Positions 1 through 64,000 of a DNA stretch of 64,000 bases are shown one piece after another. A program made the translations under genes and the position numbers. Under the pieces are notes generated by a model that saw nothing but the letters and a program-made list of their open reading frames with translations, had not been told where the DNA came from and searched no databases. The stretch spans positions 1 through 64,000 of the forward strand of contig CANJYB010000014.1 of NCBI GenBank assembly GCA_947479085.1. Reading direction: 5' to 3'. How positions within the stretch are numbered: position 1 is the first letter of the stretch; each line of letters begins with the position of its first letter. The stretch is from Bacteroidota bacterium. GTDB lineage: Bacteria > Bacteroidota > Bacteroidia > 2-12-FULL-35-15.

Positions 1-1706
1 ACTCCTGTTGCAGTACATGCTGTATTGGTTGTTGCAGACACTGCTGCTGGTGCTGCAATGGTTGGCATCACGTTATCAGTTACAGTTACCACTTGAGCAG
101 CTGTTGCTGTGTTTCCGCTTCCGTCTGTTACTGTCCAGATTACTGTTGTAGCTCCTAATGGATAAGTAGTAGAAGCATGGTCATTAGTTACAGATGCAAC
201 TGAACAGTTGTCAGCAGTTACTGGTGTTCCTAATGAAACTCCTGTTGCTGTACATGCTGTATTAGTCGTTGTACTTAATGCTGTAGGTGCTGTAATGGTT
301 GGATTTATGTTATCAGATATTACAACATTAAAGTTACAATTCACCGTGCCGCAACCATTGGTCGCAGTTAATGTTACCGATGTGGTTCCTCTATTAAATG
401 AACTACCGCTGCCTGTTCCACTTCCACTTCCTGTGGTTGCCCCACTGAAACTATAGTTTACTATTGGAGATGTTCCTGCTGTAGCAATAGTATACGAAAC
501 GGTATTGCTGCAAATACCAAAAGCAGTGTTTGATGTTTGTGTTCCGGGACAAGTAGTAAAGGTAGGAGCAATACAATTAGGGGCAAAAGTTACGCTGATG
601 GTATGAGCCGCCAGAACATTAGTAAATGTATAAGTTCCACCTGCAATGGCTCCTGCATTGGAAACACCATCTACCAACACATCCAAAATATGAAATCCTC
701 CTGAAGGGGTAATGGTATACAATTGGCTTCCTCCCAAACATATTGCCGTTGTTCCAAGCGGAGAAATGGTTCCATTGGCACCAGCAGATGAAACCACATT
801 AAATTTCGGGTTAACCAGAACCGGAACGGTTGCTGATGCAATGCATCCAATGGCATCGGTTACAGAAACAGTATAAGTTCCACTCATTGCTGTTGTCGAA
901 TTTGCAATAGAAGTATTTTGCGAACCATTTGAATAGGATAATGGCCCTGTCCATGCATACGTTAATGCTCCCGGAATTTGAGCTGTTGCGGAAGAGTTTA
1001 GCACAATGGTTTGTCCTACGCAATAAGGGCTTGTGCTGGAGGCAGAAGGAGAAACGGAAAAGGTAATAAAGCTACCCTGGTTAAGTGAAGTACAGATAGA
1101 ACTGCTTGGGTTGGTTGACAATTCATCAAACAAAGTGATGGCAGGTGTCCACACATTTGGTCCTCCGAAAATATAAGCCCCGGGATTAGGGCTAAATGCG
1201 TCAATTTCGGCATTAACGTTGAAATTCTGGGTTACTTTTATAAATTTATACCCGTTAGAACTAATTACAGGTATGGCTACTGAAGAGGCATTGGTATAAT
1301 GAAATGTTAATCTTACCGGCACGGTATGTCCACCATAAAAAACATCAAAATAAGTGGTAGTACCGCTATATACCACAACACCTGCATTCAAATTCGAGTT
1401 AGCCCCATCATACGACAAATTTGACATGCCTGCACAGGTTGAATTAGGAGGTGCAGTGTTGTATCCGTTTATCACACCTGTTATCACATCCGGATAACCG
1501 AAAGTGACACATGGAGAGGTAAATGCCTGCCAAGATGCGTTAGAGAATTGCCAGGTCTTACCACCAGACCATCCTATTGCCCTGCTATCTGATTGAGGGG
1601 AAGTAATTACTGTTCCAGAAGGAGTAGCCACTAATGTCTGAGCAAGCGAAAAAGCTGATGCCAGGCAAAGGGATAAGGAAAGCCCAAGTTGTATTATTTT
1701 TTTCAT
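1..1706 (-). CDS. Secreted multidomain surface protein with HYR-like repeats (3' part lies outside the window)
   Basis: The frame is open from an ATG at 1706 to the window edge, giving 568 visible residues; the C-terminus is missing. It begins MKKIIQLGLSLSLCLASAFSLAQ, a clear signal peptide. A secreted N-terminal domain of about 230 residues follows, then Ig-like modules (AWTGPLSYSNGSQNTS, GTYTVSVTDAIGC), then HYR-like modules near the edge with the typical sequences GATTVIWTVTDGSGN and VVTVTDN. Two HYR units repeat with a 79-residue (237-bp) period and are nearly identical in DNA. The ATG overlaps the stop codon of the upstream gene (ATGA), so the two are probably translationally coupled. 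By analogy with its neighbours the missing C-terminus probably carries a T9SS sorting domain; this is inference. The function is unknown, perhaps adhesion. Confidence 0.85.
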   Translation of the reverse strand, partial: MKKIIQLGLSLSLCLASAFSLAQTLVATPSGTVITSPQSDSRAIGWSGGKTWQFSNASWQAFTSPCVTFGYPDVITGVINGYNTAPPNSTCAGMSNLSYDGANSNLNAGVVVYSGTTTYFDVFYGGHTVPVRLTFHYTNASSVAIPVISSNGYKFIKVTQNFNVNAEIDAFSPNPGAYIFGGPNVWTPAITLFDELSTNPSSSICTSLNQGSFITFSVSPSASSTSPYCVGQTIVLNSSATAQIPGALTYAWTGPLSYSNGSQNTSIANSTTAMSGTYTVSVTDAIGCIASATVPVLVNPKFNVVSSAGANGTISPLGTTAICLGGSQLYTITPSGGFHILDVLVDGVSNAGAIAGGTYTFTNVLAAHTISVTFAPNCIAPTFTTCPGTQTSNTAFGICSNTVSYTIATAGTSPIVNYSFSGATTGSGSGTGSGSSFNRGTTSVTLTATNGCGTVNCNFNVVISDNINPTITAPTALSTTTNTACTATGVSLGTPVTADNCSVASVTNDHASTTYPLGATTVIWTVTDGSGNTATAAQVVTVTDNVMPTIAAPAAVSATTNTACTATG

Positions 1707-4348
1707 TTTGTTTTTATAAATTTACGGGTTAGTAATTGATTTTCTGTTTGAATCTTAACGATATAAACCTGCGGTGAAAGATTCGTGATATCTAAGTTTG
1801 CTTTTTGAATATTCTGAAAACTATTTTTCATTTGGAGCCTGCCAGTAATGTCAAATACTTCTATTTGAGGATTGGAAGATTGTGAAAATTCAATTGTCAA
1901 ATTTTCAGAAGCAGGGTTTGGGAAAATGTTAACTGATTCAGCAAATTGTTCATTTTCATCTATTGATACTGTTATTCCTTCAAAATAAAACGCATCTATA
2001 ATTGCAGATGAGTTACCCGGGATACCTGTTCCGTGATTTTTTTGAATAGAAACTGAAATACTTGCACTGTCCGGGGTATTAAAACCAAAATAATTGATAG
2101 GCACATTAAACAAAGTATAAGCCGAGGTTGAATCATTATCCTGAAACTGCCCCCAACCTATAGGGCTTCCATGATAAAACATTGTAATATTAATATTTAT
2201 GGTATCGTTAGCATCAGGGAAATATTTATAATAGCCCTTTAAAGAAGAATAACGGAATGCTACTGGAAAATCCGGTAGCGGAGGTCCGTTGGTTTGGCTT
2301 GTATGCAAATAAGCAAAGTTACCAGATGCAATATTGTTCCTTAACTCCAGTGCATAGCTGCCGGAATAAGCATCTGTTGTTCTGGTTACAAAAGAACTAT
2401 CCGTTGCATTATTATTATTATCATCCTGCGAATACCATGAAACTGCTTGGTTACGGTTAACTATATTCCATAGTTCCATGTCGTTGTTGGGTAACTGGCT
2501 GTTAGCGCCAATAAAAGTTACATTATCCAATGTTATTTCGCTTAACGCTGATATTGTTCCACCAAAATAATTAGTACTTAAAAATAATAACATCAACGAG
2601 TCTGGTGTATCTGTGGTTGAATAATTAACAGGTATTTTTATTTGTTGAAAAACTCCTCCACTCGACCCACTAATATGGTATAATGTATTTGATATAAAGT
2701 TACCATTGTATTTGAAATTCATCATAACCAGCGCGGAATCATTTACGTCAATATCATATTTAGCATAAAACATAAGGGTATCGGGTCTTCCCCCACTGTA
2801 GGGGAGCGGCAAAATATCTGGACCATTACCACCGCTATTGTTGGCCACATTTGCATATACTATTGCACCGGGTGCCTGATTATTTATTGCTTTTGCTTTT
2901 GCGGCAAAACTTCCGTCATAAGATGATACACGCTGTATTTGTCCTGCTGTTGTCCAGTTTTGAAGCACATCATAACTGAAACTATTCCATTGTTCAAAGT
3001 CAAAGTTGGGGCCAGTTGCCGCATTGGTAACAAATATAAACACAGAGCTGTAACCCGCGCCTGATGTGTTATTGGCTTTTATTCTTCCGTAGTAAACTGT
3101 ACCCGGCAATAGCCCTGTTAAAGATAAACTTACCGGAACGCCATTAGCATTAACCGTTGAAGGTGTCATAGGTAAAGTAATACCCAACATAGGGGTAGTT
3201 CCATATTCAAAATCCACACTCGCAGGCAAACTATTGGCATTTACTATTCCGTTTATTTGAACAGAATTCGAATTAATAACCGTAAAAGGATTAGGAATTG
3301 CAATTGTTGGAGGATTAATGGTGGTATCTCTATATATCAGCGTTTTTCCAAACTGCCCACAAGCAACGCCAAAACCACGGTTAAGGAAATTAATATCATA
3401 AATGTCATAACTGTCATTCCCTGCAATATTCAGCCTTGTCCAAGTAATACCCTGATCATTGGTAAACTTTATTACACCATCATCACCAGCTGTGTACCCT
3501 TCGGTAGCACTGTAAAAACAAACAGTTCTAAGCATTGAAGCAATGCTATCTACCTCTATGTTCCAGTTTTGCCCTCCATCAGTAGTTTTAATAATTGTTT
3601 GTATCGAGTCATTTGCTGTGTTACCTCCCACCACTATACCCGTATTTGCATCAAAAAAATGTACTCCCGAAAATTCTCTTGAAGTTAAATTTCCCGTTAC
3701 TGCAGATGTTGTCCAGGTTGTTCCCCCATCATTGGTTATCAATATTTTTCCCTTATCACCTACCGCAATACCATTATTGGTATCGATAAACATAACATCT
3801 TCCAGCATGGAACCTAAGTTATCGGTAATTACAGTCCAGTTATTACCGCCATCCGTTGTTTTAAGTATGGTTTGTATGGAGTCGTTTGTCTTATTTCCCC
3901 CAACTGCAATACCATTCAGCGCATCTGTAAAATAAACACCATAATAATTTCTGGCAGAATCATTCCCTGTCAGAGGTTGATTTGTCCATGAATGTCCTGC
4001 ATCAGTGGTCTTGAATATTCTGCCCGCATTACCCACCGCATAACCAATTAATGAAGTTGGAAAATGAACGTCATTTATCATGGCGTTTACAAAGTCTAGT
4101 CTGATGTCCCAGGTAGTTGCCGTATCGTCTGATAAATGTATGGTGGTAATGGCATCATTAAATAACCAGCCGCCCACAGAAACAATACGACCTGTATTTA
4201 ATATTTGAGAGGCATTATGATGACGAAAAGCAGGGCCAAATCCTTTGCTGGTCCAATAAGATCCCTGAGATAATCCATTAACAGTTATAACTAATTGGAT
4301 TAAAAAAGGTAAATAATATAAAATGTTCTTTTTGTTTTTTCCTGACAT
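1703..4348 (-). CDS. Secreted YCF48/BNR-like repeat protein with T9SS sorting domain
   Basis: This 881-residue protein has an N-terminal hydrophobic export segment (about residues 8-27). Residues about 85-330 carry repeats of the YCF48/BNR-like beta-propeller type (AVGNAGRIFKTTDAGHSW, ILKTTDGGNNWT, GIAVGDKGKILITNDGGTTW). A fibronectin III-like module follows (about 345-440). Next come two related jelly-roll-like domains opening NFDFEQWN and NNDMELWN. The C-terminus (about 805-881) is a T9SS type A sorting domain with NIFPNPASENL and ending LLTRKFIKTK. The start is the only Met able to give a signal peptide. A TATCTTTG box lies only four bases upstream of the ATG, which suggests a leaderless mRNA. 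The stop overlaps the start of the next gene. It is probably displayed at the cell surface or released; substrate unknown. Confidence 0.88.
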   Translation of the reverse strand: MSGKNKKNILYYLPFLIQLVITVNGLSQGSYWTSKGFGPAFRHHNASQILNTGRIVSVGGWLFNDAITTIHLSDDTATTWDIRLDFVNAMINDVHFPTSLIGYAVGNAGRIFKTTDAGHSWTNQPLTGNDSARNYYGVYFTDALNGIAVGGNKTNDSIQTILKTTDGGNNWTVITDNLGSMLEDVMFIDTNNGIAVGDKGKILITNDGGTTWTTSAVTGNLTSREFSGVHFFDANTGIVVGGNTANDSIQTIIKTTDGGQNWNIEVDSIASMLRTVCFYSATEGYTAGDDGVIKFTNDQGITWTRLNIAGNDSYDIYDINFLNRGFGVACGQFGKTLIYRDTTINPPTIAIPNPFTVINSNSVQINGIVNANSLPASVDFEYGTTPMLGITLPMTPSTVNANGVPVSLSLTGLLPGTVYYGRIKANNTSGAGYSSVFIFVTNAATGPNFDFEQWNSFSYDVLQNWTTAGQIQRVSSYDGSFAAKAKAINNQAPGAIVYANVANNSGGNGPDILPLPYSGGRPDTLMFYAKYDIDVNDSALVMMNFKYNGNFISNTLYHISGSSGGVFQQIKIPVNYSTTDTPDSLMLLFLSTNYFGGTISALSEITLDNVTFIGANSQLPNNDMELWNIVNRNQAVSWYSQDDNNNNATDSSFVTRTTDAYSGSYALELRNNIASGNFAYLHTSQTNGPPLPDFPVAFRYSSLKGYYKYFPDANDTININITMFYHGSPIGWGQFQDNDSTSAYTLFNVPINYFGFNTPDSASISVSIQKNHGTGIPGNSSAIIDAFYFEGITVSIDENEQFAESVNIFPNPASENLTIEFSQSSNPQIEVFDITGRLQMKNSFQNIQKANLDITNLSPQVYIVKIQTENQLLTRKFIKTK

Positions 4349-4352
4349 GTTG

Positions 4353-4360
4353 CAAAGATA
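4353..4360 (-). promoter_or_regulatory. Bacteroidota -7 element for the YCF48-repeat gene
   Basis: TATCTTTG matches the Bacteroidota TAnnTTTG -7 consensus and is followed by CAAC and then the ATG. No clear -33 TTG was found. If used, transcription would start at or next to the start codon. Confidence 0.5.
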
Positions 4361-4374
4361 TTAAAAATTTTAAA

Positions 4375-4404
4375 TTGAGGCATTACATTATAGTGTTATA
4401 TTTG
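4375..4404 (+). promoter_or_regulatory. Bacteroidota sigma-70 promoter (TTG, 19 bp, TATATTTG)
   Basis: TTG at 4375-4377 is separated by 19 bases from TATATTTG at 4397-4404, matching the -33/-7 layout known for this phylum. The next ATG is at 4431, leaving a leader of about 20 bases. The same spacing recurs upstream of porU. Confidence 0.65.
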
Positions 4405-4430
4405 CGCAAATCAATAAAATAAATTAATCT

Positions 4431-6053
4431 ATGAAATTAAAAATTATTACCATCTTAACATTTATTACTGGCATCACATTTAATGGGAATGCTCAACTTC
4501 GTTTTCAAAAAACTATTGACTGTACAGGCAATGAATTTGGAAACATGTTTCAATCTTACAATGGTAACCTTTCTATTGTAGGAACTACCGATGCAACAGC
4601 AGGTAACGGAAACGACATTTTATTAATGACAACCGATTTAACGGGAACTGCATCTTCTAACTTATATGTAGGAGGTTTAGGAACTGAATTTGGAACAGCA
4701 ATGTACATTGCTAATACGACAGGAGAAACCACCATTGTTGGGCGTTCTAATGGTTTTTCTACAGCTCCGCCAAATGTTCAGGATGTATTTGCGGCTCGTT
4801 TGAACAGTTCCGGAATGCCTGTTTTTGCTAAGGTATTTGGTACAGACAGTATTGACTATGTGACCACCGTAAAAGAAGCAAATGATGGCGGAATCATTAT
4901 GGCAGGTAGAGTAAAAAACAATGACAGACTGGATGGTCTGGTAATTAAAATGGATGCTACCGGAACCATACAATGGTCAAAAAATGTTGGAACACCTTAT
5001 GCAAATGAAGTAATTTATGATGTAAAATCACTTGGAACCAACACAGGATATTTAGTAGCTGGTTATTCAGGTGTAAATACTATCGGATTAAATGATGCAA
5101 CCTTTTCTTTGCTTGCAAATGCCGATGGAGCTATGCAAGGTACATTTGTATTTGGTGGTGCTGGAGATGATGATGCACGCATGATTATTGACGGAGCGCA
5201 GGGGAAATTTTATATTGCCGGAAACACCCGTTCTTTTGGAGCTGGTTTAGGTGATATTTTTCTTGCCCGTTTTGATGTTAGCAATTTTCCTCCTACTTTG
5301 GATTGGATGAAAACATACGGTGGAGCTGGTGAAGATGCTTTTACATCGGCAGTAAGTAATGGAAATGGTGGTATAGTTATTACAGGTATTACTACTTCAT
5401 TTGGTACAGGAGGAGATGCACTAGCTTTTAAAGTGGATACTGCAGGGACATTGCTTTGGTCAAAAAACTATGGTGGCACATCTAATGATGCATTCCAAAG
5501 CATTATCAGCGATGGTGGCACAGGTTACACTGTGCTTGGGTACTCAAATTCGTATGGTGCCAATAATGATGTATGGATAGTAAATATGGATAGTACAGGC
5601 TCTACAGGATGTAATGAATCAGTTGCTGCTTTGGTATCTGGAACTCAAGCTGCCACTTACATTACCCCTCCTAATATGCCAACACTCGATTTCACATCAA
5701 ACGATATTGTATTGACAGACAGAGTAGCTAATTTTTCTCCTTCTTCTAATGTTACTTCTGAAAATGCTTTATGTACCACCGTTTCTGTAAATGATGCTGT
5801 GAACTCGAAAACAATTGCAGTATATCCCAATCCTTCTGCCGATATGGTAAATATTAATTTGGGAGAAAATGCTGCAGATGTAAAATCCATATCGGTATAT
5901 AATTATCTTGGTTCAAAAGTATTTGAAACAGCTACAGACGTAAACAAATCTGTTTATTCTGTTAATGTTTCCAATCTTGCAGCAGGGCTTTATACTTTGA
6001 TGGTAACTACCAATCATAAGCCATTAACTTTAAAAATTTCTGTAACAAAATAA
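4431..6053 (+). CDS. Secreted beta-propeller-like (SBBP-type) protein with T9SS sorting domain
   Basis: This 540-residue protein starts with a signal peptide (MKLKIITILTFITGITFNGNAQ). Residues about 30-420 hold repeats of about 50 residues with the pattern GGxGDDxxxxxxxxxxGxxxxAGxTxSFGxGxxDxxLxxxD, for example FGGAGDDDARMIIDG and YGGAGEDAFTSAVSNG; these resemble SBBP beta-propeller blades. The last 75 residues form a T9SS type A sorting domain (AVYPNPSADMVNINLG ... GLYTLMVTTNHKPLTLKISVTK). It is a single-gene unit: it has its own promoter upstream and a strong hairpin terminator 35 bases past the stop. Likely surface-exposed or secreted; ligand unknown. Confidence 0.88.
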   Translation: MKLKIITILTFITGITFNGNAQLRFQKTIDCTGNEFGNMFQSYNGNLSIVGTTDATAGNGNDILLMTTDLTGTASSNLYVGGLGTEFGTAMYIANTTGETTIVGRSNGFSTAPPNVQDVFAARLNSSGMPVFAKVFGTDSIDYVTTVKEANDGGIIMAGRVKNNDRLDGLVIKMDATGTIQWSKNVGTPYANEVIYDVKSLGTNTGYLVAGYSGVNTIGLNDATFSLLANADGAMQGTFVFGGAGDDDARMIIDGAQGKFYIAGNTRSFGAGLGDIFLARFDVSNFPPTLDWMKTYGGAGEDAFTSAVSNGNGGIVITGITTSFGTGGDALAFKVDTAGTLLWSKNYGGTSNDAFQSIISDGGTGYTVLGYSNSYGANNDVWIVNMDSTGSTGCNESVAALVSGTQAATYITPPNMPTLDFTSNDIVLTDRVANFSPSSNVTSENALCTTVSVNDAVNSKTIAVYPNPSADMVNINLGENAADVKSISVYNYLGSKVFETATDVNKSVYSVNVSNLAAGLYTLMVTTNHKPLTLKISVTK

Positions 6054-6087
6054 AGCCAGGCTTTAAGACTTCTTTTTGTTCCTTAAT

Positions 6088-6123
6088 AAAGAGCTCCTTT
6101 TTCAACAGAAAAAGGAGCTCTTT
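6088..6123 (+). terminator. Intrinsic terminator
   Basis: A 16-bp perfect stem (AAAGAGCTCCTTTTTC / GAAAAAGGAGCTCTTT) with loop AACA lies 35 bases after the stop of the SBBP-type gene, followed by TTTTAC. Confidence 0.85.
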
Positions 6124-6356
6124 TACTTTAGAGAATCTATTAATAAAAAGAAAAAATATCTGTTAACTAAATCTTCGTTCTTTGGTACCGGTGTAAAAAA
6201 CAATCTGCATTTTTTTAGTGCATGTAGCTTTTTTTTAATAAAAAAATGGCCTAAATTCTTTTCATTTTTCCGGGCGGTTTTTCTGTTCATTAAAGTCTGC
6301 TTTTTTATTCTTTTTTTGTTTGATTCATTTGAAGAATAAAGCCAGATTTTACTCGC

Positions 6357-6558
6357 TTGCTATATAACTAACTTAGTTTTCTATGCTATTCACTTAGTTT
6401 GTTACACAACTAACTTAGTTTGCTATACAGCTAACTTAGTTTGCTATGCTACTGGCTTAGTTTGCTATGCAACTAACTTAGTTTGCTACACTACTAACTT
6501 AGTTTGTTATACTACAAACTTAGTTTGCTATGCTACTAACTTAGTTTGCTGTATAGCT
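6357..6558. repeat. Tandem 21-bp array A (nine full units)
   Basis: The core CTTAGTTTGCTAT recurs at 6372, 6393, 6414, 6435, 6456, 6477, 6498, 6519 and 6540, exactly 21 bases apart with no indel. Each unit contains the dyad AACT-T-AGTT. The remaining 6-8 positions vary between units (ACAGCT, GCTACT, GCAACT, ACTACT). One of six frames is open (heptad NLVCYAT) but has no start codon; the other frames are stopped in every unit. It sits between two convergent genes. Confidence 0.95.
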
Positions 6559-6707
6559 TCCCTGAGAAATCAACAGTGTCTTACAAACAAGATTTTTTTT
6601 AAAACGCTAAAAGTATTGATATTATTAACTCACAGGGGTTATTGAAAAAACAAAAAAAATATTTTACATAAAAAACACAATAAATTTCGATTTATCGCGT
6701 TATCTCA

Positions 6708-6740
6708 TTGGCAGAGTTTGAAAACTCTGTTTTCTGCCAA
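6708..6740. repeat. Nested palindrome, REP-like
   Basis: Outer arms TTGGCAGA (6708-6715) and TCTGCCAA (6733-6740) overlap an inner hairpin CAGAGTTT-GA-AAACTCTG (6712-6729). There is no T-run for termination, so an intergenic repeat element is more likely than a terminator. Confidence 0.75.
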
Positions 6741-6783
6741 CGAAAAAAACAATAAACAGGGTAACTATAAAACTAAATAAACC

Positions 6784-6831
6784 ATGAAAACAAAAAAAAT
6801 TATGGTGTTGTTTCACAATAGTAATAAATAA
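6784..6831 (+). pseudogene. Possible stub of a secreted-protein gene (15 codons)
   Basis: ATG at 6784 opens a 15-codon frame, MKTKKIMVLFHNSNK, in an AT-rich context like that ahead of the signal peptides in neighbouring secreted genes. It stops just before the 6834-6864 hairpin. It could be the decayed 5' end of a lost gene, a leader peptide or chance. Low confidence. Confidence 0.2.
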
Positions 6832-6833
6832 AA

Positions 6834-6864
6834 AAAGCCGGCAGGAATAATTCCTGCCGGCTTT
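6834..6864 (-). terminator. Intrinsic terminator of the large Ig-like repeat gene
   Basis: A 14-bp perfect stem (AAAGCCGGCAGGAA / TTCCTGCCGGCTTT) with loop TAA lies 18 bases past the minus-strand stop, followed on that strand by a T-run. Confidence 0.88.
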
Positions 6865-6882
6865 TCTAATAATTAAACTAAA

Positions 6883-9800
6883 CTATTTCACCATTGTTTT
6901 TGTAACAACAGTATGGTTTGATAAATCAGTTAATCTAACCATAAACACTCCGTTTTTCAAATCCGAAACATTTGTTTTTACAGTGGTAACACCAGCTGCA
7001 ACAAAATATTTCTGACTGATAACTTCAGCACCTAACAGGTTATAAACTTGTACCAATATATCTTTATCTACATCAGCCGTAACATCAATGTTAAGGAAAT
7101 CAGTAGCAGGATTTGGATAAATTCCGGAGAATGTATTTGTTCCGTCAGTCTCTGTATTATCCATTGATATTGGACTTGCACAGGTAGTAAGTGCAGCCGA
7201 TGAACGGTAAAGAGAAGTTCCGCAACCATTCACTGAAGCTACTTTTACCAATGAACCTGTAGGAGTGTTAACTGCAAACAGAACAGATATAGCATTGGTT
7301 CCAGAGCCTGAAACAATAGATGCACCAGCAGGAACTGTCCAGATATAAGAGGTAGCTCCGTTAATAGCAGCTATAGAATAGCTAACCGGGATACTTCCCG
7401 CTACCTCAGTACAGATAGAAGTTGAACCTGTAATGGTACTTGGCATTGCAGCCAATTTGGTTAATGCTAATGTTTTTGCAGCACTTGTAATACAAGTTCC
7501 AACAGATGCAACAGTAATTGATCCGGTCACAAAGTTAGAAGCAAAAGAAACAGTAACACTGGTAGTTCCTTGTCCGCTCACTAAAGTAGCGTTTGCCGGA
7601 ACAGTCCAGAAATAAGATAATGCACCTGTAACAGGAGCAATACTATAAGTATTTGGTGTTGCACTTTGAATAGCAGGGCAAACTACAGTAGTACCTGTAA
7701 TAGTTCCCGGAACCGGAGGACCAGCAACCACAGTTACACTTTTTGCAGCTGATAAAGAACAATTGTTAGAGTTTTTACAAGTGATAGCACCTGTTACATA
7801 ATTAGACGGAAACTGAACCACTATACTTGTTGTTCCTTGTCCGCTAACAATGGTAGCACCTGTTGGTACAGTCCATACATAACTTAAAGCAGCAGCGTTA
7901 GCGGCCACACTATAAGTATAAGTATTTGCCAAACAAAGGTCTGATAACTGACCAGTGATAGCAGTTGGAGCTGCAACAGCTGTTCTGGTAAGAGCAAGCG
8001 TTTTTGCAAGTGATGAACCACAACCTGAATTTCCTACCACTGTAATGTTACCTACAGCTGCTGTGCTATATGCTAATAAATGACAATCAACAGTTATAGA
8101 AGTTGTTCCTTGTCCGGATAATAAAGTAATTCCGGCAGGTACAGTCCATGTATAAGATAATGCAGTTGCAACAGGAGCTATAGAATAAGTAAGTGGAGTA
8201 GTTGTTCCAACATAGTTACAAACAGCAGCAGTACCGGTAATAACTCCCGGAGTTGTTGGTATTGTTCTGGTAATAGCCAATGTTTTTGCAACACCTGCAC
8301 CGCAGCCAGCAACTGCCGCTACCGTAATATTTCCTAATGCACCTGAACCAGATACACTATGATAATCAACCACAAGGCTTGTAGTTCCTTGTCCTGAAAG
8401 AATAGTAACACCTGCAGGTACAGTCCATAAATAAGAAGTAGCACCTGTAACAGTAGCAGCAGTATAAGTTAATGGAGTAGTAGTTCCTACATAAGCACAA
8501 ACAGCAGCTGTTCCTGTTAGTGTTAATGGAGTTGCAGGAAGAGTACTTGTAATGGCTAATGTTTTAGCAATACCTGCGCCACAACCGGAAACCGCTTGTA
8601 CAGTGATATTACCTAAAGCTCCTGAACCTGTTACACTATGAAAATCAACCACAAGACTTGCAGTTCCTTGTCCCGAAACAATTGTAACACCCGCTGGTAC
8701 TGTCCAAAGGTAAGATGAAGCACCTGCAACGCTTGAAGAAGTGTAAGTTAAAGGAGTTGTTGTTCCAACATAAGCACAAACTGCAGCAGTACCTGTTAAG
8801 GTAGTTGGAGTAGTAGGAAGTGTAGAAGAAATAGCATACGTTTTAGGAAGACTGGTACAACCTGCAGCAGAAACTGCAACTACAGAAATATTTCCAAGTG
8901 CCTGTGTTCCTGTTGCTGTGTTAAGAAAATTAACGTTTAAGCTGGTAGTTCCTTGTCCCGAAACAATGGTAACACCTGCAGGTACCGTCCATACATAAGA
9001 AGATGCTCCTGCAACAGCAGTAAAGTGATAATTAACCGAAGTGGATGTACCTACGTAAGCACAAACCGCAGCAGTTCCAGTAATAATTCCTGGGGTTGCC
9101 ATCGTTACAGTAACAGTCACTGTAGAAACTGCAGTATTAGAACATCCATTTGTAGAACCTGTAACGGTATAAGTAGAAGTTGCGGTTGGTGTAACACTAA
9201 CAGCAGCTGTAGTAGCACTTGTAGACCACAAATAAGAAGTAGCTCCTGAAGCAGTTAAGGTAGCTGAAGTACCTGCACAAATTGCAGGAGAGTTAACTGT
9301 AATAGTTGGTGTAGCATTTACTGTTACAACGATAGCTGCTCTTGGGCTTAAAGAAGAACCTTTAAATTGAGAAACATAATAAGTCGTTGTACCTGCAGTA
9401 GCAGTAGATGGAGTTGGAGCCGTTAAGCTGCCTGTTCCGCCTGTAGCTGTGGTATACCATCTTAAAGTATCTCCGCTTATTGCAGTTGCTGTTAATGGAG
9501 ATGCAGTAGCACCTACACAATAAGAAACATTAGATACCGTTGGAGGTGCAATGTAACTATCGAAAGTTAAACTTGGCAACATGATTTCTGTTCCGGTAGG
9601 ATTTGATGATACATAATTCTGATATTGACCAGAAACTCCAGTTCCAACTTGTATGTTCAAGTTAAAATGAAAATTACCATTAGTAGTAAACTGTCCAATC
9701 AAAACTCTGTTTGTTGAAGTAGGACCAGTAGAACCATTCAATGAAGCAATAGAACCATTCGATGTTGTAAAGGAGTTACCAGCATTGCTTGTTGCATCAA

Positions 9801-10353
9801 AAATAGCTTGTTGTCCTGCTGATATTCCAACAAAAGTAACACCTTGCGGAGTTCCTGCAATAATACCGTCCTGTGTTGTTAATGGAATTCCGGAATCACC
9901 ATCGTTATTCAAAAGCATGGTATTGGTAGTAATTAAATTAGCTGCACCATTGTCTTCCGATTTAAGAACACCCATTTGACCAGTAGCAGCAGCTCCCGCT
10001 GAAAACCATGAATCAAGCGCAACCGAATTGTTATGCAAGTATTGAGAACCAATAGTGTTAGGAGTAATAGCTCCTCTGTCTTCGTTATTAAAGAAAGAAG
10101 TAGAAGTACTGATGTTTATCGGATGAGCTGCAACACCATATATAGCTTGAAATTTATAACCTGCCAGCATATCGGCATATACTCTATAAGTAACAGAACC
10201 AGCAGGCAATGCCCCTATACTTCCTGTTGCATCAGCAGCATTGGAAGTATAATATCGTTCTACGATTACTTTTTCCAATCCATTTTGACCGTATGCCAAT
10301 CCGCCTGTTAAGGCAAGGACTAAGCCCAGTATTGTTGATTTTATCTTTTTCAT
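6883..10353 (-). CDS. Large secreted VIVExYY-domain protein with Ig-like repeats and T9SS sorting domain
   Basis: The 1156-residue product has a signal peptide (about 1-22), then an unrecognised domain of about 240 residues (NGLEKVIVERYY, TYRVYADM, YGVAAHP, SFFNNEDRG, LDSWFSAG, MGVLKSED, RVLIGQFTTNG). The same domain occurs in the proteins encoded at 15124-16524, 19656-20768 and 20801-21577. Ig-like modules follow (about 265-410), then seven PKD/Ig-like modules of about 93 residues with SYLWTVPAGVTIVSGQGT; modules 2 and 3 are nearly identical, so the array expanded recently. The end is a T9SS type A sorting domain (GIYPNPATDFLNIDV ... TKTMVK). It lies downstream of the beta-helix gene and may be co-transcribed with it. 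Likely a long surface fibre or adhesin; the domain's function is unknown. Confidence 0.9.
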   Translation of the reverse strand: MKKIKSTILGLVLALTGGLAYGQNGLEKVIVERYYTSNAADATGSIGALPAGSVTYRVYADMLAGYKFQAIYGVAAHPINISTSTSFFNNEDRGAITPNTIGSQYLHNNSVALDSWFSAGAAATGQMGVLKSEDNGAANLITTNTMLLNNDGDSGIPLTTQDGIIAGTPQGVTFVGISAGQQAIFDATSNAGNSFTTSNGSIASLNGSTGPTSTNRVLIGQFTTNGNFHFNLNIQVGTGVSGQYQNYVSSNPTGTEIMLPSLTFDSYIAPPTVSNVSYCVGATASPLTATAISGDTLRWYTTATGGTGSLTAPTPSTATAGTTTYYVSQFKGSSLSPRAAIVVTVNATPTITVNSPAICAGTSATLTASGATSYLWSTSATTAAVSVTPTATSTYTVTGSTNGCSNTAVSTVTVTVTMATPGIITGTAAVCAYVGTSTSVNYHFTAVAGASSYVWTVPAGVTIVSGQGTTSLNVNFLNTATGTQALGNISVVAVSAAGCTSLPKTYAISSTLPTTPTTLTGTAAVCAYVGTTTPLTYTSSSVAGASSYLWTVPAGVTIVSGQGTASLVVDFHSVTGSGALGNITVQAVSGCGAGIAKTLAITSTLPATPLTLTGTAAVCAYVGTTTPLTYTAATVTGATSYLWTVPAGVTILSGQGTTSLVVDYHSVSGSGALGNITVAAVAGCGAGVAKTLAITRTIPTTPGVITGTAAVCNYVGTTTPLTYSIAPVATALSYTWTVPAGITLLSGQGTTSITVDCHLLAYSTAAVGNITVVGNSGCGSSLAKTLALTRTAVAAPTAITGQLSDLCLANTYTYSVAANAAALSYVWTVPTGATIVSGQGTTSIVVQFPSNYVTGAITCKNSNNCSLSAAKSVTVVAGPPVPGTITGTTVVCPAIQSATPNTYSIAPVTGALSYFWTVPANATLVSGQGTTSVTVSFASNFVTGSITVASVGTCITSAAKTLALTKLAAMPSTITGSTSICTEVAGSIPVSYSIAAINGATSYIWTVPAGASIVSGSGTNAISVLFAVNTPTGSLVKVASVNGCGTSLYRSSAALTTCASPISMDNTETDGTNTFSGIYPNPATDFLNIDVTADVDKDILVQVYNLLGAEVISQKYFVAAGVTTVKTNVSDLKNGVFMVRLTDLSNHTVVTKTMVK

Positions 10354-10468
10354 ATTTTTTGTTGTTTTTGTTGTTTAATTTAGTTTCCAACTTTTTCCTT
10401 TCTAAACAAGAGTTCTCCTGAGCCCCTCCCGGAGCGGGAAGAGAAAACTTGCATTTTCTACTTTTCCT

Positions 10469-10499
10469 TTTACCATCTCCCTGAAAGAGAGATGGTAAA
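10469..10499. repeat. Palindromic repeat between beta-helix and Ig-like genes
   Basis: Arms TTTACCATCTC / GAGATGGTAAA (11 bp) enclose a 9-base loop. A smaller G+C-rich palindrome (CCCGGAGCGGG) lies just before it near 10426-10440. No T-run follows on the minus strand, so it reads as an intergenic repeat or mRNA-processing structure rather than a terminator. Confidence 0.6.
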
Positions 10500-10543
10500 G
10501 GTTAAAGTATAGTTAAAGAATAGATTGGTTTATTGTTTGTTGA

Positions 10544-12394
10544 TTAAGGACAAGATTGGTTAAAGTTTCCAAGCAAGATTAAGAAATCTATATTGTCAGT
10601 CATACCATCCTGATTAATATCAGTAGGGCATGGAGCTAAACCACCAGTTGTTTGTAACAAAGTAGCATAAGCCCAACCAGATAACCATGATGGACCTGAA
10701 CCAAAAGCACCTCTGTAGTTTTCAGGTGTAAAGAAACCATCAGCAGGAGCAACTATTGAAGTAGCTAACACTGGACTTGGAGTAGCATCGTATTGAGTAG
10801 AAACAGCATTGCTTGTTCCGTTCATTGTCCAAACACCGTTGAATCCCGGGATTGAAGCAGCACGAACGTTTCCGTCTGTTTGGAAAAACTGAGTAGTATC
10901 AGCAGTTGTTACTGCGTGAGCAGCTACGTTTAAAGAATAAGCTCCACTTCCTGAACTTCTTGTTACGTTCTTAACCAAATAAGCTCCACCTGGATTAGTA
11001 GCTGAAGGCAAAGCACCTGCAACACCTGTTCCCATTCCGATAAATGTATTGTTTTTAATAATTAAAGTATTTGGAGTATTGTTGTTTCTCCAGTTGTCGT
11101 AAGAATCAGTTACAGATGCACCTGCTGAACTTGTGGTAGCACTTCTTGTTCCTTGTTGTGCCTGATTACCAGTCCAAAGGTTTAAACCTGAAGCAAAGTT
11201 TGCAAATACGCAGTTGTAAATTTCACCTTCTGTTAATTCTTTTGCACAAATAGCAGACATTCCTGTATTATCAGAATTTTCTACTCTTTTGTTTGATCCT
11301 ATAAAAGTACAGTTGTAAATTACAGGGTGAGAACGGTATCCTCCTGAAGCAAGAGTTCCAATAGCAACTCCTGAACCATTTCCTGATTGTTGATCATCAG
11401 CATCCATTTCAAAACCATTATCCATTGCGGATGCAATAGTTGATGCTCCTGAAGTAGAAGTAAAAGATGTATCAGCTGAACCAAAACCTACAGAGAAAAC
11501 ATTCTGAACTTTTCCGCTGTAACCTAAATCCCAGTCAAACATATCATCATTTCCAAACATGAAAGTAGCGTTTTTAACATTTACAGTTCCTCCGAAAAAT
11601 TCCATATTGTCATCTGCATTAGCTATTACTTCCACATGGTCCACAGTAGTACCTCTTCCAACTGAAGCGAAAGTAATACCATTGATCTCTCCGCCCTGTA
11701 CCAAAATAGAACCTGAATAACGAACAGAAACATATCTTAAAATACCTGAATTGTCATTGTCATCAAAGTTAGTAAGGTATCCTGATTGAGCAGTAGTAAG
11801 GTTTACACCAAACTGATTTCTGAAATCGGTAGTTCCGAATCCTTCAAGAGTACCAAGACCATTAGCAACACAAAGTCTTCCGTTTCCTGTTGCGTTAAAA
11901 GGTCCATTACCAGCAAGGGTTAAATTGTTAGAGGCTTGTCCACATAACATTAATCCACCCCATTTACCCATATTATGAGTAGCATAAGTACCATCCATTG
12001 GGTCTGCCTGTGCAGTAATTACTATCCCGCAATCTGCTGTTCCATCAGCAAAAATTTTACCTCCTCTTGAAACTACAAGTGCAGAAGCTGTTGCAGCGGT
12101 TACAGTAGCTGTTGCTTTGATAACAGTACCTGGTTGTATGGTTAATGTTAAACCATTAGGCACATAGATTTTTTTATCCAATATCCATAACTTGTCACAA
12201 GTAAGAATAGTGTTTACTAATAAATCACCATCTCCTGCACCGCCATTCACTGCAAGTGTGGAAAGGTTAACTGACGGTCGCGATGCCACAGCCGGACATC
12301 CGCATGCTGCACCAAGGTTGGTCTGAGCCACACCCGGTGTCATTGAAACGAAAGCAAGCACTGCTGTCGCGATTAAGGTTGAAATTTTTTTCAT
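10544..12394 (-). CDS. Secreted right-handed beta-helix protein with dockerin-like C-terminus
   Basis: This 616-residue protein has a signal peptide (MKKISTLIATAVLAFVSMTPGVAQ). The body is typical of parallel beta-helix surface proteins of Bacteroidota: KIYVPNGLTLTIQPGTVIKA, KWGGLMLCGQ, LRYVSVRYSG, VDHVEVIANADDNMEFFGGTVNVKNATF. The C-terminal residues DINQDGMTDNIDFLILLGNF match the calcium-binding loop pattern of dockerin type I repeats, but only one copy is present and there is no T9SS sorting domain. Proteins of this type are often encoded near TonB-dependent receptors, as here. It has its own promoter (12552-12559) and a leader of about 150 bases. It is probably exported; the route and partner are unknown. 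Confidence 0.85.
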   Translation of the reverse strand: MKKISTLIATAVLAFVSMTPGVAQTNLGAACGCPAVASRPSVNLSTLAVNGGAGDGDLLVNTILTCDKLWILDKKIYVPNGLTLTIQPGTVIKATATVTAATASALVVSRGGKIFADGTADCGIVITAQADPMDGTYATHNMGKWGGLMLCGQASNNLTLAGNGPFNATGNGRLCVANGLGTLEGFGTTDFRNQFGVNLTTAQSGYLTNFDDNDNSGILRYVSVRYSGSILVQGGEINGITFASVGRGTTVDHVEVIANADDNMEFFGGTVNVKNATFMFGNDDMFDWDLGYSGKVQNVFSVGFGSADTSFTSTSGASTIASAMDNGFEMDADDQQSGNGSGVAIGTLASGGYRSHPVIYNCTFIGSNKRVENSDNTGMSAICAKELTEGEIYNCVFANFASGLNLWTGNQAQQGTRSATTSSAGASVTDSYDNWRNNNTPNTLIIKNNTFIGMGTGVAGALPSATNPGGAYLVKNVTRSSGSGAYSLNVAAHAVTTADTTQFFQTDGNVRAASIPGFNGVWTMNGTSNAVSTQYDATPSPVLATSIVAPADGFFTPENYRGAFGSGPSWLSGWAYATLLQTTGGLAPCPTDINQDGMTDNIDFLILLGNFNQSCP

Positions 12395-12811
12395 TTTTTT
12401 GTTTTTGTTTAATTGATTTTGTTTAATTGATTGATTACTCTTTTTTTTGATGTTTAATTTAATTACTCTTGATTTTACTGGTAGACTTTCTGTTTTTTTT
12501 AATGATTTGGTTTAGATTGATTAACATTTAGATTTGATTATTTTACCGAGACAAAAGTAAATGGAGGATATTGTGGGAAGATTATTGAAATATTATAAGA
12601 AGTAAATTATTGAGATAACTAAATGTTATGAAATAAATATATTTATTAACCACAAATTAACATTAATTAAAATAATTGAAGGACAACTTTGTTAGTTCCG
12701 ATTGCTCTTTCCTATGGGAAAGTATTTTGTTCTAACAATAAAAAAAACTATACCTTGCAAGGGCCTCTTTAGAACGAATTGAAAACTTACTGATATTTTT
12801 GCCCGGCCAAG
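12395..12811. other. Gene-free stretch, 417 bases
   Basis: Very AT-rich. It contains the promoter and leader of the beta-helix gene and, near 12690-12726, a weak hairpin (CTTTCC / GGAAAG flanked by GTTAG / CTAAC) that may terminate the preceding minus-strand operon. Nothing else was recognised. Confidence 0.6.
12552..12559 (-). promoter_or_regulatory. Bacteroidota -7 element for the beta-helix gene
   Basis: TACTTTTG on the minus strand matches TAnnTTTG; no clear -33 TTG was found. It lies about 158 bases before the ATG, implying a long AT-rich leader. Confidence 0.5.
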
Positions 12812-13405
12812 CTAATGTGCAGCTACAACCTTTCTTGCTACCGTCAGTAATCTATCAAATGTTACTTTGTCGGTTAAATAATAAACGCAGAATTTAAAAA
12901 CCCTGTTTTGTTTTCTTACAATAATAAAAGGTTGATTCAAAGCATCATATTGCATATAGGCTTCATCCCCTAAATCCTTCAAAAGCGTTATGCTGCCCAT
13001 ATTTGTATGTTGTGTTTTCATAAACCGGTATATTTCATTCGAAGCGGCAGTGTCTTTATACTGTTCGAAGTTAAAGAACAATGCACCCTTTGAAGTGGAA
13101 TCAACATAGGTAGCCACGTAATTAATTACATAACGCAGCACCCCACTGGAATATTTATAGCTGCTATCTTTTACAGAAACCGGTTTAGCTATTATCGAAT
13201 AGGCATCATTAGTAGTTACAAAGTATTTCGAAACCATAGCACTGTCCAAAATATTCTGCACGGCCAATTTGTTGTTGGGCATTTTGGTAAAATCCAATTG
13301 AGAAAAACAAGCAGAAGAAATCAAAAAGAAAAAAACAATTAAGCCCTTTCTATTAGGCACAGAATAAAAAGCACCATGTGCTTTATTGAAAAAATTTGAA
13401 TTCAT
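12812..13405 (-). CDS. Small secreted protein of unknown function
   Basis: The 197-residue product has a hydrophobic export segment at about 22-36 (LIVFFFLISSACFSQ), preceded by a rather long N-terminal tail; the tail could mean that the true start lies downstream, but no other Met fits. The mature part (about 160 residues) is a mixed alpha/beta sequence with no recognised motif. The gene is 15 bases downstream of the beta-barrel gene and is the last of the tandem minus-strand group that begins at 21577. It has no T9SS sorting domain, so a periplasmic or outer-membrane-associated location is more likely than T9SS export. Confidence 0.75.
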   Translation of the reverse strand: MNSNFFNKAHGAFYSVPNRKGLIVFFFLISSACFSQLDFTKMPNNKLAVQNILDSAMVSKYFVTTNDAYSIIAKPVSVKDSSYKYSSGVLRYVINYVATYVDSTSKGALFFNFEQYKDTAASNEIYRFMKTQHTNMGSITLLKDLGDEAYMQYDALNQPFIIVRKQNRVFKFCVYYLTDKVTFDRLLTVARKVVAAH

Positions 13406-13420
13406 ACTATTATTTTGAAA

Positions 13421-14287
13421 TTAGTTTTTCGCGTTTTTATCCATCTTCTTCGAAGAGCAATTGAGATGAGGAGTAAACACTACCCCAACAGTTACTCCAA
13501 AGGAATACAAATACCCCTTTACAGGAGCATTTATTATGGAAGTAATTGAACGTGTATAAATCGGTTCCAGTTTTAAATTTGTTTTTTTACTAATAGGGTA
13601 ACTTAAACCAAATCCTGCCATTACAGAAAAATTTACCCTGTTAAAATCATTGTCCGTTTTAGTAAGAGTTTTTTCAGTGCTATTAGCATGGGTTATGCTA
13701 ATAGTCGTTTTTTGAAACAACAATACATTAGCTGCACCCCCGGCAGTTATATATGCTTTAAGCTTACCGTTTAAAAAATAATAATCCACTTTTAAAGGAA
13801 TATCAAGATAATAATAATGAAAATTATACGAATACTGAGCTGCCTCCTGCCCGTAAGGCAATCTTTCTAAAGTATATTTTTTTGTTTTCTCTCCTTTATC
13901 CGAAAAAAAAGCCCCTGTTTCAATATTAATTTTTTCAGTAAGCTTATAAGCAATACTTATTCCAGCCGTATATCCAAACTTAGGAATTTCTAAAGTGTCG
14001 CGCATTTCTTTTATTAAATCACTCGATTCATCTCCATTCGATTTTAAAGTTCTGAAACAATACATTGGAGAAAAAGAAATACCCATTTCAAACTTGCTTG
14101 TTTTAGTAGTATCAACTATTTTGTTTGCAACACTTGTTTTGGCAGAATCCAAAACTTTTGGAGATTCTGTTTTAATTACATTATTAATTGTCTTTGCAGA
14201 ATCAATTAATTTGATTGAATCATTCGTCTGGCTGCATAATGCAAGAGGAAAAAGAAGCACAGATATAAATACAGCTATTTTATTCAT
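13421..14287 (-). CDS. Outer-membrane beta-barrel protein (PorT-like/porin family)
   Basis: This 288-residue protein has a signal peptide (MNKIAVFISVLLFPLALCSQ), then a low-complexity stretch (about 22-66) and a series of amphipathic strands (FEMGISFSPMYCF, FGYTAGISIAYKL, INIETGAFFSDKG, YYYLDIPLKVDYYF, LKAYITAGGAANVLLF, VNFSVMAGFGLSYPI, TNLKLEPIYTRSI, YLYSFGVTVGVVF). This is the pattern of the outer-membrane beta-barrel family common in Bacteroidota. The gene lies 19 bases downstream of the FISUMP lipoprotein gene and 15 upstream of the small secreted protein gene. Its specific role is unknown. Confidence 0.8.
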   Translation of the reverse strand: MNKIAVFISVLLFPLALCSQTNDSIKLIDSAKTINNVIKTESPKVLDSAKTSVANKIVDTTKTSKFEMGISFSPMYCFRTLKSNGDESSDLIKEMRDTLEIPKFGYTAGISIAYKLTEKINIETGAFFSDKGEKTKKYTLERLPYGQEAAQYSYNFHYYYLDIPLKVDYYFLNGKLKAYITAGGAANVLLFQKTTISITHANSTEKTLTKTDNDFNRVNFSVMAGFGLSYPISKKTNLKLEPIYTRSITSIINAPVKGYLYSFGVTVGVVFTPHLNCSSKKMDKNAKN

Positions 14288-14306
14288 TATTAATTATTGT
14301 TTTTCC

Positions 14307-15038
14307 TTAATCCTTAACACATCTAACACTAAATCCGTAGTTCTTTAAGCCATAATACCTGAACACATTTGCATTTTTATAATCAAGGTATCGGTACCAG
14401 GCTTCATTGCCATGAGAAGTGGATGTCCACCAGAAACCAGTTGCTGATTGACCCGGGTTACCCATGGTTCCATCAAACATTCGGCATCCGTTTGCAACAG
14501 CACTAAATCCGCTTTCGTTGGTCGACCATACAGTAGCATACTCAGCCCATCCAAAAGTTGCACCTCTTTCTACTTTCATTTGTTCTCCTTCATGTGTACC
14601 TCTCCATCCCGTTCCATCAGCGTCACCCTGGCTCATTCCCAGATATTCTTCCAATACTTTCCATTCATTATCAGATGGGATATGCCAACCTGCTGGGGCT
14701 ATTCCTCGCGAATCGTTCACTGCTTCCCAGTTATAAAACTTCCCGATAACAATACCCTGACTGTTAAGAATATTACAATAAGCACCAGCCGTAGCATGGC
14801 CCCAGGTGGTATCCTGAATAGCTAATGGTATAAAACTACTATCCCGATATTTGGTTGTTCTTAAGTCCTCGGCCATCCACCATTGGCTGCCAATTTTTAC
14901 AGTTTGGTAAGTAATGCCACTCACATCAGTAACAGAGCCTGTTTCCTGCACCGGTTTTTCTGTTTCTTCTTTTTTCTTACAGCCATTTATTATTAATAAA
15001 AATAATAAGCTGATGAATAGTATTGTTTTTGATTTCAT
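14307..15038 (-). CDS. FISUMP-domain lipoprotein
   Basis: This 243-residue protein starts with a lipoprotein signal (LLFLLIINGC, acylated Cys at about residue 20, followed by KKKEETEKP). It then matches the Fibrobacter succinogenes major paralogous domain: DVSGITYQTVKIGSQWWMAEDL, GKFYNWEAV, APAGWHIPSDNEWKVLEEYLG, GWRGTHEG, TNESGFSAVANGCRM, GFWWTSTSHG, and the typical ending NYGFSVRCVKD. Such proteins are exported cell-surface lipoproteins of unclear function. It sits between the short VIVExYY protein gene (15124-16524) and the beta-barrel gene, in the same direction. Confidence 0.9.
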   Translation of the reverse strand: MKSKTILFISLLFLLIINGCKKKEETEKPVQETGSVTDVSGITYQTVKIGSQWWMAEDLRTTKYRDSSFIPLAIQDTTWGHATAGAYCNILNSQGIVIGKFYNWEAVNDSRGIAPAGWHIPSDNEWKVLEEYLGMSQGDADGTGWRGTHEGEQMKVERGATFGWAEYATVWSTNESGFSAVANGCRMFDGTMGNPGQSATGFWWTSTSHGNEAWYRYLDYKNANVFRYYGLKNYGFSVRCVKD

Positions 15039-15123
15039 TATTTAAAAAAAATAATTTTATTTTTTACCACTTTTAAAATGCACAGAAACGCTTATTGCAC
15101 TTAGTATCTTAAAGGTGGTTTTT

Positions 15124-16524
15124 TTAATTCTTCATAAATGTTTTACTCTGTACACTTCCTCCCGTATAAACCCTTACAAGATATAAACCCACCTGATAAG
15201 AAGACACATCCACTACTTGTGTAATAGTTCCTGAACGAATCCCAAGGTCTCTGTCCTCTACCACTGTTCCAAAAGAATCATAAATAGTGTACTTTACTTC
15301 CTGGTTAACACCAGCGCTAATTTCCAGATTTACAATATCAACTGCAGGATTTGGAAACAACCTGAAACCAGTTTCGCTGGTAATACCCGGGCAAACCAAA
15401 CTTATATCCCTGTCGTTGCACCTACCCGGATAACAACATAAACTCTGTATATTAAAATTGGCACTTGGGTCGTAATTACAAGCTAATGTATCCATACAAC
15501 CAAAAACAATGGTGTGAATACAATAGATGCTATCAACATAACAAGGAGCGTTTGGATTATATTCCAGGTAATTGGTATTTCCACATCCACAAACCGGAAT
15601 ATCACGTGGATACTTAAGCATTCCAAGAACAGTGGTGTCAACACCTACGGTATCACAGTTTCCGGCAGTAGCCACAAAGTTTAATAAATCTCCATTATGT
15701 ATTCCTCCTGTAGAATCCATTACTTCCACATTTAATTCAAAACTAAGTTCTCCTAAAGTTGTAAACTGCCCTACCAAAACTTTATGCCCTGTTGCCGAAT
15801 CTCCAGAAACACCACCATTCTGCTTAAGATAAGCAGCGGTATTGTAAAAAAGCGAACCAACATTTACAGAGCCAAACACAGTTGTATCGTTACCTGTGGT
15901 TGGAAGCCCTGAATCATTAAAACCTGCATCCGACCAAACAGTATAGGGTTCCTGTGCCGGAACCATACCATCAGCCGTATCCACAGGTATATGCGCTGCA
16001 GTATCATTGTTTATTAATAATCCCGAAGCGATACCGGCAGTTCCCCCATTATTTAGTAAACCACCAATTAAAGAACCATTATAATCATCACGTTTTAATA
16101 CCCCGGCATAATTAACAGTGTTTGTTTTAGCGCACAACCCTAAGGTAAGCCAACTATCCAAAGCCAGCAGGGGGTTACTAGGGAAATATTGCTTCTTTAT
16201 CAAATAGCCAAAATATTCATCGGGGCGGTCAATATTGTTGTAAAATATTCCTGTACTTGCAATTTTTAAAGGATGACATTCTGTTCCATAAACTTTACGA
16301 AGTTTATACCCAGAATCTAACTGAACATATACTCTATAGGTAATAGAACCTCTTTGTAAAAAAGGAGTGGCATATGTTGGATCATTTTGCCAGTTAGTGC
16401 TATCTGTTGCATCCAAGCTATCCGAAATATAGTATTTCTCTACTATCACATCTCTTATTTGTCCATCCATTCCTTTTGGGAATACCAAAATGGATAAGAG
16501 GAGAAGGGTTAAAAGTTTTTTCAT
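15124..16524 (-). CDS. Secreted VIVExYY-domain protein with Cys-rich segment and T9SS sorting domain
   Basis: This 466-residue protein has a signal peptide (about 1-21) and the shared domain in its most divergent form (DVIVEKYYISDSLDATDS, SITYRVYVQLDSGYKL, VYGTECHPLKI, IFYNNIDRP, LDSWLTLG, AGVLKRDDYNG, KVLVGQFTTLGELSFELNVEV). A Cys-rich linker (about 310-370) follows, containing the common Bacteroidota surface motif GCMDTLACNYDPSANF. The last 80 residues are a T9SS type A sorting domain (LFPNPAVDIVNLEI ... SVQSKTFMKN). Its ATG is only two bases past the TonB-receptor stop, so the two are surely co-transcribed, which suggests that protein and receptor act together. Confidence 0.88.
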   Translation of the reverse strand: MKKLLTLLLLSILVFPKGMDGQIRDVIVEKYYISDSLDATDSTNWQNDPTYATPFLQRGSITYRVYVQLDSGYKLRKVYGTECHPLKIASTGIFYNNIDRPDEYFGYLIKKQYFPSNPLLALDSWLTLGLCAKTNTVNYAGVLKRDDYNGSLIGGLLNNGGTAGIASGLLINNDTAAHIPVDTADGMVPAQEPYTVWSDAGFNDSGLPTTGNDTTVFGSVNVGSLFYNTAAYLKQNGGVSGDSATGHKVLVGQFTTLGELSFELNVEVMDSTGGIHNGDLLNFVATAGNCDTVGVDTTVLGMLKYPRDIPVCGCGNTNYLEYNPNAPCYVDSIYCIHTIVFGCMDTLACNYDPSANFNIQSLCCYPGRCNDRDISLVCPGITSETGFRLFPNPAVDIVNLEISAGVNQEVKYTIYDSFGTVVEDRDLGIRSGTITQVVDVSSYQVGLYLVRVYTGGSVQSKTFMKN

Positions 16525-16526
16525 TT

Positions 16527-19500
16527 TTATAACTTATATGTAATGCTTAATAGATAATTAGTGCCCCAACGATATTGGTCTTTAATAATATCATACCCTC
16601 CATCGTAATATATTTTTCGGGTAACGGGCTGATTCAAAATATCCTTTATTGTAAAACTTACACTCCAGTTTTTAGCTACTTTCTTAAATTTCTTGGTTAC
16701 CTTAAAGTCAAGCTGGTGACGAGGCATTTCATACGTATCGCCTAAAAACTCAGAGGCAGAACCAATAACAACCCTTTTTCCCTGCAAATTATAACTCACC
16801 GTTGCTGTTAATCCTAACGAATCGGATGTATAGGATAAAATTCCATTGATTACATAAGGTGCTTGCCCGAACATGGTACGTTTTACGGTATCAAGATTAT
16901 AAGTAATAACAGAAGTACCTACCACTTCATTTCTTGTACGCACATATTCAGTATAAGACTGAGCCAGGGTAATGTTGGCAGTAAAATCCAACCCCTTTAC
17001 TATTTTTTTCCTTCCCTCAATTTCTATTCCCTTTACATTAGCAATATCCACATTGGTCCACGTATATCTCTCTCCTCTGATTAGCTCAATATGATTTTTG
17101 AAATCTTTATAAAATACACTGATGGATACATTATCTTTATTTTTAAAATAAGACTCTATCCTGAAGTCATAGTTTTTTACCTCCACCATTTTAAGGTTAG
17201 GATTCCCGGTTACATTTAACCTAAGTTCATTATCAAAAGTGGTAATATTTGATATTTCTCTGAGGCTAGGGCGGGCTAAAGTTTGGCTATAGCCCAAACG
17301 AATATTAGTAGGACTTTCTTCCTTATTAATTAATTTATAAACGATGGTGGCACTTGGCAAAATATTGGTTTGTTTTATACTTCCAATTGTGGCAGGTAAC
17401 TCACCAGCCAAATAAAATCTCCGTGGGTCGTCATTTGCTAATCCCATTGAATCAAATTTAGTTACATCAGTAAGCATGTCGGTTGTTTCTATTCTTAACC
17501 CACCAGATACACGTATGCGCGGAATAATAGTAAAATCAGCCATCAGGAAAGCGGCTGCTATTTTACTGTGACCAAATGAATGGTCAGTAGGGGATTGGAA
17601 AAGGTTGTAATACCAGTTGAGTGTACTGAAAGGAACACCACCATTATCGCCATGCGAAATGCCAAACTGATCTAAGTTAAGATATGCATTCAGGTCATCG
17701 TTTTCCATATGAGGAGCGTTCAAACCATCTTTTCCAAGAAAATAATGGTACAGATCATTCTTTGTTTTATCTTCTTGATAAGCTCCTCCTAATTTTAACT
17801 TCCGGGTAAGCCCTGGCTTTTCACCAATGGGTATTTCTATACTACCATGAGAATCAAAAAGGTTATCAGAAAGATAACGGTAATAGCGGTCAATAGACTT
17901 GCTGCTTGGGTCGAGACTATAAATGTGGGTAACGGGGTTGCTCTCATATTGTAAATATTTAAAATCAGGTGCATTACTGTTTCCCTTGGTATAAGATGCA
18001 TTCAATTCCACTTTGGTTTTAATGTTCGGAATATAATGTTCGGATTTAAACTGGTAAATCATTTGTTTCCGGGCTTCATAAAATTGCGAAACAGTAGTCA
18101 ACGTATTTTCTTCGTCATACCCTTTTCTTACTTTATTTACTCCGATAAGGTTGGGCATAAACATAAAGCCTACTGTATTATTTGGGTTAACCTTGTAAGC
18201 TAAATTAACCAAAGCACTCCAGCCATTCGTTTCATCACTTGCTTCCGCGTCCAAATGAGAATCCACAATACGGGTTCCCGACTTTTGCTCTTCTAATATA
18301 GCATGGGGGTCGTACAGCGTTGCGCTCCCATACCTGAAACCGGCAACAAACCCAAGTGGTTTACCAAACAAACTTACTTGGTCACCCACGGTAAAACTTT
18401 GACTGAAACTAAGTGGTGCTTTTCGTTTGGTGGTATTCCAGTTGTTTGGAAAAGATTTGCCGGTAGCTGCAGCATCTTTATTAACAATATCAAATGCTGT
18501 AGAATGATAACTGCCGTTGTCGAATGCGCTAGTAGCGGCAATTACTGCTGTATTATCATTAATCAATGCAGGAGCGAGCAAACCAAGTTGCACCAAACCC
18601 AACTTAAAATATAAAAGTCCTTCGTTACTTCCCTCTGCCCAACCTGTTACACCCAAGCTTTTATAATAATCTCCTAATCCAAGCGCCACCATCTCCTGAT
18701 ATTGGGTTGGGTCCGGGTTTGTAGAGTGAAATTGAGTATGGTTGTATTCCCTGTAGGTATTATCATATCCCAGCCAATCGGTTTTGCTTCTTTCAGAAGT
18801 AATCACATCTTTACCTGTTGTTTGTGCATTGTAGCCAACAGTACTTTCAATACTTACAGTAAGTGCATCAGGGTAGTCCTTTGTTTCCACCGAGATATAA
18901 GCACCGGCATAATCCCCCGGCATATCTGGACTTGCTGTTTTTGTAATAATGACATTATCTACCAGGCTGGCCGGAAACATATCTAATTTAATATTATTGG
19001 TAAATGGGTCTAGAGTTGGAATCCGGTTTCCATTGACAGTAGTTTTTACATAGCGGTCACCAATCCCTCGGACTGTTATAAATCCTCCATTAGTAGAAAC
19101 ACCCGCTACACGCGCCACAGCTGCTACCACATTGGCATCACCTGTTTTCTTCATTGTTTCAGAAGAAATGTAATCAATCGTGGTAGAAGAATTTTGTTTT
19201 ATACGCTCCATGTAGTAGGACTTATCCTTAGTGGCTTTGGTAGATATTTCCACTACATCTAATGCTTTTGCACTGGCCTCTTCCATCACAAAATCCTTTA
19301 CAATTACTTGGTTATTCAAAACACGGATTTCCTGCTCGATGGTTTGATAACTTACATAGGAAATAGTTATAACCTGCGCCAAAGAATCTTTCATCTTTAA
19401 AGAAAAGTTACCATCAAAATCAGTAACAGTGCCGATAGAAGGATTTGATTTTAACGCAATGGTAACACCAATCAAGGTTTCCCCATTTTTATCGCTAATC

Positions 19501-19580
19501 TTTCCCCTAACGGTCCCTTGAGAAAAAGAAGAAGTGATTGAAATAAATGTAATACAAAAAAGAAGAGTTAGTTTTTTCAT
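16527..19580 (-). CDS. TonB-dependent receptor with carboxypeptidase-regulatory-like N-domain
   Basis: This 1017-residue protein has a signal peptide (MKKLTLLFCITFISITSSFSQ), a carboxypeptidase-regulatory-like domain (about 22-105: GTVRGKISDKNGETLIGVTIAL ... GTVTDFDGNFSLKM), a plug (about 130-235: VAAVARVAGVSTNGGFITVRGIGDRYVKTTVNG) and a long beta-barrel ending YLLSITYKL. It belongs to the SusC-like/TonB receptor superfamily of Bacteroidota, which imports ligands across the outer membrane using TonB-ExbBD. No SusD-like partner lies beside it; instead it is flanked by VIVExYY proteins (75 bases upstream, 2 bases downstream). Substrate unknown. A palindrome sits in the gap before its start. Confidence 0.93.
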   Translation of the reverse strand: MKKLTLLFCITFISITSSFSQGTVRGKISDKNGETLIGVTIALKSNPSIGTVTDFDGNFSLKMKDSLAQVITISYVSYQTIEQEIRVLNNQVIVKDFVMEEASAKALDVVEISTKATKDKSYYMERIKQNSSTTIDYISSETMKKTGDANVVAAVARVAGVSTNGGFITVRGIGDRYVKTTVNGNRIPTLDPFTNNIKLDMFPASLVDNVIITKTASPDMPGDYAGAYISVETKDYPDALTVSIESTVGYNAQTTGKDVITSERSKTDWLGYDNTYREYNHTQFHSTNPDPTQYQEMVALGLGDYYKSLGVTGWAEGSNEGLLYFKLGLVQLGLLAPALINDNTAVIAATSAFDNGSYHSTAFDIVNKDAAATGKSFPNNWNTTKRKAPLSFSQSFTVGDQVSLFGKPLGFVAGFRYGSATLYDPHAILEEQKSGTRIVDSHLDAEASDETNGWSALVNLAYKVNPNNTVGFMFMPNLIGVNKVRKGYDEENTLTTVSQFYEARKQMIYQFKSEHYIPNIKTKVELNASYTKGNSNAPDFKYLQYESNPVTHIYSLDPSSKSIDRYYRYLSDNLFDSHGSIEIPIGEKPGLTRKLKLGGAYQEDKTKNDLYHYFLGKDGLNAPHMENDDLNAYLNLDQFGISHGDNGGVPFSTLNWYYNLFQSPTDHSFGHSKIAAAFLMADFTIIPRIRVSGGLRIETTDMLTDVTKFDSMGLANDDPRRFYLAGELPATIGSIKQTNILPSATIVYKLINKEESPTNIRLGYSQTLARPSLREISNITTFDNELRLNVTGNPNLKMVEVKNYDFRIESYFKNKDNVSISVFYKDFKNHIELIRGERYTWTNVDIANVKGIEIEGRKKIVKGLDFTANITLAQSYTEYVRTRNEVVGTSVITYNLDTVKRTMFGQAPYVINGILSYTSDSLGLTATVSYNLQGKRVVIGSASEFLGDTYEMPRHQLDFKVTKKFKKVAKNWSVSFTIKDILNQPVTRKIYYDGGYDIIKDQYRWGTNYLLSITYKL

Positions 19581-19601
19581 ATAAGAGCCTCACCCCATTA
19601 T

Positions 19602-19622
19602 CCCCTCTCTAAATGAGAGGGG
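19602..19622. repeat. G+C-rich palindrome in the gap before the TonB receptor
   Basis: CCCCTCTC-TAAAT-GAGAGGGG lies between the VIVExYY gene stop (19656) and the receptor start (19580). There is no T-run. It may be an intergenic repeat insertion or an mRNA-stability hairpin lowering or separating receptor expression. Confidence 0.65.
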
Positions 19623-19655
19623 GGAGGGCGTTTAAAAAATTAGGTGAAGTTTCTT

Positions 19656-20768
19656 TTAATATTTAATTATTTTCTTTGTAGATTTAACTCCGTTTAAAGT
19701 GGTCTCAATAAAATATATTCCTTTTGCAAATGATGATATATCAAGTTTCTCAACATATTTACCTGAAATAGTTCCAAGGTCTTTACTAGAAATAACATTT
19801 CCGATTACATCAAATATCCTGTAAGAATTTGAATTTATTTTATCAGAAGAAGTAATATCAATAGTCACTACATCACTTGCAGGGTTAGGATAAATATCGA
19901 TCGAAGAGGATGGCGAAGCTGCAGGCTGGTCAACTAAACCAACAGTGCAACTATTATAATTAAGGAAACTTGCAAGAATTTCATTTCCGTTGGGTGCTGT
20001 AGCAACATAATTTTCATATTGAGAACTACCATTAGGCAAGCCTATTTGAATATTTAAATGAAATTCAAAACAACCATCAGTTGTAAACTGACCGACCAAC
20101 ACCCTATTAGTTGTTGCTGAATCGCCATAAGAACCATTTAGAGACGCAACAGAACCATTGGAAGTAGTGAAAAGACCACCTACCTGACTAGTACCATCCA
20201 AAACACCTAAATCACCATTGCCTGTGTTGTTAATTCCAACAAAGGTAACCGCTTCAGGAGTTCCCAGAATAATACCATCCTGTGATGTTAACGCTATGCC
20301 AGCCCAAGGATCATTGTTTTGTAAAAGTGAGTTTGGCATCAAAATATTTGAAACACCATCATCATCAGCCTTTAATACACCTATATGACCGTTGCCTGCA
20401 GATCCAACCGAAAACCAGGAATCCAAACCAACTGTTCCATCATTCCAAAATGGTGTATTAATTCCATTTGGTGTAGTAGCTCCTCTATCTTCATTATTAA
20501 AGAAAGTAGTGGTAGTAGAAACCGTAAAAGGATGTCCAGTTACTCCGTACATAGCTTGAAACCTGTACCCCTGACGCATATCAACAAATACCCTATATGT
20601 TTTTGAACCAACAGGTAACGTACCAATACTATTATTGGCATCATTTAAGTCAGAAACGTAATAGGATTCTACAATAACATTTTCCAGTCCGTTTTGAGCA
20701 AGAACACAAGTTCCTAAAAAGCTAAGTGCCATGCCCATTATTAATTTTTTTGTTGTAGTTTTTTTCAT
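19656..20768 (-). CDS. Secreted VIVExYY-domain protein with T9SS sorting domain
   Basis: This 370-residue protein is the simplest full form of the family: signal peptide (about 1-24), one copy of the shared domain (NGLENVIVESYYVSD, KTYRVFVDMRQGYRFQAMYG, TTTFFNNEDRGATTPNG, LDSWFSVGS, IGVLKADDDG, TSQDGIILG, NRVLVGQFTTDGCFEFHLNIQIG, NYVATAPNGNEI), then a T9SS sorting domain (IDIYPNPASDVVTIDI ... KSTKKIIKY). It is closest to the N-terminal domain of the 1156-residue protein, for example in FFNNEDRG and FTTSNGSxASLNGS. It is 32 bases downstream of the next paralogue and 75 upstream of the TonB receptor. Probably surface displayed; function unknown. Confidence 0.9.
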   Translation of the reverse strand: MKKTTTKKLIMGMALSFLGTCVLAQNGLENVIVESYYVSDLNDANNSIGTLPVGSKTYRVFVDMRQGYRFQAMYGVTGHPFTVSTTTTFFNNEDRGATTPNGINTPFWNDGTVGLDSWFSVGSAGNGHIGVLKADDDGVSNILMPNSLLQNNDPWAGIALTSQDGIILGTPEAVTFVGINNTGNGDLGVLDGTSQVGGLFTTSNGSVASLNGSYGDSATTNRVLVGQFTTDGCFEFHLNIQIGLPNGSSQYENYVATAPNGNEILASFLNYNSCTVGLVDQPAASPSSSIDIYPNPASDVVTIDITSSDKINSNSYRIFDVIGNVISSKDLGTISGKYVEKLDISSFAKGIYFIETTLNGVKSTKKIIKY

Positions 20769-20800
20769 CTTATTTATAGTTTAGTTGATTAATTGTTTTA

Positions 20801-21577
20801 TTAGTTTTTTAATGTAAGCCCTTCAAATTTTATCTCCTTACCTTCCGGGTTTTTAGCCACATAATTTAATGTTGCCCCATTTGGGGTTCCTATCTGAAGA
20901 TTAAGCTCAAACGAAAGTTTTCCTGAAGTGGTTAGTTGGGCTATTAACACTTTGTTTTCATTTGTTGCTCCCTTCATACTTCCGAAAACAGCCCATGACC
21001 CATTATTTCCTGAAAAAGAAGAGGCCCCGCTGGGATTATTAAAAAACTTGAGGTCGAAGCCAAAGAAAGTAATGGGCTTTATTTTGCTTGCTATCAAACC
21101 ATCAGCTTTTGCCATTGCATTACTTTTTATAATTGAACCATCAGTATCTTCCACTTTCATAATCCCATTGTGCTCATCAGTAGCAGCACCTATTGTTATC
21201 CATGAGTCGAAAGCCGCAGTACTGTTAGTTATTTTTTTATCATCTATTTTATCCCCGCTTATATCACCTGATTGGGTATTGTTAAAAAATGTGGTAGTAG
21301 TTTTAATAAAGAGTTCATGATTGGTAACGCCATAAACAGCCTGAAGTTTATAATCCGGTTTCATGTCAACATAAATTCTATACGTCACTGCGCCTTCGGG
21401 GAGAGCACCTCCGGCAGTATCCAAAACATCTTTAGCGTCATAGCTATAATACTTTTCGACTATTACTCCTTCCAAAGCCAACTTATCAGCCTCTGTAATC
21501 TCTTTCTTGGCTTGCGCTTCTGCTGAAAGACTCATAAAAGATAAGCAAAACAGAAATAAATAGGAATAAATTTTCAT
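20801..21577 (-). CDS. Secreted VIVExYY-domain protein without sorting domain
   Basis: This 258-residue protein consists of a signal peptide (about 1-22), a short charged linker and the shared domain alone (LEGVIVEKYYSYDAKDV, VTYRIYVDMKPDYKLQAVYG, TTTFFNNTQSG, FDSWITIGA, GIMKVEDTDG, NKVLIAQLTTSGKLSFELNLQIG, NYVAKNPEGKEIKFEGL). It ends directly after the domain, with no T9SS sorting domain, so unlike its paralogues it may stay in the periplasm or be anchored differently. It is the first gene of the tandem minus-strand group; only a degenerate promoter-like element was seen upstream. It is useful for defining the domain's C-terminal limit. Confidence 0.88.
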   Translation of the reverse strand: MKIYSYLFLFCLSFMSLSAEAQAKKEITEADKLALEGVIVEKYYSYDAKDVLDTAGGALPEGAVTYRIYVDMKPDYKLQAVYGVTNHELFIKTTTTFFNNTQSGDISGDKIDDKKITNSTAAFDSWITIGAATDEHNGIMKVEDTDGSIIKSNAMAKADGLIASKIKPITFFGFDLKFFNNPSGASSFSGNNGSWAVFGSMKGATNENKVLIAQLTTSGKLSFELNLQIGTPNGATLNYVAKNPEGKEIKFEGLTLKN

Positions 21578-21812
21578 TAGACTAACTTTGTTTTTAAACG
21601 CAACAAAAGTCTACAAACAATGTGTCGTTTCTATAAAGCAATTATTACTTTTAAGTTATGATAGGATTAAGCAAACTGACCAAATTACTTAACATAAGGG
21701 CTTTTTGTTAACATAAAATTAACTAAGCTAAAGGGGGAATAAATAAATAAAAAATTTGAATTAATAAGAAAGGCTACTTAAGGCTATTGGGCCTCTTTCA
21801 ATTGTCAATATT

Positions 21813-22358
21813 TTAGATTTGGGAATTGATGATTTTTTGTTCAATAGAGGTGGTTGAAAACCCTTCAAGATATTCCAGAGTTTTTACTTCACCTCCATTT
21901 GCACGCACTATATCCGAACCCACAATGTATTTTCTGCTTTCAGGATTTATTTCCAATACATTATAGTCGGCTCCCTTTACAAGAATATTAGGTTTTACAA
22001 ATGTTATCAAATCCAGAGGTGTATCCTCATCAAATATTATAACAGCATTAACAAAATGCAAAGACGCAATAATCATTGCCCTTGTAAGTTCATCCTGCAA
22101 GGGGCGGGAAGAGGCTTTTCCTAGTCGTTTTACAGAAGCATCGCTATTAATCCCAACAATCAATTGATCTCCCAAATCACTTGCCTTCGCGAGGTAATCA
22201 ATATGTCCACGATGCAGGATATCGAAACAACCGTTCGTAAAAACAGTTTTTTGCCCTTTGAACCTCCATACAATTAATGGCTTTATTAATTCATCAAGAG
22301 AGAATATTTTAGATTGGATAACTTCTAATGCAGGTAATTTATGAGTGTAAGGAACCAT
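21813..22358 (-). CDS. rfaE2: RfaE2-like nucleotidyltransferase (heptose-1-phosphate adenylyltransferase family)
   Basis: This 181-residue protein is a cytidylyltransferase-fold enzyme. It has TNGCFDILHRGHIDYLAKA, including the nucleotide-binding HxGH motif, then GINSDASVKRLGKASSRP and a C-terminal LVKGADY and IVGSDIVRANGGEV, as in the RfaE domain II family that activates D-glycero-beta-D-manno-heptose 1-phosphate with ATP for lipopolysaccharide core synthesis. The sugar-kinase domain of bifunctional HldE is absent, as is usual in this phylum. The gene follows the UPF0104 membrane protein gene after 65 bases. Another sugar-phosphate nucleotidyltransferase of this family cannot be excluded. 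Confidence 0.85.
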   Translation of the reverse strand: MVPYTHKLPALEVIQSKIFSLDELIKPLIVWRFKGQKTVFTNGCFDILHRGHIDYLAKASDLGDQLIVGINSDASVKRLGKASSRPLQDELTRAMIIASLHFVNAVIIFDEDTPLDLITFVKPNILVKGADYNVLEINPESRKYIVGSDIVRANGGEVKTLEYLEGFSTTSIEQKIINSQI

Positions 22359-22423
22359 TGGAATTTTGAATTTAAAATGTTAGATGTTGGAGTGTTAAGT
22401 ATATTTTACTGTTTTTCGACTTA

Positions 22424-23443
22424 TTAAGAAGATATCACCTTATCCTCTTTATTCAAAACAGCTAATAATACCAGTGAAATAAGTCCTAAAGAAAGTATCA
22501 ATATAAATTGTGATGCCCATACCGACCATGCGAAAGCATTTGCCGGAGCCTCAGAAATTGAATAAACAGTCATTAGAATCTGAATAACAATAATCTGATA
22601 GGCACCTGTACCTCCAGGAACTGCAATTATTCCAATGCTTCCAAACACTGTTATCACCATTGCTACTACAAACGAAAGATGAGCTGTTTCAGGAAAAGCA
22701 AAAAAGCAAACATAAACCTGTAAAATATACATTAACCATATTAATACGGTTTGAAGAATAAACATAAATGGTTTCTTTACATTTTTTATGCTAAGTAATC
22801 CTTCCCATATACCCATTGCGAACCCTCTTATTTTTCCGGAAACCAATTGCTTTATTTTTTTTCTGAAATAAAAGAACCCTGCTACAATAACAAATAAAAA
22901 CACTCCGAGTATTATTAATAGGATTTGGTTTTGCATCAATGCATCCCACTTATGAGCAACCGTACTGAAAATTAAATCGTTTGCAATACCCTTTATCTTT
23001 TCGAATTCAATAGCAAAGGTCATAAAAAAAATGAGGATTAAACAAACAAAATCAAATGCCCGTTCTGCAATAACTGACCCAAAACCTTCTGTAAATGGCA
23101 CTTTTTCATACTTGGTTAATAAACCACAACGGGTGACTTCTCCTATCCGATGTATCGCAAAGTTTGCCAAGTACCCAACCATAACTGCGAAAAAGGTATT
23201 AGATGTTTTTGGTTTATGATGAAGTGGTTCCAATAATATTTTCCAGCGAACAGCCCTGAAATAATGACTTAATCCACTTATCAAAACAGAGAGAAACAAC
23301 CACATGTAATTTGCCTGCTTAATGGAAACCACAATGTCATCAATTTGCTTGGCTGTTTTATCACGCAAAGCAAGCCAAACCAATAAAAGTCCCAATCCCA
23401 AAAAGAAAAGAATTTTTATTACGTTAAAGGCTTTCTTTTTCAA
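22424..23443 (-). CDS. UPF0104/LPG-synthase-TM family membrane protein
   Basis: This 339-residue protein has about eight transmembrane segments and the family signatures SGLSHYFRAVRWKILLEPL, VGYLANFAIHRIGEVTRCGLL, GFGSVIAERAFDFVCL and GSIGIIAVPGGTGAYQIIVIQIL. This matches the membrane domain shared by MprF-like lysylphosphatidylglycerol synthases and AglD-type proteins; it lacks the cytosolic aminoacyl-transferase domain. A role in lipid or lipid-linked sugar translocation is inferred. It starts three bases after the panD stop, so the two genes are one transcript, a pairing common in Bacteroidota. Confidence 0.88.
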   Translation of the reverse strand: MKKKAFNVIKILFFLGLGLLLVWLALRDKTAKQIDDIVVSIKQANYMWLFLSVLISGLSHYFRAVRWKILLEPLHHKPKTSNTFFAVMVGYLANFAIHRIGEVTRCGLLTKYEKVPFTEGFGSVIAERAFDFVCLILIFFMTFAIEFEKIKGIANDLIFSTVAHKWDALMQNQILLIILGVFLFVIVAGFFYFRKKIKQLVSGKIRGFAMGIWEGLLSIKNVKKPFMFILQTVLIWLMYILQVYVCFFAFPETAHLSFVVAMVITVFGSIGIIAVPGGTGAYQIIVIQILMTVYSISEAPANAFAWSVWASQFILILSLGLISLVLLAVLNKEDKVISS

Positions 23444-23446
23444 AAC

Positions 23447-23797
23447 TTATCGCAGTTTATTAGTAAGAGTATCGGGGAAAACCACGCTTGGGTTAAATTT
23501 CTTTGCCAATTCAAAATCCATTGAAGCATAAGATACAATTATAATATGGTGGCCTACACTTACTTTTAAAGATGCCGGGCCATTCAGGCAAATAATACCA
23601 GAACCTCTTTCTCCTTTTATTACATAAGTAGAAAGGCGTTCACCATTATTGTAGTTAAACACGTCTACCTTTTCATTTTCAATAAGGTTTGCCGCATCCA
23701 TTAAATCTTCGTCAATAGTAACGCTACCTATATAATCAAGGTCTGCCTGTGTAACGGTAACCCTGTGAATTTTTGATTTTAAAACTTCTATTTGCAT
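23447..23797 (-). CDS. panD: Aspartate 1-decarboxylase
   Basis: This 116-residue protein has the normal length for PanD, which makes beta-alanine from aspartate for pantothenate and coenzyme A. The proenzyme cleavage site is intact at Gly24-Ser25 ([18 protein letters not shown]), where Ser25 becomes the pyruvoyl cofactor. The active-site Tyr is seen in [22 protein letters not shown] and the oligomer-core region in [31 protein letters not shown] -7 box lies 8 bases before the ATG, which would give an almost leaderless mRNA. It is the first gene of a panD, UPF0104, rfaE2-like group. Confidence 0.96.
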
Positions 23798-23805
23798 AAT
23801 GAGTG

Positions 23806-23813
23806 CAAAACTA
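23806..23813 (-). promoter_or_regulatory. Bacteroidota -7 element for panD
   Basis: TAGTTTTG matches TAnnTTTG and is followed by CACTCATT and then the ATG, placing the transcription start within a few bases of the start codon. Confidence 0.5.
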
Positions 23814-23898
23814 AGGAATTTATTTTGATTGGAAGTCTGGATGGGAAATCCAGAAAAAATAAACAGTAAAAGAAAATGCTAAATCAGAAAAGAGAATA

Positions 23899-24798
23899 TT
23901 AAGCTTTTACAGTGTCTTTCTTCTCTTTATAATGCTCATATAATTGATGAACAATTCCATCTGATAATCCTATTTGCGGGATAATGATTTTTTCTATCTC
24001 CGCCTTTTTCAAAACAGTCAATAATATTTTTGAAGCGGGAATAATTACGTCTGCCCTGTCAGGGTTTAAACCAAGGGTCTGTATGCGCTCTTCGTATGTA
24101 TAAGACTCGAGGACTTCATATAGATTTTTTAATTTTGCGGTAGTTATGGGTTTATTTAATTTGCGTCCTGACATTTTAAATAACTTATTAATATTTCCTC
24201 CTGAGCCAATTGCAATTAAGGGCTTATACCCCTTGGTAATTTCGGTTATCCAGTTTTTAAAATAGCCCCAATATTCCTTGTCAATCTGGTTATGAAGCAT
24301 CCTGATGGTACCAATATTAAACGATTGCGAAACTATTGCTTTGTTTTTAGAGAATAAGGTAATTTCTGTACTACCTCCCCCAATGTCAATATAAAGGTAG
24401 TTATTACTTTTATCTAAATGCTCTTCGATATGGTTAGAATATATAATATCCGCTTCTGTTTTTCCATCGATTATTTCAATTTTTATTCCAGATTCCTTTC
24501 TTACCCTATCTACTATGTCATACCTGTTTTCAGCATCACGCATGGCAGACGTAGCACAAGCCCTGTAATCCACGGCATCGTAAACATCCATAAGGTATTT
24601 GAATGCTTTCATAGCAGTTACCAGCTTTTCTTCTTTAAGAGAGGAAATTTTCCCGTTTAGAAATGAGTCTTCACCCAAACGGATAGGCACCCGAATAAGC
24701 TCGGCCTTTTTATAAGTAATAACTCCTGCTTCATCGTAAACATTACAAAACAACAGACGCACTGCGTTGGAGCCTATATCAATTGCTGCAAATTTCAA
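23899..24798 (-). CDS. ppx: Exopolyphosphatase/guanosine pentaphosphatase (Ppx/GppA) family protein
   Basis: This 299-residue protein is the short Bacteroidota form of the ASKHA-fold Ppx/GppA family, containing only the two N-terminal domains. Motifs: AAIDIGSNAVRLLF (phosphate 1), ATSAMRDAENR, LYIDIGGGSTEITLF (phosphate 2) and AIGSGGNINKL. It hydrolyses terminal phosphates of polyphosphate or pppGpp. Its start is 6 bases past the ppk1 stop, so polyphosphate synthesis and breakdown enzymes are made from one transcript. Which substrate dominates cannot be told from the sequence. Confidence 0.92.
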   Translation of the reverse strand: MKFAAIDIGSNAVRLLFCNVYDEAGVITYKKAELIRVPIRLGEDSFLNGKISSLKEEKLVTAMKAFKYLMDVYDAVDYRACATSAMRDAENRYDIVDRVRKESGIKIEIIDGKTEADIIYSNHIEEHLDKSNNYLYIDIGGGSTEITLFSKNKAIVSQSFNIGTIRMLHNQIDKEYWGYFKNWITEITKGYKPLIAIGSGGNINKLFKMSGRKLNKPITTAKLKNLYEVLESYTYEERIQTLGLNPDRADVIIPASKILLTVLKKAEIEKIIIPQIGLSDGIVHQLYEHYKEKKDTVKA

Positions 24799-24804
24799 AT
24801 AAAA

Positions 24805-26865
24805 TTAGTTCTTTTTTAGTCTAAATGAATTGTAAATTTCTTCCTGTGCGCGTACTTTATTTTTGCTTTCCGTTTTACGATATTCATTGTTTTGCAAACT
24901 ACCCAATACCCTGGCTTTTGTATTATCGGCCCAAAGTATATCCATTATTTTTTTTAATTGCTGTTGAATGGAAATATCATAAATAGGAACTGCTACTTCT
25001 GACCTATGGTCAAAATTACGCGCCATCCAGTCGGCCGAAGATATAAAGTATTTTTGATCTCCACCATTATAAAATATGAACACCCTGCTATGTTCAAGAA
25101 ATTTATCTACTATACTGATGGCTTCAATATTGTCACTCAACCCCTTTACTCCTGCCACAAGCGAACAAATACCTCGAACAATTAATTTAATTTTCACCCC
25201 CTCGGAACTCGCTTCATAAAGTTTTTTAATCACTTCAGGATCCACAAGGTTATTTAACTTTAAAGTAACAGCAGCCGGAATATTTTTTCTCGCATTTTGA
25301 ATTTCCTTATTCAGTAGTTGCGTTAATTGTTTGCGCATTGTGAAAGGAGAAACTAACAAATGTTTGTAAGTTCCGATTTTTAAATTATCAGTATAAAAAG
25401 TAAATAGTTTTTCTGCCTCATCTGTTATTCGTTTATCTGTTGTTAATAAACTATGGTCCGTATAAACTTTTGCTGTATCACCATTAAAGTTTCCGGTTCC
25501 TACATGTGCATAATTGCAAAGTTCACCACCTTCTTTTCTGGAAATCAAGAATAATTTTGTGTGCACTTTTAACCCGGGAACACCATAAATAACTTTTGCT
25601 CCTTCTTCCTGCAACTTGTTTGCCCAATATATATTAGATTCCTCATCAAAACGTGCTTGAAGTTCAATTACGGCTACCACTATTTTACCATTCTTTAAAG
25701 CATTAATAAGCGCCTTGACAATATTTGAATTTTGAGCAACCCTATACAATGTTATTTTTATACTTATCACTTTGGGGTCTATGGAAGCTTCCCTTAGCAA
25801 ATCTATTAGGTGGTCGAAAGATTGATAGGGATAAGTCAACAAGACATCTTTCTTTTTAATAATTTTCAAAAGACTGGTTTGGTCTTTAAAATCAGGATGT
25901 TTATGTGGGACAGTTTTTTTATAACTTAATTCCGGTGGACCTACATTTGGAAATTTAATAAAATCCTTAAAGTTATGGTACCTGCCTCCAGGAATCGGAT
26001 TTTCTTCCTTTCCTAGTTTTATCTGCTTCATAATAAAACTAAGCACCTCAGGTGTTATTTCGCTATCATAAACCAACCGAACAGGTTGACCTTTTTTACG
26101 GTCCTTCAATCCTTTTGTTATTTTTTCAACAAATGATTTCGACAAATCATTATCCATATCAATCTCCGCATCCCTTGTCAACTTAATGTTATAGGCTGTT
26201 ATATAGTCGTGCTCAAAATTTGTAAATACATCTTCAAGACAATAACGAATAACATCATCCAACAGCATAATAAAATTCTTTTCTTTTTCTTTTGGTAATA
26301 CAACAAAACGAGAAAGAACATCTGTTGGTACTTCTATAAGAGCATATTTATTTTTTTTCTCTTTTAGTTTTTTACCCAGCTTTATTATCAGGTAACCTGA
26401 TTTATCTTTAAGATATGGAAATTTGGAAGCATTGTCCAACATAATAGGAAAAAGAGAGGGCAATACCTTTTCCCTGAAAAAATTCTTTATAAATACTCCC
26501 TTTTCTAAAGTCAATTGCCTTTCATTGAGAATAAAAATATTATTTTTTTCCAACTCACTTCTCAGCGTTTGATAAATTTTTTCAAATTTTATCTGCTGTT
26601 CAATAACTGTTTTTTGAATATTATTGAGAAGCCTGACAGGGTTTTCACCCATCAATTCTTCCGCCTTTTTTTGGTGTTTTACAATACGTGTTAGGGTGGC
26701 AACACGCACCCTGAAAAACTCATCCCGGTTATTGGAAAATATTCCAAGAAACTTTAATCGTTCTATCAAAGGGACCGACACATCCTCTGCCTCCTGCAAT
26801 ACTCTATCGTTAAAGGATAACCAGCTTAACTCCCGATTAATTAAAATGCCTTTTTGTTTCTTCAT
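24805..26865 (-). CDS. ppk1: Polyphosphate kinase 1
   Basis: This 686-residue protein has the full PPK1 layout: N-terminal domain (NRELSWLSFNDRVLQEA, SNNRDEFFRVRVA), head domain, and two phospholipase-D-like catalytic domains. The phosphorylated His is in CNYAHVGTGNFNGDTAKVYTDHSLLT, and the second catalytic His is in FLEHSRVFIFYNGG followed by YFISSADWMARNFDHRSEVAVPI. It makes inorganic polyphosphate from ATP at the membrane. It is upstream of ppx by 6 bases and near a SixA-like phosphatase and an OmpR-type regulator. Confidence 0.97.
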   Translation of the reverse strand: MKKQKGILINRELSWLSFNDRVLQEAEDVSVPLIERLKFLGIFSNNRDEFFRVRVATLTRIVKHQKKAEELMGENPVRLLNNIQKTVIEQQIKFEKIYQTLRSELEKNNIFILNERQLTLEKGVFIKNFFREKVLPSLFPIMLDNASKFPYLKDKSGYLIIKLGKKLKEKKNKYALIEVPTDVLSRFVVLPKEKEKNFIMLLDDVIRYCLEDVFTNFEHDYITAYNIKLTRDAEIDMDNDLSKSFVEKITKGLKDRKKGQPVRLVYDSEITPEVLSFIMKQIKLGKEENPIPGGRYHNFKDFIKFPNVGPPELSYKKTVPHKHPDFKDQTSLLKIIKKKDVLLTYPYQSFDHLIDLLREASIDPKVISIKITLYRVAQNSNIVKALINALKNGKIVVAVIELQARFDEESNIYWANKLQEEGAKVIYGVPGLKVHTKLFLISRKEGGELCNYAHVGTGNFNGDTAKVYTDHSLLTTDKRITDEAEKLFTFYTDNLKIGTYKHLLVSPFTMRKQLTQLLNKEIQNARKNIPAAVTLKLNNLVDPEVIKKLYEASSEGVKIKLIVRGICSLVAGVKGLSDNIEAISIVDKFLEHSRVFIFYNGGDQKYFISSADWMARNFDHRSEVAVPIYDISIQQQLKKIMDILWADNTKARVLGSLQNNEYRKTESKNKVRAQEEIYNSFRLKKN

Positions 26866-26899
26866 ACGTCACAATCAATAACCACTAAAAGCACCAAAA

Positions 26900-27175
26900 T
26901 TATTTTTTTGATTTTGATTTGGTTGCTATTGGTTTTGCCACTTTTTTAGCTGGCGCTTTTGCCGCTTTTCTAACAATTTTCTTTTTTGCAGGTATTTCCT
27001 TTTTCTCTTCTTTTTGTTTTACTGCTTTATAAAATTTCTTGGCAAGAATTTTTGAAGCTCCGAAAATTATTTCATTTACATCCAATGCCGCATCAGGGTT
27101 GATGCTAATCAAAAGATCTTCAATTGTTTTTATCAGAGTTACTTCTAGGTCTTTTCTTTGTTGTTTTTTATTCAT
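26900..27175 (-). CDS. Small lysine-rich protein with histone-H1-like tail
   Basis: This 91-residue protein has a folded N-terminal part (about 1-55, predicted helical: LEVTLIKTIEDLLISINPDAALDVNEIIFGASKILAKKFYKAV) and a basic tail (EIPAKKKIVRKAAKAPAKKVAKPIATKSKSKK) like bacterial histone H1-like AAKK repeats. The tail suggests binding to nucleic acid or to polyphosphate; the position directly upstream of ppk1 (34 bases) makes polyphosphate association an attractive but untested idea. A TAACTTTG -7 box lies about 43 bases before the ATG. Confidence 0.75.
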   Translation of the reverse strand: MNKKQQRKDLEVTLIKTIEDLLISINPDAALDVNEIIFGASKILAKKFYKAVKQKEEKKEIPAKKKIVRKAAKAPAKKVAKPIATKSKSKK

Positions 27176-27218
27176 AGTTTTTGATTTTTGTAAAACAAAA
27201 GTGAGAAAATTGTAAGTA

Positions 27219-27226
27219 CAAAGTTA
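27219..27226 (-). promoter_or_regulatory. Bacteroidota -7 element before the lysine-rich gene and ppk1-ppx
   Basis: TAACTTTG on the minus strand matches TAnnTTTG, about 43 bases upstream of the start at 27175. It could drive the lysine-rich gene, ppk1 and ppx as one unit. Confidence 0.5.
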
Positions 27227-27287
27227 GCTGAATAAAAATGATAACACTAATTTAACAAAATGATTTTAGTAATTGGATCAATCATCA

Positions 27288-27779
27288 TTAGTGATTTTTA
27301 GGAAAATCAAAAAGAATAAGTTCACATTCATTTTCACTAAAAGTTTCCCATCTGTCACTATTGCTTCTTATTCCAACTATTCCGCAGGTTGGAATTTCGT
27401 CTATCGTGTTTTTAAGAAGCGCATTTGCACAGTCTGTAATAACAGGATTGTGAGCAAATAAAAACAAGGTGTTTGCTTTATTATCCGCAAGGGCAATAGT
27501 ATTAAGATATTGCTCCGTGTTTGAATGATAAAGGGTTGGATGAATCTTTATACGTTCGGCATAATAGTTACAACTTCGGGCAAATATCAACGCGGTACTA
27601 ATTGCTCTCACAGCAGGACTTGTAATTATCTCATCCGGCAATATGTTCTTTGATTGCATCAGTGCACTCATTTTATGAGCATCTGTATACCCCCTGTTGT
27701 TGAGAGGGCGATCAATATCTGCTAACGTAATAAGCGCCCAATCTGACTTGGCATGGCGAATAAGGTAAAGGGTTTTCAT
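27288..27779 (-). CDS. sixA: SixA-like phosphohistidine phosphatase
   Basis: This 163-residue protein of the histidine-phosphatase (phosphoglycerate-mutase) superfamily has the catalytic LIRHAKSDW at residues 6-14 (His9 as the phospho-acceptor), the second Arg region DEIITSPAVRAISTA, and the second catalytic His in LFLFAHNPVITD. This is the SixA pattern of small enzymes that remove phosphate from phospho-His in signalling proteins. Its start overlaps the stop of the upstream SRPBCC gene by four bases (ATGA), indicating coupled translation. The true substrate is unknown. Confidence 0.9.
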   Translation of the reverse strand: MKTLYLIRHAKSDWALITLADIDRPLNNRGYTDAHKMSALMQSKNILPDEIITSPAVRAISTALIFARSCNYYAERIKIHPTLYHSNTEQYLNTIALADNKANTLFLFAHNPVITDCANALLKNTIDEIPTCGIVGIRSNSDRWETFSENECELILFDFPKNH

Positions 27780-28183
27780 TGTTTGGCTTTTTCAATATTT
27801 TTAAATAATTCTTTATGTTGCTTTTTAAAAATTTTCTGCATAATAAATTTTACGGGAAGTGGGGATTTAAAGGTGACGGTTTCTTCCACACTGCAATAAT
27901 CTTTCCTTTCAATAATTTTAAAATTCATTTCTATTCTGGCAACCCTCATCACCGTTGCATTCATTTTTACACTTAAGTCGCTGGCGTTGCTTTTAACTGT
28001 TGCAGGGTAAGTAAAAGAAATTGGGACAAAACCAATTTTTAAGGTTTCGTGAATAAGATACTTACCATTTGCCAGGTCCTCTGCTTTGCTGATTAAAGGA
28101 TGAACGGAAACAAATTTCTGCATATTGGTTAAGCATTCAAAAATAAAATCAGGTGATTGGGTTACTTTGAAATGGATGTTCAT
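27776..28183 (-). CDS. SRPBCC-fold (START/polyketide-cyclase-like) protein
   Basis: This 135-residue cytosolic protein has the helix-grip layout: FKVTQSPDFIFECLTNMQKFVSVHPLI at the start, several beta strands, and a long C-terminal amphipathic helix (PVKFIMQKIFKKQHKELFKNIEKAK). This fits the SRPBCC ligand-binding superfamily; the ligand is unknown. It lies between a second SRPBCC-type gene (14 bases upstream) and the SixA-like gene (4-base overlap), so the three are probably one operon. Confidence 0.75.
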   Translation of the reverse strand: MNIHFKVTQSPDFIFECLTNMQKFVSVHPLISKAEDLANGKYLIHETLKIGFVPISFTYPATVKSNASDLSVKMNATVMRVARIEMNFKIIERKDYCSVEETVTFKSPLPVKFIMQKIFKKQHKELFKNIEKAKQ

Positions 28184-28197
28184 TTAGTTACTTTTCT

Positions 28198-28641
28198 TTA
28201 TTTCCGTTTTATAAAGTTTTTTAATACTCCAAGGGTTGTGTTCCAGTAAAAGTTAAGATGCTTATAAATAGTCTCGGTGGTAAAGTTACTAAGTGTTAAT
28301 GAAAGTTCGGCTATATTCATTTCTTTGGAGGACAGGTTAAATGTTATAATGACATCATTTTCTGGTTTATCAGCCAGATGAGACAAGTTACTTTGGTAAT
28401 TATATTGCAGCCTTTTGTATGGTTCAAAATGCAATACCGTCCCTATATTCTCGAAATCTGTCCAATGAAGGCTTCCTTTAATTATTATTGGTTTTCCAAC
28501 TTCCCAGGTAGTAATCACATTTATTTCCGAATCCAATAACCACAATTTCATTTGTGTTGGATTGGTTAGTGCTTCCCATACATCAGCTGCACGCGTATGA
28601 ATGTGAATGGTTTTTTGAATTACCTTTTCCGCAAGTTCCAT
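28198..28641 (-). CDS. AHSA1-like SRPBCC protein
   Basis: This 147-residue protein fits the AHSA1 (activator of Hsp90 ATPase homologue) branch of the SRPBCC superfamily: KTIHIHTRAADVWEALTNPTQMKLWLLDSEI, then GTVLHFEPYKRLQYNY, and a C-terminal helix TETIYKHLNFYWNTTLGVLKNFIKRK. Such bacterial proteins bind hydrophobic ligands or act as chaperone cofactors; which applies is unknown. A TATCTTTG -7 box lies about 27 bases before the ATG. It is the first gene of the SRPBCC-SRPBCC-sixA group. Confidence 0.82.
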   Translation of the reverse strand: MELAEKVIQKTIHIHTRAADVWEALTNPTQMKLWLLDSEINVITTWEVGKPIIIKGSLHWTDFENIGTVLHFEPYKRLQYNYQSNLSHLADKPENDVIITFNLSSKEMNIAELSLTLSNFTTETIYKHLNFYWNTTLGVLKNFIKRK

Positions 28642-28668
28642 TAATTGTAATGACTTGTATTAAAAGAA

Positions 28669-28676
28669 CAAAGATA
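28669..28676 (-). promoter_or_regulatory. Bacteroidota -7 element for the SRPBCC-sixA operon
   Basis: TATCTTTG on the minus strand, about 27 bases before the AHSA1-like ATG; an exact TAnnTTTG match. Confidence 0.55.
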
Positions 28677-28781
28677 AATTAAAAATATACTAAGTGTTAT
28701 GATAAAACGTTAATGTTAAATCATTCTATTATCAGCGGGAATTAAAATCAAAAAAAATGAAGGGAACGTGAATTATGAGTT

Positions 28782-29462
28782 TCAAACTTCAAGACTATAT
28801 CCTATTCCTTTAAAGGTTTTAATATACCCTTTTCCCAGTTTACCTCTAAGTTTTCTAATGTGGACATCGATAGTTCTGTTTGTTATTACCTCGTATCCCC
28901 AAATGGTTTTCGAAATCTCCTTGCGAGTAAATACTTTTTTAGGCATGGAAGAAAGCAGTGAAAGCAATTCAAATTCTTTTCTGGGAAGCACTATTTCTTT
29001 ATCATCTTTAAAAATTAAATACCGCTCCCTGTCTATTCTTAAACCCCTGTATTTTACTTTTTCGGAAGAGCCTGCCTGTTCATCCAATCTTCTTAAATAT
29101 GCTTTCACCCGACTAATTAAAACCCTAGGTTTGATAGGTTTTACAATATATCCATCTGCACCTGCATTAAAGGCAGCCACTTGTGAATTATCTTCATTGA
29201 TATTGGAGTAAAAGACAATTCTGGTATTATCAAATTCTTTTTTCCCCCTCAATTCCATACATATTTCAATCCCATCAAGACCAGGAAGGTTTAATTCCAT
29301 CAGAATTAAATGTGGCATATGTTCAGCTACCATTTTTACAGCATCATAGGCACTTCGACAAACCGAAACCGAATAAGCTTCAGCTTCTAATGTATTTTTC
29401 AAAAGGCTGATTACTTCCTCATCAGTATCAATTATAACTATGCTAATTGCTTCTTTTCCCAT
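28782..29462 (-). CDS. OmpR/PhoB-type response regulator with Glu at the phospho-acceptor position
   Basis: This 226-residue protein has a receiver domain (about 5-120) and a winged-helix DNA-binding domain (about 130-226: RYLIFKDDKEIVLPRKEFELLSLLSSM ... RTIDVHIRKLRGKLGKGYIKTFKGIGYSLEV). The receiver has Lys108 (DGYIVKP) and a Ser at the Thr switch position (Ser86), but the usual Asp acceptor is Glu56 (ILMELNLPGLDG) and the acidic pair is D12-T13 rather than two acidic residues. Glu may mimic the phosphorylated state, so the protein may be constitutively active or controlled by abundance. No sensor kinase lies next to it. It is divergent from radA and the last gene before the polyphosphate group; regulation of phosphate genes is only a guess. 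Confidence 0.9.
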   Translation of the reverse strand: MGKEAISIVIIDTDEEVISLLKNTLEAEAYSVSVCRSAYDAVKMVAEHMPHLILMELNLPGLDGIEICMELRGKKEFDNTRIVFYSNINEDNSQVAAFNAGADGYIVKPIKPRVLISRVKAYLRRLDEQAGSSEKVKYRGLRIDRERYLIFKDDKEIVLPRKEFELLSLLSSMPKKVFTRKEISKTIWGYEVITNRTIDVHIRKLRGKLGKGYIKTFKGIGYSLEV

Positions 29463-29694
29463 GTCTGTTTTAATGCCGCGAAATTACTTTTGCAATGCTA
29501 CCAATACATTAAGCAATGATTAAATTAACTTTAGGAAATTAAACATCAGGTTAAACAAATAAACTATTATTGGAGCATTCATCTGATTCAAATGTTGTTT
29601 GCTTTATTGTTTATGAACAATTAAACCTAAATGGAGAAGAATTTTTAAATTCGCATTTCTAATTTATAGTCTTAAAGAGAAAATCAGGGAACTT

Positions 29695-31068
29695 ATGGCA
29701 AAAACAAGAACAACCTATTTCTGTCAGAACTGTGGAGCACAGTCCGGAAAGTGGATTGGAAAGTGCCCTTCGTGTAACGAATGGAACACTTATGTAGAAG
29801 AAGTAGTGACTAAAGGGGATGATGCAAAAACTCCCGGCATCGCCAGTACCAGCACTCAACGTGCTGCCAAGCCACAACTGATAACAGAAATAAATCTATC
29901 CGAACATAATCGTATTTCGGTTTATGATAAGGAACTTTCCCGAGTACTTGGAGGTGGACTTGTTCCCGGTTCCTTAATTTTATTTGGAGGTGAACCCGGA
30001 ATTGGCAAATCTACTTTAATGCTACAGGTAGCAGTAAATATGAAAAACCTGAAAGTATTATATGTTTCGGGCGAAGAAAGCGAGCAGCAAATAAGGATGA
30101 GGGCAGAACGAATAGGAATGAATAATTCCCAATGTTATATTTTAACAGAAACTTCTACACAAAACATATTTAAGCAAATCGAAATGCTTGAACCAAATCT
30201 CCTAATAATAGATTCCATACAGACTTTACATTCTGCACACATTGAATCCTCACCGGGAAGTGTTTCCCAAATAAGGGAATGCACATCAGAACTCATGCGC
30301 TATGCAAAAGAAAGTGGAACTGCTGTATTCTTAATCGGACATATAACCAAGGATGGTAGCCTGGCAGGACCAAAAGTATTGGAACACATGGTTGATACAG
30401 TACTGCAATTTGAGGGAGACAGAAACCATGTATATCGCTTATTAAGAACAACAAAAAACCGATTTGGTTCCACCAATGAATTAGGAATTTATGAAATGCA
30501 GGGAAGCGGATTGCGAGAAGTAAGTAATCCTTCAGAAATATTAATTACCGCCAGGGAAGAACTGGTAAGTGGTGTTGCCATTGCTGCAACCATGGAAGGA
30601 TTGCGCCCGATGTTAATTGAAACACAGGCATTGGTAAGTACTGCTGCTTACGGTACACCACAGCGTTCATCCACAGGATTTGATTTAAGAAGACTTGCCA
30701 TGTTGCTTGCTGTTCTCGAAAAACGTTGTGGTTTTCGATTGGGTATAAAAGATGTATTTCTTAACATAGCCGGAGGAATAAAGGTGGAAGACCCGGGAAT
30801 TGATTTAGCATTGGTGTGTGCAGTGCTTTCAAGCAATGAAGATATGCCCATTTCTCCAAAAGTTTGTTTTGCAGGTGAGGTTGGTTTAAGCGGGGAAATT
30901 CGTCCTGTGAACAGGATAGACCAGCGAATATCAGAAGCAGAAAAACTGGGTTTTGAACATATTTTTATTTCCAAATACAATAAGAAAGGCCTTGACCTGA
31001 AAAGCTATTCCATAAAAATAACAATGGTGGGAAAAATAGAAGAAGTCTTCAGTTTGCTGTTCGGATAG
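29695..31068 (+). CDS. radA: DNA repair protein RadA/Sms
   Basis: This 457-residue protein has the normal RadA layout: zinc finger with Cys10, Cys13, Cys24 and Cys27; RecA-like ATPase with Walker A GGEPGIGKST and Walker B LLIIDSIQTL; the RadA-specific KNRFG motif in TTKNRFGSTNELGIYEM; and a Lon-protease-like C-terminal domain (DVFLNIAGGIKVEDPGIDLALVCAVLSS, FAGEVGLSGEIRPV). It promotes branch migration in recombinational repair. The ATG at 29695 is preceded by an AT-rich leader. The gene stands alone, divergent from the response regulator. Confidence 0.97.
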   Translation: MAKTRTTYFCQNCGAQSGKWIGKCPSCNEWNTYVEEVVTKGDDAKTPGIASTSTQRAAKPQLITEINLSEHNRISVYDKELSRVLGGGLVPGSLILFGGEPGIGKSTLMLQVAVNMKNLKVLYVSGEESEQQIRMRAERIGMNNSQCYILTETSTQNIFKQIEMLEPNLLIIDSIQTLHSAHIESSPGSVSQIRECTSELMRYAKESGTAVFLIGHITKDGSLAGPKVLEHMVDTVLQFEGDRNHVYRLLRTTKNRFGSTNELGIYEMQGSGLREVSNPSEILITAREELVSGVAIAATMEGLRPMLIETQALVSTAAYGTPQRSSTGFDLRRLAMLLAVLEKRCGFRLGIKDVFLNIAGGIKVEDPGIDLALVCAVLSSNEDMPISPKVCFAGEVGLSGEIRPVNRIDQRISEAEKLGFEHIFISKYNKKGLDLKSYSIKITMVGKIEEVFSLLFG

Positions 31069-31096
31069 ATTTAATTATCAGTTAATTAAATTTTTA

Positions 31097-31104
31097 TAAT
31101 TTTG
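31097..31104 (+). promoter_or_regulatory. Bacteroidota -7 element for the PKD-repeat gene
   Basis: TAATTTTG matches TAnnTTTG and is followed by CAGC. It lies 29 bases past the radA stop and 43 before the next ATG. Confidence 0.55.
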
Positions 31105-31146
31105 CAGCACAAACAATAAAACATAAAAACAATTTAATTTTAACTA

Positions 31147-32556
31147 ATGAATATGAAAACAAAACTTACTATTTTATTAATTGCGTTGTTGAGTTACTCT
31201 TCATCAAATGCACAATGTGCGGCAAGCTGCACAGCTACAGTAAACCCTGTAAATAACGGAGATGTTTCGTTTGTAAGCAGCGTAATTGGTGGTGGCCCTT
31301 ACTCCTACTTCTGGAATTTTGCTGACGGCACATCAAGTGGAGCGGTTAATCCAACGCATACCTTTAACAGTGGTACCTGGAATGTTTGTTTAACTGTTTC
31401 TGACTCATTAAACAATATCACTTGTGTCTTCTGCGATTCGGTAACAGTTATCAATAACAACTTACCTTCCTGCAATGCCTATTTCACCTTTATTGACTCA
31501 TCCGGATATGTTTACTTCAATGATTTATCAACCGGAACGGGGTTAACTTACAATTGGAATTTTGGTGATGGAATGAATGGAACGTCTGTAGGGTCTGCTA
31601 GTCACCTTTACAGTTTAAACGGTACATATTATGTTTGCTTAACAATTGCAAACTCCTTTTTAGGTTGCTCAAGCACCTATTGCGATTCCGTTACTATTGG
31701 TAATGGAGGTGGAAATGGAGGAACCTGTTCTGCATCGTTCACTTCTGTAACCGATACTTCCGGATTTGGAGTAACTTTTAGTTCTTCTATTTCTGGAACT
31801 GCTGATACTTACGGTTGGAATTTCGGAGATGCTTCTAGTTCATCAAGTGCTAACCCTTTTCATCTTTATACTTCTCCCGGAACTTATTCTGCCTGTTTAA
31901 CCGTTACTTCCAGTACCGATTCTACCTGTTATTATACCGTTTGCCAGAATATAGTTATTGGAGCTCCTGCGGGAGGTTGCAGTGCAAATTTTGTTATTAT
32001 TCAGGATTCAACCAATCTTTACAATTATTCAATTTACAGCTATACTAACAATAATAATACAACTACTTATTTATGGAGTTTTGGAGACGGAACAAGTTCC
32101 ACATCCGCTTTTCCTTCTCATACTTATTCGGGTTCCGGTCCGTACTTAATATGTTTGACCATTACAGATTCTACTGCTTTAGGAAGTTGCACTGCCTCTT
32201 ATTGTGATTCCATTTATCCCGGACATGGTTCTTCACAGGTTACCACTATTTCAGTATATAATGGTATGACTGTAGGAATTCATGAAAACACTTCAACTGT
32301 TGAAACTTTGGACAATTATCCTAATCCATTTACAACTGCTACTACTATTACTTATAGCTTAAAACAAAATTCTTCAATAGAATTAAATATTGTTGACCTG
32401 TTAGGAAATAAAGTGGCGACTGTTGAAAGCGGAAGTAAATCAAGCGGAAACCATACCGTTAGTTTTGATGCTGCAGGTATTTCAGCAGGAATATATATGT
32501 TGCAATTAAAAACAGATAATAAATTTACTACTAAAAAACTGGTAATTACTAAATAG
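31147..32556 (+). CDS. Secreted PKD-repeat protein with T9SS sorting domain
   Basis: This 469-residue protein has a signal peptide (TKLTILLIALLSYSSSNAQ), then four PKD domains recognised by their WNFGDG-type motif: YFWNFADGTSSG, YNWNFGDGMNGT, YGWNFGDASSSS and YLWSFGDGTSST, each followed by a G(T/P)Yxx(C)LT(V/I) strand. Paired Cys residues per domain suggest disulphides. The C-terminus (about 390-469) is a T9SS type A sorting domain (NYPNPFTTATTITYSL ... NKFTTKKLVITK). Two starts are possible (31147 or the Met at codon 3). It has its own promoter and a strong shared terminator. Likely secreted or cell-surface; PKD domains usually mediate binding. Confidence 0.92.
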   Translation: MNMKTKLTILLIALLSYSSSNAQCAASCTATVNPVNNGDVSFVSSVIGGGPYSYFWNFADGTSSGAVNPTHTFNSGTWNVCLTVSDSLNNITCVFCDSVTVINNNLPSCNAYFTFIDSSGYVYFNDLSTGTGLTYNWNFGDGMNGTSVGSASHLYSLNGTYYVCLTIANSFLGCSSTYCDSVTIGNGGGNGGTCSASFTSVTDTSGFGVTFSSSISGTADTYGWNFGDASSSSSANPFHLYTSPGTYSACLTVTSSTDSTCYYTVCQNIVIGAPAGGCSANFVIIQDSTNLYNYSIYSYTNNNNTTTYLWSFGDGTSSTSAFPSHTYSGSGPYLICLTITDSTALGSCTASYCDSIYPGHGSSQVTTISVYNGMTVGIHENTSTVETLDNYPNPFTTATTITYSLKQNSSIELNIVDLLGNKVATVESGSKSSGNHTVSFDAAGISAGIYMLQLKTDNKFTTKKLVITK

Positions 32557-32574
32557 AAGAAACGCTATTACAAT

Positions 32575-32610
32575 AAAAAAGCGTCATACTTAATAGTATG
32601 ACGCTTTTTT
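32575..32610. terminator. Bidirectional terminator between the PKD gene and tsaB
   Basis: A 16-bp perfect stem (AAAAAAGCGTCATACT / AGTATGACGCTTTTTT) with loop TAAT and T-runs on both strands sits between the two convergent stops. Confidence 0.9.
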
Positions 32611-33317
32611 TATTTAGGGGTTTTCTTTTTACCTATAAGGAAATCTTTTAGGTAAAAAGGCTCAAAGTAAGCTACATCTTCAAACTGCTTATTATTGTAG
32701 GCTTTCTCGGAAAGAGTAATCATGTTTTTTGCCGAGGGAAAAATATCATCTACAAACAAAGCATTTTTATTTGATGATAAAGCTCCCTTACATTTTGCAG
32801 CACCATCGCCAAAGAACAAAACAATATTCTCTTTTAAAAAATCTGCAAAAGAATTTTCATCAATTATTTCTGCGGACGTTTTCCTGACGCAAACATCCCC
32901 ACTGTATATTGCACAATATACCTCCATCCTTCTTGCATCTAACATAGGACAAAATAAAACCTTTAATTGACTTGCTCCAGCTATCATGAAACGACTATTC
33001 GAATTTGTTGAAGCAACCATGTGTTGCAATGTATCTATCGCTATCAATGGTTTATTTAAAGAATAGCATAAGCCCTTTGCGGTGCTCACACCAATGCGCA
33101 GACCAGTATAAGAACCTGGTCCTTTACTTACAGCAATAGCATCCACCTCCTGAAGTTTAAGGTTGGCCTGTTTAAAAACATCTTCAATAAATACGGTTAG
33201 ATTTTCAGCGTGGGAATAGTCGCCATTAATTTCTTTCAGCGCCAGCAGTTCTCCATCCTTTGCAAGGGATACACTGCAAACAGTAGTTGCTGTTTCTATA
33301 TTTAATATTAATGCCAT
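32610..33317 (-). CDS. tsaB: tRNA threonylcarbamoyladenosine biosynthesis protein TsaB
   Basis: This 235-residue protein has the TsaB signatures ILNIETATTVCSVSLAKDGELLA, HAENLTVFIEDV and AVSKGPGSYTGLRIGVSTAKGLCYSL of the ASKHA fold. It is the non-catalytic partner of TsaD in making the t6A37 modification of ANN-decoding tRNAs. It lies downstream of the efflux MFP gene, separated by 110 bases that hold an inverted-repeat pair; it may be transcribed with that gene. Confidence 0.94.
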   Translation of the reverse strand: MALILNIETATTVCSVSLAKDGELLALKEINGDYSHAENLTVFIEDVFKQANLKLQEVDAIAVSKGPGSYTGLRIGVSTAKGLCYSLNKPLIAIDTLQHMVASTNSNSRFMIAGASQLKVLFCPMLDARRMEVYCAIYSGDVCVRKTSAEIIDENSFADFLKENIVLFFGDGAAKCKGALSSNKNALFVDDIFPSAKNMITLSEKAYNNKQFEDVAYFEPFYLKDFLIGKKKTPK

Positions 33318-33319
33318 AA

Positions 33320-33424
33320 TACCCCTCCCGACCTCCCCGAAGGGTAGGAGATGGGAGTATTAATATTAAGAGTTATTAAATTCATTTTGAATATACCTCC
33401 TCCCCTTCGGGAAGTCGCGAGGGG
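33320..33424. repeat. Inverted pair of G+C-rich palindromes between MFP gene and tsaB
   Basis: The left element (ACCCCTCCCGACCTCCCCGA then AGGGTAGGAGATGGGAG) and the right element (ACCTCCTCCCCTTCGGGAAG then TCGCGAGGGGTG) are inverted, diverged copies of each other around about 33 bases of AT-rich DNA. Each is itself hairpin-forming around CCCGAAGGG or CCCTTCGGG. This is the layout of paired REP elements (BIME-like). Confidence 0.7.
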
Positions 33425-33427
33425 TGT

Positions 33428-34804
33428 TTATTTTTTAGGTGCAGTAAACAATTCCGCTTTATCTACCTTTTTTACTTCACTGCCCTCTTTCAATACTTTG
33501 GACACTGCACCATAAGGACCTGATATAATTTCATCTCCCTCCTTCAATCCTTCTTTTATTTCTATGTAATTATTATCCTGTATACCTGCTTTCACTTTTA
33601 CCAGTTTGGCTTTGCCATCTACATACAGAAAAACACATTCTTCCACTTTTATAGTTTCTTTGCTATCGTCTTTAGATTTGTTTTTTTCATCCTTTATCAC
33701 AATTCCATCCGGACCGTTTTCTTCTCCTTTGTCCATCTTTTTATTGTTCTTTTTGAACTCGCTGCTGTCCGAACGTGTGGTGACTGCCTGTATTGGAACC
33801 GTCAACACATTGTTTGCTTTCTTGGTTTGAACATCCACCGTGGCACTCATGCCGGGGCGAAAAGGTGCATTTGTTTTTTCAGCGTTAAATAAGTCCATGT
33901 ACGACTCCTGCAATATTCTGATTTTAACAGTAAAGTTGGTTACCTGTTCAGCAGTCACTCCTGTGGTGTTTGCAGAGTTCGCAATCTCTGTAACTATTCC
34001 TTTAAATTTTCTATCCAGGTAAGCATCCACTTCTATCAGTGACGTATCGCCATTATGAACGCGGACAATATCATTTTCGTTTACATCCACGTTCACTTCC
34101 ATTTCTTTAAGATTGGCAAGGCGCATAATTTCGGTTCCTTCCATCTGTGCCGTACCCACCACACGTTCTCCTTTTTCTTTATTTAATTTGGAAACTGTTC
34201 CATCTACCGGAGAATATATATTGGTCTTGGCAAGGTTATCAGTCGCTTCTTTCAACGATGCTTCTGTACTTTTTACATTATAATCCGAAGCATCCACATT
34301 ATCCTCTGCTCCTTTTACATCTGCCTTTGCTCCTTCAAAAGCGGCTTTGGCAGCATCGAAATCCGATTGCGAAATTGCTTTTTGTTCAAACAATTTTTTG
34401 TTGCGTTCGAATATTGCTGAAGTATTTGCAAAGGCTGCTTTCACTTGTTCTGCTCTCGATTTTGAATTGGCAAGGTTTGCTTTTGCGCCATTTAGTGTAG
34501 CCTCCATTCTGTTTAATGAAGATTCATAAATCAAGGGATTTATTCTACATAACAAGTCCCCTTTCTTTACCTGGTCGCCTTCTTTTACATATAGTTCCAC
34601 TATCTCTCCCGACACATCAGAACTTATTTTCACTTCCACTTCCGGTTGTATTTTTCCGTTGGCAGAAACTGATTCAATAATACTTCTCCTTTGAATTTTT
34701 TCGGTGGTAACAGATAACGCCTTGCTGCCAGAGCAATTTTTCAGCATCACTACTGCTATTAAAACCACCACTCCTATAATGACTATCCAGATTACTTTTT
34801 TCAT
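33428..34804 (-). CDS. Efflux periplasmic adaptor (HlyD/MacA-type membrane fusion protein)
   Basis: This 458-residue protein has one N-terminal transmembrane helix (about 4-22), a lipoyl/barrel-sandwich half (SVSANGKIQPEVEVKISSDVSGEIVELYVKEGDQVKKGDLLCRI), a long coiled-coil hairpin (about 95-185, rich in Ala/Lys/Glu), the second lipoyl half (TNIYSPVDGTVSKLNKEKGERVVG) and beta-barrel domains. A charged Lys/Asp/Glu insertion lies at about 355-390. Such adaptors link an inner-membrane transporter to a TolC channel. The tolC-like gene is 104 bases upstream, but no transporter gene adjoins; the MacB-type permeases at 44165-46687 are a possible partner. Confidence 0.9.
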   Translation of the reverse strand: MKKVIWIVIIGVVVLIAVVMLKNCSGSKALSVTTEKIQRRSIIESVSANGKIQPEVEVKISSDVSGEIVELYVKEGDQVKKGDLLCRINPLIYESSLNRMEATLNGAKANLANSKSRAEQVKAAFANTSAIFERNKKLFEQKAISQSDFDAAKAAFEGAKADVKGAEDNVDASDYNVKSTEASLKEATDNLAKTNIYSPVDGTVSKLNKEKGERVVGTAQMEGTEIMRLANLKEMEVNVDVNENDIVRVHNGDTSLIEVDAYLDRKFKGIVTEIANSANTTGVTAEQVTNFTVKIRILQESYMDLFNAEKTNAPFRPGMSATVDVQTKKANNVLTVPIQAVTTRSDSSEFKKNNKKMDKGEENGPDGIVIKDEKNKSKDDSKETIKVEECVFLYVDGKAKLVKVKAGIQDNNYIEIKEGLKEGDEIISGPYGAVSKVLKEGSEVKKVDKAELFTAPKK

Positions 34805-34908
34805 TTATTTTTTTTGTATTAACTTTTTATAGCAAATAAAATCAGGGGTTCTTTAAACCCAAACTTCTTATATCATTCGTAAATTCGTGTGGATTTGCTA
34901 TCCGTACA

Positions 34909-36351
34909 CTAAAACTTCAACGGTTTACCCTGATAAAAATCCAGCACTTTTGTTTTGAAAACAAACTCATACTTAGCCTGCAATAATTGGCTTTGTGTAG
35001 TAATCAATTTATTTTTTGCTGTATTGTAATCAATGGTATTTACCATACCCACATTAAATTTTTGCTCCGTGTATTTAAACGATTCCTGCATTGCTTCCAG
35101 TGCTTTTTGAGTTGAAGCATATTTTTTAAGTGCCGCATTAGCATCTGCATACGCTTGTTGAATATTTTTCTGAACCTGTAGTTTGGTCGATTCTACAGTA
35201 AGTTCAGCACTTTGTTTCTGAATACGTGCTCTGTCTATACTTGTTTTAACCTGAAACCGGTTGAAAATAGGAACCGACAAATTAAAACCAAACGACTTGT
35301 TGACGTTATTTTTAAACTGATCAGCAAAAGGAATGGTTTCATAATCTGCACCAAACGAAGGCGAATAAACTAAATCTCCACCACTTGTAACATCTCCGTT
35401 TGGCGAAAGTCCAGTGAAATAAGGCGTTCCTGCTAACTGCTTGCTGGCTCCCGAATAACCCGTACCATACGATGCACTGAATGATAACCTCGGGCTCAAC
35501 CCTCCCCAGGCCCCTTTCACAGCCCTTTCGGCACTTTTTACTTTAAAGTCCGCACTTTTTATTTCCGGCAAATTATTAACCGCTGTATTATAAATCTGGC
35601 TAGGAGTGGCTGTAAGCAAAGCTTCGTTAGCTATCGCTATTTCCGGTTTCACCACTGTAAATCCATCTGCCGAAGGCATATTCAAATATTGAGCAAGTGT
35701 GAGGTACGAAATATCAAGGTTGTTTTGTGCATTGGTTACATTCAGTTCCTCGGTAGCCAACTGTGCCTGTATATCCAGCAAAGTACCTTTAGCCACCGAA
35801 CCTGCATCCACCAGTTTCTGTGTTCTATCCACTTGTCCCTGTGTTATGCCCATCTGATTTTTTGCATTCTCCAGCGCTTCCATATTAAAAAGTATTTGCA
35901 AATATGCACTGGCTACACTAAGCGAAATATCATTTTTCATTTTGTCCACATCATACTTACTTGCCATGTAATTATATCGGTTTTCCTTAATGGAATTAAT
36001 GTTTTGCAAACCGCTGAATAAATTCCAATCGCTGCTCAGGAAAAAATTTTCAGACAATACCTGTTGCGTTGCAAACTGGTTGGTAAACCTATCTACCGTG
36101 CGCCCGAAGTTATAACTATGCGATGCATTACCATTCAGGTTGGGCAATAAATTTCCCTCGCTCTGGTTCAGGTTTACCTTGGCCAGGTCGGTTGATAATT
36201 CAGACTGTTTAACAGAAATATTGTTTTTTAATGCATAGTCTATGCATTCCTCCAGGCTCCATGTTTTACCTGCTGTCGGCTGCTGTGCACGGGCATAAAC
36301 AGTAAAAACAAAAAGGAAAATTGTGATGTGTTTTATTCTTTTTAAAAGCAT
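34909..36351 (-). CDS. TolC-family outer-membrane efflux protein
   Basis: This 480-residue protein has a signal peptide (about 1-22, ending VYARAQ) and the two long coiled-coil repeats of TolC proteins: WSLEECIDYALKNNISVKQSELS at the start, LVDAGSVAKGTLLDIQAQLATEELNVTNAQNNLDIS in the first repeat, and KFNVGMVNTIDYNTAKNKLITTQSQLLQAKYEFVFKTKVLDFYQGKPL in the second. It forms a trimeric outer-membrane channel with the adaptor encoded next. The ATG is preceded by TAAATTTG CAACC, so the mRNA may be leaderless. Confidence 0.93.
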   Translation of the reverse strand: MLLKRIKHITIFLFVFTVYARAQQPTAGKTWSLEECIDYALKNNISVKQSELSTDLAKVNLNQSEGNLLPNLNGNASHSYNFGRTVDRFTNQFATQQVLSENFFLSSDWNLFSGLQNINSIKENRYNYMASKYDVDKMKNDISLSVASAYLQILFNMEALENAKNQMGITQGQVDRTQKLVDAGSVAKGTLLDIQAQLATEELNVTNAQNNLDISYLTLAQYLNMPSADGFTVVKPEIAIANEALLTATPSQIYNTAVNNLPEIKSADFKVKSAERAVKGAWGGLSPRLSFSASYGTGYSGASKQLAGTPYFTGLSPNGDVTSGGDLVYSPSFGADYETIPFADQFKNNVNKSFGFNLSVPIFNRFQVKTSIDRARIQKQSAELTVESTKLQVQKNIQQAYADANAALKKYASTQKALEAMQESFKYTEQKFNVGMVNTIDYNTAKNKLITTQSQLLQAKYEFVFKTKVLDFYQGKPLKF

Positions 36352-36356
36352 GGTTG

Positions 36357-36364
36357 CAAATTTA
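36357..36364 (-). promoter_or_regulatory. Bacteroidota -7 element for the tolC-like gene
   Basis: TAAATTTG matches TAnnTTTG and ends five bases before the ATG, placing the transcription start at or next to the start codon. Confidence 0.5.
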
Positions 36365-36687
36365 ATTAAATGCTTGGTATGTTATACTTTATTCCACATT
36401 ATTTACTTTTTATTCATTCGTAGTATGGTTTGTTTAACAGCATCCATTGTCAGAAAACATTTACCGATTAGTTGTTTTTTAAATCATCAGGGCAGATAGC
36501 TAATCTCACTTTGTTACCTGTCTTCCCGCCCTCGCGCGGTATCTTTTTTTTATTTCTTCACTCCGAACTGGTTCCTTTTATTGGTTTGGAGGTTTCTGCA
36601 AAATAATACCCTTTCCGGGAAAATAAAAAAAAGGATACTTCGCACGGGTCGGGTGCAGATGGACGGTGTGTGGCTTTTTACTTATAT

Positions 36688-36716
36688 CCCTGTCAGGGTT
36701 TCGAACCCTGACAGGG
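36688..36716. repeat. Perfect palindrome, REP-like
   Basis: Arms CCCTGTCAGGGTT / AACCCTGACAGGG (13 bp, no mismatch) with loop TCG. It is far from any stop codon and has no T-run, so it is more likely an intergenic repeat than a terminator. Confidence 0.85.
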
Positions 36717-36830
36717 GTAATACCAAAAATTAAAAACATATCGATTAGTTAACCCTCTTTCTACGAAGCTCTGCGTGAGGGATTATCCATACAATAATTT
36801 TTTCTTTATGGAATGAATGAATTCCGCAAA

Positions 36831-36930
36831 GCTCCATTTGAAGCGGAAATCCTTTTTTGATTTTTCATCAAAAAAGATTGGAGCGGAAAGCCCGACCCCG
36901 ATTTTTCATCGGGGGCACGCCCAAAAAAAG
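36831..36930. repeat. REP-like segment with two related hairpins
   Basis: TTTTTTGAT-TTTTC-ATCAAAAAA and CCCCGAT-TTTTC-ATCGGGG have the same GATTTTTCATC core but different outer arms. They are embedded in a compound repeat with GCGGAAATCC / GCGGAAAGCCCGACC and GGGGGCACGCCC. The two hairpins look like diverged tandem copies of one palindromic unit. Confidence 0.65.
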
Positions 36931-36941
36931 TTTAAAATTAA

Positions 36942-36980
36942 AAAGTCCAAAGTTGGCTGTGTACCGCAACTTTGGACTTT
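36942..36980 (-). terminator. Intrinsic terminator
   Basis: A 14-bp perfect stem (AAAGTCCAAAGTTG / CAACTTTGGACTTT) with an 11-base loop lies 24 bases past the minus-strand stop at 37005 and is followed by a short T-run on that strand. Confidence 0.7.
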
Positions 36981-37004
36981 CAACTTTTTAACTTTTAACT
37001 CTTT

Positions 37005-37655
37005 TTACAACGCCATCACCGTTACCACCTCGCTATAAGTTAGGTCCAGGTCGGTGCCCATGGCAAAGGAAACAAACTTGTATGCCTTACCGGGAATAAA
37101 TCCTTCTATTTCGCCATAGCGGTGGCCGGCATAATAAAACGTCCAGTTGGCAGGGTTCAAATCAGGATTGGTAGCAAGGGTGTACATCACTCCATATCTT
37201 AATCCGGAGCCTTTTACTTTTGTAATAAAAAATTCCATTTTGTTAACTACCGTTAAACTGGTAACACTGATAATAGATTCATCCAGCTTGCCTTGTGCTT
37301 CGCTTTCTTTTTGCAGTGGATAGCCAGTTTTTTTGAGCATGGTCAAATCTCCATTACAATAGGTGTTGAGCCAGTTTCCATTTTTAGTTACTGCCCTTTG
37401 CACATTATTGCGGGCAGCATCGGTGTCGGCAGTTTGTCCTGCATAGGGGGCCGCAAGGCGAATGGTGTTAAACTTGTTTATCAAATCGCCAAACGTATTG
37501 GGAGGCAATGGGCCTATAACTCCCATGGTGACTGGCAAGCCGGTAAACATGGCTGCATTGAGTGTTAAAAGATTAAAAATAAAAATGATGGTATCTGAAA
37601 ATACCGGATCGGATAATTCACTAAAATCTGTGTTTAGTTTAGGAGCTTTTGGCAT
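37005..37655 (-). CDS. Cytosolic or non-classically exported protein with FN3-like C-terminal half
   Basis: This 216-residue protein has no signal peptide (MPKAPKLNTDFSELSD). The N-terminal half is helical (residues about 20-105, with GPLPPNTFGDLINKFNTIRLAA and AARNNVQRAVTKNGNWLNTYCNGDLTMLKKTGYPL). The C-terminal half resembles a fibronectin III-like fold (SGLRYGVMYTLATNPDLNPANWTFYYAGHRYGEIEGFIPGKAYKFVSFAMG). Function not recognised. It has its own terminator and is bordered upstream by the 21/42-bp array and downstream by REP-like palindromes, so it sits in repeat-rich accessory DNA. Confidence 0.75.
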   Translation of the reverse strand: MPKAPKLNTDFSELSDPVFSDTIIFIFNLLTLNAAMFTGLPVTMGVIGPLPPNTFGDLINKFNTIRLAAPYAGQTADTDAARNNVQRAVTKNGNWLNTYCNGDLTMLKKTGYPLQKESEAQGKLDESIISVTSLTVVNKMEFFITKVKGSGLRYGVMYTLATNPDLNPANWTFYYAGHRYGEIEGFIPGKAYKFVSFAMGTDLDLTYSEVVTVMAL

Positions 37656-38211
37656 GTTGTTGTTGGTTTTTAAAGGTTAATTACTACTTTTTATTTATTT
37701 AACTGATTGATTAAAAGCATTATTTAAACGCACTTAAGAAAATCGTTTTCGAACGTCCGAAAATGAAAAGCGTTCGTGCGCTTTTTAAAAGCGGAAGACC
37801 GAAAATGAAAAACGGACGTGCGCTTTTTAAAAACGGAAGTGCGAAAATCAAAAACCTTCGTTCGCTTTTTAAAAATGGAAGAACGAAATTGAAAAACGTT
37901 CGTCCGTTTTTCAAAAAAGGAAGAACGAAAATGAAAAACGCTTGTTCGTTTTTTAAAAGCGAAAGAACGAAAATGAAAAACTTAAGTTCGTTTTTCAAAA
38001 TCTTACTTAAGCTGAAAATTTTCGATTTTGATTTGTTAATTCTGTAAAGAACGCGTTCTGCTTTTTCGGTTATTTATTATCCTGCAATTTTTATTGTTGA
38101 ATAATAAGTAAATGACATTTCCGATAGCAAACATATTTAAAAAACTTTTTCAAAAACAAGCAGAAAGTAAATACAGTTCGGAATAATACTATTCCAAACC
38201 GTATTTCATTA
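37656..38211. other. Gene-free stretch with tandem array, 556 bases
   Basis: Contains the 21/42-bp array B (37737-38011) between the FN3-like gene and the small HTH gene, plus about 200 bases of AT-rich DNA with no recognised feature. The reading frames across the array on both strands are judged repeat artefacts. Confidence 0.8.
37737..38011. repeat. Tandem 21-bp array B with alternating half-units (42-bp super-period)
   Basis: The motif CGAAAATGAAAAAC or a close variant starts at 37758, 37800, 37842, 37884, 37926 and 37968, exactly 42 bases apart. Each 42-mer splits into two related 21-mers, CGAAAAT(G)AAAAACG...GT and CGCTTTTTAAAAACGGAAG.., in which the second five bases switch between AAAAT and TTTTT. 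A-tracts and TTTTTAAAAA dyads recur in helical phase. ACTTAAG occurs at both ends (37732-37738, 38005-38011). One frame on each strand is open across the array, giving 14-residue repeats (for example MKNGRALFKNGSAK), as expected for any stop-free unit with a length divisible by three. Confidence 0.95.
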
Positions 38212-38493
38212 TTAAAGTGGATAATTTATTTCGAACTCTTTAAACCAACCGTAAACAGTGCCTCTTGGAACTCCTGTGGAGGCACTTGCTTCGCCAAACG
38301 TTCGCCCTTTCTTATATAAATCAAAACATTTTTTCTTCAGAATAAGCGAATCTGCCATACTAAATGAAACTTTTTTTGTGCCCAAATATTTATATTGTTT
38401 TACAATTTGATTTTCACCCAGGTCGTCAATCAGGCTAAAATATTCAGCTTCTGTAGGTGTTTGACTTTTTTTGTTCACATTCTCTTTTTTCAT
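38212..38493 (-). CDS. Small helix-turn-helix DNA-binding protein
   Basis: This 93-residue protein ends in a homeodomain-like helix-turn-helix of the resolvase/transposase/terminase-small-subunit type: SFSMADSLILKKKCFDLYKKGRTFGEASASTGVPRGTVYGWFKEFEI (about 43-90), where KKGRTFGEASASTGVPRGTVYGWFKEF is the HTH. The N-terminal 40 residues are polar and possibly disordered. It lacks any catalytic domain, so it could be an orphan regulator, or a remnant of a mobile element. It is 200 bases from array B, and the array lies just past its stop. Confidence 0.75.
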   Translation of the reverse strand: MKKENVNKKSQTPTEAEYFSLIDDLGENQIVKQYKYLGTKKVSFSMADSLILKKKCFDLYKKGRTFGEASASTGVPRGTVYGWFKEFEINYPL

Positions 38494-38809
38494 TTCAATT
38501 TTCTTTTACATTATTAATACTCTATTATTTGTACTAATAAGTTACGGATAAAGAACAGGCGAAAGGGTTTTATTAGCGGGTCCTGCAAAGTCTGGAAGAT
38601 GGCAATTGGTAATAAAGTATTAGTACATTGGGCTTTTTGAAAAAAGTATTTGATTCATTTAACCACAAAGAGCACTAAGATTTTACACATAGGTAAACAA
38701 AGTAATTGCCCGAAACTGCTTTGTGAACTTTGTGTATTTTTTCTTTGTGTGCTTTGTGGTTAAAATTTTAATCGGAAGAAATAATTATCTTTACGGGAAA
38801 TAAAAACAA
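38494..38809. other. Gene-free stretch, 316 bases
   Basis: Contains the large inverted repeat 38658-38764 and a promoter-like TATCTTTA (38786-38793, one base off TAnnTTTG) ahead of the YVTN gene. Nothing else was recognised. Confidence 0.6.
38658..38764. repeat. Long imperfect inverted repeat (MITE-like)
   Basis: Arms TTTAACCACAAAG(A)GCAC (38658-38675) and GTGCTTTGTGGTTTAAA-like GTGCTTTGTGGTTAAA (38749-38764) flank about 75 bases that contain further CTTTGTG / CACAAAG copies. The layout suggests a small non-coding mobile or REP-type element. Confidence 0.7.
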
Positions 38810-40057
38810 ATGAAAACAAAATTCTATTTCATTATAGTTATGCTGATGATAATTTCAGTGAGGAATTGTGTGGGGCAGACGGCTTATATAACTAATTGTA
38901 CAGATTATTCAATATCTGTGATTAACGTTGCCACAAATACTGTGATTGACACAATTTCTTCAGGGGGCTGTCCTTATGGAGTTTCAACAAACCCTAATGG
39001 CAATGAAACATATATTACTAATGAACTGGGTAATACAGTAAGCGTAATAAACACCACTACAGATTCAGTTACTTCTTACATTCCAGTTGGCTCTAGCCCT
39101 ACCGGAATATCTGTAAACTCTAATGGAAGCAAAGTATATGTAACAAACAAAAACTCAAATAATGTAAGTGTTATAAATACTTCTACCCATACTGTATCAG
39201 CTACAATACAAGTTGATCCTTATCCTTGGGGTGTTGCTGCAGATATTATCGGAAATAATGTATTTGTAACCCATAGCAATAGCGCTGGTACTGTTTCTGT
39301 GATTAACGGATCTACTAATTCAATTTCTACTACAATACCTGTAGGGAATAGCCCTCATGGGGTATGTGTTAGTCCAACTGGAATCAGGGTCTATGTTACA
39401 AATTTTGGAGATAGCACAGTAAATGTAATAAATACTATTTCAAATATTGTTTCAGCTTCGATTGTTGTTGGTTCTTCTCCATCAGCGATATGCATTAGCC
39501 CAGATGGAAGTAAGGTTTATGTTTCCAACTGGAATGATAACTCAGTAAGTGTAATAAATACAATAACAAATACCGTTACAAATACAATTTCAGTTGGTAT
39601 AAAACCCATTGGTCTATCACTCTCCCCTGATGGAAGTAAATTATTTGTTGTAAATGAACTTTCCAATACGGTAAGTGTAATAAATACTGCATTAAATACT
39701 GTTACTGCTTCAATCCCTGTTGGTTCTAATCCAATTGCTTTTGGAAATTTCATCTCTTCGTACACTCAACCTGCTGCAATTGCTTCATATAAAACTGAAT
39801 CAGAAAACATTTCCATCTCCCCAAATCCATTTACCTCCCAAACAACAATTACTTTTAATGAAGAACAAAAAAATACAACTATAAAAATAATGGATGTGCT
39901 TGGAAATTGTATTCAACAAAAAACTGCCAATGGTTCGGCAGGCTCACCAACCCGACAACTAACCCTTGATATGAGCGATGTTGCAAAAGGAATTTATTTT
40001 GTGCAAGTAATGCAGGAAAATAAAAATGTGATTAATAAAAAGATAATTATCAATTGA
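38810..40057 (+). CDS. Secreted seven-bladed YVTN beta-propeller with T9SS sorting domain
   Basis: This 415-residue protein has a signal peptide (about 1-23, ending VGQ) and seven blades of about 42 residues with VSVINTxTNTV...IPVGxxPxGIxVxxxGxKVYVTNxxxN (first blade ISVINVATNTV, last VSVINTALNTV), the YVTN/YncE-type propeller. The C-terminus (about 335-415) is a T9SS type A sorting domain (ISPNPFTSQTTITFNEEQKN ... NKKIIIN), nearly the same as that of the next gene. Likely secreted or surface-bound, with a binding role. Confidence 0.92.
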   Translation: MKTKFYFIIVMLMIISVRNCVGQTAYITNCTDYSISVINVATNTVIDTISSGGCPYGVSTNPNGNETYITNELGNTVSVINTTTDSVTSYIPVGSSPTGISVNSNGSKVYVTNKNSNNVSVINTSTHTVSATIQVDPYPWGVAADIIGNNVFVTHSNSAGTVSVINGSTNSISTTIPVGNSPHGVCVSPTGIRVYVTNFGDSTVNVINTISNIVSASIVVGSSPSAICISPDGSKVYVSNWNDNSVSVINTITNTVTNTISVGIKPIGLSLSPDGSKLFVVNELSNTVSVINTALNTVTASIPVGSNPIAFGNFISSYTQPAAIASYKTESENISISPNPFTSQTTITFNEEQKNTTIKIMDVLGNCIQQKTANGSAGSPTRQLTLDMSDVAKGIYFVQVMQENKNVINKKIIIN

Positions 40058-40154
40058 TAGGATAGTACTTACTAATCGCATATTGTTTTATTCAACTTAT
40101 GCACGAAGCAGTTATGCTGGTTTGTACAATGGCAAGAATTAAAAATAAACGCAA

Positions 40155-40982
40155 ATGAAAAAACTACTGGTGATAATTATACTACTAAATTCATTTACCG
40201 GCATCGGGCAAAACTTTTTAAACGGAGGGTTTGAAATAAACACTGCTGTTGGCAACCAGATTAACCTAAGCGCTGCACTTTATAACAACATAATGACCAA
40301 TTCAGTTTCATTTGGAACTTTATGCAATATAGATATTATCACAGATACCAACTTCTGTGGAGTTGGTGCCCAGCAGGGGAGCTGGTATGTGGCACTTACT
40401 GGTGGAAGCACCGATGCCATTTCCCTTGAATTATCTGCACCGTTAAACACAGGACAAACGTATACAGTCTCCTTTTACGACAGATGGGGCATACCACCTT
40501 CGTCTGCCGTATATCCCTTTCAAATAGGACTATCAGCAACAGATACTTCTTTTGGTTCGCTCATATATACCGCTCCTGATGCTAATGCCTGCGTATGGAC
40601 ATTAAGAACATTTACATTTGTGGCTCCAGGCAACGGACAATTTATTACAGTAAAAATAGCCGGTGGAAGCGAAGGTGACACCTGGTGTCATATTGATAAT
40701 TTTACCATGCAACTCCCTGAATCAGTAAATTCTGTGGCCCAAAACAATGAGATGCAGATTTTTCCTAACCCGTTCACTTCGCAAACTACGCTGTCATTTG
40801 ATGAAGAACAAAAAAACACGACTGTTCAGATAACAGATATCTTAGGAAAAACAATTCTGCAAGGAACAATAAATGGCAGGTTGTATGTAATAGATATGAG
40901 CGAGAAAGCCAAAGGAGTCTATTTTGTAAGAATAATGGATGAGAAAAGAAAAGTGGTGAATAAAAAGATAGTTCTGGAGTAG
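40155..40982 (+). CDS. Secreted jelly-roll (DUF642-like) protein with T9SS sorting domain
   Basis: This 275-residue protein has a signal peptide (about 1-18, ending GIGQ), then a carbohydrate-binding-like jelly roll (about 20-190: NFLNGGFEINTAV, QGSWYVALTGG, SLELSAPLNTGQTYTVSFYDRWG, ITVKIAGGSEGDTWCHIDNFTMQL), the pattern of DUF642-type domains. The last 75 residues are a T9SS type A sorting domain (IFPNPFTSQTTLSFDEEQKN ... VVNKKIVLE). It follows the YVTN gene by 97 bases in the same direction and ends at a strong hairpin. Confidence 0.85.
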   Translation: MKKLLVIIILLNSFTGIGQNFLNGGFEINTAVGNQINLSAALYNNIMTNSVSFGTLCNIDIITDTNFCGVGAQQGSWYVALTGGSTDAISLELSAPLNTGQTYTVSFYDRWGIPPSSAVYPFQIGLSATDTSFGSLIYTAPDANACVWTLRTFTFVAPGNGQFITVKIAGGSEGDTWCHIDNFTMQLPESVNSVAQNNEMQIFPNPFTSQTTLSFDEEQKNTTVQITDILGKTILQGTINGRLYVIDMSEKAKGVYFVRIMDEKRKVVNKKIVLE

Positions 40983-40994
40983 TCCTACGGGCTC

Positions 40995-41027
40995 AAACCT
41001 TCAAGGTTTTAAAAACCTTGAAGGTTT
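40995..41027. terminator. Palindrome/terminator between convergent genes
   Basis: Arms AAACCTTCAAGGTTTT / AAAACCTTGAAGGTTT (16 bp, no mismatch) have a one-base spacer. It lies 12 bases from each of two convergent stops and can act in both directions. The internal AACCTTCAAGGTT is itself palindromic, like the REP-type element at 36688-36716. Confidence 0.75.
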
Positions 41028-41038
41028 AACAAAACTGC

Positions 41039-42970
41039 CTACAAAAACTCCCACGCACTTTTATAAGCATTCACACTATCCGCATAATCCAGGAAGCTTT
41101 TATAAAAAGGATGATTGCCAAGAGTTGCGCTATCTCCTATCACTACTAATTTTTTCTTTGCACGGGTAAGCGCCACATTCATTCTTCGGGTGTCCGAAAG
41201 AAAACCAATTTCCATAGTATCATTGGAACGTACCAGGCTGATGTAGATAACATCCCGCTCCTGTCCCTGGAAACCATCAATGGTCTTAATGGCAATCTGC
41301 GAAAGGTAATTTTTCAGAAACTCATCTTCTGCCACTTTGTTAGTCAGGTGTTGCACCTGTTCCTTGTAAGGAGAAATAATACCAATGGTAATCAGTTTGC
41401 CAAACTTATTGTTCAGCTCGTATTGTTCCAAAACAGATTTCAAATGATTGATAAGCAAGGTCGCTTCTTCAGGATTAGCCGTACTCAGGCTTTCGGGATT
41501 GGTAATTTCTGTAAACCCGCAACCGGCAGTATCAATAAAATCGAAAGGTGTACGCAGCAAAAAATCATTATCATCAAAACTTAAAACGGAATCTTTAACA
41601 GAAGTATGCGCCACAAGATTGCTGTTATAAAATTGTTTGTTCGAAAAATTCATGATGGTTTCGTGCATCCGGTATTGAGTATTCAGCATTACCGAAGCAT
41701 TTTCAATAGCCATACTTCTTTCAAACAAAGTTTCTTTCAATCCCGCGTCTTCTGCCCTTTTCGATTTAACTGTAGGAGGCAACTGAAAATGGTCACCGGC
41801 AAATATCACACGGTTACTTCTCGAAATAGGTATCCAGCAGAGAGGTTCCAAGGCCTGTGCTGCTTCGTCAATAAACACGGAAGTAAATTGTTTGTCGCGC
41901 ATCATGCGGTTGGATGAAACTACAGGAGTGCAGGCAATCACCTGTGCTTTGTCAAACTGTTCGTACAATATATAATCTTCCAGCACACGTGCCTCGCTTA
42001 ATATTTTTCTTGCTTCGTTATAATACAGTTGACGCTGCTCCCGTTCTTCTTTTCCAAAAGTTCGTTTGTATTTACCAGCCATCCGGAAATACTCATCAGC
42101 CATTTTCAGGTAGTTCTTTAAATCTTTGTAAGATACATGTGCTGCTATCTTAGCATCTAATGTATTATTCATTACATCTTCCGAAACCCGGGCAGGATTA
42201 CCCAACCGCAATACATTTATTCCTTCGCGATGCAATTTTTCGGTAAGTAAATCCACAGCAGTATTACTTGGCGAACAAACCAGGATTTGTTTTTCTGTTA
42301 AAAGTGTCTGGCGAATGGCCTGTACAAGTGTGGTTGTTTTTCCTGTTCCCGGAGGACCGTGAATAATGGCAACATCTTTTGCAGCCACTATCTTTCGCAC
42401 CGCTTCATTCTGAGATTCGTTTAAACCGGTAATCTTTAATGATTCATCAACTTTATCAAACACAGGAGGTTTTATTCCATACAACACATCACGCAAATGA
42501 GCCAGCCGCGTATGGTTTGCATTGATAACCTTCTCCAATGCAATATCCATCTCTTTGTAACTTGCTTCATCAAACAATAAATTAATACCAAGTTTGCCGT
42601 CATCACACCAGTCGGGAAGTTCATCAACAGAAAGGTTTAACCGGATTTTATTCGGATTAATTATTTTAATGGTTCCGTTCAGTTGTTTTTCATCCGGATG
42701 TTGTTGTGAAAACAAAGCAACATTTTTTCCATTGGAAAACTGGTGCGGTTCATTGTGATTGGTGGTTCGTTCAATATCAATACTTAGGTACTCCCCCAGC
42801 CCAATCTCTGTATTGGTAATTACTACAGGATACCAGGTAACGCCCTTCTCTTTTCGGTAATTAATATTGTTTCTTGCAAAGTGTGCTTTGTACTGCTCAA
42901 AATCTTCTTCCCGCTCTATCTTTAAAAGTTGTCTTAACTCTTTCAGCCGCTCCAATCCTTGTTCCTTCAT
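41039..42970 (-). CDS. Superfamily 1B helicase (IGHMBP2/Dna2-like)
   Basis: This 643-residue protein has an N-terminal beta-rich domain (about 1-165), then a UPF1-like SF1B core: motif I IIHGPPGTGKTTTLVQA (residues 205-214), Ia VCSPSNTAVDLL, II SVFIDEAAQALEP, III VIFAGDHFQLPPT, IV LNTQYRMHETIMNFSN, V IKTIDGFQGQERDVIYISLVRSN and VI RRMNVALTRAKKKLVVIGD. It should unwind DNA or RNA 5' to 3' using ATP. The gene is the last of a compact run that starts with an ABC exporter (45-base gap), an unusual position for a helicase; co-transcription may be incidental. Confidence 0.92.
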   Translation of the reverse strand: MKEQGLERLKELRQLLKIEREEDFEQYKAHFARNNINYRKEKGVTWYPVVITNTEIGLGEYLSIDIERTTNHNEPHQFSNGKNVALFSQQHPDEKQLNGTIKIINPNKIRLNLSVDELPDWCDDGKLGINLLFDEASYKEMDIALEKVINANHTRLAHLRDVLYGIKPPVFDKVDESLKITGLNESQNEAVRKIVAAKDVAIIHGPPGTGKTTTLVQAIRQTLLTEKQILVCSPSNTAVDLLTEKLHREGINVLRLGNPARVSEDVMNNTLDAKIAAHVSYKDLKNYLKMADEYFRMAGKYKRTFGKEEREQRQLYYNEARKILSEARVLEDYILYEQFDKAQVIACTPVVSSNRMMRDKQFTSVFIDEAAQALEPLCWIPISRSNRVIFAGDHFQLPPTVKSKRAEDAGLKETLFERSMAIENASVMLNTQYRMHETIMNFSNKQFYNSNLVAHTSVKDSVLSFDDNDFLLRTPFDFIDTAGCGFTEITNPESLSTANPEEATLLINHLKSVLEQYELNNKFGKLITIGIISPYKEQVQHLTNKVAEDEFLKNYLSQIAIKTIDGFQGQERDVIYISLVRSNDTMEIGFLSDTRRMNVALTRAKKKLVVIGDSATLGNHPFYKSFLDYADSVNAYKSAWEFL

Positions 42971-43015
42971 ATCATTTCATTCATAATTAACAATTCACAA
43001 TTTAGAATTATTTCC

Positions 43016-44125
43016 CTATCCTTGAGGCTCCTGCATACTTTCCATCTGCGGCACTTTAATTTTATCCGTCTTCTTCAATCCATCAACCACCTCTATATTT
43101 ATCCCATCCGACAAGCCCGTTTTTATAAATCGTTTCTCATATTTATCTTTTCCTGTTTCCACTTCCACAAATGTTTTTTCCTTTTCAAATTTTAAAACAC
43201 TTTCGGGTATAGCAAAAGCCTTTTCTTTTTTATCCAATATAATATCAGCATTGGCACTGTATCCGGCCCGAAGCATTGTCCCTTTATTTTTTGATAAAGC
43301 TGCACGAATTAAAAACTGAATAGCGCCATTCTCTGTTACCCCTTTCGGAGCAATGTATTCCAGCTTAGCAGCAAAACTTTCTTTGTCAATAGCACCGATG
43401 GTTAATACTAAATCCATTCCTTCCTTTATTTTCCCGACTTCACTTTCATCCACCTTCCCTTCAAAAATCATTTCACCCATATTGGCCACCGAGGCAATAG
43501 TAGTGCCTTCATTAAACGTATTGCTTTCAATCACATTACTTCCTTCCTTAATAGGAACATCAAGTACCATTCCTGAAATAGTAGAACGAATTAACGTATT
43601 GGTTGCAGTGCCGGCAGATTTAGTAACGCCTTCTTTAATCAATTGAAGGTTGTCTTCAGCAGCTGTTACTTCTTCCTTAGTTGATTTAAGTTTCAATTCA
43701 TAAGGAAGAAAATCTGCTTTTGAAATTACACTTTGCTTAAACAGAATATCATTTCTTTCATATTCCTGTTTCGCATTATCAAAATTAATTTCCGCCTGAT
43801 TCACTCTGCTTTCAGCATTTGCAAGGTTTATCATATTGGGAATGATTTTTATTTTTGCTAACACATCTCCTTGTTTTATTTCCTGTCCGGCAATTACGAA
43901 TAGCTTTTCTATAATACCTGACACCTGCGATTTCATGTTCACTTCTTTGCGAGGGATAACACTTCCCGTAGCAACCGTTTTCTTTACTATTATTGTATCA
44001 AAAGGTGAAACCGTTTGGTAAACCACCGGAGGTTGTTCTGATTTAGCATACAAAAAGTAAATTGTCCAGGCAAAAATGCCTAACAAAATAACAAGCAAAC
44101 TAATCTTTAAAATTCTTTTTATCAT
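43016..44125 (-). CDS. MacA-like periplasmic adaptor
   Basis: This 369-residue protein has an N-terminal transmembrane helix (about 5-26), lipoyl halves (VPRKEVNMKSQVSGIIEKLFVIAGQEIKQGDVLAKI and STISGMVLDVPIKEGSNVI), a shorter coiled-coil hairpin (about 110-185) than the adaptor at 33428, and beta-barrel/membrane-proximal domains. It is encoded 39 bases after a MacB-type permease, so it is the adaptor of that ABC exporter. No TolC gene is in this cluster; the outer-membrane channel would have to come from elsewhere, for example the gene at 34909-36351. Confidence 0.92.
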   Translation of the reverse strand: MIKRILKISLLVILLGIFAWTIYFLYAKSEQPPVVYQTVSPFDTIIVKKTVATGSVIPRKEVNMKSQVSGIIEKLFVIAGQEIKQGDVLAKIKIIPNMINLANAESRVNQAEINFDNAKQEYERNDILFKQSVISKADFLPYELKLKSTKEEVTAAEDNLQLIKEGVTKSAGTATNTLIRSTISGMVLDVPIKEGSNVIESNTFNEGTTIASVANMGEMIFEGKVDESEVGKIKEGMDLVLTIGAIDKESFAAKLEYIAPKGVTENGAIQFLIRAALSKNKGTMLRAGYSANADIILDKKEKAFAIPESVLKFEKEKTFVEVETGKDKYEKRFIKTGLSDGINIEVVDGLKKTDKIKVPQMESMQEPQG

Positions 44126-44164
44126 AATGTCTTTTAATTTTTAATTCCAAATTCTTAATTGCTT

Positions 44165-45415
44165 CTACTCTGCTCTTAATGCTTCTACCGGCAAAACAGC
44201 AACCGCTCTTCTTGCCGGAATCAGGCCCGCAAGCGCTCCCGAGATAACAAGAACAGTAAGCGATACCAATGCAACATTCAAATCTACTGTAGGATTTTTA
44301 AACATTGGAACATCTTCACCAAGCATTTTATTAATTCCCTCCAGAAAACCGATACCTATAACTAAACCAAAGTAACCTGCCATTAAAGTAAGAAACACCG
44401 ACTCCAAAATAATTTGTCCTACAACACTTGAAGGAGTTGCGCCCAAAGCGCGTTTCACACCAATCTCCTTTGTTCTTTCTTTTACAATAATAAGCATAAT
44501 ATTACTTATTCCTATTACACCTGCTATCAGTGTCCCGATGCCAACGAACCAAATAAGCCAGCTGATTCCTTTAAACAAACCGTTTATCTTATTAAACTGC
44601 TTTTCCATATTCCAACTGCCCACCGCTAAATCGTCATCAGGTGCTACCTTGTGTCGCTCTTTTACTAAGGCTTTTACTTTTTTTTCTGCCTCCGAAGCCG
44701 GAATGTTTTTATTGGCTGCGATAGCAAACCAACCAACTATATCGCCAAAATTAAAAGCATTTTGAAAAGTAGAAAACGGCACCTGTATTCGTTGTGCCTG
44801 TTGCCGGGCATCTCCACCACTACCCATAGGAGTAGTGAGACCAATCACTTTAAAATAAACACCACTAATCTCAATATAATCACCTATTGGGTTTTCGTCA
44901 GGCCGGAATAAAACTTCTTTTACCCTCGAACCAATCACACATACTTTTCTTTTCTCACGAATGTCATTCTCGTTCAGGAAACGACCTTGAGCTATTTTTA
45001 TTTCCTGTATCTCTGCTATATTGGGATATACACCACCTACCTCGAACCTTCCTGTTTTTAATCCCCTTATAGCATTATTATTACCTCTGTAACCTCCAAG
45101 TTGGTTTTGAGGAGAAACAATTGCAAGTTCCCTTAATTGAGATATAGCAATAACATCGCTGTTATTGAATTCATAATTCCTTCCCGGTTTCATTCCTTTA
45201 TAAGGCTTTGTAGTTTGTTGTGTCCACATAAAAAAACTATTGGTGGCGCTTCCCTTAAAATCGCTCATCACCCCGTTTTTCAAACCATTTCCTGCGCCAA
45301 GCATAATTACCAGCATAAATATTCCCCAGCCTACACCAAGAGATGTAAGAAAAGTGCGCAACTTGTTTTTCTTTATTGTTGCGAATATTTCCTGCCAGTT
45401 ATCTAAATCAAACAT
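44165..45415 (-). CDS. MacB-type ABC transporter permease
   Basis: This 416-residue protein has the MacB permease layout: N-terminal transmembrane helix with the conserved FATIKKNKLRTFLTSLGVGWGIFMLVIMLGAGNGL, a large periplasmic core domain (about 55-260), then three C-terminal helices in an FtsX domain with GISNIMLIIVKERTKEIGVKRALGATPSSVV and the ending GALAGLIPARRAVAVLPVEALRAE. It is one of two homologous permeases (with 45464-46687) that should form a heterodimer with the ATPase gene at 46699-47364. Confidence 0.93.
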   Translation of the reverse strand: MFDLDNWQEIFATIKKNKLRTFLTSLGVGWGIFMLVIMLGAGNGLKNGVMSDFKGSATNSFFMWTQQTTKPYKGMKPGRNYEFNNSDVIAISQLRELAIVSPQNQLGGYRGNNNAIRGLKTGRFEVGGVYPNIAEIQEIKIAQGRFLNENDIREKRKVCVIGSRVKEVLFRPDENPIGDYIEISGVYFKVIGLTTPMGSGGDARQQAQRIQVPFSTFQNAFNFGDIVGWFAIAANKNIPASEAEKKVKALVKERHKVAPDDDLAVGSWNMEKQFNKINGLFKGISWLIWFVGIGTLIAGVIGISNIMLIIVKERTKEIGVKRALGATPSSVVGQIILESVFLTLMAGYFGLVIGIGFLEGINKMLGEDVPMFKNPTVDLNVALVSLTVLVISGALAGLIPARRAVAVLPVEALRAE

Positions 45416-45463
45416 CAGTTAAATTTAATTAATAATTCATCATAAATAATTTACAATTCCTTT

Positions 45464-46687
45464 TTACTCTGTCCTCAAAGCCTCTACCGGCTGAACTCTT
45501 GCTGCTTTTAATGCCGGAAACAATCCAGCCAATGCTCCCGAAAGAATAATAAGTAAAGTTGCGGCAACTGCTACATTAAAGTCAACAGATGGATGCTGAA
45601 AAAAATCGCTTTCTTCCTCGCTGAATAATTGCAATACGCCAACTCCCAGAACTAAACCTGTATAACCTGCAATAGCAGTGATAAAAATTGCTTCCTGAAC
45701 AATCAACATAACAATGGAACCAGGAGTAGCTCCAATCGTTTTTCTCACTCCTATTTCTTTAGTACGTTCTTTTACTATTATCATCATAATATTACTTACC
45801 CCAACAATGCCTGCTATAAGCGTGAATATACCAATAATCCAAATGAATATCTTTATACCATCAAGCATACTCAACATGCGTTTATAATCTTCCGACCAGT
45901 TTTCTATTCTCACTGCATTTAAGTCAGCTGGACTGAAATTATGCTTTGTGGCTAATAACTCCCTTACCTGTTTTACAATTGCATCGCTGTTATCCAATGC
46001 GACATTATCCAAACTTGACCAAATGTTATCTATTCTGTTATTTGCATTCATTGCACGTTGTTGAGTAGTAATCGGAATATATATCCTTTCATTATCTCCA
46101 TTACCGGGGTCGGTAAATACACCTACTACTTTATATGGTGTTCCGCTTACATCAATAAATTTACCTATAGGACTTTCTTCTTTGAAAAGAGCCTTCTTTA
46201 TGGGTACCCCAATAGCACATACTTTTCTGAATTCGCGTATGTCCATTTGATTAATAAACCTACCTTCAATAGTTGTAGCATTTTCGAGGTAATTATGATC
46301 AGGTCTAACGGCTCGAATCATAAACACAGCATGCTGATTATTATAGCTTAGGACATTCGAACTTCTTTCAAAATTAGCTGCAGAGGAGTGTTCAATATGA
46401 GGAATATTATTACTTACCAAATCAAAGTCTTCGTTTGTAAGCAATATATTACGGCCTGGTTTTATACCTTTGTAAGGTATTACTGTTTGGCCGCCTTCAA
46501 TGTTAAGGCTATTTACAGCATCATGGATAAATTCTTTCTGAGCACCATTACTCAATCCTTTCCCGGCACCTAATAATACAATAAGGATAAAGATTCCCCA
46601 TGCCACACTGAATGCAGTAAGAAATGTACGCAACTTATTTTTACTAATGGTTGCAAATATTTCCTGCCATTTATCCCTATCGAACAT
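45464..46687 (-). CDS. MacB-type ABC transporter permease
   Basis: This 407-residue protein is a paralogue of the next gene with the same layout: ATISKNKLRTFLTAFSVAWGIFILIVLLGAGKGL, a periplasmic core domain, GVSNIMMIIVKERTKEIGVRKTIGATPGSIV and GALAGLFPALKAARVQPVEALRTE. Its start is 11 bases past the ATPase stop and its stop 48 bases before the second permease. The two share their first and last segments closely while the periplasmic domains differ, which suggests gene duplication and specialisation of the substrate-binding side. Confidence 0.93.
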   Translation of the reverse strand: MFDRDKWQEIFATISKNKLRTFLTAFSVAWGIFILIVLLGAGKGLSNGAQKEFIHDAVNSLNIEGGQTVIPYKGIKPGRNILLTNEDFDLVSNNIPHIEHSSAANFERSSNVLSYNNQHAVFMIRAVRPDHNYLENATTIEGRFINQMDIREFRKVCAIGVPIKKALFKEESPIGKFIDVSGTPYKVVGVFTDPGNGDNERIYIPITTQQRAMNANNRIDNIWSSLDNVALDNSDAIVKQVRELLATKHNFSPADLNAVRIENWSEDYKRMLSMLDGIKIFIWIIGIFTLIAGIVGVSNIMMIIVKERTKEIGVRKTIGATPGSIVMLIVQEAIFITAIAGYTGLVLGVGVLQLFSEEESDFFQHPSVDFNVAVAATLLIILSGALAGLFPALKAARVQPVEALRTE

Positions 46688-46698
46688 TAATGGAAACT

Positions 46699-47364
46699 TT
46701 ATTGGTTAATTATTAAGCCGTCTTTTAAACGAATAATCCTGTCAGTCATTTTACTGATATCGTCCTCGTGAGTAACAATAACAACAGTAATTCCTTGCTT
46801 GTTTACTTCCTTGAAAATATCCATAACTTCCATAGAAGTTGTAGAATCCAGTGCTCCTGTTGGTTCATCAGCAAAAATGACTTTTGGTTGAGATATTAAA
46901 GCACGAGCTATTGCAACCCGCTGTTTTTGCCCTCCGCTCATTTCGCTCGGTAGATGGTTCGCCCATTCTTTTAACCCTATCCTATCCAGATATTCACAGG
47001 CCAATTTGTTTCTTTCCTTCCTACTTACTTTCTGATAATACAAGGGTAACGCAACATTTTCCACTGCATTTTTAAATGCAAGCAAATTGAAAGATTGAAA
47101 AACAAAACCAATAAATTTATTCCGCAGTTGTGCAGCTTTGGTTTGCGAAAGATTTTTAATCAGCAGATTATTCAAATGGTATTCACCGGAATCATAATTA
47201 TCGAGGAGGCCAAGAATATTTAATAAGGTAGATTTCCCTGAACCCGATGAACCCATTATAGATACAAGTTCCCCCGGAGCAATGTGCATTTCTATTCCTT
47301 TCAAAACATGCATTTTGTTTTGCCCTATAGAATATGATTTATTTATTTGACTTAAGCGAATCAA
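46699..47364 (-). CDS. MacB/LolD-type ABC transporter ATPase, TTG start
   Basis: This 221-residue ATPase has Walker A MGSSGSGKST (about 37-46), Q-loop FVFQSFNLL, signature SEMSGGQKQRVAIARAL, Walker B VIFADEPTGALDS and the H-loop VIVTHEDD, the pattern of the MacB/LolD/FtsE group. The start codon is TTG at 47364: the expected N-terminal sequence MIRLSQINKSYSIG begins there, no upstream in-frame ATG exists before a stop, and the next Met (residue 18) would remove the first strand. It is the first gene of a five-gene run (ATPase, two permeases, adaptor, helicase). The system probably exports peptides, lipids or drugs; substrate unknown. Confidence 0.92.
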   Translation of the reverse strand: MIRLSQINKSYSIGQNKMHVLKGIEMHIAPGELVSIMGSSGSGKSTLLNILGLLDNYDSGEYHLNNLLIKNLSQTKAAQLRNKFIGFVFQSFNLLAFKNAVENVALPLYYQKVSRKERNKLACEYLDRIGLKEWANHLPSEMSGGQKQRVAIARALISQPKVIFADEPTGALDSTTSMEVMDIFKEVNKQGITVVIVTHEDDISKMTDRIIRLKDGLIINQ

Positions 47365-47461
47365 AAGGAAATATTTTTATTTAGAAGATAAAAGTAAGAG
47401 AAAAAAAGGAGATGGTTACTACCACCTATGTAGTTATGCTGCCGCTGGTAATAGGAAGACT

Positions 47462-47899
47462 TTATCTGCCTCCGATATTTTGACCCTTTTTATTGATATA
47501 GGTTTCCTGACCTCCAATCATTCTAACCAATGCTTTCCCATCTGTAAAATCAGATATATAATTGAATTCTGCCACTAGTATGATTGTCCCGGTAGTATCT
47601 ATCAATCCCCATCCTTTTTGGCCTCGCACCCTCGCAAGTCCTTCGTTGAAATTCTCAACCTGGATGTATTTTGGTTTTACAATTTCAGCACCGTTTTTAT
47701 CAATGTAACCCCATTTTTTATTCATCCTTACCCTGGCCAGCCCATTGCAATAAGGCCCTTGTATTTCATATTTAGATGATTTGGGAGTTTTTTCTTTTTG
47801 TTCAGTTGATTTGGCTTTAGTTTCTTTTTGTGCAAAAGAAATTGAAGAGAAAAATAAAAAGAGAATTAATAAATTAATGCATGTGAATCTGGCTTTCAT
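47462..47899 (-). CDS. Secreted WG-repeat protein
   Basis: With the start at 47899 this is a 145-residue protein with signal peptide MKARFTCINLLILFLFFSSISFAQ and a Lys-rich linker. Two to three WG repeats follow (NGLARVRMNKKWGYIDKNGAEIVKPKY, EGLARVRGQKGWGLIDTTGTIILVAEF, DGKALVRMIGGQETYINKKG). A longer open frame runs up to 47962 but would overlap metH and place the signal peptide internally. A TAAATTTG -7 box (47924-47931) supports 47899. WG repeats form small beta domains of unknown binding role. Confidence 0.85.
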   Translation of the reverse strand: MKARFTCINLLILFLFFSSISFAQKETKAKSTEQKEKTPKSSKYEIQGPYCNGLARVRMNKKWGYIDKNGAEIVKPKYIQVENFNEGLARVRGQKGWGLIDTTGTIILVAEFNYISDFTDGKALVRMIGGQETYINKKGQNIGGR

Positions 47900-47923
47900 A
47901 ATTTTGTTCTGAATATAACAATA

Positions 47924-47931
47924 CAAATTTA
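47924..47931 (-). promoter_or_regulatory. Bacteroidota -7 element for the WG-repeat gene
   Basis: TAAATTTG matches TAnnTTTG. It lies just past the metH stop and 25 bases before the ATG at 47899. Confidence 0.55.
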
Positions 47932-47934
47932 CGA

Positions 47935-50900
47935 TTAATATGCCAGATTGGGTCCCAGCCATCTTTCCGCTTCCTGCAGCGACATTCCTTTTCTTTTTGC
48001 ATAATCTTCCACCTGGTCTTTTGAAATTTTCCCAACTCCAAAATAATGCGAATCAGGATGAGCAAAATACAAACCACTAACCGCAGCTGTTGGGAACATG
48101 GCCATGCTTTCGGTTAATGTTATGCCTGTGTTCTTTTCAACATCCAATAATTTAAACAAAAGAACCTTCTCCGTATGATCAGGTTGTGCCGGATATCCTG
48201 GTGCCGGTCGAATTCCATGATATTCCTCTTTAATTAATTCTTCCGGAGAAAAATTTTCATTCTTTGAATAGCCCCATAATTCAGTTCTCACTTTTTTATG
48301 CATTAATTCTGCAAATGCTTCAGCAAGACGATCAGCAAGCGCTTTTAACATAATCGCAGAATAATCATCATGGTCCTTTTCAAAACGAGCAACATGTTCA
48401 TCAATACCAATACCAGTTGTTACAGCAAATGCTCCTATATAATCTCTTTGGGATTTAGGAGAAATGAAATCTGCCAGCGCAACGTTATATTGACCTTCCG
48501 GCTTTTTAGTTTGCTGACGGATGGAAGAAAAGACAGTCTTTACTTTTGCCCTGTTTTCATCCTCATACACTTCTATGTCATCTATGTTGATTTGATTTGC
48601 TGGATAAATTCCAATCACAGCATTTGCCTGCAACCATTTCTTTTCAATTATTTGTTTCAACATTTTTTGTGCATCGGCAAAAAGTTTTCTTGCTTCCTCT
48701 CCCCTTGTTGGGTCTTTCAATATTTTGGGGTAAGATCCTTTCATTTCCCATGAAATAAAGAAAGGTGTCCAGTCAATATATTCAGCGATTTCAGTTAATG
48801 AATAATCTGTAAATGTTTTGTTGCCTATAAATGTTGGTTGAATAATTTCTGTTTTATTCCAGTCAATCGGAAATTTGTTTTTACGAGCTTCTTCAATTGA
48901 GATGAATTTATTTTGAGATTGTGCGTTTTTATTTTGTTCTCTTAGTCTGTCATAATCTTTTGTAATATCTTTCATAAATGCATCCCGCAATTCCTCTGAA
49001 ATTAGGCTACTCGCTACCGGTACAGATTTACTTGCATCATTTACATGCACCACTGGTCCTGAATAATTTTGTGCAATCTTCACCGCTGTATGAACTTTAG
49101 ATGTAGTTGCACCACCAATTAACAATGGAGTTTTAAACCCTAAACGTTCCATCTCTTTTGCAACATGAACCATTTCATCAAGGGAAGGTGTAATTAATCC
49201 ACTCAACCCAATAATATCCACATTATGCTTTTTTGCTTCTTCAAGAATTTTTTCGCAGGAAACCATTACTCCCAAATCGATAATTTCATAATTATTACAA
49301 GCCAGTACTACTCCTACAATATTTTTACCAATATCATGCACATCCCCCTTTACTGTTGCCATTAATATTTTCCCGGCATTTGTTCTTCCATTACCAACTA
49401 TCCCAGCCAATTTGTTCGCATCTTTTTCAGCCTGCAGGAATGGCTCCAAATATGCAACTGCCTTTTTCATAACCCTTGCACTCTTTACTACCTGAGGCAA
49501 AAACATTTTTCCGCTTCCGAATAAATCTCCAACCACATTCATACCTGCCATTAAAGGGCCTTCAATCACGTGCAATGGCCTGCCAAGCTTTACCCTTGCC
49601 TCTTCAGTGTCTTCATCAATGTATTCAACTATTCCCTTTACCAGGGAATGACTCAAACGTTCTTCCACTGTTCCTTTTCTCCATTCCTCATTCTTCTCTT
49701 GCTTTTGACCAGATAGGCCTTTTAATGTTTCAGCATGTTCAACCAATCGTTCAGTCGCATCTTCTTTTCTGTTTAATAAAACATCCTCCACTAATTCCAA
49801 TAAATCTTTAGGTATATCATCGTACACCTGCAACTGTGCAGGATTTACAATACCCATATCCATTCCAGCTTTAATTGCATGATATAGAAAAGAAGAATGA
49901 ATAGCTTCTCTTACCATATCATTTCCCCTGAAAGAAAATGAAACATTACTAACTCCTCCACTCACTTTTGCAAGTGGCAGATTTTCTTTAATCCATTTTG
50001 TTGAATTAAAAAAATCGACTGCATTCAGCCTATGCTCTTCCATACCTGTTGCCACAGGGAAAATATTGGGGTCAAAAATAATATCCTGGGGAGGGAAATG
50101 AACTTTATTTACCAATATATCATATGCACGTTTGCAGATGTCTTTTCTTCTCTGTAATGTATCCGCCTGCCCCACTTCATCAAAAGCCATCACAATTACC
50201 GCAGCACCATATTGTTTTACTTTATGTGCATACTCAATAAATTTCTCTTCTCCTTCTTTTAATGAAATGGAATTCACAATTGCTTTTCCCTGAACACATT
50301 TTAAGCCGGCTTCTATTACTGACCATTTGGAAGAATCTATCATAATTGGTACCCGTGAAATATCAGGTTCCGAAGCAATGAGATTAAGAAACTTTGTCAT
50401 TGCCGCTTCACTATCCAACATCCCTTCGTCCATATTCACATCTATCACCTGGGCTCCCCCTTCTACCTGCTCAAGAGCAACAGAAAGAGCCTCATCATAA
50501 TTGTTGTCCTTAATCAAACGAAGAAATTTTTTAGACCCGGTTACATTTGTTCGCTCTCCAACATTCATAAAATTACTTTCAGGTCGGAGTGTAACCGGCT
50601 CCAGCCCGCTGAGATGCATTAATGTGTCCGGTTGTGGTTTTTTTCTTGGCTTTGCTTCTTTGGCTAATTCTGCAATCTTTCTGATATGAGCAGGTGTGGT
50701 TCCACAACAACCGCCTACAATATTTAAGAATCCGGATTGAAGGAAATCTTCAATCTGATGTCCCATTTCATGTGCATCCTGATCATATTCCCCGAACTGA
50801 TTTGGTAAACCCGCATTAGGATAGGCGCTTACATAAAAAGGGGCTTTTTCTGAAAGTTCCTCCAGGTAAGGCCTCATCTCTTTTGCTCCCAATGCACAAT

Positions 50901-51633
50901 TAAGACCCACACTTAATAAATCGACATGGGAAACAGAATTTAAAAACGCTTCTGTAGTTTGCCCTGAAAGTATCCTTCCACTTGCATCGGTAATAGTTCC
51001 TGAAACCATCACTGGCATAACCTTGTTTATTTTTTCACAATAATTCTGTATCGCCATCAATGCTGCCTTTGCATTTAAGGTATCAAATATTGTTTCTATT
51101 AAAAGTAAATCAACGCCTCCATCAATAAGTCCGTGAACCTGTTCGGAATATGCAGTTACCATTTCATCAAAGGTAACTGCACGGAATCCGGGATCGTTAA
51201 CATTAGGACTTAAACTCAATGTTCTGTTGGTTGGCCCAATAGCACCAGCAACGAATTTTGTTTTTTTACTATTTGCAACTTCTTCTTTATGGAATTCTGC
51301 AATTGCTTCTTTTGCAATTTTTGCGGATTCATAATTTAATTCATACACAAATTCTTCCATTCCATAGTCGGCCATTGCAATAGTAGTACCGCTGAATGTA
51401 TTGGTTTCAATAATATCTGCACCTGCACGCAAATATTCTTTATGAATGGCTTTGATGATTTCTGGCTGAGTAATGGACAATAAATCATTGTTTCCTTTCA
51501 CATCTTTCTGCCAGTTTTTAAAACGTCCTGCACGATAATCTTTTTCTTCCAGCTTATATCGCTGAATCATGGTGCCCATTGCACCATCAATAACCAAAAC
51601 TCTTTTTTCTAATTCTTCTCTTATGTTTGTCAT
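47935..51633 (-). CDS. metH: Cobalamin-dependent methionine synthase
   Basis: This 1232-residue protein has all four MetH modules in order: homocysteine-binding barrel with zinc Cys ([12 protein letters not shown] and [11 protein letters not shown]), pterin/methyltetrahydrofolate-binding barrel (about 355-610: [29 protein letters not shown]), cobalamin domain with the axial ligand His766 in [15 protein letters not shown], and the C-terminal reactivation (AdoMet) domain with [12 protein letters not shown] and [17 protein letters not shown]. It makes methionine from homocysteine in the cytosol. A SAM-I riboswitch and terminator upstream imply repression when SAM is abundant. Confidence 0.98.
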
Positions 51634-51667
51634 ACTATTTATGTTGCTAACCTGTCAGGCTTATTGC

Positions 51668-51704
51668 AAAAAAAAACTCCTCTAACTTTTTATAGTCAGA
51701 GGAG
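51668..51704 (-). terminator. Riboswitch-controlled terminator (expression platform) of metH
   Basis: On the minus strand CTCCTCTGAC / GTTAGAGGAG pairs over 10 bp (one G-U) with an 8-base loop, followed by nine T. It lies between the SAM aptamer and the metH start, so it acts as an attenuator. Confidence 0.9.
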
Positions 51705-51747
51705 ATATATAATTTTATTATTTATTAATATTTTAAAATTACTCTGA

Positions 51748-51859
51748 CTTATCTTTTTTCGCATAAAATGCAAAATTGGAATTAGCACCTTTTAGTGAAC
51801 TGAATCACGAACGGTTGCTAAGGTTTCACAGGGCCAATCCCTCCACCTTTCTTGATAAG
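51748..51859 (-). promoter_or_regulatory. SAM-I (S-box) riboswitch aptamer upstream of metH
   Basis: Read on the minus strand, P1 is CTTATCAAGAAAGG...GATAAG. The S-box core follows the known consensus: GGTGGAGGGA, TGGCCCTGTGAAACC, AGCAACC and AGGTGCTAATTCC, in the right order and spacing. The 3' strand of P1 continues as GTCAGAG, which is complementary to CTCTGAC in the 5' arm of the terminator, giving a mutually exclusive antiterminator. SAM binding should stabilise P1, free the terminator and shut off metH. Confidence 0.96.
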
Positions 51860-51877
51860 TATATAAAGAACGTAGCG

Positions 51878-51885
51878 CAAAGATA
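51878..51885 (-). promoter_or_regulatory. Bacteroidota -7 element for the SAM riboswitch and metH
   Basis: TATCTTTG followed by CGC on the minus strand matches TAnnTTTG and puts the transcript start about 13 bases before the aptamer. Confidence 0.65.
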
Positions 51886-52056
51886 AATAAGAAATGAATA
51901 CAAAATTAAAATCTCTTGGTTGTTAGATATTTTTGTTCTTTTTAAACCAAACACATAATCAGTATAATGGCTGCAGAGGCCATTGCAATTTTAAAATAAT
52001 TAAACGGTGTCAAATTAAAAAATTTGAAGAAGATACTATTTTAGAAGAAGGGGTAT

Positions 52057-52338
52057 TCAGTTTTCCTGTTTGGCGGGGAAGTATTTGTTTTTCCATTCTT
52101 TTATTTTCGCATTTATTTGTTTGCGAAAAAAGAAATATCCACCTCCAATTAAAGCAACATATGGAATAGCCATTAAATAAAGTATTCCCATGTTTAAGTT
52201 ACTTCCTATAGAACCACCAGTTTTCAAATCGCTTTCCACTCCTGTTTTGCACATTGCGCACTGTGCAATGGAACTGGAGTGACAGATTAAAACAAACCCT
52301 ATTGCCAGAATGAATATTAAGTATCTTTTTGATTTCAT
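52057..52338 (-). CDS. Small membrane protein with N-terminal CxxC motif
   Basis: This 93-residue protein has a signal peptide or first helix (about 6-24), a periplasmic segment that begins AQCAMCKTGVESDLKTGGS, a second transmembrane helix (about 52-70) and a basic cytosolic tail. The CAMC motif just after the signal could bind a metal or be redox-active. It starts 21 bases after the DUF420 gene, in an operon with that gene and a SCO-like gene, which suggests a part in cytochrome-oxidase assembly; this is inference from context. Confidence 0.8.
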   Translation of the reverse strand: MKSKRYLIFILAIGFVLICHSSSIAQCAMCKTGVESDLKTGGSIGSNLNMGILYLMAIPYVALIGGGYFFFRKQINAKIKEWKNKYFPAKQEN

Positions 52339-52359
52339 TTTTATTACACAAAATTACGA

Positions 52360-52911
52360 TTAAAATGGATAGTAGGGAGAAATCATCAAATAAACAATAA
52401 CCCCGGTAACAGTTACATAAAGCCATATAGGAAAACTCCAGCGGGTAAGCTTTCTATGCTTTCTAATGTAAACCTGTCCATCTTCCTGTTGAGTTTTTAA
52501 TCCATAATAAAAGGAAAGTAGTATCAATGGTAACACCAATCCAGCCAAAATGATATGACTTATCAGGATTATTAAATATACTGTCCGCATTGAATTACCA
52601 ACCGGAAAAGTTGTTTCCTTTGCCATCCAATGATAGGTTATATAGCAAATTAAAAAAATTGATGATAAACAAAAGGTGATGATATTTAATCTTTTATGAA
52701 CTGCAACATTTCCCTGTTTTATCATATATAATGATAACAAAAGCAGTAAGCTACATGTACCATTAAGGAAGGCATTCAACTTTGGTAATTTAAAAACAAA
52801 GTCAGGAATTACTTCTGGTACCGGTAATATCTTTTTGTTTAAAATTATTACCGCCACTAATACAAAAATGGAAATGCCCATTACTATTCTAAAAACTGCT
52901 TTATCACTCAT
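52360..52911 (-). CDS. DUF420 (YozB/CtaM-type) membrane protein
   Basis: This 183-residue protein has five predicted transmembrane helices and the DUF420 pattern of conserved His and Arg: PKLNAFLNGTCSLLLLLSLYMIKQGNVAVHKRLNI, CYITYHWMAKETTFP, VYLIILISHIILAGLVLPLILLSFYYGL and IRKHRKLTRWSFPIWLYVTVTGVIVYLMI. Firmicutes members (CtaM/YozB) are required for haem-A cytochrome oxidase activity, and in Bacteroidota the gene usually follows oxidase and SCO genes. Its start overlaps the SCO-like stop by eight bases. Confidence 0.9.
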   Translation of the reverse strand: MSDKAVFRIVMGISIFVLVAVIILNKKILPVPEVIPDFVFKLPKLNAFLNGTCSLLLLLSLYMIKQGNVAVHKRLNIITFCLSSIFLICYITYHWMAKETTFPVGNSMRTVYLIILISHIILAGLVLPLILLSFYYGLKTQQEDGQVYIRKHRKLTRWSFPIWLYVTVTGVIVYLMISPYYPF

Positions 52912-53596
52912 TCTTTCTCTTGTTTAGTTTATCTTTTTTTATTTCATCTTTAATATAATATTCCGCAATCAATACTTTTATATCATCGAGTAAATTATTT
53001 ATCTCTTTGATATTACTGCCATCATAAAACCCTCGAATGTGTTTTTCCTTATCCACCAATACCAGTTTTTCATTCTGAACAGAATCTGCTTTTTCATTAT
53101 TTTCTAATACATTTAATAAATAACTATTCCTGGCAAGGTCGTAAAGTAGCTTTTTATCTCCTGTTGCAAAACTCCATGTCTTTGTGTCTGCATGAACCAT
53201 TTTTGAATAGGTCTCCAAAGCAGGCACTGAATCATTTTCTGGTTTCATTGTTAAAGATAAGAGCTTAACGCTTTCGGAAGCAAAAGCAAATTTTTCTTGT
53301 ACACGCAGCATTTCAGCAACCACCTTACCTGAATTAATGGAAGTGCTTTTAGTATCAAAATAATTCAACACATAAATCTTCTCCTCATATGTTTTATCTG
53401 AAATGGTATCTCCATTTTGATTGACCAATTTAAATGGACGGATGGAATGATGAATAGTGTCCTTTCCATTAGGAGCGAGTTTTTTTTCTCCAAAATAATT
53501 AAGGTGTATAAAATTTGCTTTACCAGTAGTAAGAACCACATAAAATACAGAAGGAAACGTTAACAGGAAAAGCAGAATAAGGATTTTTGATTTCAC
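52904..53596 (-). CDS. SCO1/SenC-like protein lacking the copper-binding cysteines
   Basis: The chosen GTG start at 53596 gives 230 residues with an N-terminal membrane anchor (VKSKILILLFLLTFPSVFYVVLTTG). The thioredoxin-like SCO fold follows: HSIRPFKLVNQNGDTISDKTYEEKIYVLNYFDTKS, LLSLTMKPENDSVPALETYSKM, WSFATGDKKLLYDLARNSYLL and KLVLVDKEKHIRGFYDG. The usual CxxxC after the first strand is replaced by DTKSTSINS, the protein has no Cys at all, and the conserved His before LVLVD is absent (VQNEKLVLVD). It therefore cannot bind copper in the known way. A longer frame with a TTG at 53626 would include the -7 box and is rejected. Confidence 0.82.
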   Translation of the reverse strand: MKSKILILLFLLTFPSVFYVVLTTGKANFIHLNYFGEKKLAPNGKDTIHHSIRPFKLVNQNGDTISDKTYEEKIYVLNYFDTKSTSINSGKVVAEMLRVQEKFAFASESVKLLSLTMKPENDSVPALETYSKMVHADTKTWSFATGDKKLLYDLARNSYLLNVLENNEKADSVQNEKLVLVDKEKHIRGFYDGSNIKEINNLLDDIKVLIAEYYIKDEIKKDKLNKRKNE

Positions 53597-53615
53597 AACA
53601 TTTTTATTTGGGTGG

Positions 53616-53623
53616 CAAAAGTA
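53616..53623 (-). promoter_or_regulatory. Bacteroidota -7 element for the SCO-like/DUF420 operon
   Basis: TACTTTTG matches TAnnTTTG, 20 bases before the GTG at 53596. It decides against the TTG start at 53626, which lies upstream of the box. Confidence 0.6.
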
Positions 53624-53630
53624 CAAACAA

Positions 53631-53660
53631 AAAACGTCTCACAATGGTGTGAGGCGTTTT
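53631..53660 (-). terminator. Intrinsic terminator of gldJ
   Basis: AAAACGTCTCAC / GTGAGGCGTTTT pairs over 12 bp (one G-U). It lies 27 bases past the gldJ stop, followed on the minus strand by TTTTTTGTTT. Confidence 0.82.
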
Positions 53661-53686
53661 TTTTATTTAGAGCAAATTAGAGAGAA

Positions 53687-55243
53687 TTATCTTGGTCCTA
53701 ATCCCTGAGGGCTACCCACACGAGTCATAGCACAACGGAAACCAATCCAATCGGTAGATTGGCGTTGATCCAGATAACGTCTTGTTCCGGGAACCATCCA
53801 ATATGCACGGTCTTTCCATGAACCACCTTTTATTACTCGTGCTTTATCATTTATCATAGACGTACCACCAGCACCATTTAAAGTAGGAGGATAATCATAC
53901 ATCCCACTACTTTCTGGTTTTCCTGCTGTCGCAGGATCGAATGGATCTAGCCACGTTCCGCTAACTGGATTCACCTGAGATTTGACATCACCATCCAGAT
54001 AATTAATGTTATCGGCATATTTATAATTTCTTCTTTCATCTAAATTATCATCCGGAACAGCAATACTAACATCTCTCCATCTTACCATTCCTGGGATACT
54101 GATAATATTACTATCTGCATCATATCGTATAGTATCATTAACCATAATACCATCCGCATCACGTAACTGAGTTTTGAAAACATTACCACGGAAAGGACGA
54201 AAATCGGCTTTATCTTCAGGAGAAAGTGGACGATAAACATCCATTACCCATTCAGTAACGTTTCCTGCCATATTATATAAACCATAATCATTAGGCCAAT
54301 ATGAATAAACAGGGGTTGTAACATCCCCGGCATCGTTCAATGCACCTGCAATACCCATCATATCACCATTACTGCGCTGAAAGTTAGCCATTATTTTTCC
54401 TAAATATTTCTCATCCGGATTACGCACACCATGTGTATTCCATGGATATAATCTTCTTTCGCTTATTTTTTCACCTTCTGAATTTCCAATTAAACCATAT
54501 GCGGCAAATTCCCATTCTGCTTCAGTCGGAAGTCTATATCTTGGTAAAAATATACCGTCTTCCATTCTTACTAAACGGTCACCACCATTAGGATCTTTTG
54601 AAGGAATCGGAGCAACTACAGTTCCTTGCCATTTTCCTGCAAGATATTGGTCAGTATTAAAATAATCATTCTCAGTTGGAGTAGGGGCATTTCCTAAAAT
54701 ACCTTCACGAATTAATATAAACTCGTTTACCCTATCCGTACGCCACGCGCAAAAATCTGATGCCTGCAACCAGTTAACCCCAACAACCGGATAATCCCTG
54801 TAAGATGGATGACGCAAATAATATTCAACGTAAGGTTCATTGAATGCTAATTTATCCCTCCAAACAAGTGTATCTGGTAGCGCCTTTTTTACAACATCGT
54901 AAAAGTTAGCTGAAAAAACCCGTGCAGTCCAATGAAGATATTCAAGATAATCCAAATTACGAACTTCGGTTTGATCTATATAAAATGAAGATACACTCAC
55001 TCTTCTTGGTATGGCATTCCATTCATATGTAACATCCTGTTCCGCCCTGCCCATTGTAAAAGTTCCTCCCTCGATTAAAACTAATCCTGGACCAGTTTCT
55101 TGTTCTTCATAAGCTGGAACATCAAAACCACCGTTTTTAGGCTCGTTATAATCCCATGCTGTTACCGGAGATCTCTCCTTACTGCAAGATGCAAGAGACA
55201 AAATCGCTGAAAACAAGATTAAATTACTTGATACTTTTTTCAT
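53687..55243 (-). CDS. gldJ: T9SS/gliding lipoprotein GldJ
   Basis: This 518-residue protein has a lipoprotein signal with Cys20 (ILSLASC) and a formylglycine-generating-enzyme-like (sulfatase-modifying) fold: PGLVLIEGGTFTMGRAEQDV, SFYIDQTEVRNLDYLEYL, DYPVVGVNWLQASDFCAWRTDRVNEF, YRLPTEAEWEFAAYG, YGLYNMAGNVTEWVMDVYRPL, RVIKGGSWKDRAYWMVPGTRRYLDQRQSTDWIGFRCAM. Its N-terminal AWDYNEPKNGGFDVP and the early FxxG/WN pattern fit GldJ rather than its paralogue GldK. GldJ is an outer-membrane-associated lipoprotein needed for T9SS and gliding and stabilises GldK. It is next to a porP gene (79-base gap) and divergent from porU. Confidence 0.9.
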   Translation of the reverse strand: MKKVSSNLILFSAILSLASCSKERSPVTAWDYNEPKNGGFDVPAYEEQETGPGLVLIEGGTFTMGRAEQDVTYEWNAIPRRVSVSSFYIDQTEVRNLDYLEYLHWTARVFSANFYDVVKKALPDTLVWRDKLAFNEPYVEYYLRHPSYRDYPVVGVNWLQASDFCAWRTDRVNEFILIREGILGNAPTPTENDYFNTDQYLAGKWQGTVVAPIPSKDPNGGDRLVRMEDGIFLPRYRLPTEAEWEFAAYGLIGNSEGEKISERRLYPWNTHGVRNPDEKYLGKIMANFQRSNGDMMGIAGALNDAGDVTTPVYSYWPNDYGLYNMAGNVTEWVMDVYRPLSPEDKADFRPFRGNVFKTQLRDADGIMVNDTIRYDADSNIISIPGMVRWRDVSIAVPDDNLDERRNYKYADNINYLDGDVKSQVNPVSGTWLDPFDPATAGKPESSGMYDYPPTLNGAGGTSMINDKARVIKGGSWKDRAYWMVPGTRRYLDQRQSTDWIGFRCAMTRVGSPQGLGPR

Positions 55244-55322
55244 TGCTTTAGATATTGATTAATATTATTATTTATATTATAACGTAATTTTGTACAAAAA
55301 GATACATAAAAAGTAAAAATAA

Positions 55323-56282
55323 TTAAAAAGAAGGGCAATTAACAGTTCTAAGTTTTTTCTTTTTAGGCTTGCAAGCTAAAATCAAACCGAATGAGATTTC
55401 GTGCGATCCTGCTGTAGCATTAGTAAGTTTAGATGTCGTGATATCATAACTATAGCCTACTTTCCATTTATGCTGCTGTAAACCAACAAGTGCGATAAAT
55501 GAGTCCTGATTCCTATACCATAATCCACCCACTACTACTCCTTTTGTAAAATAAACTCCTAAGTTTAATTGTTGAAAGTCCTTCTGACGTTGGTATAAAA
55601 TATTAGGAGAAATCGTTACTTCACTCTTCTTATCACCAATCGCAAACACTGCACCTACATGCGCTGTCATCTTAAGAGGTAATTTACTTGTGCTTATTAA
55701 TCCTTCATCCGGCTGAGTTAGGTGATTCGCTGCAAAACCGAAATAAAACCTCTTTGTATATCCTAGCACACCGGCAGAAAAATCTGCATTTGCCTTTTTT
55801 GATCTTCTTGGGACTTCACGCGTGTTATAAACAAAACCCATCCTTTCATCAATCATATCACCAAAGGTAAGTTTGCTCCAATCAATACTTTTTTCAAAGT
55901 AAGTTGCCTGAAACCCAAATTTAATCGAAAATTTTCTGCTTACATTTAATAAATAGGAATAAATACCGCTTGCACTAAAAGTGGTTAATGTGCCCTGCCC
56001 AGCCCTATCATCGTAAATCAACAAGCCTAATCCACCTTTTATGGCATTAAAATGCTGGTCATATGAAGCAGAATAAGTAACATAGGTTCCGGAAATGGCT
56101 GGCCATTGATTTCTGTAATTCAAACAAAATCTTGGGCAATTGGCAGTCCCTGCGAAAGCTGGGTTAAGATAAAGTGGGTTTGCATAAAATTGCGTAAATT
56201 CAGGGTCCTGAGCAAACAGCACACCTTTAAATCCAAAAGAAAATAACACAATAAAAATTAAAACAATACGTTTTAAGGTCAT
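55323..56282 (-). CDS. porP: PorP/SprF family T9SS membrane protein
   Basis: The ATG at 56282 gives 319 residues with signal peptide MTLKRIVLIFIVLFSFGFKGVLFAQ. A longer frame from a TTG at 56306 would add a charged extension before it. The protein has the family opening DPEFTQFYANPLYLNPAFAGTANCPRFCLNYRNQWPAISGTYVTYSASYD, the region GGLGLLIYDDRAGQGTLT and many amphipathic strands of an outer-membrane barrel (HKWKVGYSYDITTSKL, HEISFGLIL). The family includes P. gingivalis PorP and F. johnsoniae SprF; it binds or anchors T9SS substrates at the outer membrane. It is encoded directly upstream of gldJ. Confidence 0.92.
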   Translation of the reverse strand: MTLKRIVLIFIVLFSFGFKGVLFAQDPEFTQFYANPLYLNPAFAGTANCPRFCLNYRNQWPAISGTYVTYSASYDQHFNAIKGGLGLLIYDDRAGQGTLTTFSASGIYSYLLNVSRKFSIKFGFQATYFEKSIDWSKLTFGDMIDERMGFVYNTREVPRRSKKANADFSAGVLGYTKRFYFGFAANHLTQPDEGLISTSKLPLKMTAHVGAVFAIGDKKSEVTISPNILYQRQKDFQQLNLGVYFTKGVVVGGLWYRNQDSFIALVGLQQHKWKVGYSYDITTSKLTNATAGSHEISFGLILACKPKKKKLRTVNCPSF

Positions 56283-57056
56283 AATTTTTTTTTTAGTAGA
56301 ACGCAATTATACACAATATTTCTTTAAAGGAATCGTTTACCTAAAAATATTTTTTTTAATCAGGCTTGTCTTTTTAATAAAATACTTGTTAGAAAATAAA
56401 AGCATAATACCTTATCGGGACGCAAATTTATAATAAATATCTTGCATATACAACATATTCAGTAAACTAATTTTATTTTACTGAAGCAAAAAATGATTCG
56501 AAACTCAATATTGGTAAAGGTTGTAAAGACAAAAATTATCCAAATTTCGCAAATGGTGATTTCTGTTAATACCTTATAAAGCAACAAATTTTACAAATCA
56601 CCTTTTATAATTCTAAAATTATTTAAGTATTGCTCTTAACGCATGCACATAGATTAATTAAAACTCTTCTTAATTTAAATTTTAATTATTTCAAATAAAA
56701 AAAATCTTGCAGAATCAAAAAAAATATATACCTTAGCCCCGCGAAAAATAAATTGAATCGCAAGAACCAAAGTTTTATCAAAATCCAACGCCATTTGAAA
56801 CACCGCTACCGCATTTAATACCTTTTAAATTACAACCCTTACCTTTACATTAATTATCCGTTCTTTTATTTTTAATTTTTTCAATCAGATTAAATTTTTC
56901 AACTTATGATAAAGTTGAAAAATTTGCTTGTATTATTTTTTAGAAAACGATAAAGTTTTAAAGCTTTTTTCATTGCGAAATAATTTAATTTTAATATTTA
57001 ACTTTTATTATAACATTTTTTTTTAATTACTTTTGAACCATTAATACCTTTATATT
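56283..57056. other. Divergent regulatory region between porP and porU, 774 bases
   Basis: Very AT-rich, with no credible gene. It contains a promoter-like TATAATTG (56304-56311, minus, one base off consensus) ahead of porP and a promoter at 56707-56736 that would give porU a leader of about 310 bases. The leader holds a short stem AATTTTTCAACTT / AAGTTGAAAAATT (about 56893-56922). Confidence 0.7.
56707..56736 (+). promoter_or_regulatory. Probable porU promoter (TTG, 19 bp, TACCTTAG)
   Basis: TTG at 56707-56709 and TACCTTAG at 56729-56736 (one base off TAnnTTTG) are separated by 19 bases, the same spacing as the 4375-4404 promoter. The implied leader is about 310 bases. Confidence 0.5.
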
Positions 57057-60000
57057 ATGAAAATCAAAATCATTCTTACTATTGTTTTATTTTTTACTTT
57101 AAGAATAATCTCTTATGGGCAAAACAAATCGTCTGCAAAAGTTAGGGCTACTGAATATTATATTGAGTGGCAAAAACCATTAAGTCAAAAAATTTCTAAT
57201 GGCGAACTTAAGAAATTCTTAGCTTTCAAAGGAGCCCAGTACAAAGTTGATGATGACCTACTCCCCAGCTTTAGCGAACAGGTTGCTTTGTTAAATCAAC
57301 AGAGTTTTTCAGTTGAGATTATTAATGCTACTTATGAAGCTTTATCAGACGAAGAATTAGCCCTTATTAAAACTCCCAAAAAAATCGGCTCAGAAATTAA
57401 AATCAATTCGGATATTATTTACGTAAAAAAGCAGCCTCGGGGAGTTGTTAACTTTATTCCTCTTAGAAAAAACAACACCACCGGAAAATTTGAAAAGCTT
57501 GTTTCGTTTGATTTATCTATTATTAAAAATGGTTTCCAAAAATCATCCACCAGATCAGTTCATACATATGCTCCTCATTCCGTTTTACAAAGCGGCAATT
57601 GGTACAAAGTAGCAGTCCCGAATGATGGGATTTATAAAATAACCCCTCAGTTACTGCAAAGCTTAGGAATGGATGTTTCTACCCTTGACCCACAAAATAT
57701 AAGAGTTTATGGAAATGGAGGAGGTATGTTACCAGAACTGAATTCAAAGCCAAGGCTTGATGATCTTACAGAAAATGCAATACTTTTTCAGGGAAATACA
57801 GATGCTGTTCTTGACCCTTCAGAGTTCTTTCTTTTTTATGCAAAGGGTCCAAATACTTGGACATATAACAGTGCAGGTTGCCCAAAATTTAAACACACCT
57901 TAAACTTATATGCAGATTCGTCTTACTATTTTATCACAAGCGATCTGGGCACAGGGAAAAGAGTTCAAACCCAAGCTTCCTCTTCCGCAACCGTGACTCA
58001 TACGGTAACTACCTTTGATGACTTTGCCTTTCATGAAAACGATGATTTGAACTTCATAAAATCAGGAAGACAATGGTTTGGGGAATATTTTGATAATATC
58101 GCTTCTTATAATTTTTCCTTTTCGTTTCCCAATATTGACTTGAGCAGTTCCGCAACCATAAAAGCAAATATCGCTTCAAAATATTCAAGCAGTTCTTCAT
58201 ACACTGTAAATGGCAATGCTGTTCCTGCTATTGGAGCTGCTACCGGGGATACTTATGCAATAACCGGAAATACATGTTTTTCGACTATTCCTACCAATCC
58301 TTTAGTAACCGTAAATGTTACCAAACAAACCAGCGATGCTCTTGGATGGCTTGATTATGTGGAAGTGAATGCCAGAAGACAACTTATTATGAACGGGAAT
58401 CAAATGATTTTCAGAGATGCTCAATCAGTAGGAAGTGGAAATGTTGCACAATATAATTTAACAAGTTCTTCACCCATACAGATATGGGACATTACTGACC
58501 CCACAAATGCTTTATATCAAGCTTTTCAATTGAATGGGAATTCTTATCAATTTGTCCTACCTGCTGATACTTTAAAACAGTTTGTTGCTTTTTCAGGAAC
58601 TTCATTTAATACCCCTTCTGTGATTGGACATCTGGAGAATCAGGATTTACATGGAATGATAGGCAAAAACCTAACCATTGTAACTCACCCTAATTTTTTA
58701 ACCGAAGCCCAAACGCTTGCAAATTATCATGAAAATATAGATTTAATTTCGACTAACGTGGTAACGATAAAACAAATTTACAATGAGTTTTCATCTGGAG
58801 CACCTGACGCTACAGCCGTGCGTGATTTTGTGAAAATGTTTTATGATAAGGCTGCGGATTCAACGGAATTACCAAAATATTTACTTTTGTTTGGTGACGG
58901 TTCTTATGATAATAAAAATAGATTTTCCAATAACACAAATTATATCCCAACTTACGAATCTGTAGAATCTCAAAGCCTCACAGCATCTTATGTTTCGGAT
59001 GATTTTTTTGGATGCCTGGATGACAATGAAGGTAATATGATTGATGGCATTGATGCAGTAGATGTAGGGATTGGTCGTTTCCCAGTAAAATCAAGGGCAG
59101 AAGCACAAACTGCAATTGATAAAATTTTCAACTATAAAAGGGTTGGTGTCCCACCAACTTTATCCAGCGCTGCTAATTCATGTTCAAGTCAAACAACAGG
59201 CTCTCCATTTGGGGATTGGCGAAACACGGTTTGCTTTATTGGAGATGATGAAGATGGTAATTTGCATACTAGTCAGGCTGACCAGTTATCTGCCATGGTA
59301 GATACTGGGTATAATGATTTTAACGTTGACAAAATTTATTTTGATGCCTATACACAAGTAGCTACACCAGGAGGAGATAGGTATCCCGGTGCTTCCGATG
59401 CAATTACAAAAAGAGTAGAAAAAGGTTGCCTTATTATGAACTATACAGGTCATGGTGGTGAGGTTGGTTTAGCACATGAGCGAGTGGTGGAAGTTTCACA
59501 GATTAACTCCTGGAAAAATATAAATAATATGCCTTTCTGGGTTACTGCTACCTGCGAATTGAGCAGGTTTGATGACCCGCAAAGAACCTCTGCAGGTGAA
59601 TACATTTTCCTTAGTCCAACTGGTGCTGGAATAGGATTGCTTACAACAGTTCGCGAAGCTTTTGCAAGCCCTAACTTTGTTATCAATGGAAATTTTTATC
59701 GATCCGTTTTAAATCCTATTAATGGAAGGATGCCGCGCTTGGGTGATGTATACGAATATGTAAAAACTAAGGCAAACGGAAACGGCAATAATAGCTATGG
59801 TCGAAATTTTACATTATTAGGAGATCCTGCTCTTACTTTAAATTACCCAAAATGGGATGTTTCTACTGATACCATAAATGGACAACCGGTTGCAACTTCT
59901 GGCACTCAAACTATAAAAGCTCTTTCCAGAGTTACTGTTAGTGGTTTTGTTAGGGATAAAAACAATGTAATCTTGACTTCCTACAATGGAGTAATTTATC

Positions 60001-60938
60001 CTACTGTTTTTGATAAAGCGCAAACGATTACCACACTTTCTAATGATGGTGCCCTAAGTCCTCCATTTCCTTTTAAACTTCAGAAAAATGTTTTGTTCAA
60101 AGGAAAAGTTAGTGTAACTAATGGTTATTATAAATTCACTTTTGTAGTTCCTAAAGACATTGCATATCAATATGGTATTGGAAGAATAAGTTATTACGCA
60201 GAAAATGGAAATGAAGACGCAAATGGGTATTATGAAAAATTTAATATTGGTGGCTCCGATTCCTTAGCAGCTTCTGATTTAGTTGGTCCCGAAGTGAAAT
60301 TATATATGAATGATGCTAAATTTGTTTTTGGAGGAATGACCAATGAAAATCCTGATTTATTTTCCATTTTAAAAGATGAAAATGGAATAAATACAGTTGG
60401 TAATGGAATAGGGCATGATGTTACCGCTGTACTTGACGGAAACACAACCAATTCCATAGTACTTAATGATTATTATCAATCTGATTTGAACAGTTACAAA
60501 TCAGGATCTATTCGTTACCCTTTTAATAGTTTGGGAGAAGGTAAACATAGTTTAAAACTCAAAGTATGGGATGTTTACAACAATTCTTCCGAAACTTATA
60601 CTGAATTCATTGTGTCGAAATCTGCCGATTTGGCCTTAAGCCATGTTTTGAATTATCCGAATCCTTTTACTACAAGAACTCAGTTTTATTTTGAGCAAAA
60701 TCAATGCTGTCAGACTCTGGATGTTCAAATTTTAGTTTTTACAATTTCAGGTAAATTAGTTAAAACAATTGACCAGTTTGTAAATACCGAAGGCTTCCGT
60801 TCAGACCCCATTGAGTGGGATGGCAGAGACGATTTCGGAGATAAAATAGGAAGAGGAGTTTATATATATCGTGTGAAAGTAAAAACCAGCGAAGGTTCAA
60901 CCGCTGAGAAATACGAGAAGCTAGTCATTTTAAATTAA
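57057..60938 (+). CDS. porU: Type IX secretion sortase PorU (C25 peptidase family)
   Basis: This 1293-residue protein has a signal peptide (about 1-21), a beta-rich N-terminal region (SGNWYKVAVPNDGIYKITPQLLQSLGMDV) and a gingipain-type C25 caspase-like peptidase domain with catalytic His799 in NYTGHGGEVGLAHERVV and Cys833 in WVTATCELSRFDDP. An Ig-like region and a C-terminal sorting-like/FlgD-like domain follow (LNYPNPFTTRTQFYFE ... GRDDFGDKIGRGVYIYRVKVK). PorU removes the C-terminal sorting domain of T9SS cargo and attaches cargo to lipopolysaccharide. The length is typical of the family. It is followed by porV and divergent from porP-gldJ. Confidence 0.96.
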   Translation: MKIKIILTIVLFFTLRIISYGQNKSSAKVRATEYYIEWQKPLSQKISNGELKKFLAFKGAQYKVDDDLLPSFSEQVALLNQQSFSVEIINATYEALSDEELALIKTPKKIGSEIKINSDIIYVKKQPRGVVNFIPLRKNNTTGKFEKLVSFDLSIIKNGFQKSSTRSVHTYAPHSVLQSGNWYKVAVPNDGIYKITPQLLQSLGMDVSTLDPQNIRVYGNGGGMLPELNSKPRLDDLTENAILFQGNTDAVLDPSEFFLFYAKGPNTWTYNSAGCPKFKHTLNLYADSSYYFITSDLGTGKRVQTQASSSATVTHTVTTFDDFAFHENDDLNFIKSGRQWFGEYFDNIASYNFSFSFPNIDLSSSATIKANIASKYSSSSSYTVNGNAVPAIGAATGDTYAITGNTCFSTIPTNPLVTVNVTKQTSDALGWLDYVEVNARRQLIMNGNQMIFRDAQSVGSGNVAQYNLTSSSPIQIWDITDPTNALYQAFQLNGNSYQFVLPADTLKQFVAFSGTSFNTPSVIGHLENQDLHGMIGKNLTIVTHPNFLTEAQTLANYHENIDLISTNVVTIKQIYNEFSSGAPDATAVRDFVKMFYDKAADSTELPKYLLLFGDGSYDNKNRFSNNTNYIPTYESVESQSLTASYVSDDFFGCLDDNEGNMIDGIDAVDVGIGRFPVKSRAEAQTAIDKIFNYKRVGVPPTLSSAANSCSSQTTGSPFGDWRNTVCFIGDDEDGNLHTSQADQLSAMVDTGYNDFNVDKIYFDAYTQVATPGGDRYPGASDAITKRVEKGCLIMNYTGHGGEVGLAHERVVEVSQINSWKNINNMPFWVTATCELSRFDDPQRTSAGEYIFLSPTGAGIGLLTTVREAFASPNFVINGNFYRSVLNPINGRMPRLGDVYEYVKTKANGNGNNSYGRNFTLLGDPALTLNYPKWDVSTDTINGQPVATSGTQTIKALSRVTVSGFVRDKNNVILTSYNGVIYPTVFDKAQTITTLSNDGALSPPFPFKLQKNVLFKGKVSVTNGYYKFTFVVPKDIAYQYGIGRISYYAENGNEDANGYYEKFNIGGSDSLAASDLVGPEVKLYMNDAKFVFGGMTNENPDLFSILKDENGINTVGNGIGHDVTAVLDGNTTNSIVLNDYYQSDLNSYKSGSIRYPFNSLGEGKHSLKLKVWDVYNNSSETYTEFIVSKSADLALSHVLNYPNPFTTRTQFYFEQNQCCQTLDVQILVFTISGKLVKTIDQFVNTEGFRSDPIEWDGRDDFGDKIGRGVYIYRVKVKTSEGSTAEKYEKLVILN

Positions 60939-61216
60939 GTTATATTTTTATTTATTCATTTTTAAAGAATTATTGCATGGAGAAACTTTACTTTTTTATT
61001 TTCTAAATTTTAGGCAATGAACTTATCAGCAGCCAAAAAACATTTCCCTTTTGAAAGGAAGCATTTCTTATTTGTTCGGAATTTTTCCTTACAGGTCAGA
61101 ACTCGCCCTATTCTGTCGGGAGACCGATTCGGTTTTATGTGGTCATTATTTAGGTTTATGGGAATAAAAAAACAAGTCAACTTAATATTAATTCTTAATT
61201 TAGCACCCCGAAAAAA

Positions 61217-62512
61217 ATGAAACGAATGAATGTAACCAAAATTTCAAAAAAATTAATTGCAGCAACTGCATTGATTTTAATTTTCAGTACCGTTGGTTTT
61301 TCACAATCAACAAATTACAATAAGCTTGCCGGACAGCAGGTAAATAATAACCTTAACACAATAACTACCGCTGTTCCTTTTTTAATTATTACTCCTGATA
61401 GCAGAGCCGGAGGTATGGGTGATGCAGGAGTTGCATCCAGTCCTGATGTAAATTCCATACATTGGAATCCATCAAAACTGGCATTTGTGGATAAAAAAAT
61501 GGGAATCGGTGTTTCTTACACTCCCTGGTTGAGAGCATTGGTGCCCGATATTAATTTGGCCTATTTGTCTTTCTTTTACAAAACAAAGAAGAGAGGAACT
61601 ATTGGAGCATCTCTAAGATATTTTTCATTAGGGGATATTACATTTACTGATGCCAATGGAACAACAATAGGGAATTTCAGACCAAATGAATTTGCTATTG
61701 ATGTAGCTTATGGTGTAAAACTGTCTAAAACTTTTTCAGCTGGTGGAGCGGTTCGTTATATCAATTCGAATTTAACCGGTGGGACCTTTGTTGATGGTTC
61801 TGCCACAAAAGCTGGACGCACTGTAGCGGTTGACATTTCAGCACTTTGGAGAAATGATAAAATTAAACTGGGCGGTAAAAAAACAATAGCAGCTATAGGA
61901 TTAAATATTTCAAATATTGGAGGTAAAGTAACTTACTCTGACCGTGGTGGTCGTGGTTCTTCTGATTTCCTTCCAATTAATATGCGATTAGGTGGATCAC
62001 TTACCTTCCAAATGGATGACTATAATTCCATTTCTATAGAAGTAGATGCAAATAAATTACTAGTTCCCACTCCACCTGTTTATAAACACAAAATAGTGGA
62101 TACGAATGGTGTGGCTTATGACCAAGGAGTGGCATACGATGCTAACGGGGACCCTGAAATATTATTTGGTAAAAATCCTAACAGAGGAGTAACCGAAGGA
62201 ATCTTTGGTTCTTTTAATGATGCTCCTGGAGGAGGTAAGGAAGAATTGCGTGAAATTAATTATGCCTGTGGTTTGGAATATTGGTACAATAAATTATTTG
62301 CTGTAAGAGCAGGTTATTTTTACGAAAATCCTTACAAAGGAAATCGCCAGTTCTTTACACTTGGTGCCGGTGTTAAGTACAATGTATTCGGGTTGGATTT
62401 TGCCTACTTGATACCAACTCAACAGCGCAACCCGCTTGAAAACACATTACGGTTTACGCTCACTTTCGACTTTGATGCATTCAAAGCTCAGAATGACGAA
62501 AAAACTGAATAA
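61217..62512 (+). CDS. porV: T9SS outer-membrane protein PorV (LptO)
   Basis: This 431-residue protein has a signal peptide (about 10-30, ending VGFSQ) and a FadL-like 14-strand barrel. PorV hallmarks are AVPFLIITPDSRAGGMGDAGVASSPDVNSIHWNPSKLAF, GVSYTPWLRALVPDINLAYLSF, a long extracellular loop (about 285-345) and the ending LGAGVKYNVFGLDFAYLIPTQQRNPLENTLRFTLTFDF. PorV receives sorting-domain proteins from the translocon SprA and carries them to PorU. It lies 278 bases after porU; that gap has no convincing gene. A second possible Met at codon 4 does not change the call. Confidence 0.96.
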   Translation: MKRMNVTKISKKLIAATALILIFSTVGFSQSTNYNKLAGQQVNNNLNTITTAVPFLIITPDSRAGGMGDAGVASSPDVNSIHWNPSKLAFVDKKMGIGVSYTPWLRALVPDINLAYLSFFYKTKKRGTIGASLRYFSLGDITFTDANGTTIGNFRPNEFAIDVAYGVKLSKTFSAGGAVRYINSNLTGGTFVDGSATKAGRTVAVDISALWRNDKIKLGGKKTIAAIGLNISNIGGKVTYSDRGGRGSSDFLPINMRLGGSLTFQMDDYNSISIEVDANKLLVPTPPVYKHKIVDTNGVAYDQGVAYDANGDPEILFGKNPNRGVTEGIFGSFNDAPGGGKEELREINYACGLEYWYNKLFAVRAGYFYENPYKGNRQFFTLGAGVKYNVFGLDFAYLIPTQQRNPLENTLRFTLTFDFDAFKAQNDEKTE

Positions 62513-62531
62513 AATAATTTTTGATTTCAAG

Positions 62532-62562
62532 TTCCAGATTTCAAATCTGGAATTTGAAATCT
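62532..62562. repeat. Overlapping palindromes between porV and ispF
   Basis: TTCCAGATTT-C-AAATCTGGAA (62532-62552) overlaps a second pairing, AGATTTCAAAT (62536-62546) with ATTTGAAATCT (62552-62562). The two hairpins cannot form together. It is probably a REP-like repeat; a role in terminating porV or tuning ispF is possible. Confidence 0.6.
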
Positions 62563-62580
62563 GAAATTAATAATTTCCCC

Positions 62581-63060
62581 ATGAAAATACGAGTTGGTTT
62601 TGGTTTCGATGTTCATCAATTGCAGGAAGGAAAGGAACTTTGGCTCGGTGGAATATTGTTAAACCACTCCAAAGGTGCTACAGGCCATTCGGATGCAGAT
62701 GTTTTAATTCACGCTATTTGCGATGCTTTATTAGGTGCGGCCGGAATGCGTGATATTGGTTTTCATTTCCCCAATACTTCTTCAGAATTCAAAAACATTG
62801 ACAGCAAAATATTACTTGCCACGGTAATGGAACTTTTGAAAAAAGAAAACTATACCATTGGAAATGTAGATTGCACCTTGGTGCTGGAAAACCCTAAAAT
62901 AAATCCTCATATAGATAAAATGAAGCAAACCCTTGCTCCTATTTTAAATATTGATACCAACGATATTTCTATTAAAGCAACCACCAACGAAACCATGGGA
63001 TACGTTGGCAGGGAAGAAGGGGTTTGTGCTTATGCGGTTGCATTGATTGAGAAAAGCTGA
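62581..63060 (+). CDS. ispF: 2-C-methyl-D-erythritol 2,4-cyclodiphosphate synthase
   Basis: The ATG at 62581 gives 159 residues, the normal IspF length; an upstream frame start at 62521 would add 20 residues encoded by the palindrome. Motifs: VGFGFDVHQL with metal ligands Asp10 and His12, GGILLNHSKGATGHSDADVLIHAICDALLGA (third metal-binding His), MRDIGFHFPNT, and the substrate/FMN-region ISIKATTNETMGYVGREEGVCAYAVALI. It makes the cyclic diphosphate of the non-mevalonate isoprenoid pathway. Its neighbour porV is unrelated in function. Confidence 0.97.
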   Translation: MKIRVGFGFDVHQLQEGKELWLGGILLNHSKGATGHSDADVLIHAICDALLGAAGMRDIGFHFPNTSSEFKNIDSKILLATVMELLKKENYTIGNVDCTLVLENPKINPHIDKMKQTLAPILNIDTNDISIKATTNETMGYVGREEGVCAYAVALIEKS

Positions 63061-63379
63061 TTTCCCAGGTATTTTATTTAAAAATTTAAGCATTATGGCC
63101 GAAACGATAAGTATTAAGGCCGAAAGGTTAAGCATTACCAAGAGAAGTTTAAGCATTATTGCTGGAGGTTTAAGCATTATTAGGAGAAGTTTAAGCATTA
63201 TTGCTGGAGGTTTAAGCATTATTAGGAGAAGTTTAAGCATTATTGCCAAAGGTTTAAGCATTATTAAGAGAGCTTTAAGCACTATTGCCAAAGGTTTAGG
63301 CATTATTGCCAAAGGGGCAAGCATTATCGAGGAAGCGGCAAACCTTTTTGCCCACTAAATCATACTATTTATCAATTAC
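63061..63379. other. Gene-free stretch between convergent genes, 319 bases
   Basis: Almost entirely occupied by tandem array C (63088-63340). The frames across it on both strands are judged repeat artefacts. Confidence 0.8.
63088..63340. repeat. Tandem 21-bp array C (twelve units)
   Basis: The core TTTAAGCATTATT (with variants) recurs with AAG/AGG at 63088, 63109, 63130, 63151, 63172, 63193, 63214, 63235, 63256, 63277, 63298 and 63319, exactly 21 bases apart and without an indel. Units alternate between AGGAGAAG, GCTGGAGG and GCCAAAGG in the variable part; the central four (63151-63255) form a 42-bp duplication pattern. A plus-strand frame from ATG 63095 to 63358 encodes heptads (SIIAGGL, SIIRRSL), and the minus strand is open too. 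Confidence 0.95.
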
Positions 63380-64000
63380 TCACTCCTCCTCCACTTTCCG
63401 GAAACAGCGCAAAGCAAAACTCTGCAATTCCTTTATAGTTTCTTTGGGTGCTTCATAAAATCCCATGTGAGCAGCATTTTCTAACATAAGTACTGCAGGA
63501 TATTTACATAACCCCATTTGCGGGTACATCGTTTCGTAATTAATAACCGTATCTTTTTTACCAATAATAAAAAGAACGGGATAAGGGGCAAATTTTAAAA
63601 TCAAATCCCTGCTTTTTCGCTCTTTCATCCCCTCCAGGCTATTAATTATTGATTGTTTAGTAGTTTTTTCGGCAATATGTTTTGCTTTGGAGACTTCCTT
63701 TTTCAGTTTTTCCAGGTTTTCAGGGGCAAAAAGTGAAGAAATCACTTCGGCCACATAATGTCTATGCTCTTTTTTTACCAAACGGATAACTCTTTCTCTT
63801 TCCTTTTTCTTTTCTTCAGAGTCCGCATAAGAAGTGGAATTGAACAGGCACAAACCACTTACATTTTCTGGATACAACTCTGCAAACGCCATTGCAGCAT
63901 AGCCCCCCATAGAATGACCTGCAATAACATACCTCCTGACTCCAGCCTTATCTACGACAGCTTTTACGCTTTGAGCAAGTAATTCCATTGAATGATAATA
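63380..64000 (-). CDS. Alpha/beta hydrolase (5' part outside the window)
   Basis: About 206 residues are visible; the frame is still open at the window edge (YYHS before the first Met at 63988), so the true start lies outside. The nucleophile elbow is AGHSMGGYAAMAF with Ser as nucleophile. The acid is likely the Asp in PVLFIIGKKDTVINYE and the catalytic His is in LENAAHMGFYEAP. A helical cap lies between (about 80-150, rich in Lys/Glu). This matches small esterase/BioH/YbfF-like hydrolases; the substrate cannot be predicted. It is convergent with ispF across array C. Confidence 0.88.
   Translation of the reverse strand, partial: YYHSMELLAQSVKAVVDKAGVRRYVIAGHSMGGYAAMAFAELYPENVSGLCLFNSTSYADSEEKKKERERVIRLVKKEHRHYVAEVISSLFAPENLEKLKKEVSKAKHIAEKTTKQSIINSLEGMKERKSRDLILKFAPYPVLFIIGKKDTVINYETMYPQMGLCKYPAVLMLENAAHMGFYEAPKETIKELQSFALRCFRKVEEE

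Follow-up and report, generated by a model that had tools for sequence, protein, structure and literature searches.

A conserved Bacteroidota gene cluster whose shared domain and dockerin-like tail suggest a plug-and-socket system for surface protein assembly

Classical dockerins consist of two repeats. Dockerin-like modules have also been recorded in many genomes beyond the classical cellulosome systems, frequently with no obvious partner. A cellulosome-like complex has been described for Ca. Stygibacter (Cloacimonadota), in whose Gram-negative-type cells secreted enzymes carry C-terminal dockerins, a CBM-containing scaffoldin of 3,755 aa bears recognisable cohesins, and a conserved C-terminal domain of the scaffoldin is assigned to surface attachment, with a T9SS review cited for it (PMC8542988). 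The portions of that account which deal with the complex give no TonB receptor or beta-helix partner (PMC8542988). Two other groups offer points of comparison: the SusCD-type uptake loci of Bacteroidota, where a TonB receptor with a CarbopepD_reg-like N-terminus lies beside surface proteins, and the widespread Bacteroidota beta-helix proteins of the A3 superfamily. Here we analyse a gene cluster in a 64,000-nucleotide stretch of a Bacteroidota genome (the window) that shares features with each of these; a literature search found no paper on its combination of domain, receptor and tail.

As in the cellulosome with its cohesin-dockerin pairs, dockerin-like repeats are found here at the C-termini of secreted enzymes, and their putative partner is displayed on cell-anchored proteins. 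In contrast to cellulosomes, this partner is a domain of about 230-250 aa for which neither homology nor a fold match to cohesins could be detected. Anchoring is via T9SS; a FISUMP lipoprotein, a beta-helix protein and a TonB receptor are fixed members; the tail often has just one repeat, flanked by Cys; and the cargo is not mainly cellulases. The presence of domain and tail in the same genomes suggests an undescribed plug-and-socket system for surface protein assembly. We give about an even chance (roughly 0.5) to the cluster encoding a surface assembly system that operates much as a small cellulosome would, with the domain as socket and the tail as plug.

All nine genes lie on the reverse strand, in the order D, C, TonB receptor, B, FISUMP lipoprotein, outer-membrane barrel, 197-aa protein, beta-helix protein, A, where A to D are the four proteins with the shared domain. 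Most of the 72 named loci show this order, as do relatives, and it is kept across families; the cluster calls rest on stop-to-stop ORFs and position-based labels, which are wrong for a small number of rearranged loci (L021, L040 and L051 among them). The FISUMP (Fib_succ_major) lipoprotein (14307..15038, lipobox LLIINGC) is conserved beside B, whereas the beta-barrel protein (OMP_b-brl_2, 13421..14287) occurs in part of the clusters and the 197-aa secreted protein (12812..13405), which has no recognised family, in close relatives only. The earlier note had proposed to ask whether the domain co-occurs with the beta-helix protein, and both belong to the conserved cluster across loci and relatives.

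The four domain proteins differ in what follows the domain, as the earlier note had described. D (20801..21577, 258 aa) consists of a signal peptide and the domain alone, and is probably periplasmic. In C (19656..20768) the domain (about 19932-20699) is followed by a T9SS type A tail (about 19665-19895). B (15124..16524) carries the domain (about 15556-16464), a Cys-rich segment (15418-15588; GCxDxxACNYDP, aa 313-369) and then a Por_Secre_tail (about 15142-15360), and A (6883..10353) the domain (about 9532-10290), an Ig_7, seven PKD_6 and a T9SS tail (about 6889-7122). The T9SS type A sorting domain (PF18962/TIGR04183, Por_Secre_tail) was above cut-off in A, B and C, with no match in D or the beta-helix protein. 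Across loci, each position keeps its form, one tailless and the other three tailed, T9SS-like tails being found in 47/50 C, 55/56 B, all 24 complete A and 3/45 D copies.

The domain common to the four proteins, whose ORFs were all confirmed, was far beyond chance similarity in every case, from the closest pair (A and C, BLASTP E 9e-89, 55% identity over the domain) to the most distant (B and D, E about 1e-19, 31%). The earlier claim that the four genes share a domain thus stands, while its length, given there as 220-240 residues, is nearer 230-250, with insertions within the copy of B. A genome-wide search found these four copies and no fifth. The domain had been called unrecognised, and sequence searches of Pfam, NCBIfam, PHROGs and PDB likewise returned no match. 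Structure prediction, proposed in the earlier note, gave a confident AlphaFold model (pLDDT 95) with no significant structural match in PDB or BFVD. Several type II cohesins recurred in Foldseek searches with this model at noise level (probability <=0.15, TM about 0.25) and are a lead only, and cohesin homology by profile was rejected, as hhalign gave a probability of 0.2% for three type I cohesins from the PDB. Among 130 domain homologues, three touched Big_7 in Pfam and none matched a cohesin family there at E<=0.01. This want of a detectable relation to cohesins counts against the plug-and-socket reading. A viral origin was also considered; of 107 pattern matches in viral contigs, none was confirmed as a relative.

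The beta-helix protein (10544..12394, 616 aa) lacks a T9SS tail; at its C-terminus lies a dockerin-type-I-like Ca-loop repeat, CPTDINQDGMTDNIDFLILLGNFNQSCP (10547..10630, reverse strand; aa 589-616), of the pattern CPTDINxDGxTNxxDFLxLLGxFxQSC. As in dockerin type I (PF00404), a helix follows the Ca-loop D-x-N-x-D-G-x(5)-D in this repeat, which matches Dockerin_1 with an E of 0.012 (16.2 bits against a cut-off of 22.9). Across 23 tails, D4 and D15 are invariant and N6, D8 and G9 exceed 90%. The repeat probably binds Ca2+, and its pairing with the domain may depend on Ca2+. In the predicted structure, a disordered linker (pLDDT<50) precedes a separate tail helix (578-587). The body is the one shared by the A3 superfamily, relatives of which were found in 279/393 Bacteroidota genomes sampled, but the matches of other members mostly end before the tail (about profile position 380-525 of 559) and differ from the cluster-type protein with its one- or two-repeat dockerin tail. 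Among the matches listed, those running through the tail were confined to domain-positive genomes. That the tail here is one repeat, where classical dockerins have two, is a further point against the plug-and-socket reading.

Strong tail matches were found in 54/57 domain-positive genomes and in 0/82 domain-negative ones (full-length tails, E<1e-8, in 15/16 and 39/41 positives and 0/43 and 0/39 negatives of two genome sets), the genomes in these counts being phylogenetically related, which tempers their support for our reading. Since the beta-helix gene lies in the cluster, co-distribution through this gene is expected, and only further tails are independent evidence. Such full-length tails occurred in 13/57 positives and 0/82 negatives, or 1/82 if a partial match in one genome (G233, 2.8e-7) is counted (p 4e-6 to 4e-5, again among phylogenetically related genomes); restricted to other contigs, they occurred in 10/57 positives (p 8e-5 to 6e-4). 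Many of the further tails consist of two repeats in tandem, as true dockerins do, and those in L084, L256 and L259 exceed the Dockerin_1 Pfam cut-off. One genome, G101, has six domain copies and some 40 ORFs that bear a tail (24 of them at E<=1.3e-6), among them an endonuclease I, a glucose/sorbosone dehydrogenase and a trypsin-like protease; it also encodes domains joined to T9SS anchors and two fusions of domain and tail, a cellulosome-like layout of anchor, adaptor and cargo.

Most tails end 0-3 residues from the C-terminus, usually in place of the T9SS tail on what is otherwise typical T9SS cargo, and could be read as a sorting signal that replaces the T9SS tail and is recognised by the outer-membrane parts of the cluster or by another machine, the domain proteins being co-inherited adhesins or matrix proteins that do not bind the tail. 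We consider this improbable, as the repeat also occurs at the N-terminus of FISUMP lipoproteins (L273:5753-6517, L272:2408-3772), in an internal position (L240.51, aa 288-314 of 589) and ahead of a Pfam-confirmed Por_Secre_tail (L257:1578-3548), as a portable binding module would.

The co-distribution and architectures are best explained if the domain serves as receptor for the dockerin-like tail. Three T9SS-anchored proteins would present the socket on the cell exterior, each with its own reach: C is short, B has a Cys-rich spacer and A a long PKD stalk. D would be a tailless, probably periplasmic socket that holds the beta-helix protein there. The plug would be the repeat ending the beta-helix protein and, elsewhere, further secreted proteins and enzymes. 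Because it has no T9SS tail, the beta-helix protein would be kept at the surface through pairing with a tailed domain protein; the same pairing may take it across the outer membrane. More tentatively, and with somewhat less than an even chance, the domain may be a non-homologous equivalent of cohesins, a novel kind of T9SS-displayed socket holding enzymes without T9SS tails and the beta-helix protein on the surface, and possibly carrying them across the outer membrane.

The TonB-dependent receptor (16527..19580, N-terminal CarbopepD_reg_2 and Plug) is the sole copy of its type in the genome and is followed by B after exactly 2 bases, the spacing that had been pointed out before. Domain and receptor were found in an identical 16/59 relatives (Fisher p 9e-15; the genomes are phylogenetically related), and within the genus alone co-occurred in 13/13 against 0/23 (p 4e-10). 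The co-occurrence that the earlier note had proposed to examine is thus complete in this sample, and the domain proved to be neither a known family nor placed at random away from TonB receptors, either of which that note had named as telling against its view. In contrast to SusCD-type loci, the receptor matched OMP_RagA_SusC (TIGR04056) in its N-terminal part only (63 bits, below the curated cut-off of 368) and TonB-Xanth-Caul below cut-off, the lipoprotein is Fib_succ_major, and no SusD-like protein, glycoside hydrolase or other catabolic enzyme, or inner-membrane transporter was recognised in the cluster.

This gene content bears on an unlikely alternative, namely that A, B and C bind an outside ligand at different distances, the receptor imports that ligand for D to receive in the periplasm, with the beta-helix protein as a surface-processing or binding protein. 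The linkage to one TonB-receptor type is invariable, the tailless form is conserved, and the invariant charged or polar residues of the domain (E9, R34, D91, D111, D139, Q202) could form a ligand site. The lack of a recognised catabolic gene, SusD or transporter in the cluster argues against import. The earlier reading is upheld for the surface system with tailless and tailed forms, whereas import by the receptor is putative. Import would also leave unexplained both the domain-tail fusions in G101 and the dockerin-like tails on unrelated enzymes that track the domain; since the distribution of the beta-helix tail, which the earlier note had overlooked, follows that of the domain, an assembly role is likelier than simple capture and import. 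Within the plug-and-socket reading, the receptor and the FISUMP lipoprotein would be obligate outer-membrane partners, perhaps for product uptake or as a docking base. The receptor co-occurs with the tail as well as the domain does, and could therefore itself be the tail's partner.

Should the domain prove to be this partner in Bacteroidota, orphan dockerins would gain a receptor. It would also follow that plug-and-socket assembly at the surface arose using a different socket, and that proteins without a T9SS tail have a T9SS-linked route to display. The conserved nine-gene cluster, with its four proteins of so far hypothetical status, would become open to direct tests and might yield a new orthogonal binding pair for protein engineering.

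In the domain tree, B copies form a single clade of 52, while A and C copies are intermixed. Median A-C identity is 52.7% within loci and 45.7% between different loci, an effect that B and D do not show. These patterns would suit an adhesive or matrix system, fimbria-like or in biofilms, in which the four domains bind one another, or else the surface of a host or particle, and A and C exchange sequence within genomes to match, as would a variable stalk. We regard such a system as having a low probability: the same-locus similarity is modest, simple gene conversion could account for it, and the association with tails would be left unexplained. Strong concerted evolution of A and C was itself weakened as a proposal, A-A identity between loci being 48.6% against the 52.7%. 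The length of the stalk differs among clusters. Terminator-like sites in the region total the same as the shuffled background, and the one with the longest stem, a hairpin of 17 pairs (6831..6867, reverse strand), lies 15 bases past A, at the end of the gene array.

Four paralogous genes on the minus strand, A (6883), B (15124), C (19656) and D (20801), had been described in an earlier note as sharing a secreted domain, and our analysis confirmed all four open reading frames at these positions and their common domain (~230–250 residues, BLASTP E-values 9e-89 to 1e-19). The domain, which that note did not recognise as a named family, is covered by neither family libraries nor PDB sequences, and a genome-wide search of the 4.28-Mb genome found no fifth copy. 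D (258 aa) comprises a signal peptide and the domain; C (370 aa) joins the domain to a T9SS type A sorting tail, B (466 aa) places a Cys-rich segment between the two, and A (1156 aa) an Ig_7 domain and seven PKD_6 domains. The TonB-dependent receptor gene between C and B indeed ends 2 bases from the start of B. Other intergenic gaps are 32 bases (D–C), 75 (C–receptor), 85 (B to the adjacent Fib_succ_major (FISUMP) lipoprotein gene), 19 and 15 after the latter, 417 before a beta-helix gene and 190 before A; given these sizes, D through the gene for a 197-aa protein could form a single transcript. A terminator-like hairpin of 17 pairs lies 3' of A, and promoter-like sites in the region occur at background number.

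Upstream of D (22424–28641) are polyphosphate kinase, Ppx/GppA-type phosphatase and SixA-like genes; ppx-ppk also adjoins the cluster in one compared genome (G030), and three others (G015, G032, G056) share a different downstream neighbourhood of GH1-like, glycosyltransferase and metallophosphoesterase genes. Two further T9SS-tailed proteins were noted by eye: an 881-aa protein with WNN-type photosystem/BNR-like repeats adjoining the cluster (1703–4348, minus strand) and another on the plus strand (4431–6053).

A genome scan for the domain yielded 72 named Bacteroidota loci, nearly all from MAGs; isolate names place many of them in lakes or groundwater. Among relatives, 16 of 59 genomes carry the domain, usually as three or four copies together, in the common order D, C, TonB receptor, B, FISUMP lipoprotein, (OMP barrel), (197-aa protein), beta-helix, A; genes flanking this cluster vary between genomes. 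The beta-helix gene is thus part of the conserved order, and the suggested association with the receptor type also held: the receptor is present in exactly these 16 genomes (E<=1e-60; Fisher p 9e-15, and 4e-10 within the genus), an obligate member of the system. Matches in only 4 of 393 genomes sampled across the phylum, one of them weak (G423), show that the system is patchy.

T9SS-like tails follow gene position (C 47/50, B 55/56, A 24/24 of copies not cut by a contig end, D 3/45, the three D cases being atypical or mislabelled). In the domain tree, the B copies group in one 52-member clade (SH-like support 95), D copies fall in a few blocks, and A and C are intermixed; since A and C from the same locus are also somewhat more similar than expected, some sequence exchange or co-adaptation between them is suggested. 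One lineage (L055, L061, L067) has an extra TonB receptor and T9SS-tailed beta-helix pair directly upstream of the cluster; at L083, of the same lineage, the upstream beta-helix alone is visible on the stretch examined.

The beta-helix protein (616 aa) has no T9SS tail. Its final 28 residues, CPTDINQDGMTDNIDFLILLGNFNQSCP, have counterparts in nearly every complete orthologue, and an alignment of 31 members shows invariant P, T, D, N, T and D. This tail is similar to a dockerin type I repeat (E 0.012, short of the Pfam cut-off) and has that repeat once; some relatives have it twice and score above the cut-off. Mean major-residue frequency is higher in the tail (0.71) than in the body (0.64) or the preceding linker (0.47), and AlphaFold predicts a good beta-helix, a disordered linker and an isolated helix of moderate confidence. 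A variant, NPTD...GKFGQ without flanking cysteines, occurs at nine loci (L023, L024, L025, L028, L032, L039, L044, L048, L076), and G486 has both types at two loci.

Most of the tailed proteins examined carry a single or double tail 0–3 residues from the C-terminus, on cargo including endonuclease I, glucose/sorbosone dehydrogenase, a trypsin-like protease, a metallophosphoesterase protein and CBM48-type starch-binding proteins. Because the repeat also lies near the N-terminus of FISUMP lipoproteins (G462, G485) and upstream of a C-terminal T9SS tail (G047), it is a portable module not bound to the C-terminus. The cluster of G101 combines proteins joining the domain to a T9SS tail (anchors), a tailed beta-helix, and two adaptors (L236:5913-7400, L236:7361-8539) fusing the domain to two dockerin-like repeats without a T9SS tail.

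The beta-helix superfamily is common (279 of 393 genomes), so its presence alone says little and the tail is more informative. Full-length tails occur in 15 of 16 domain-positive relatives (in the exception, G007, the cluster contig ends early) and 0 of 43 domain-negative ones, which gave partial EF-loop matches alone (E>=1e-5). A second set gave strong tails (E<1e-8) in 39/41 versus 0/39 genomes, the best domain-negative match being 2.8e-7 over 23/28 positions (G233). As the beta-helix gene is itself part of the cluster, independent evidence comes from additional tailed proteins, found in 13/57 domain-positive versus 0–1/82 domain-negative genomes (p 4e-6 to 4e-5) and, on other contigs only, in 10/57 domain-positive genomes (p 8e-5 to 6e-4), phylogeny being ignored in both comparisons; G101 is extreme: the tail was matched 55 times there, across roughly 40 ORFs. 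The genomes compared are nearly all MAGs. The receptor, rather than the domain, could be the tail's partner, as it co-occurs equally well.

From the observed cluster, its conservation, the architectures and the co-distribution, we propose a pairing in which the domain would act as socket and the tail, with a putative Ca2+ loop, as plug. A, B and C would display sockets outside the cell, each with a different reach, and D would retain one inside; the beta-helix and other tailed proteins would dock onto them, and the receptor might serve in import, anchoring or signalling. As an economical guess, tailed proteins without a T9SS tail may cross the outer membrane riding with a T9SS-tailed domain protein.

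This scheme resembles the cellulosome in its way of working, and the tails are dockerin-like. The domain is not classed as a cohesin: profile comparisons, covering Pfam matches of 130 homologues and three type I cohesins, showed no similarity, and the structural comparison gave cohesin rows at low probability. The nearest published case consulted, the Ca. Stygibacter complex, has true cohesins on a surface-attached scaffoldin (PMC8542988). AlphaFold2 on 130 homologues gave a confident, mostly beta model (mean pLDDT 94.9, pTM 0.93) with no significant match in PDB or BFVD; the low-scoring structural rows include several type II cohesins (probability about 0.1, TM about 0.25), but this alone does not amount to evidence. 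Invariant across the 130 sequences are E9, R34, D91, D111, D139, G140 and Q202 (C domain, counted from residue 26 of the C protein). An 857-aa fragment in G101 (L235:1-2571) combines a tail with repeated partial matches to the domain's C-terminal strands (AQLTTSGEIDVRFNIQW), a hint from sequence that the domain may be part of a larger superfamily.
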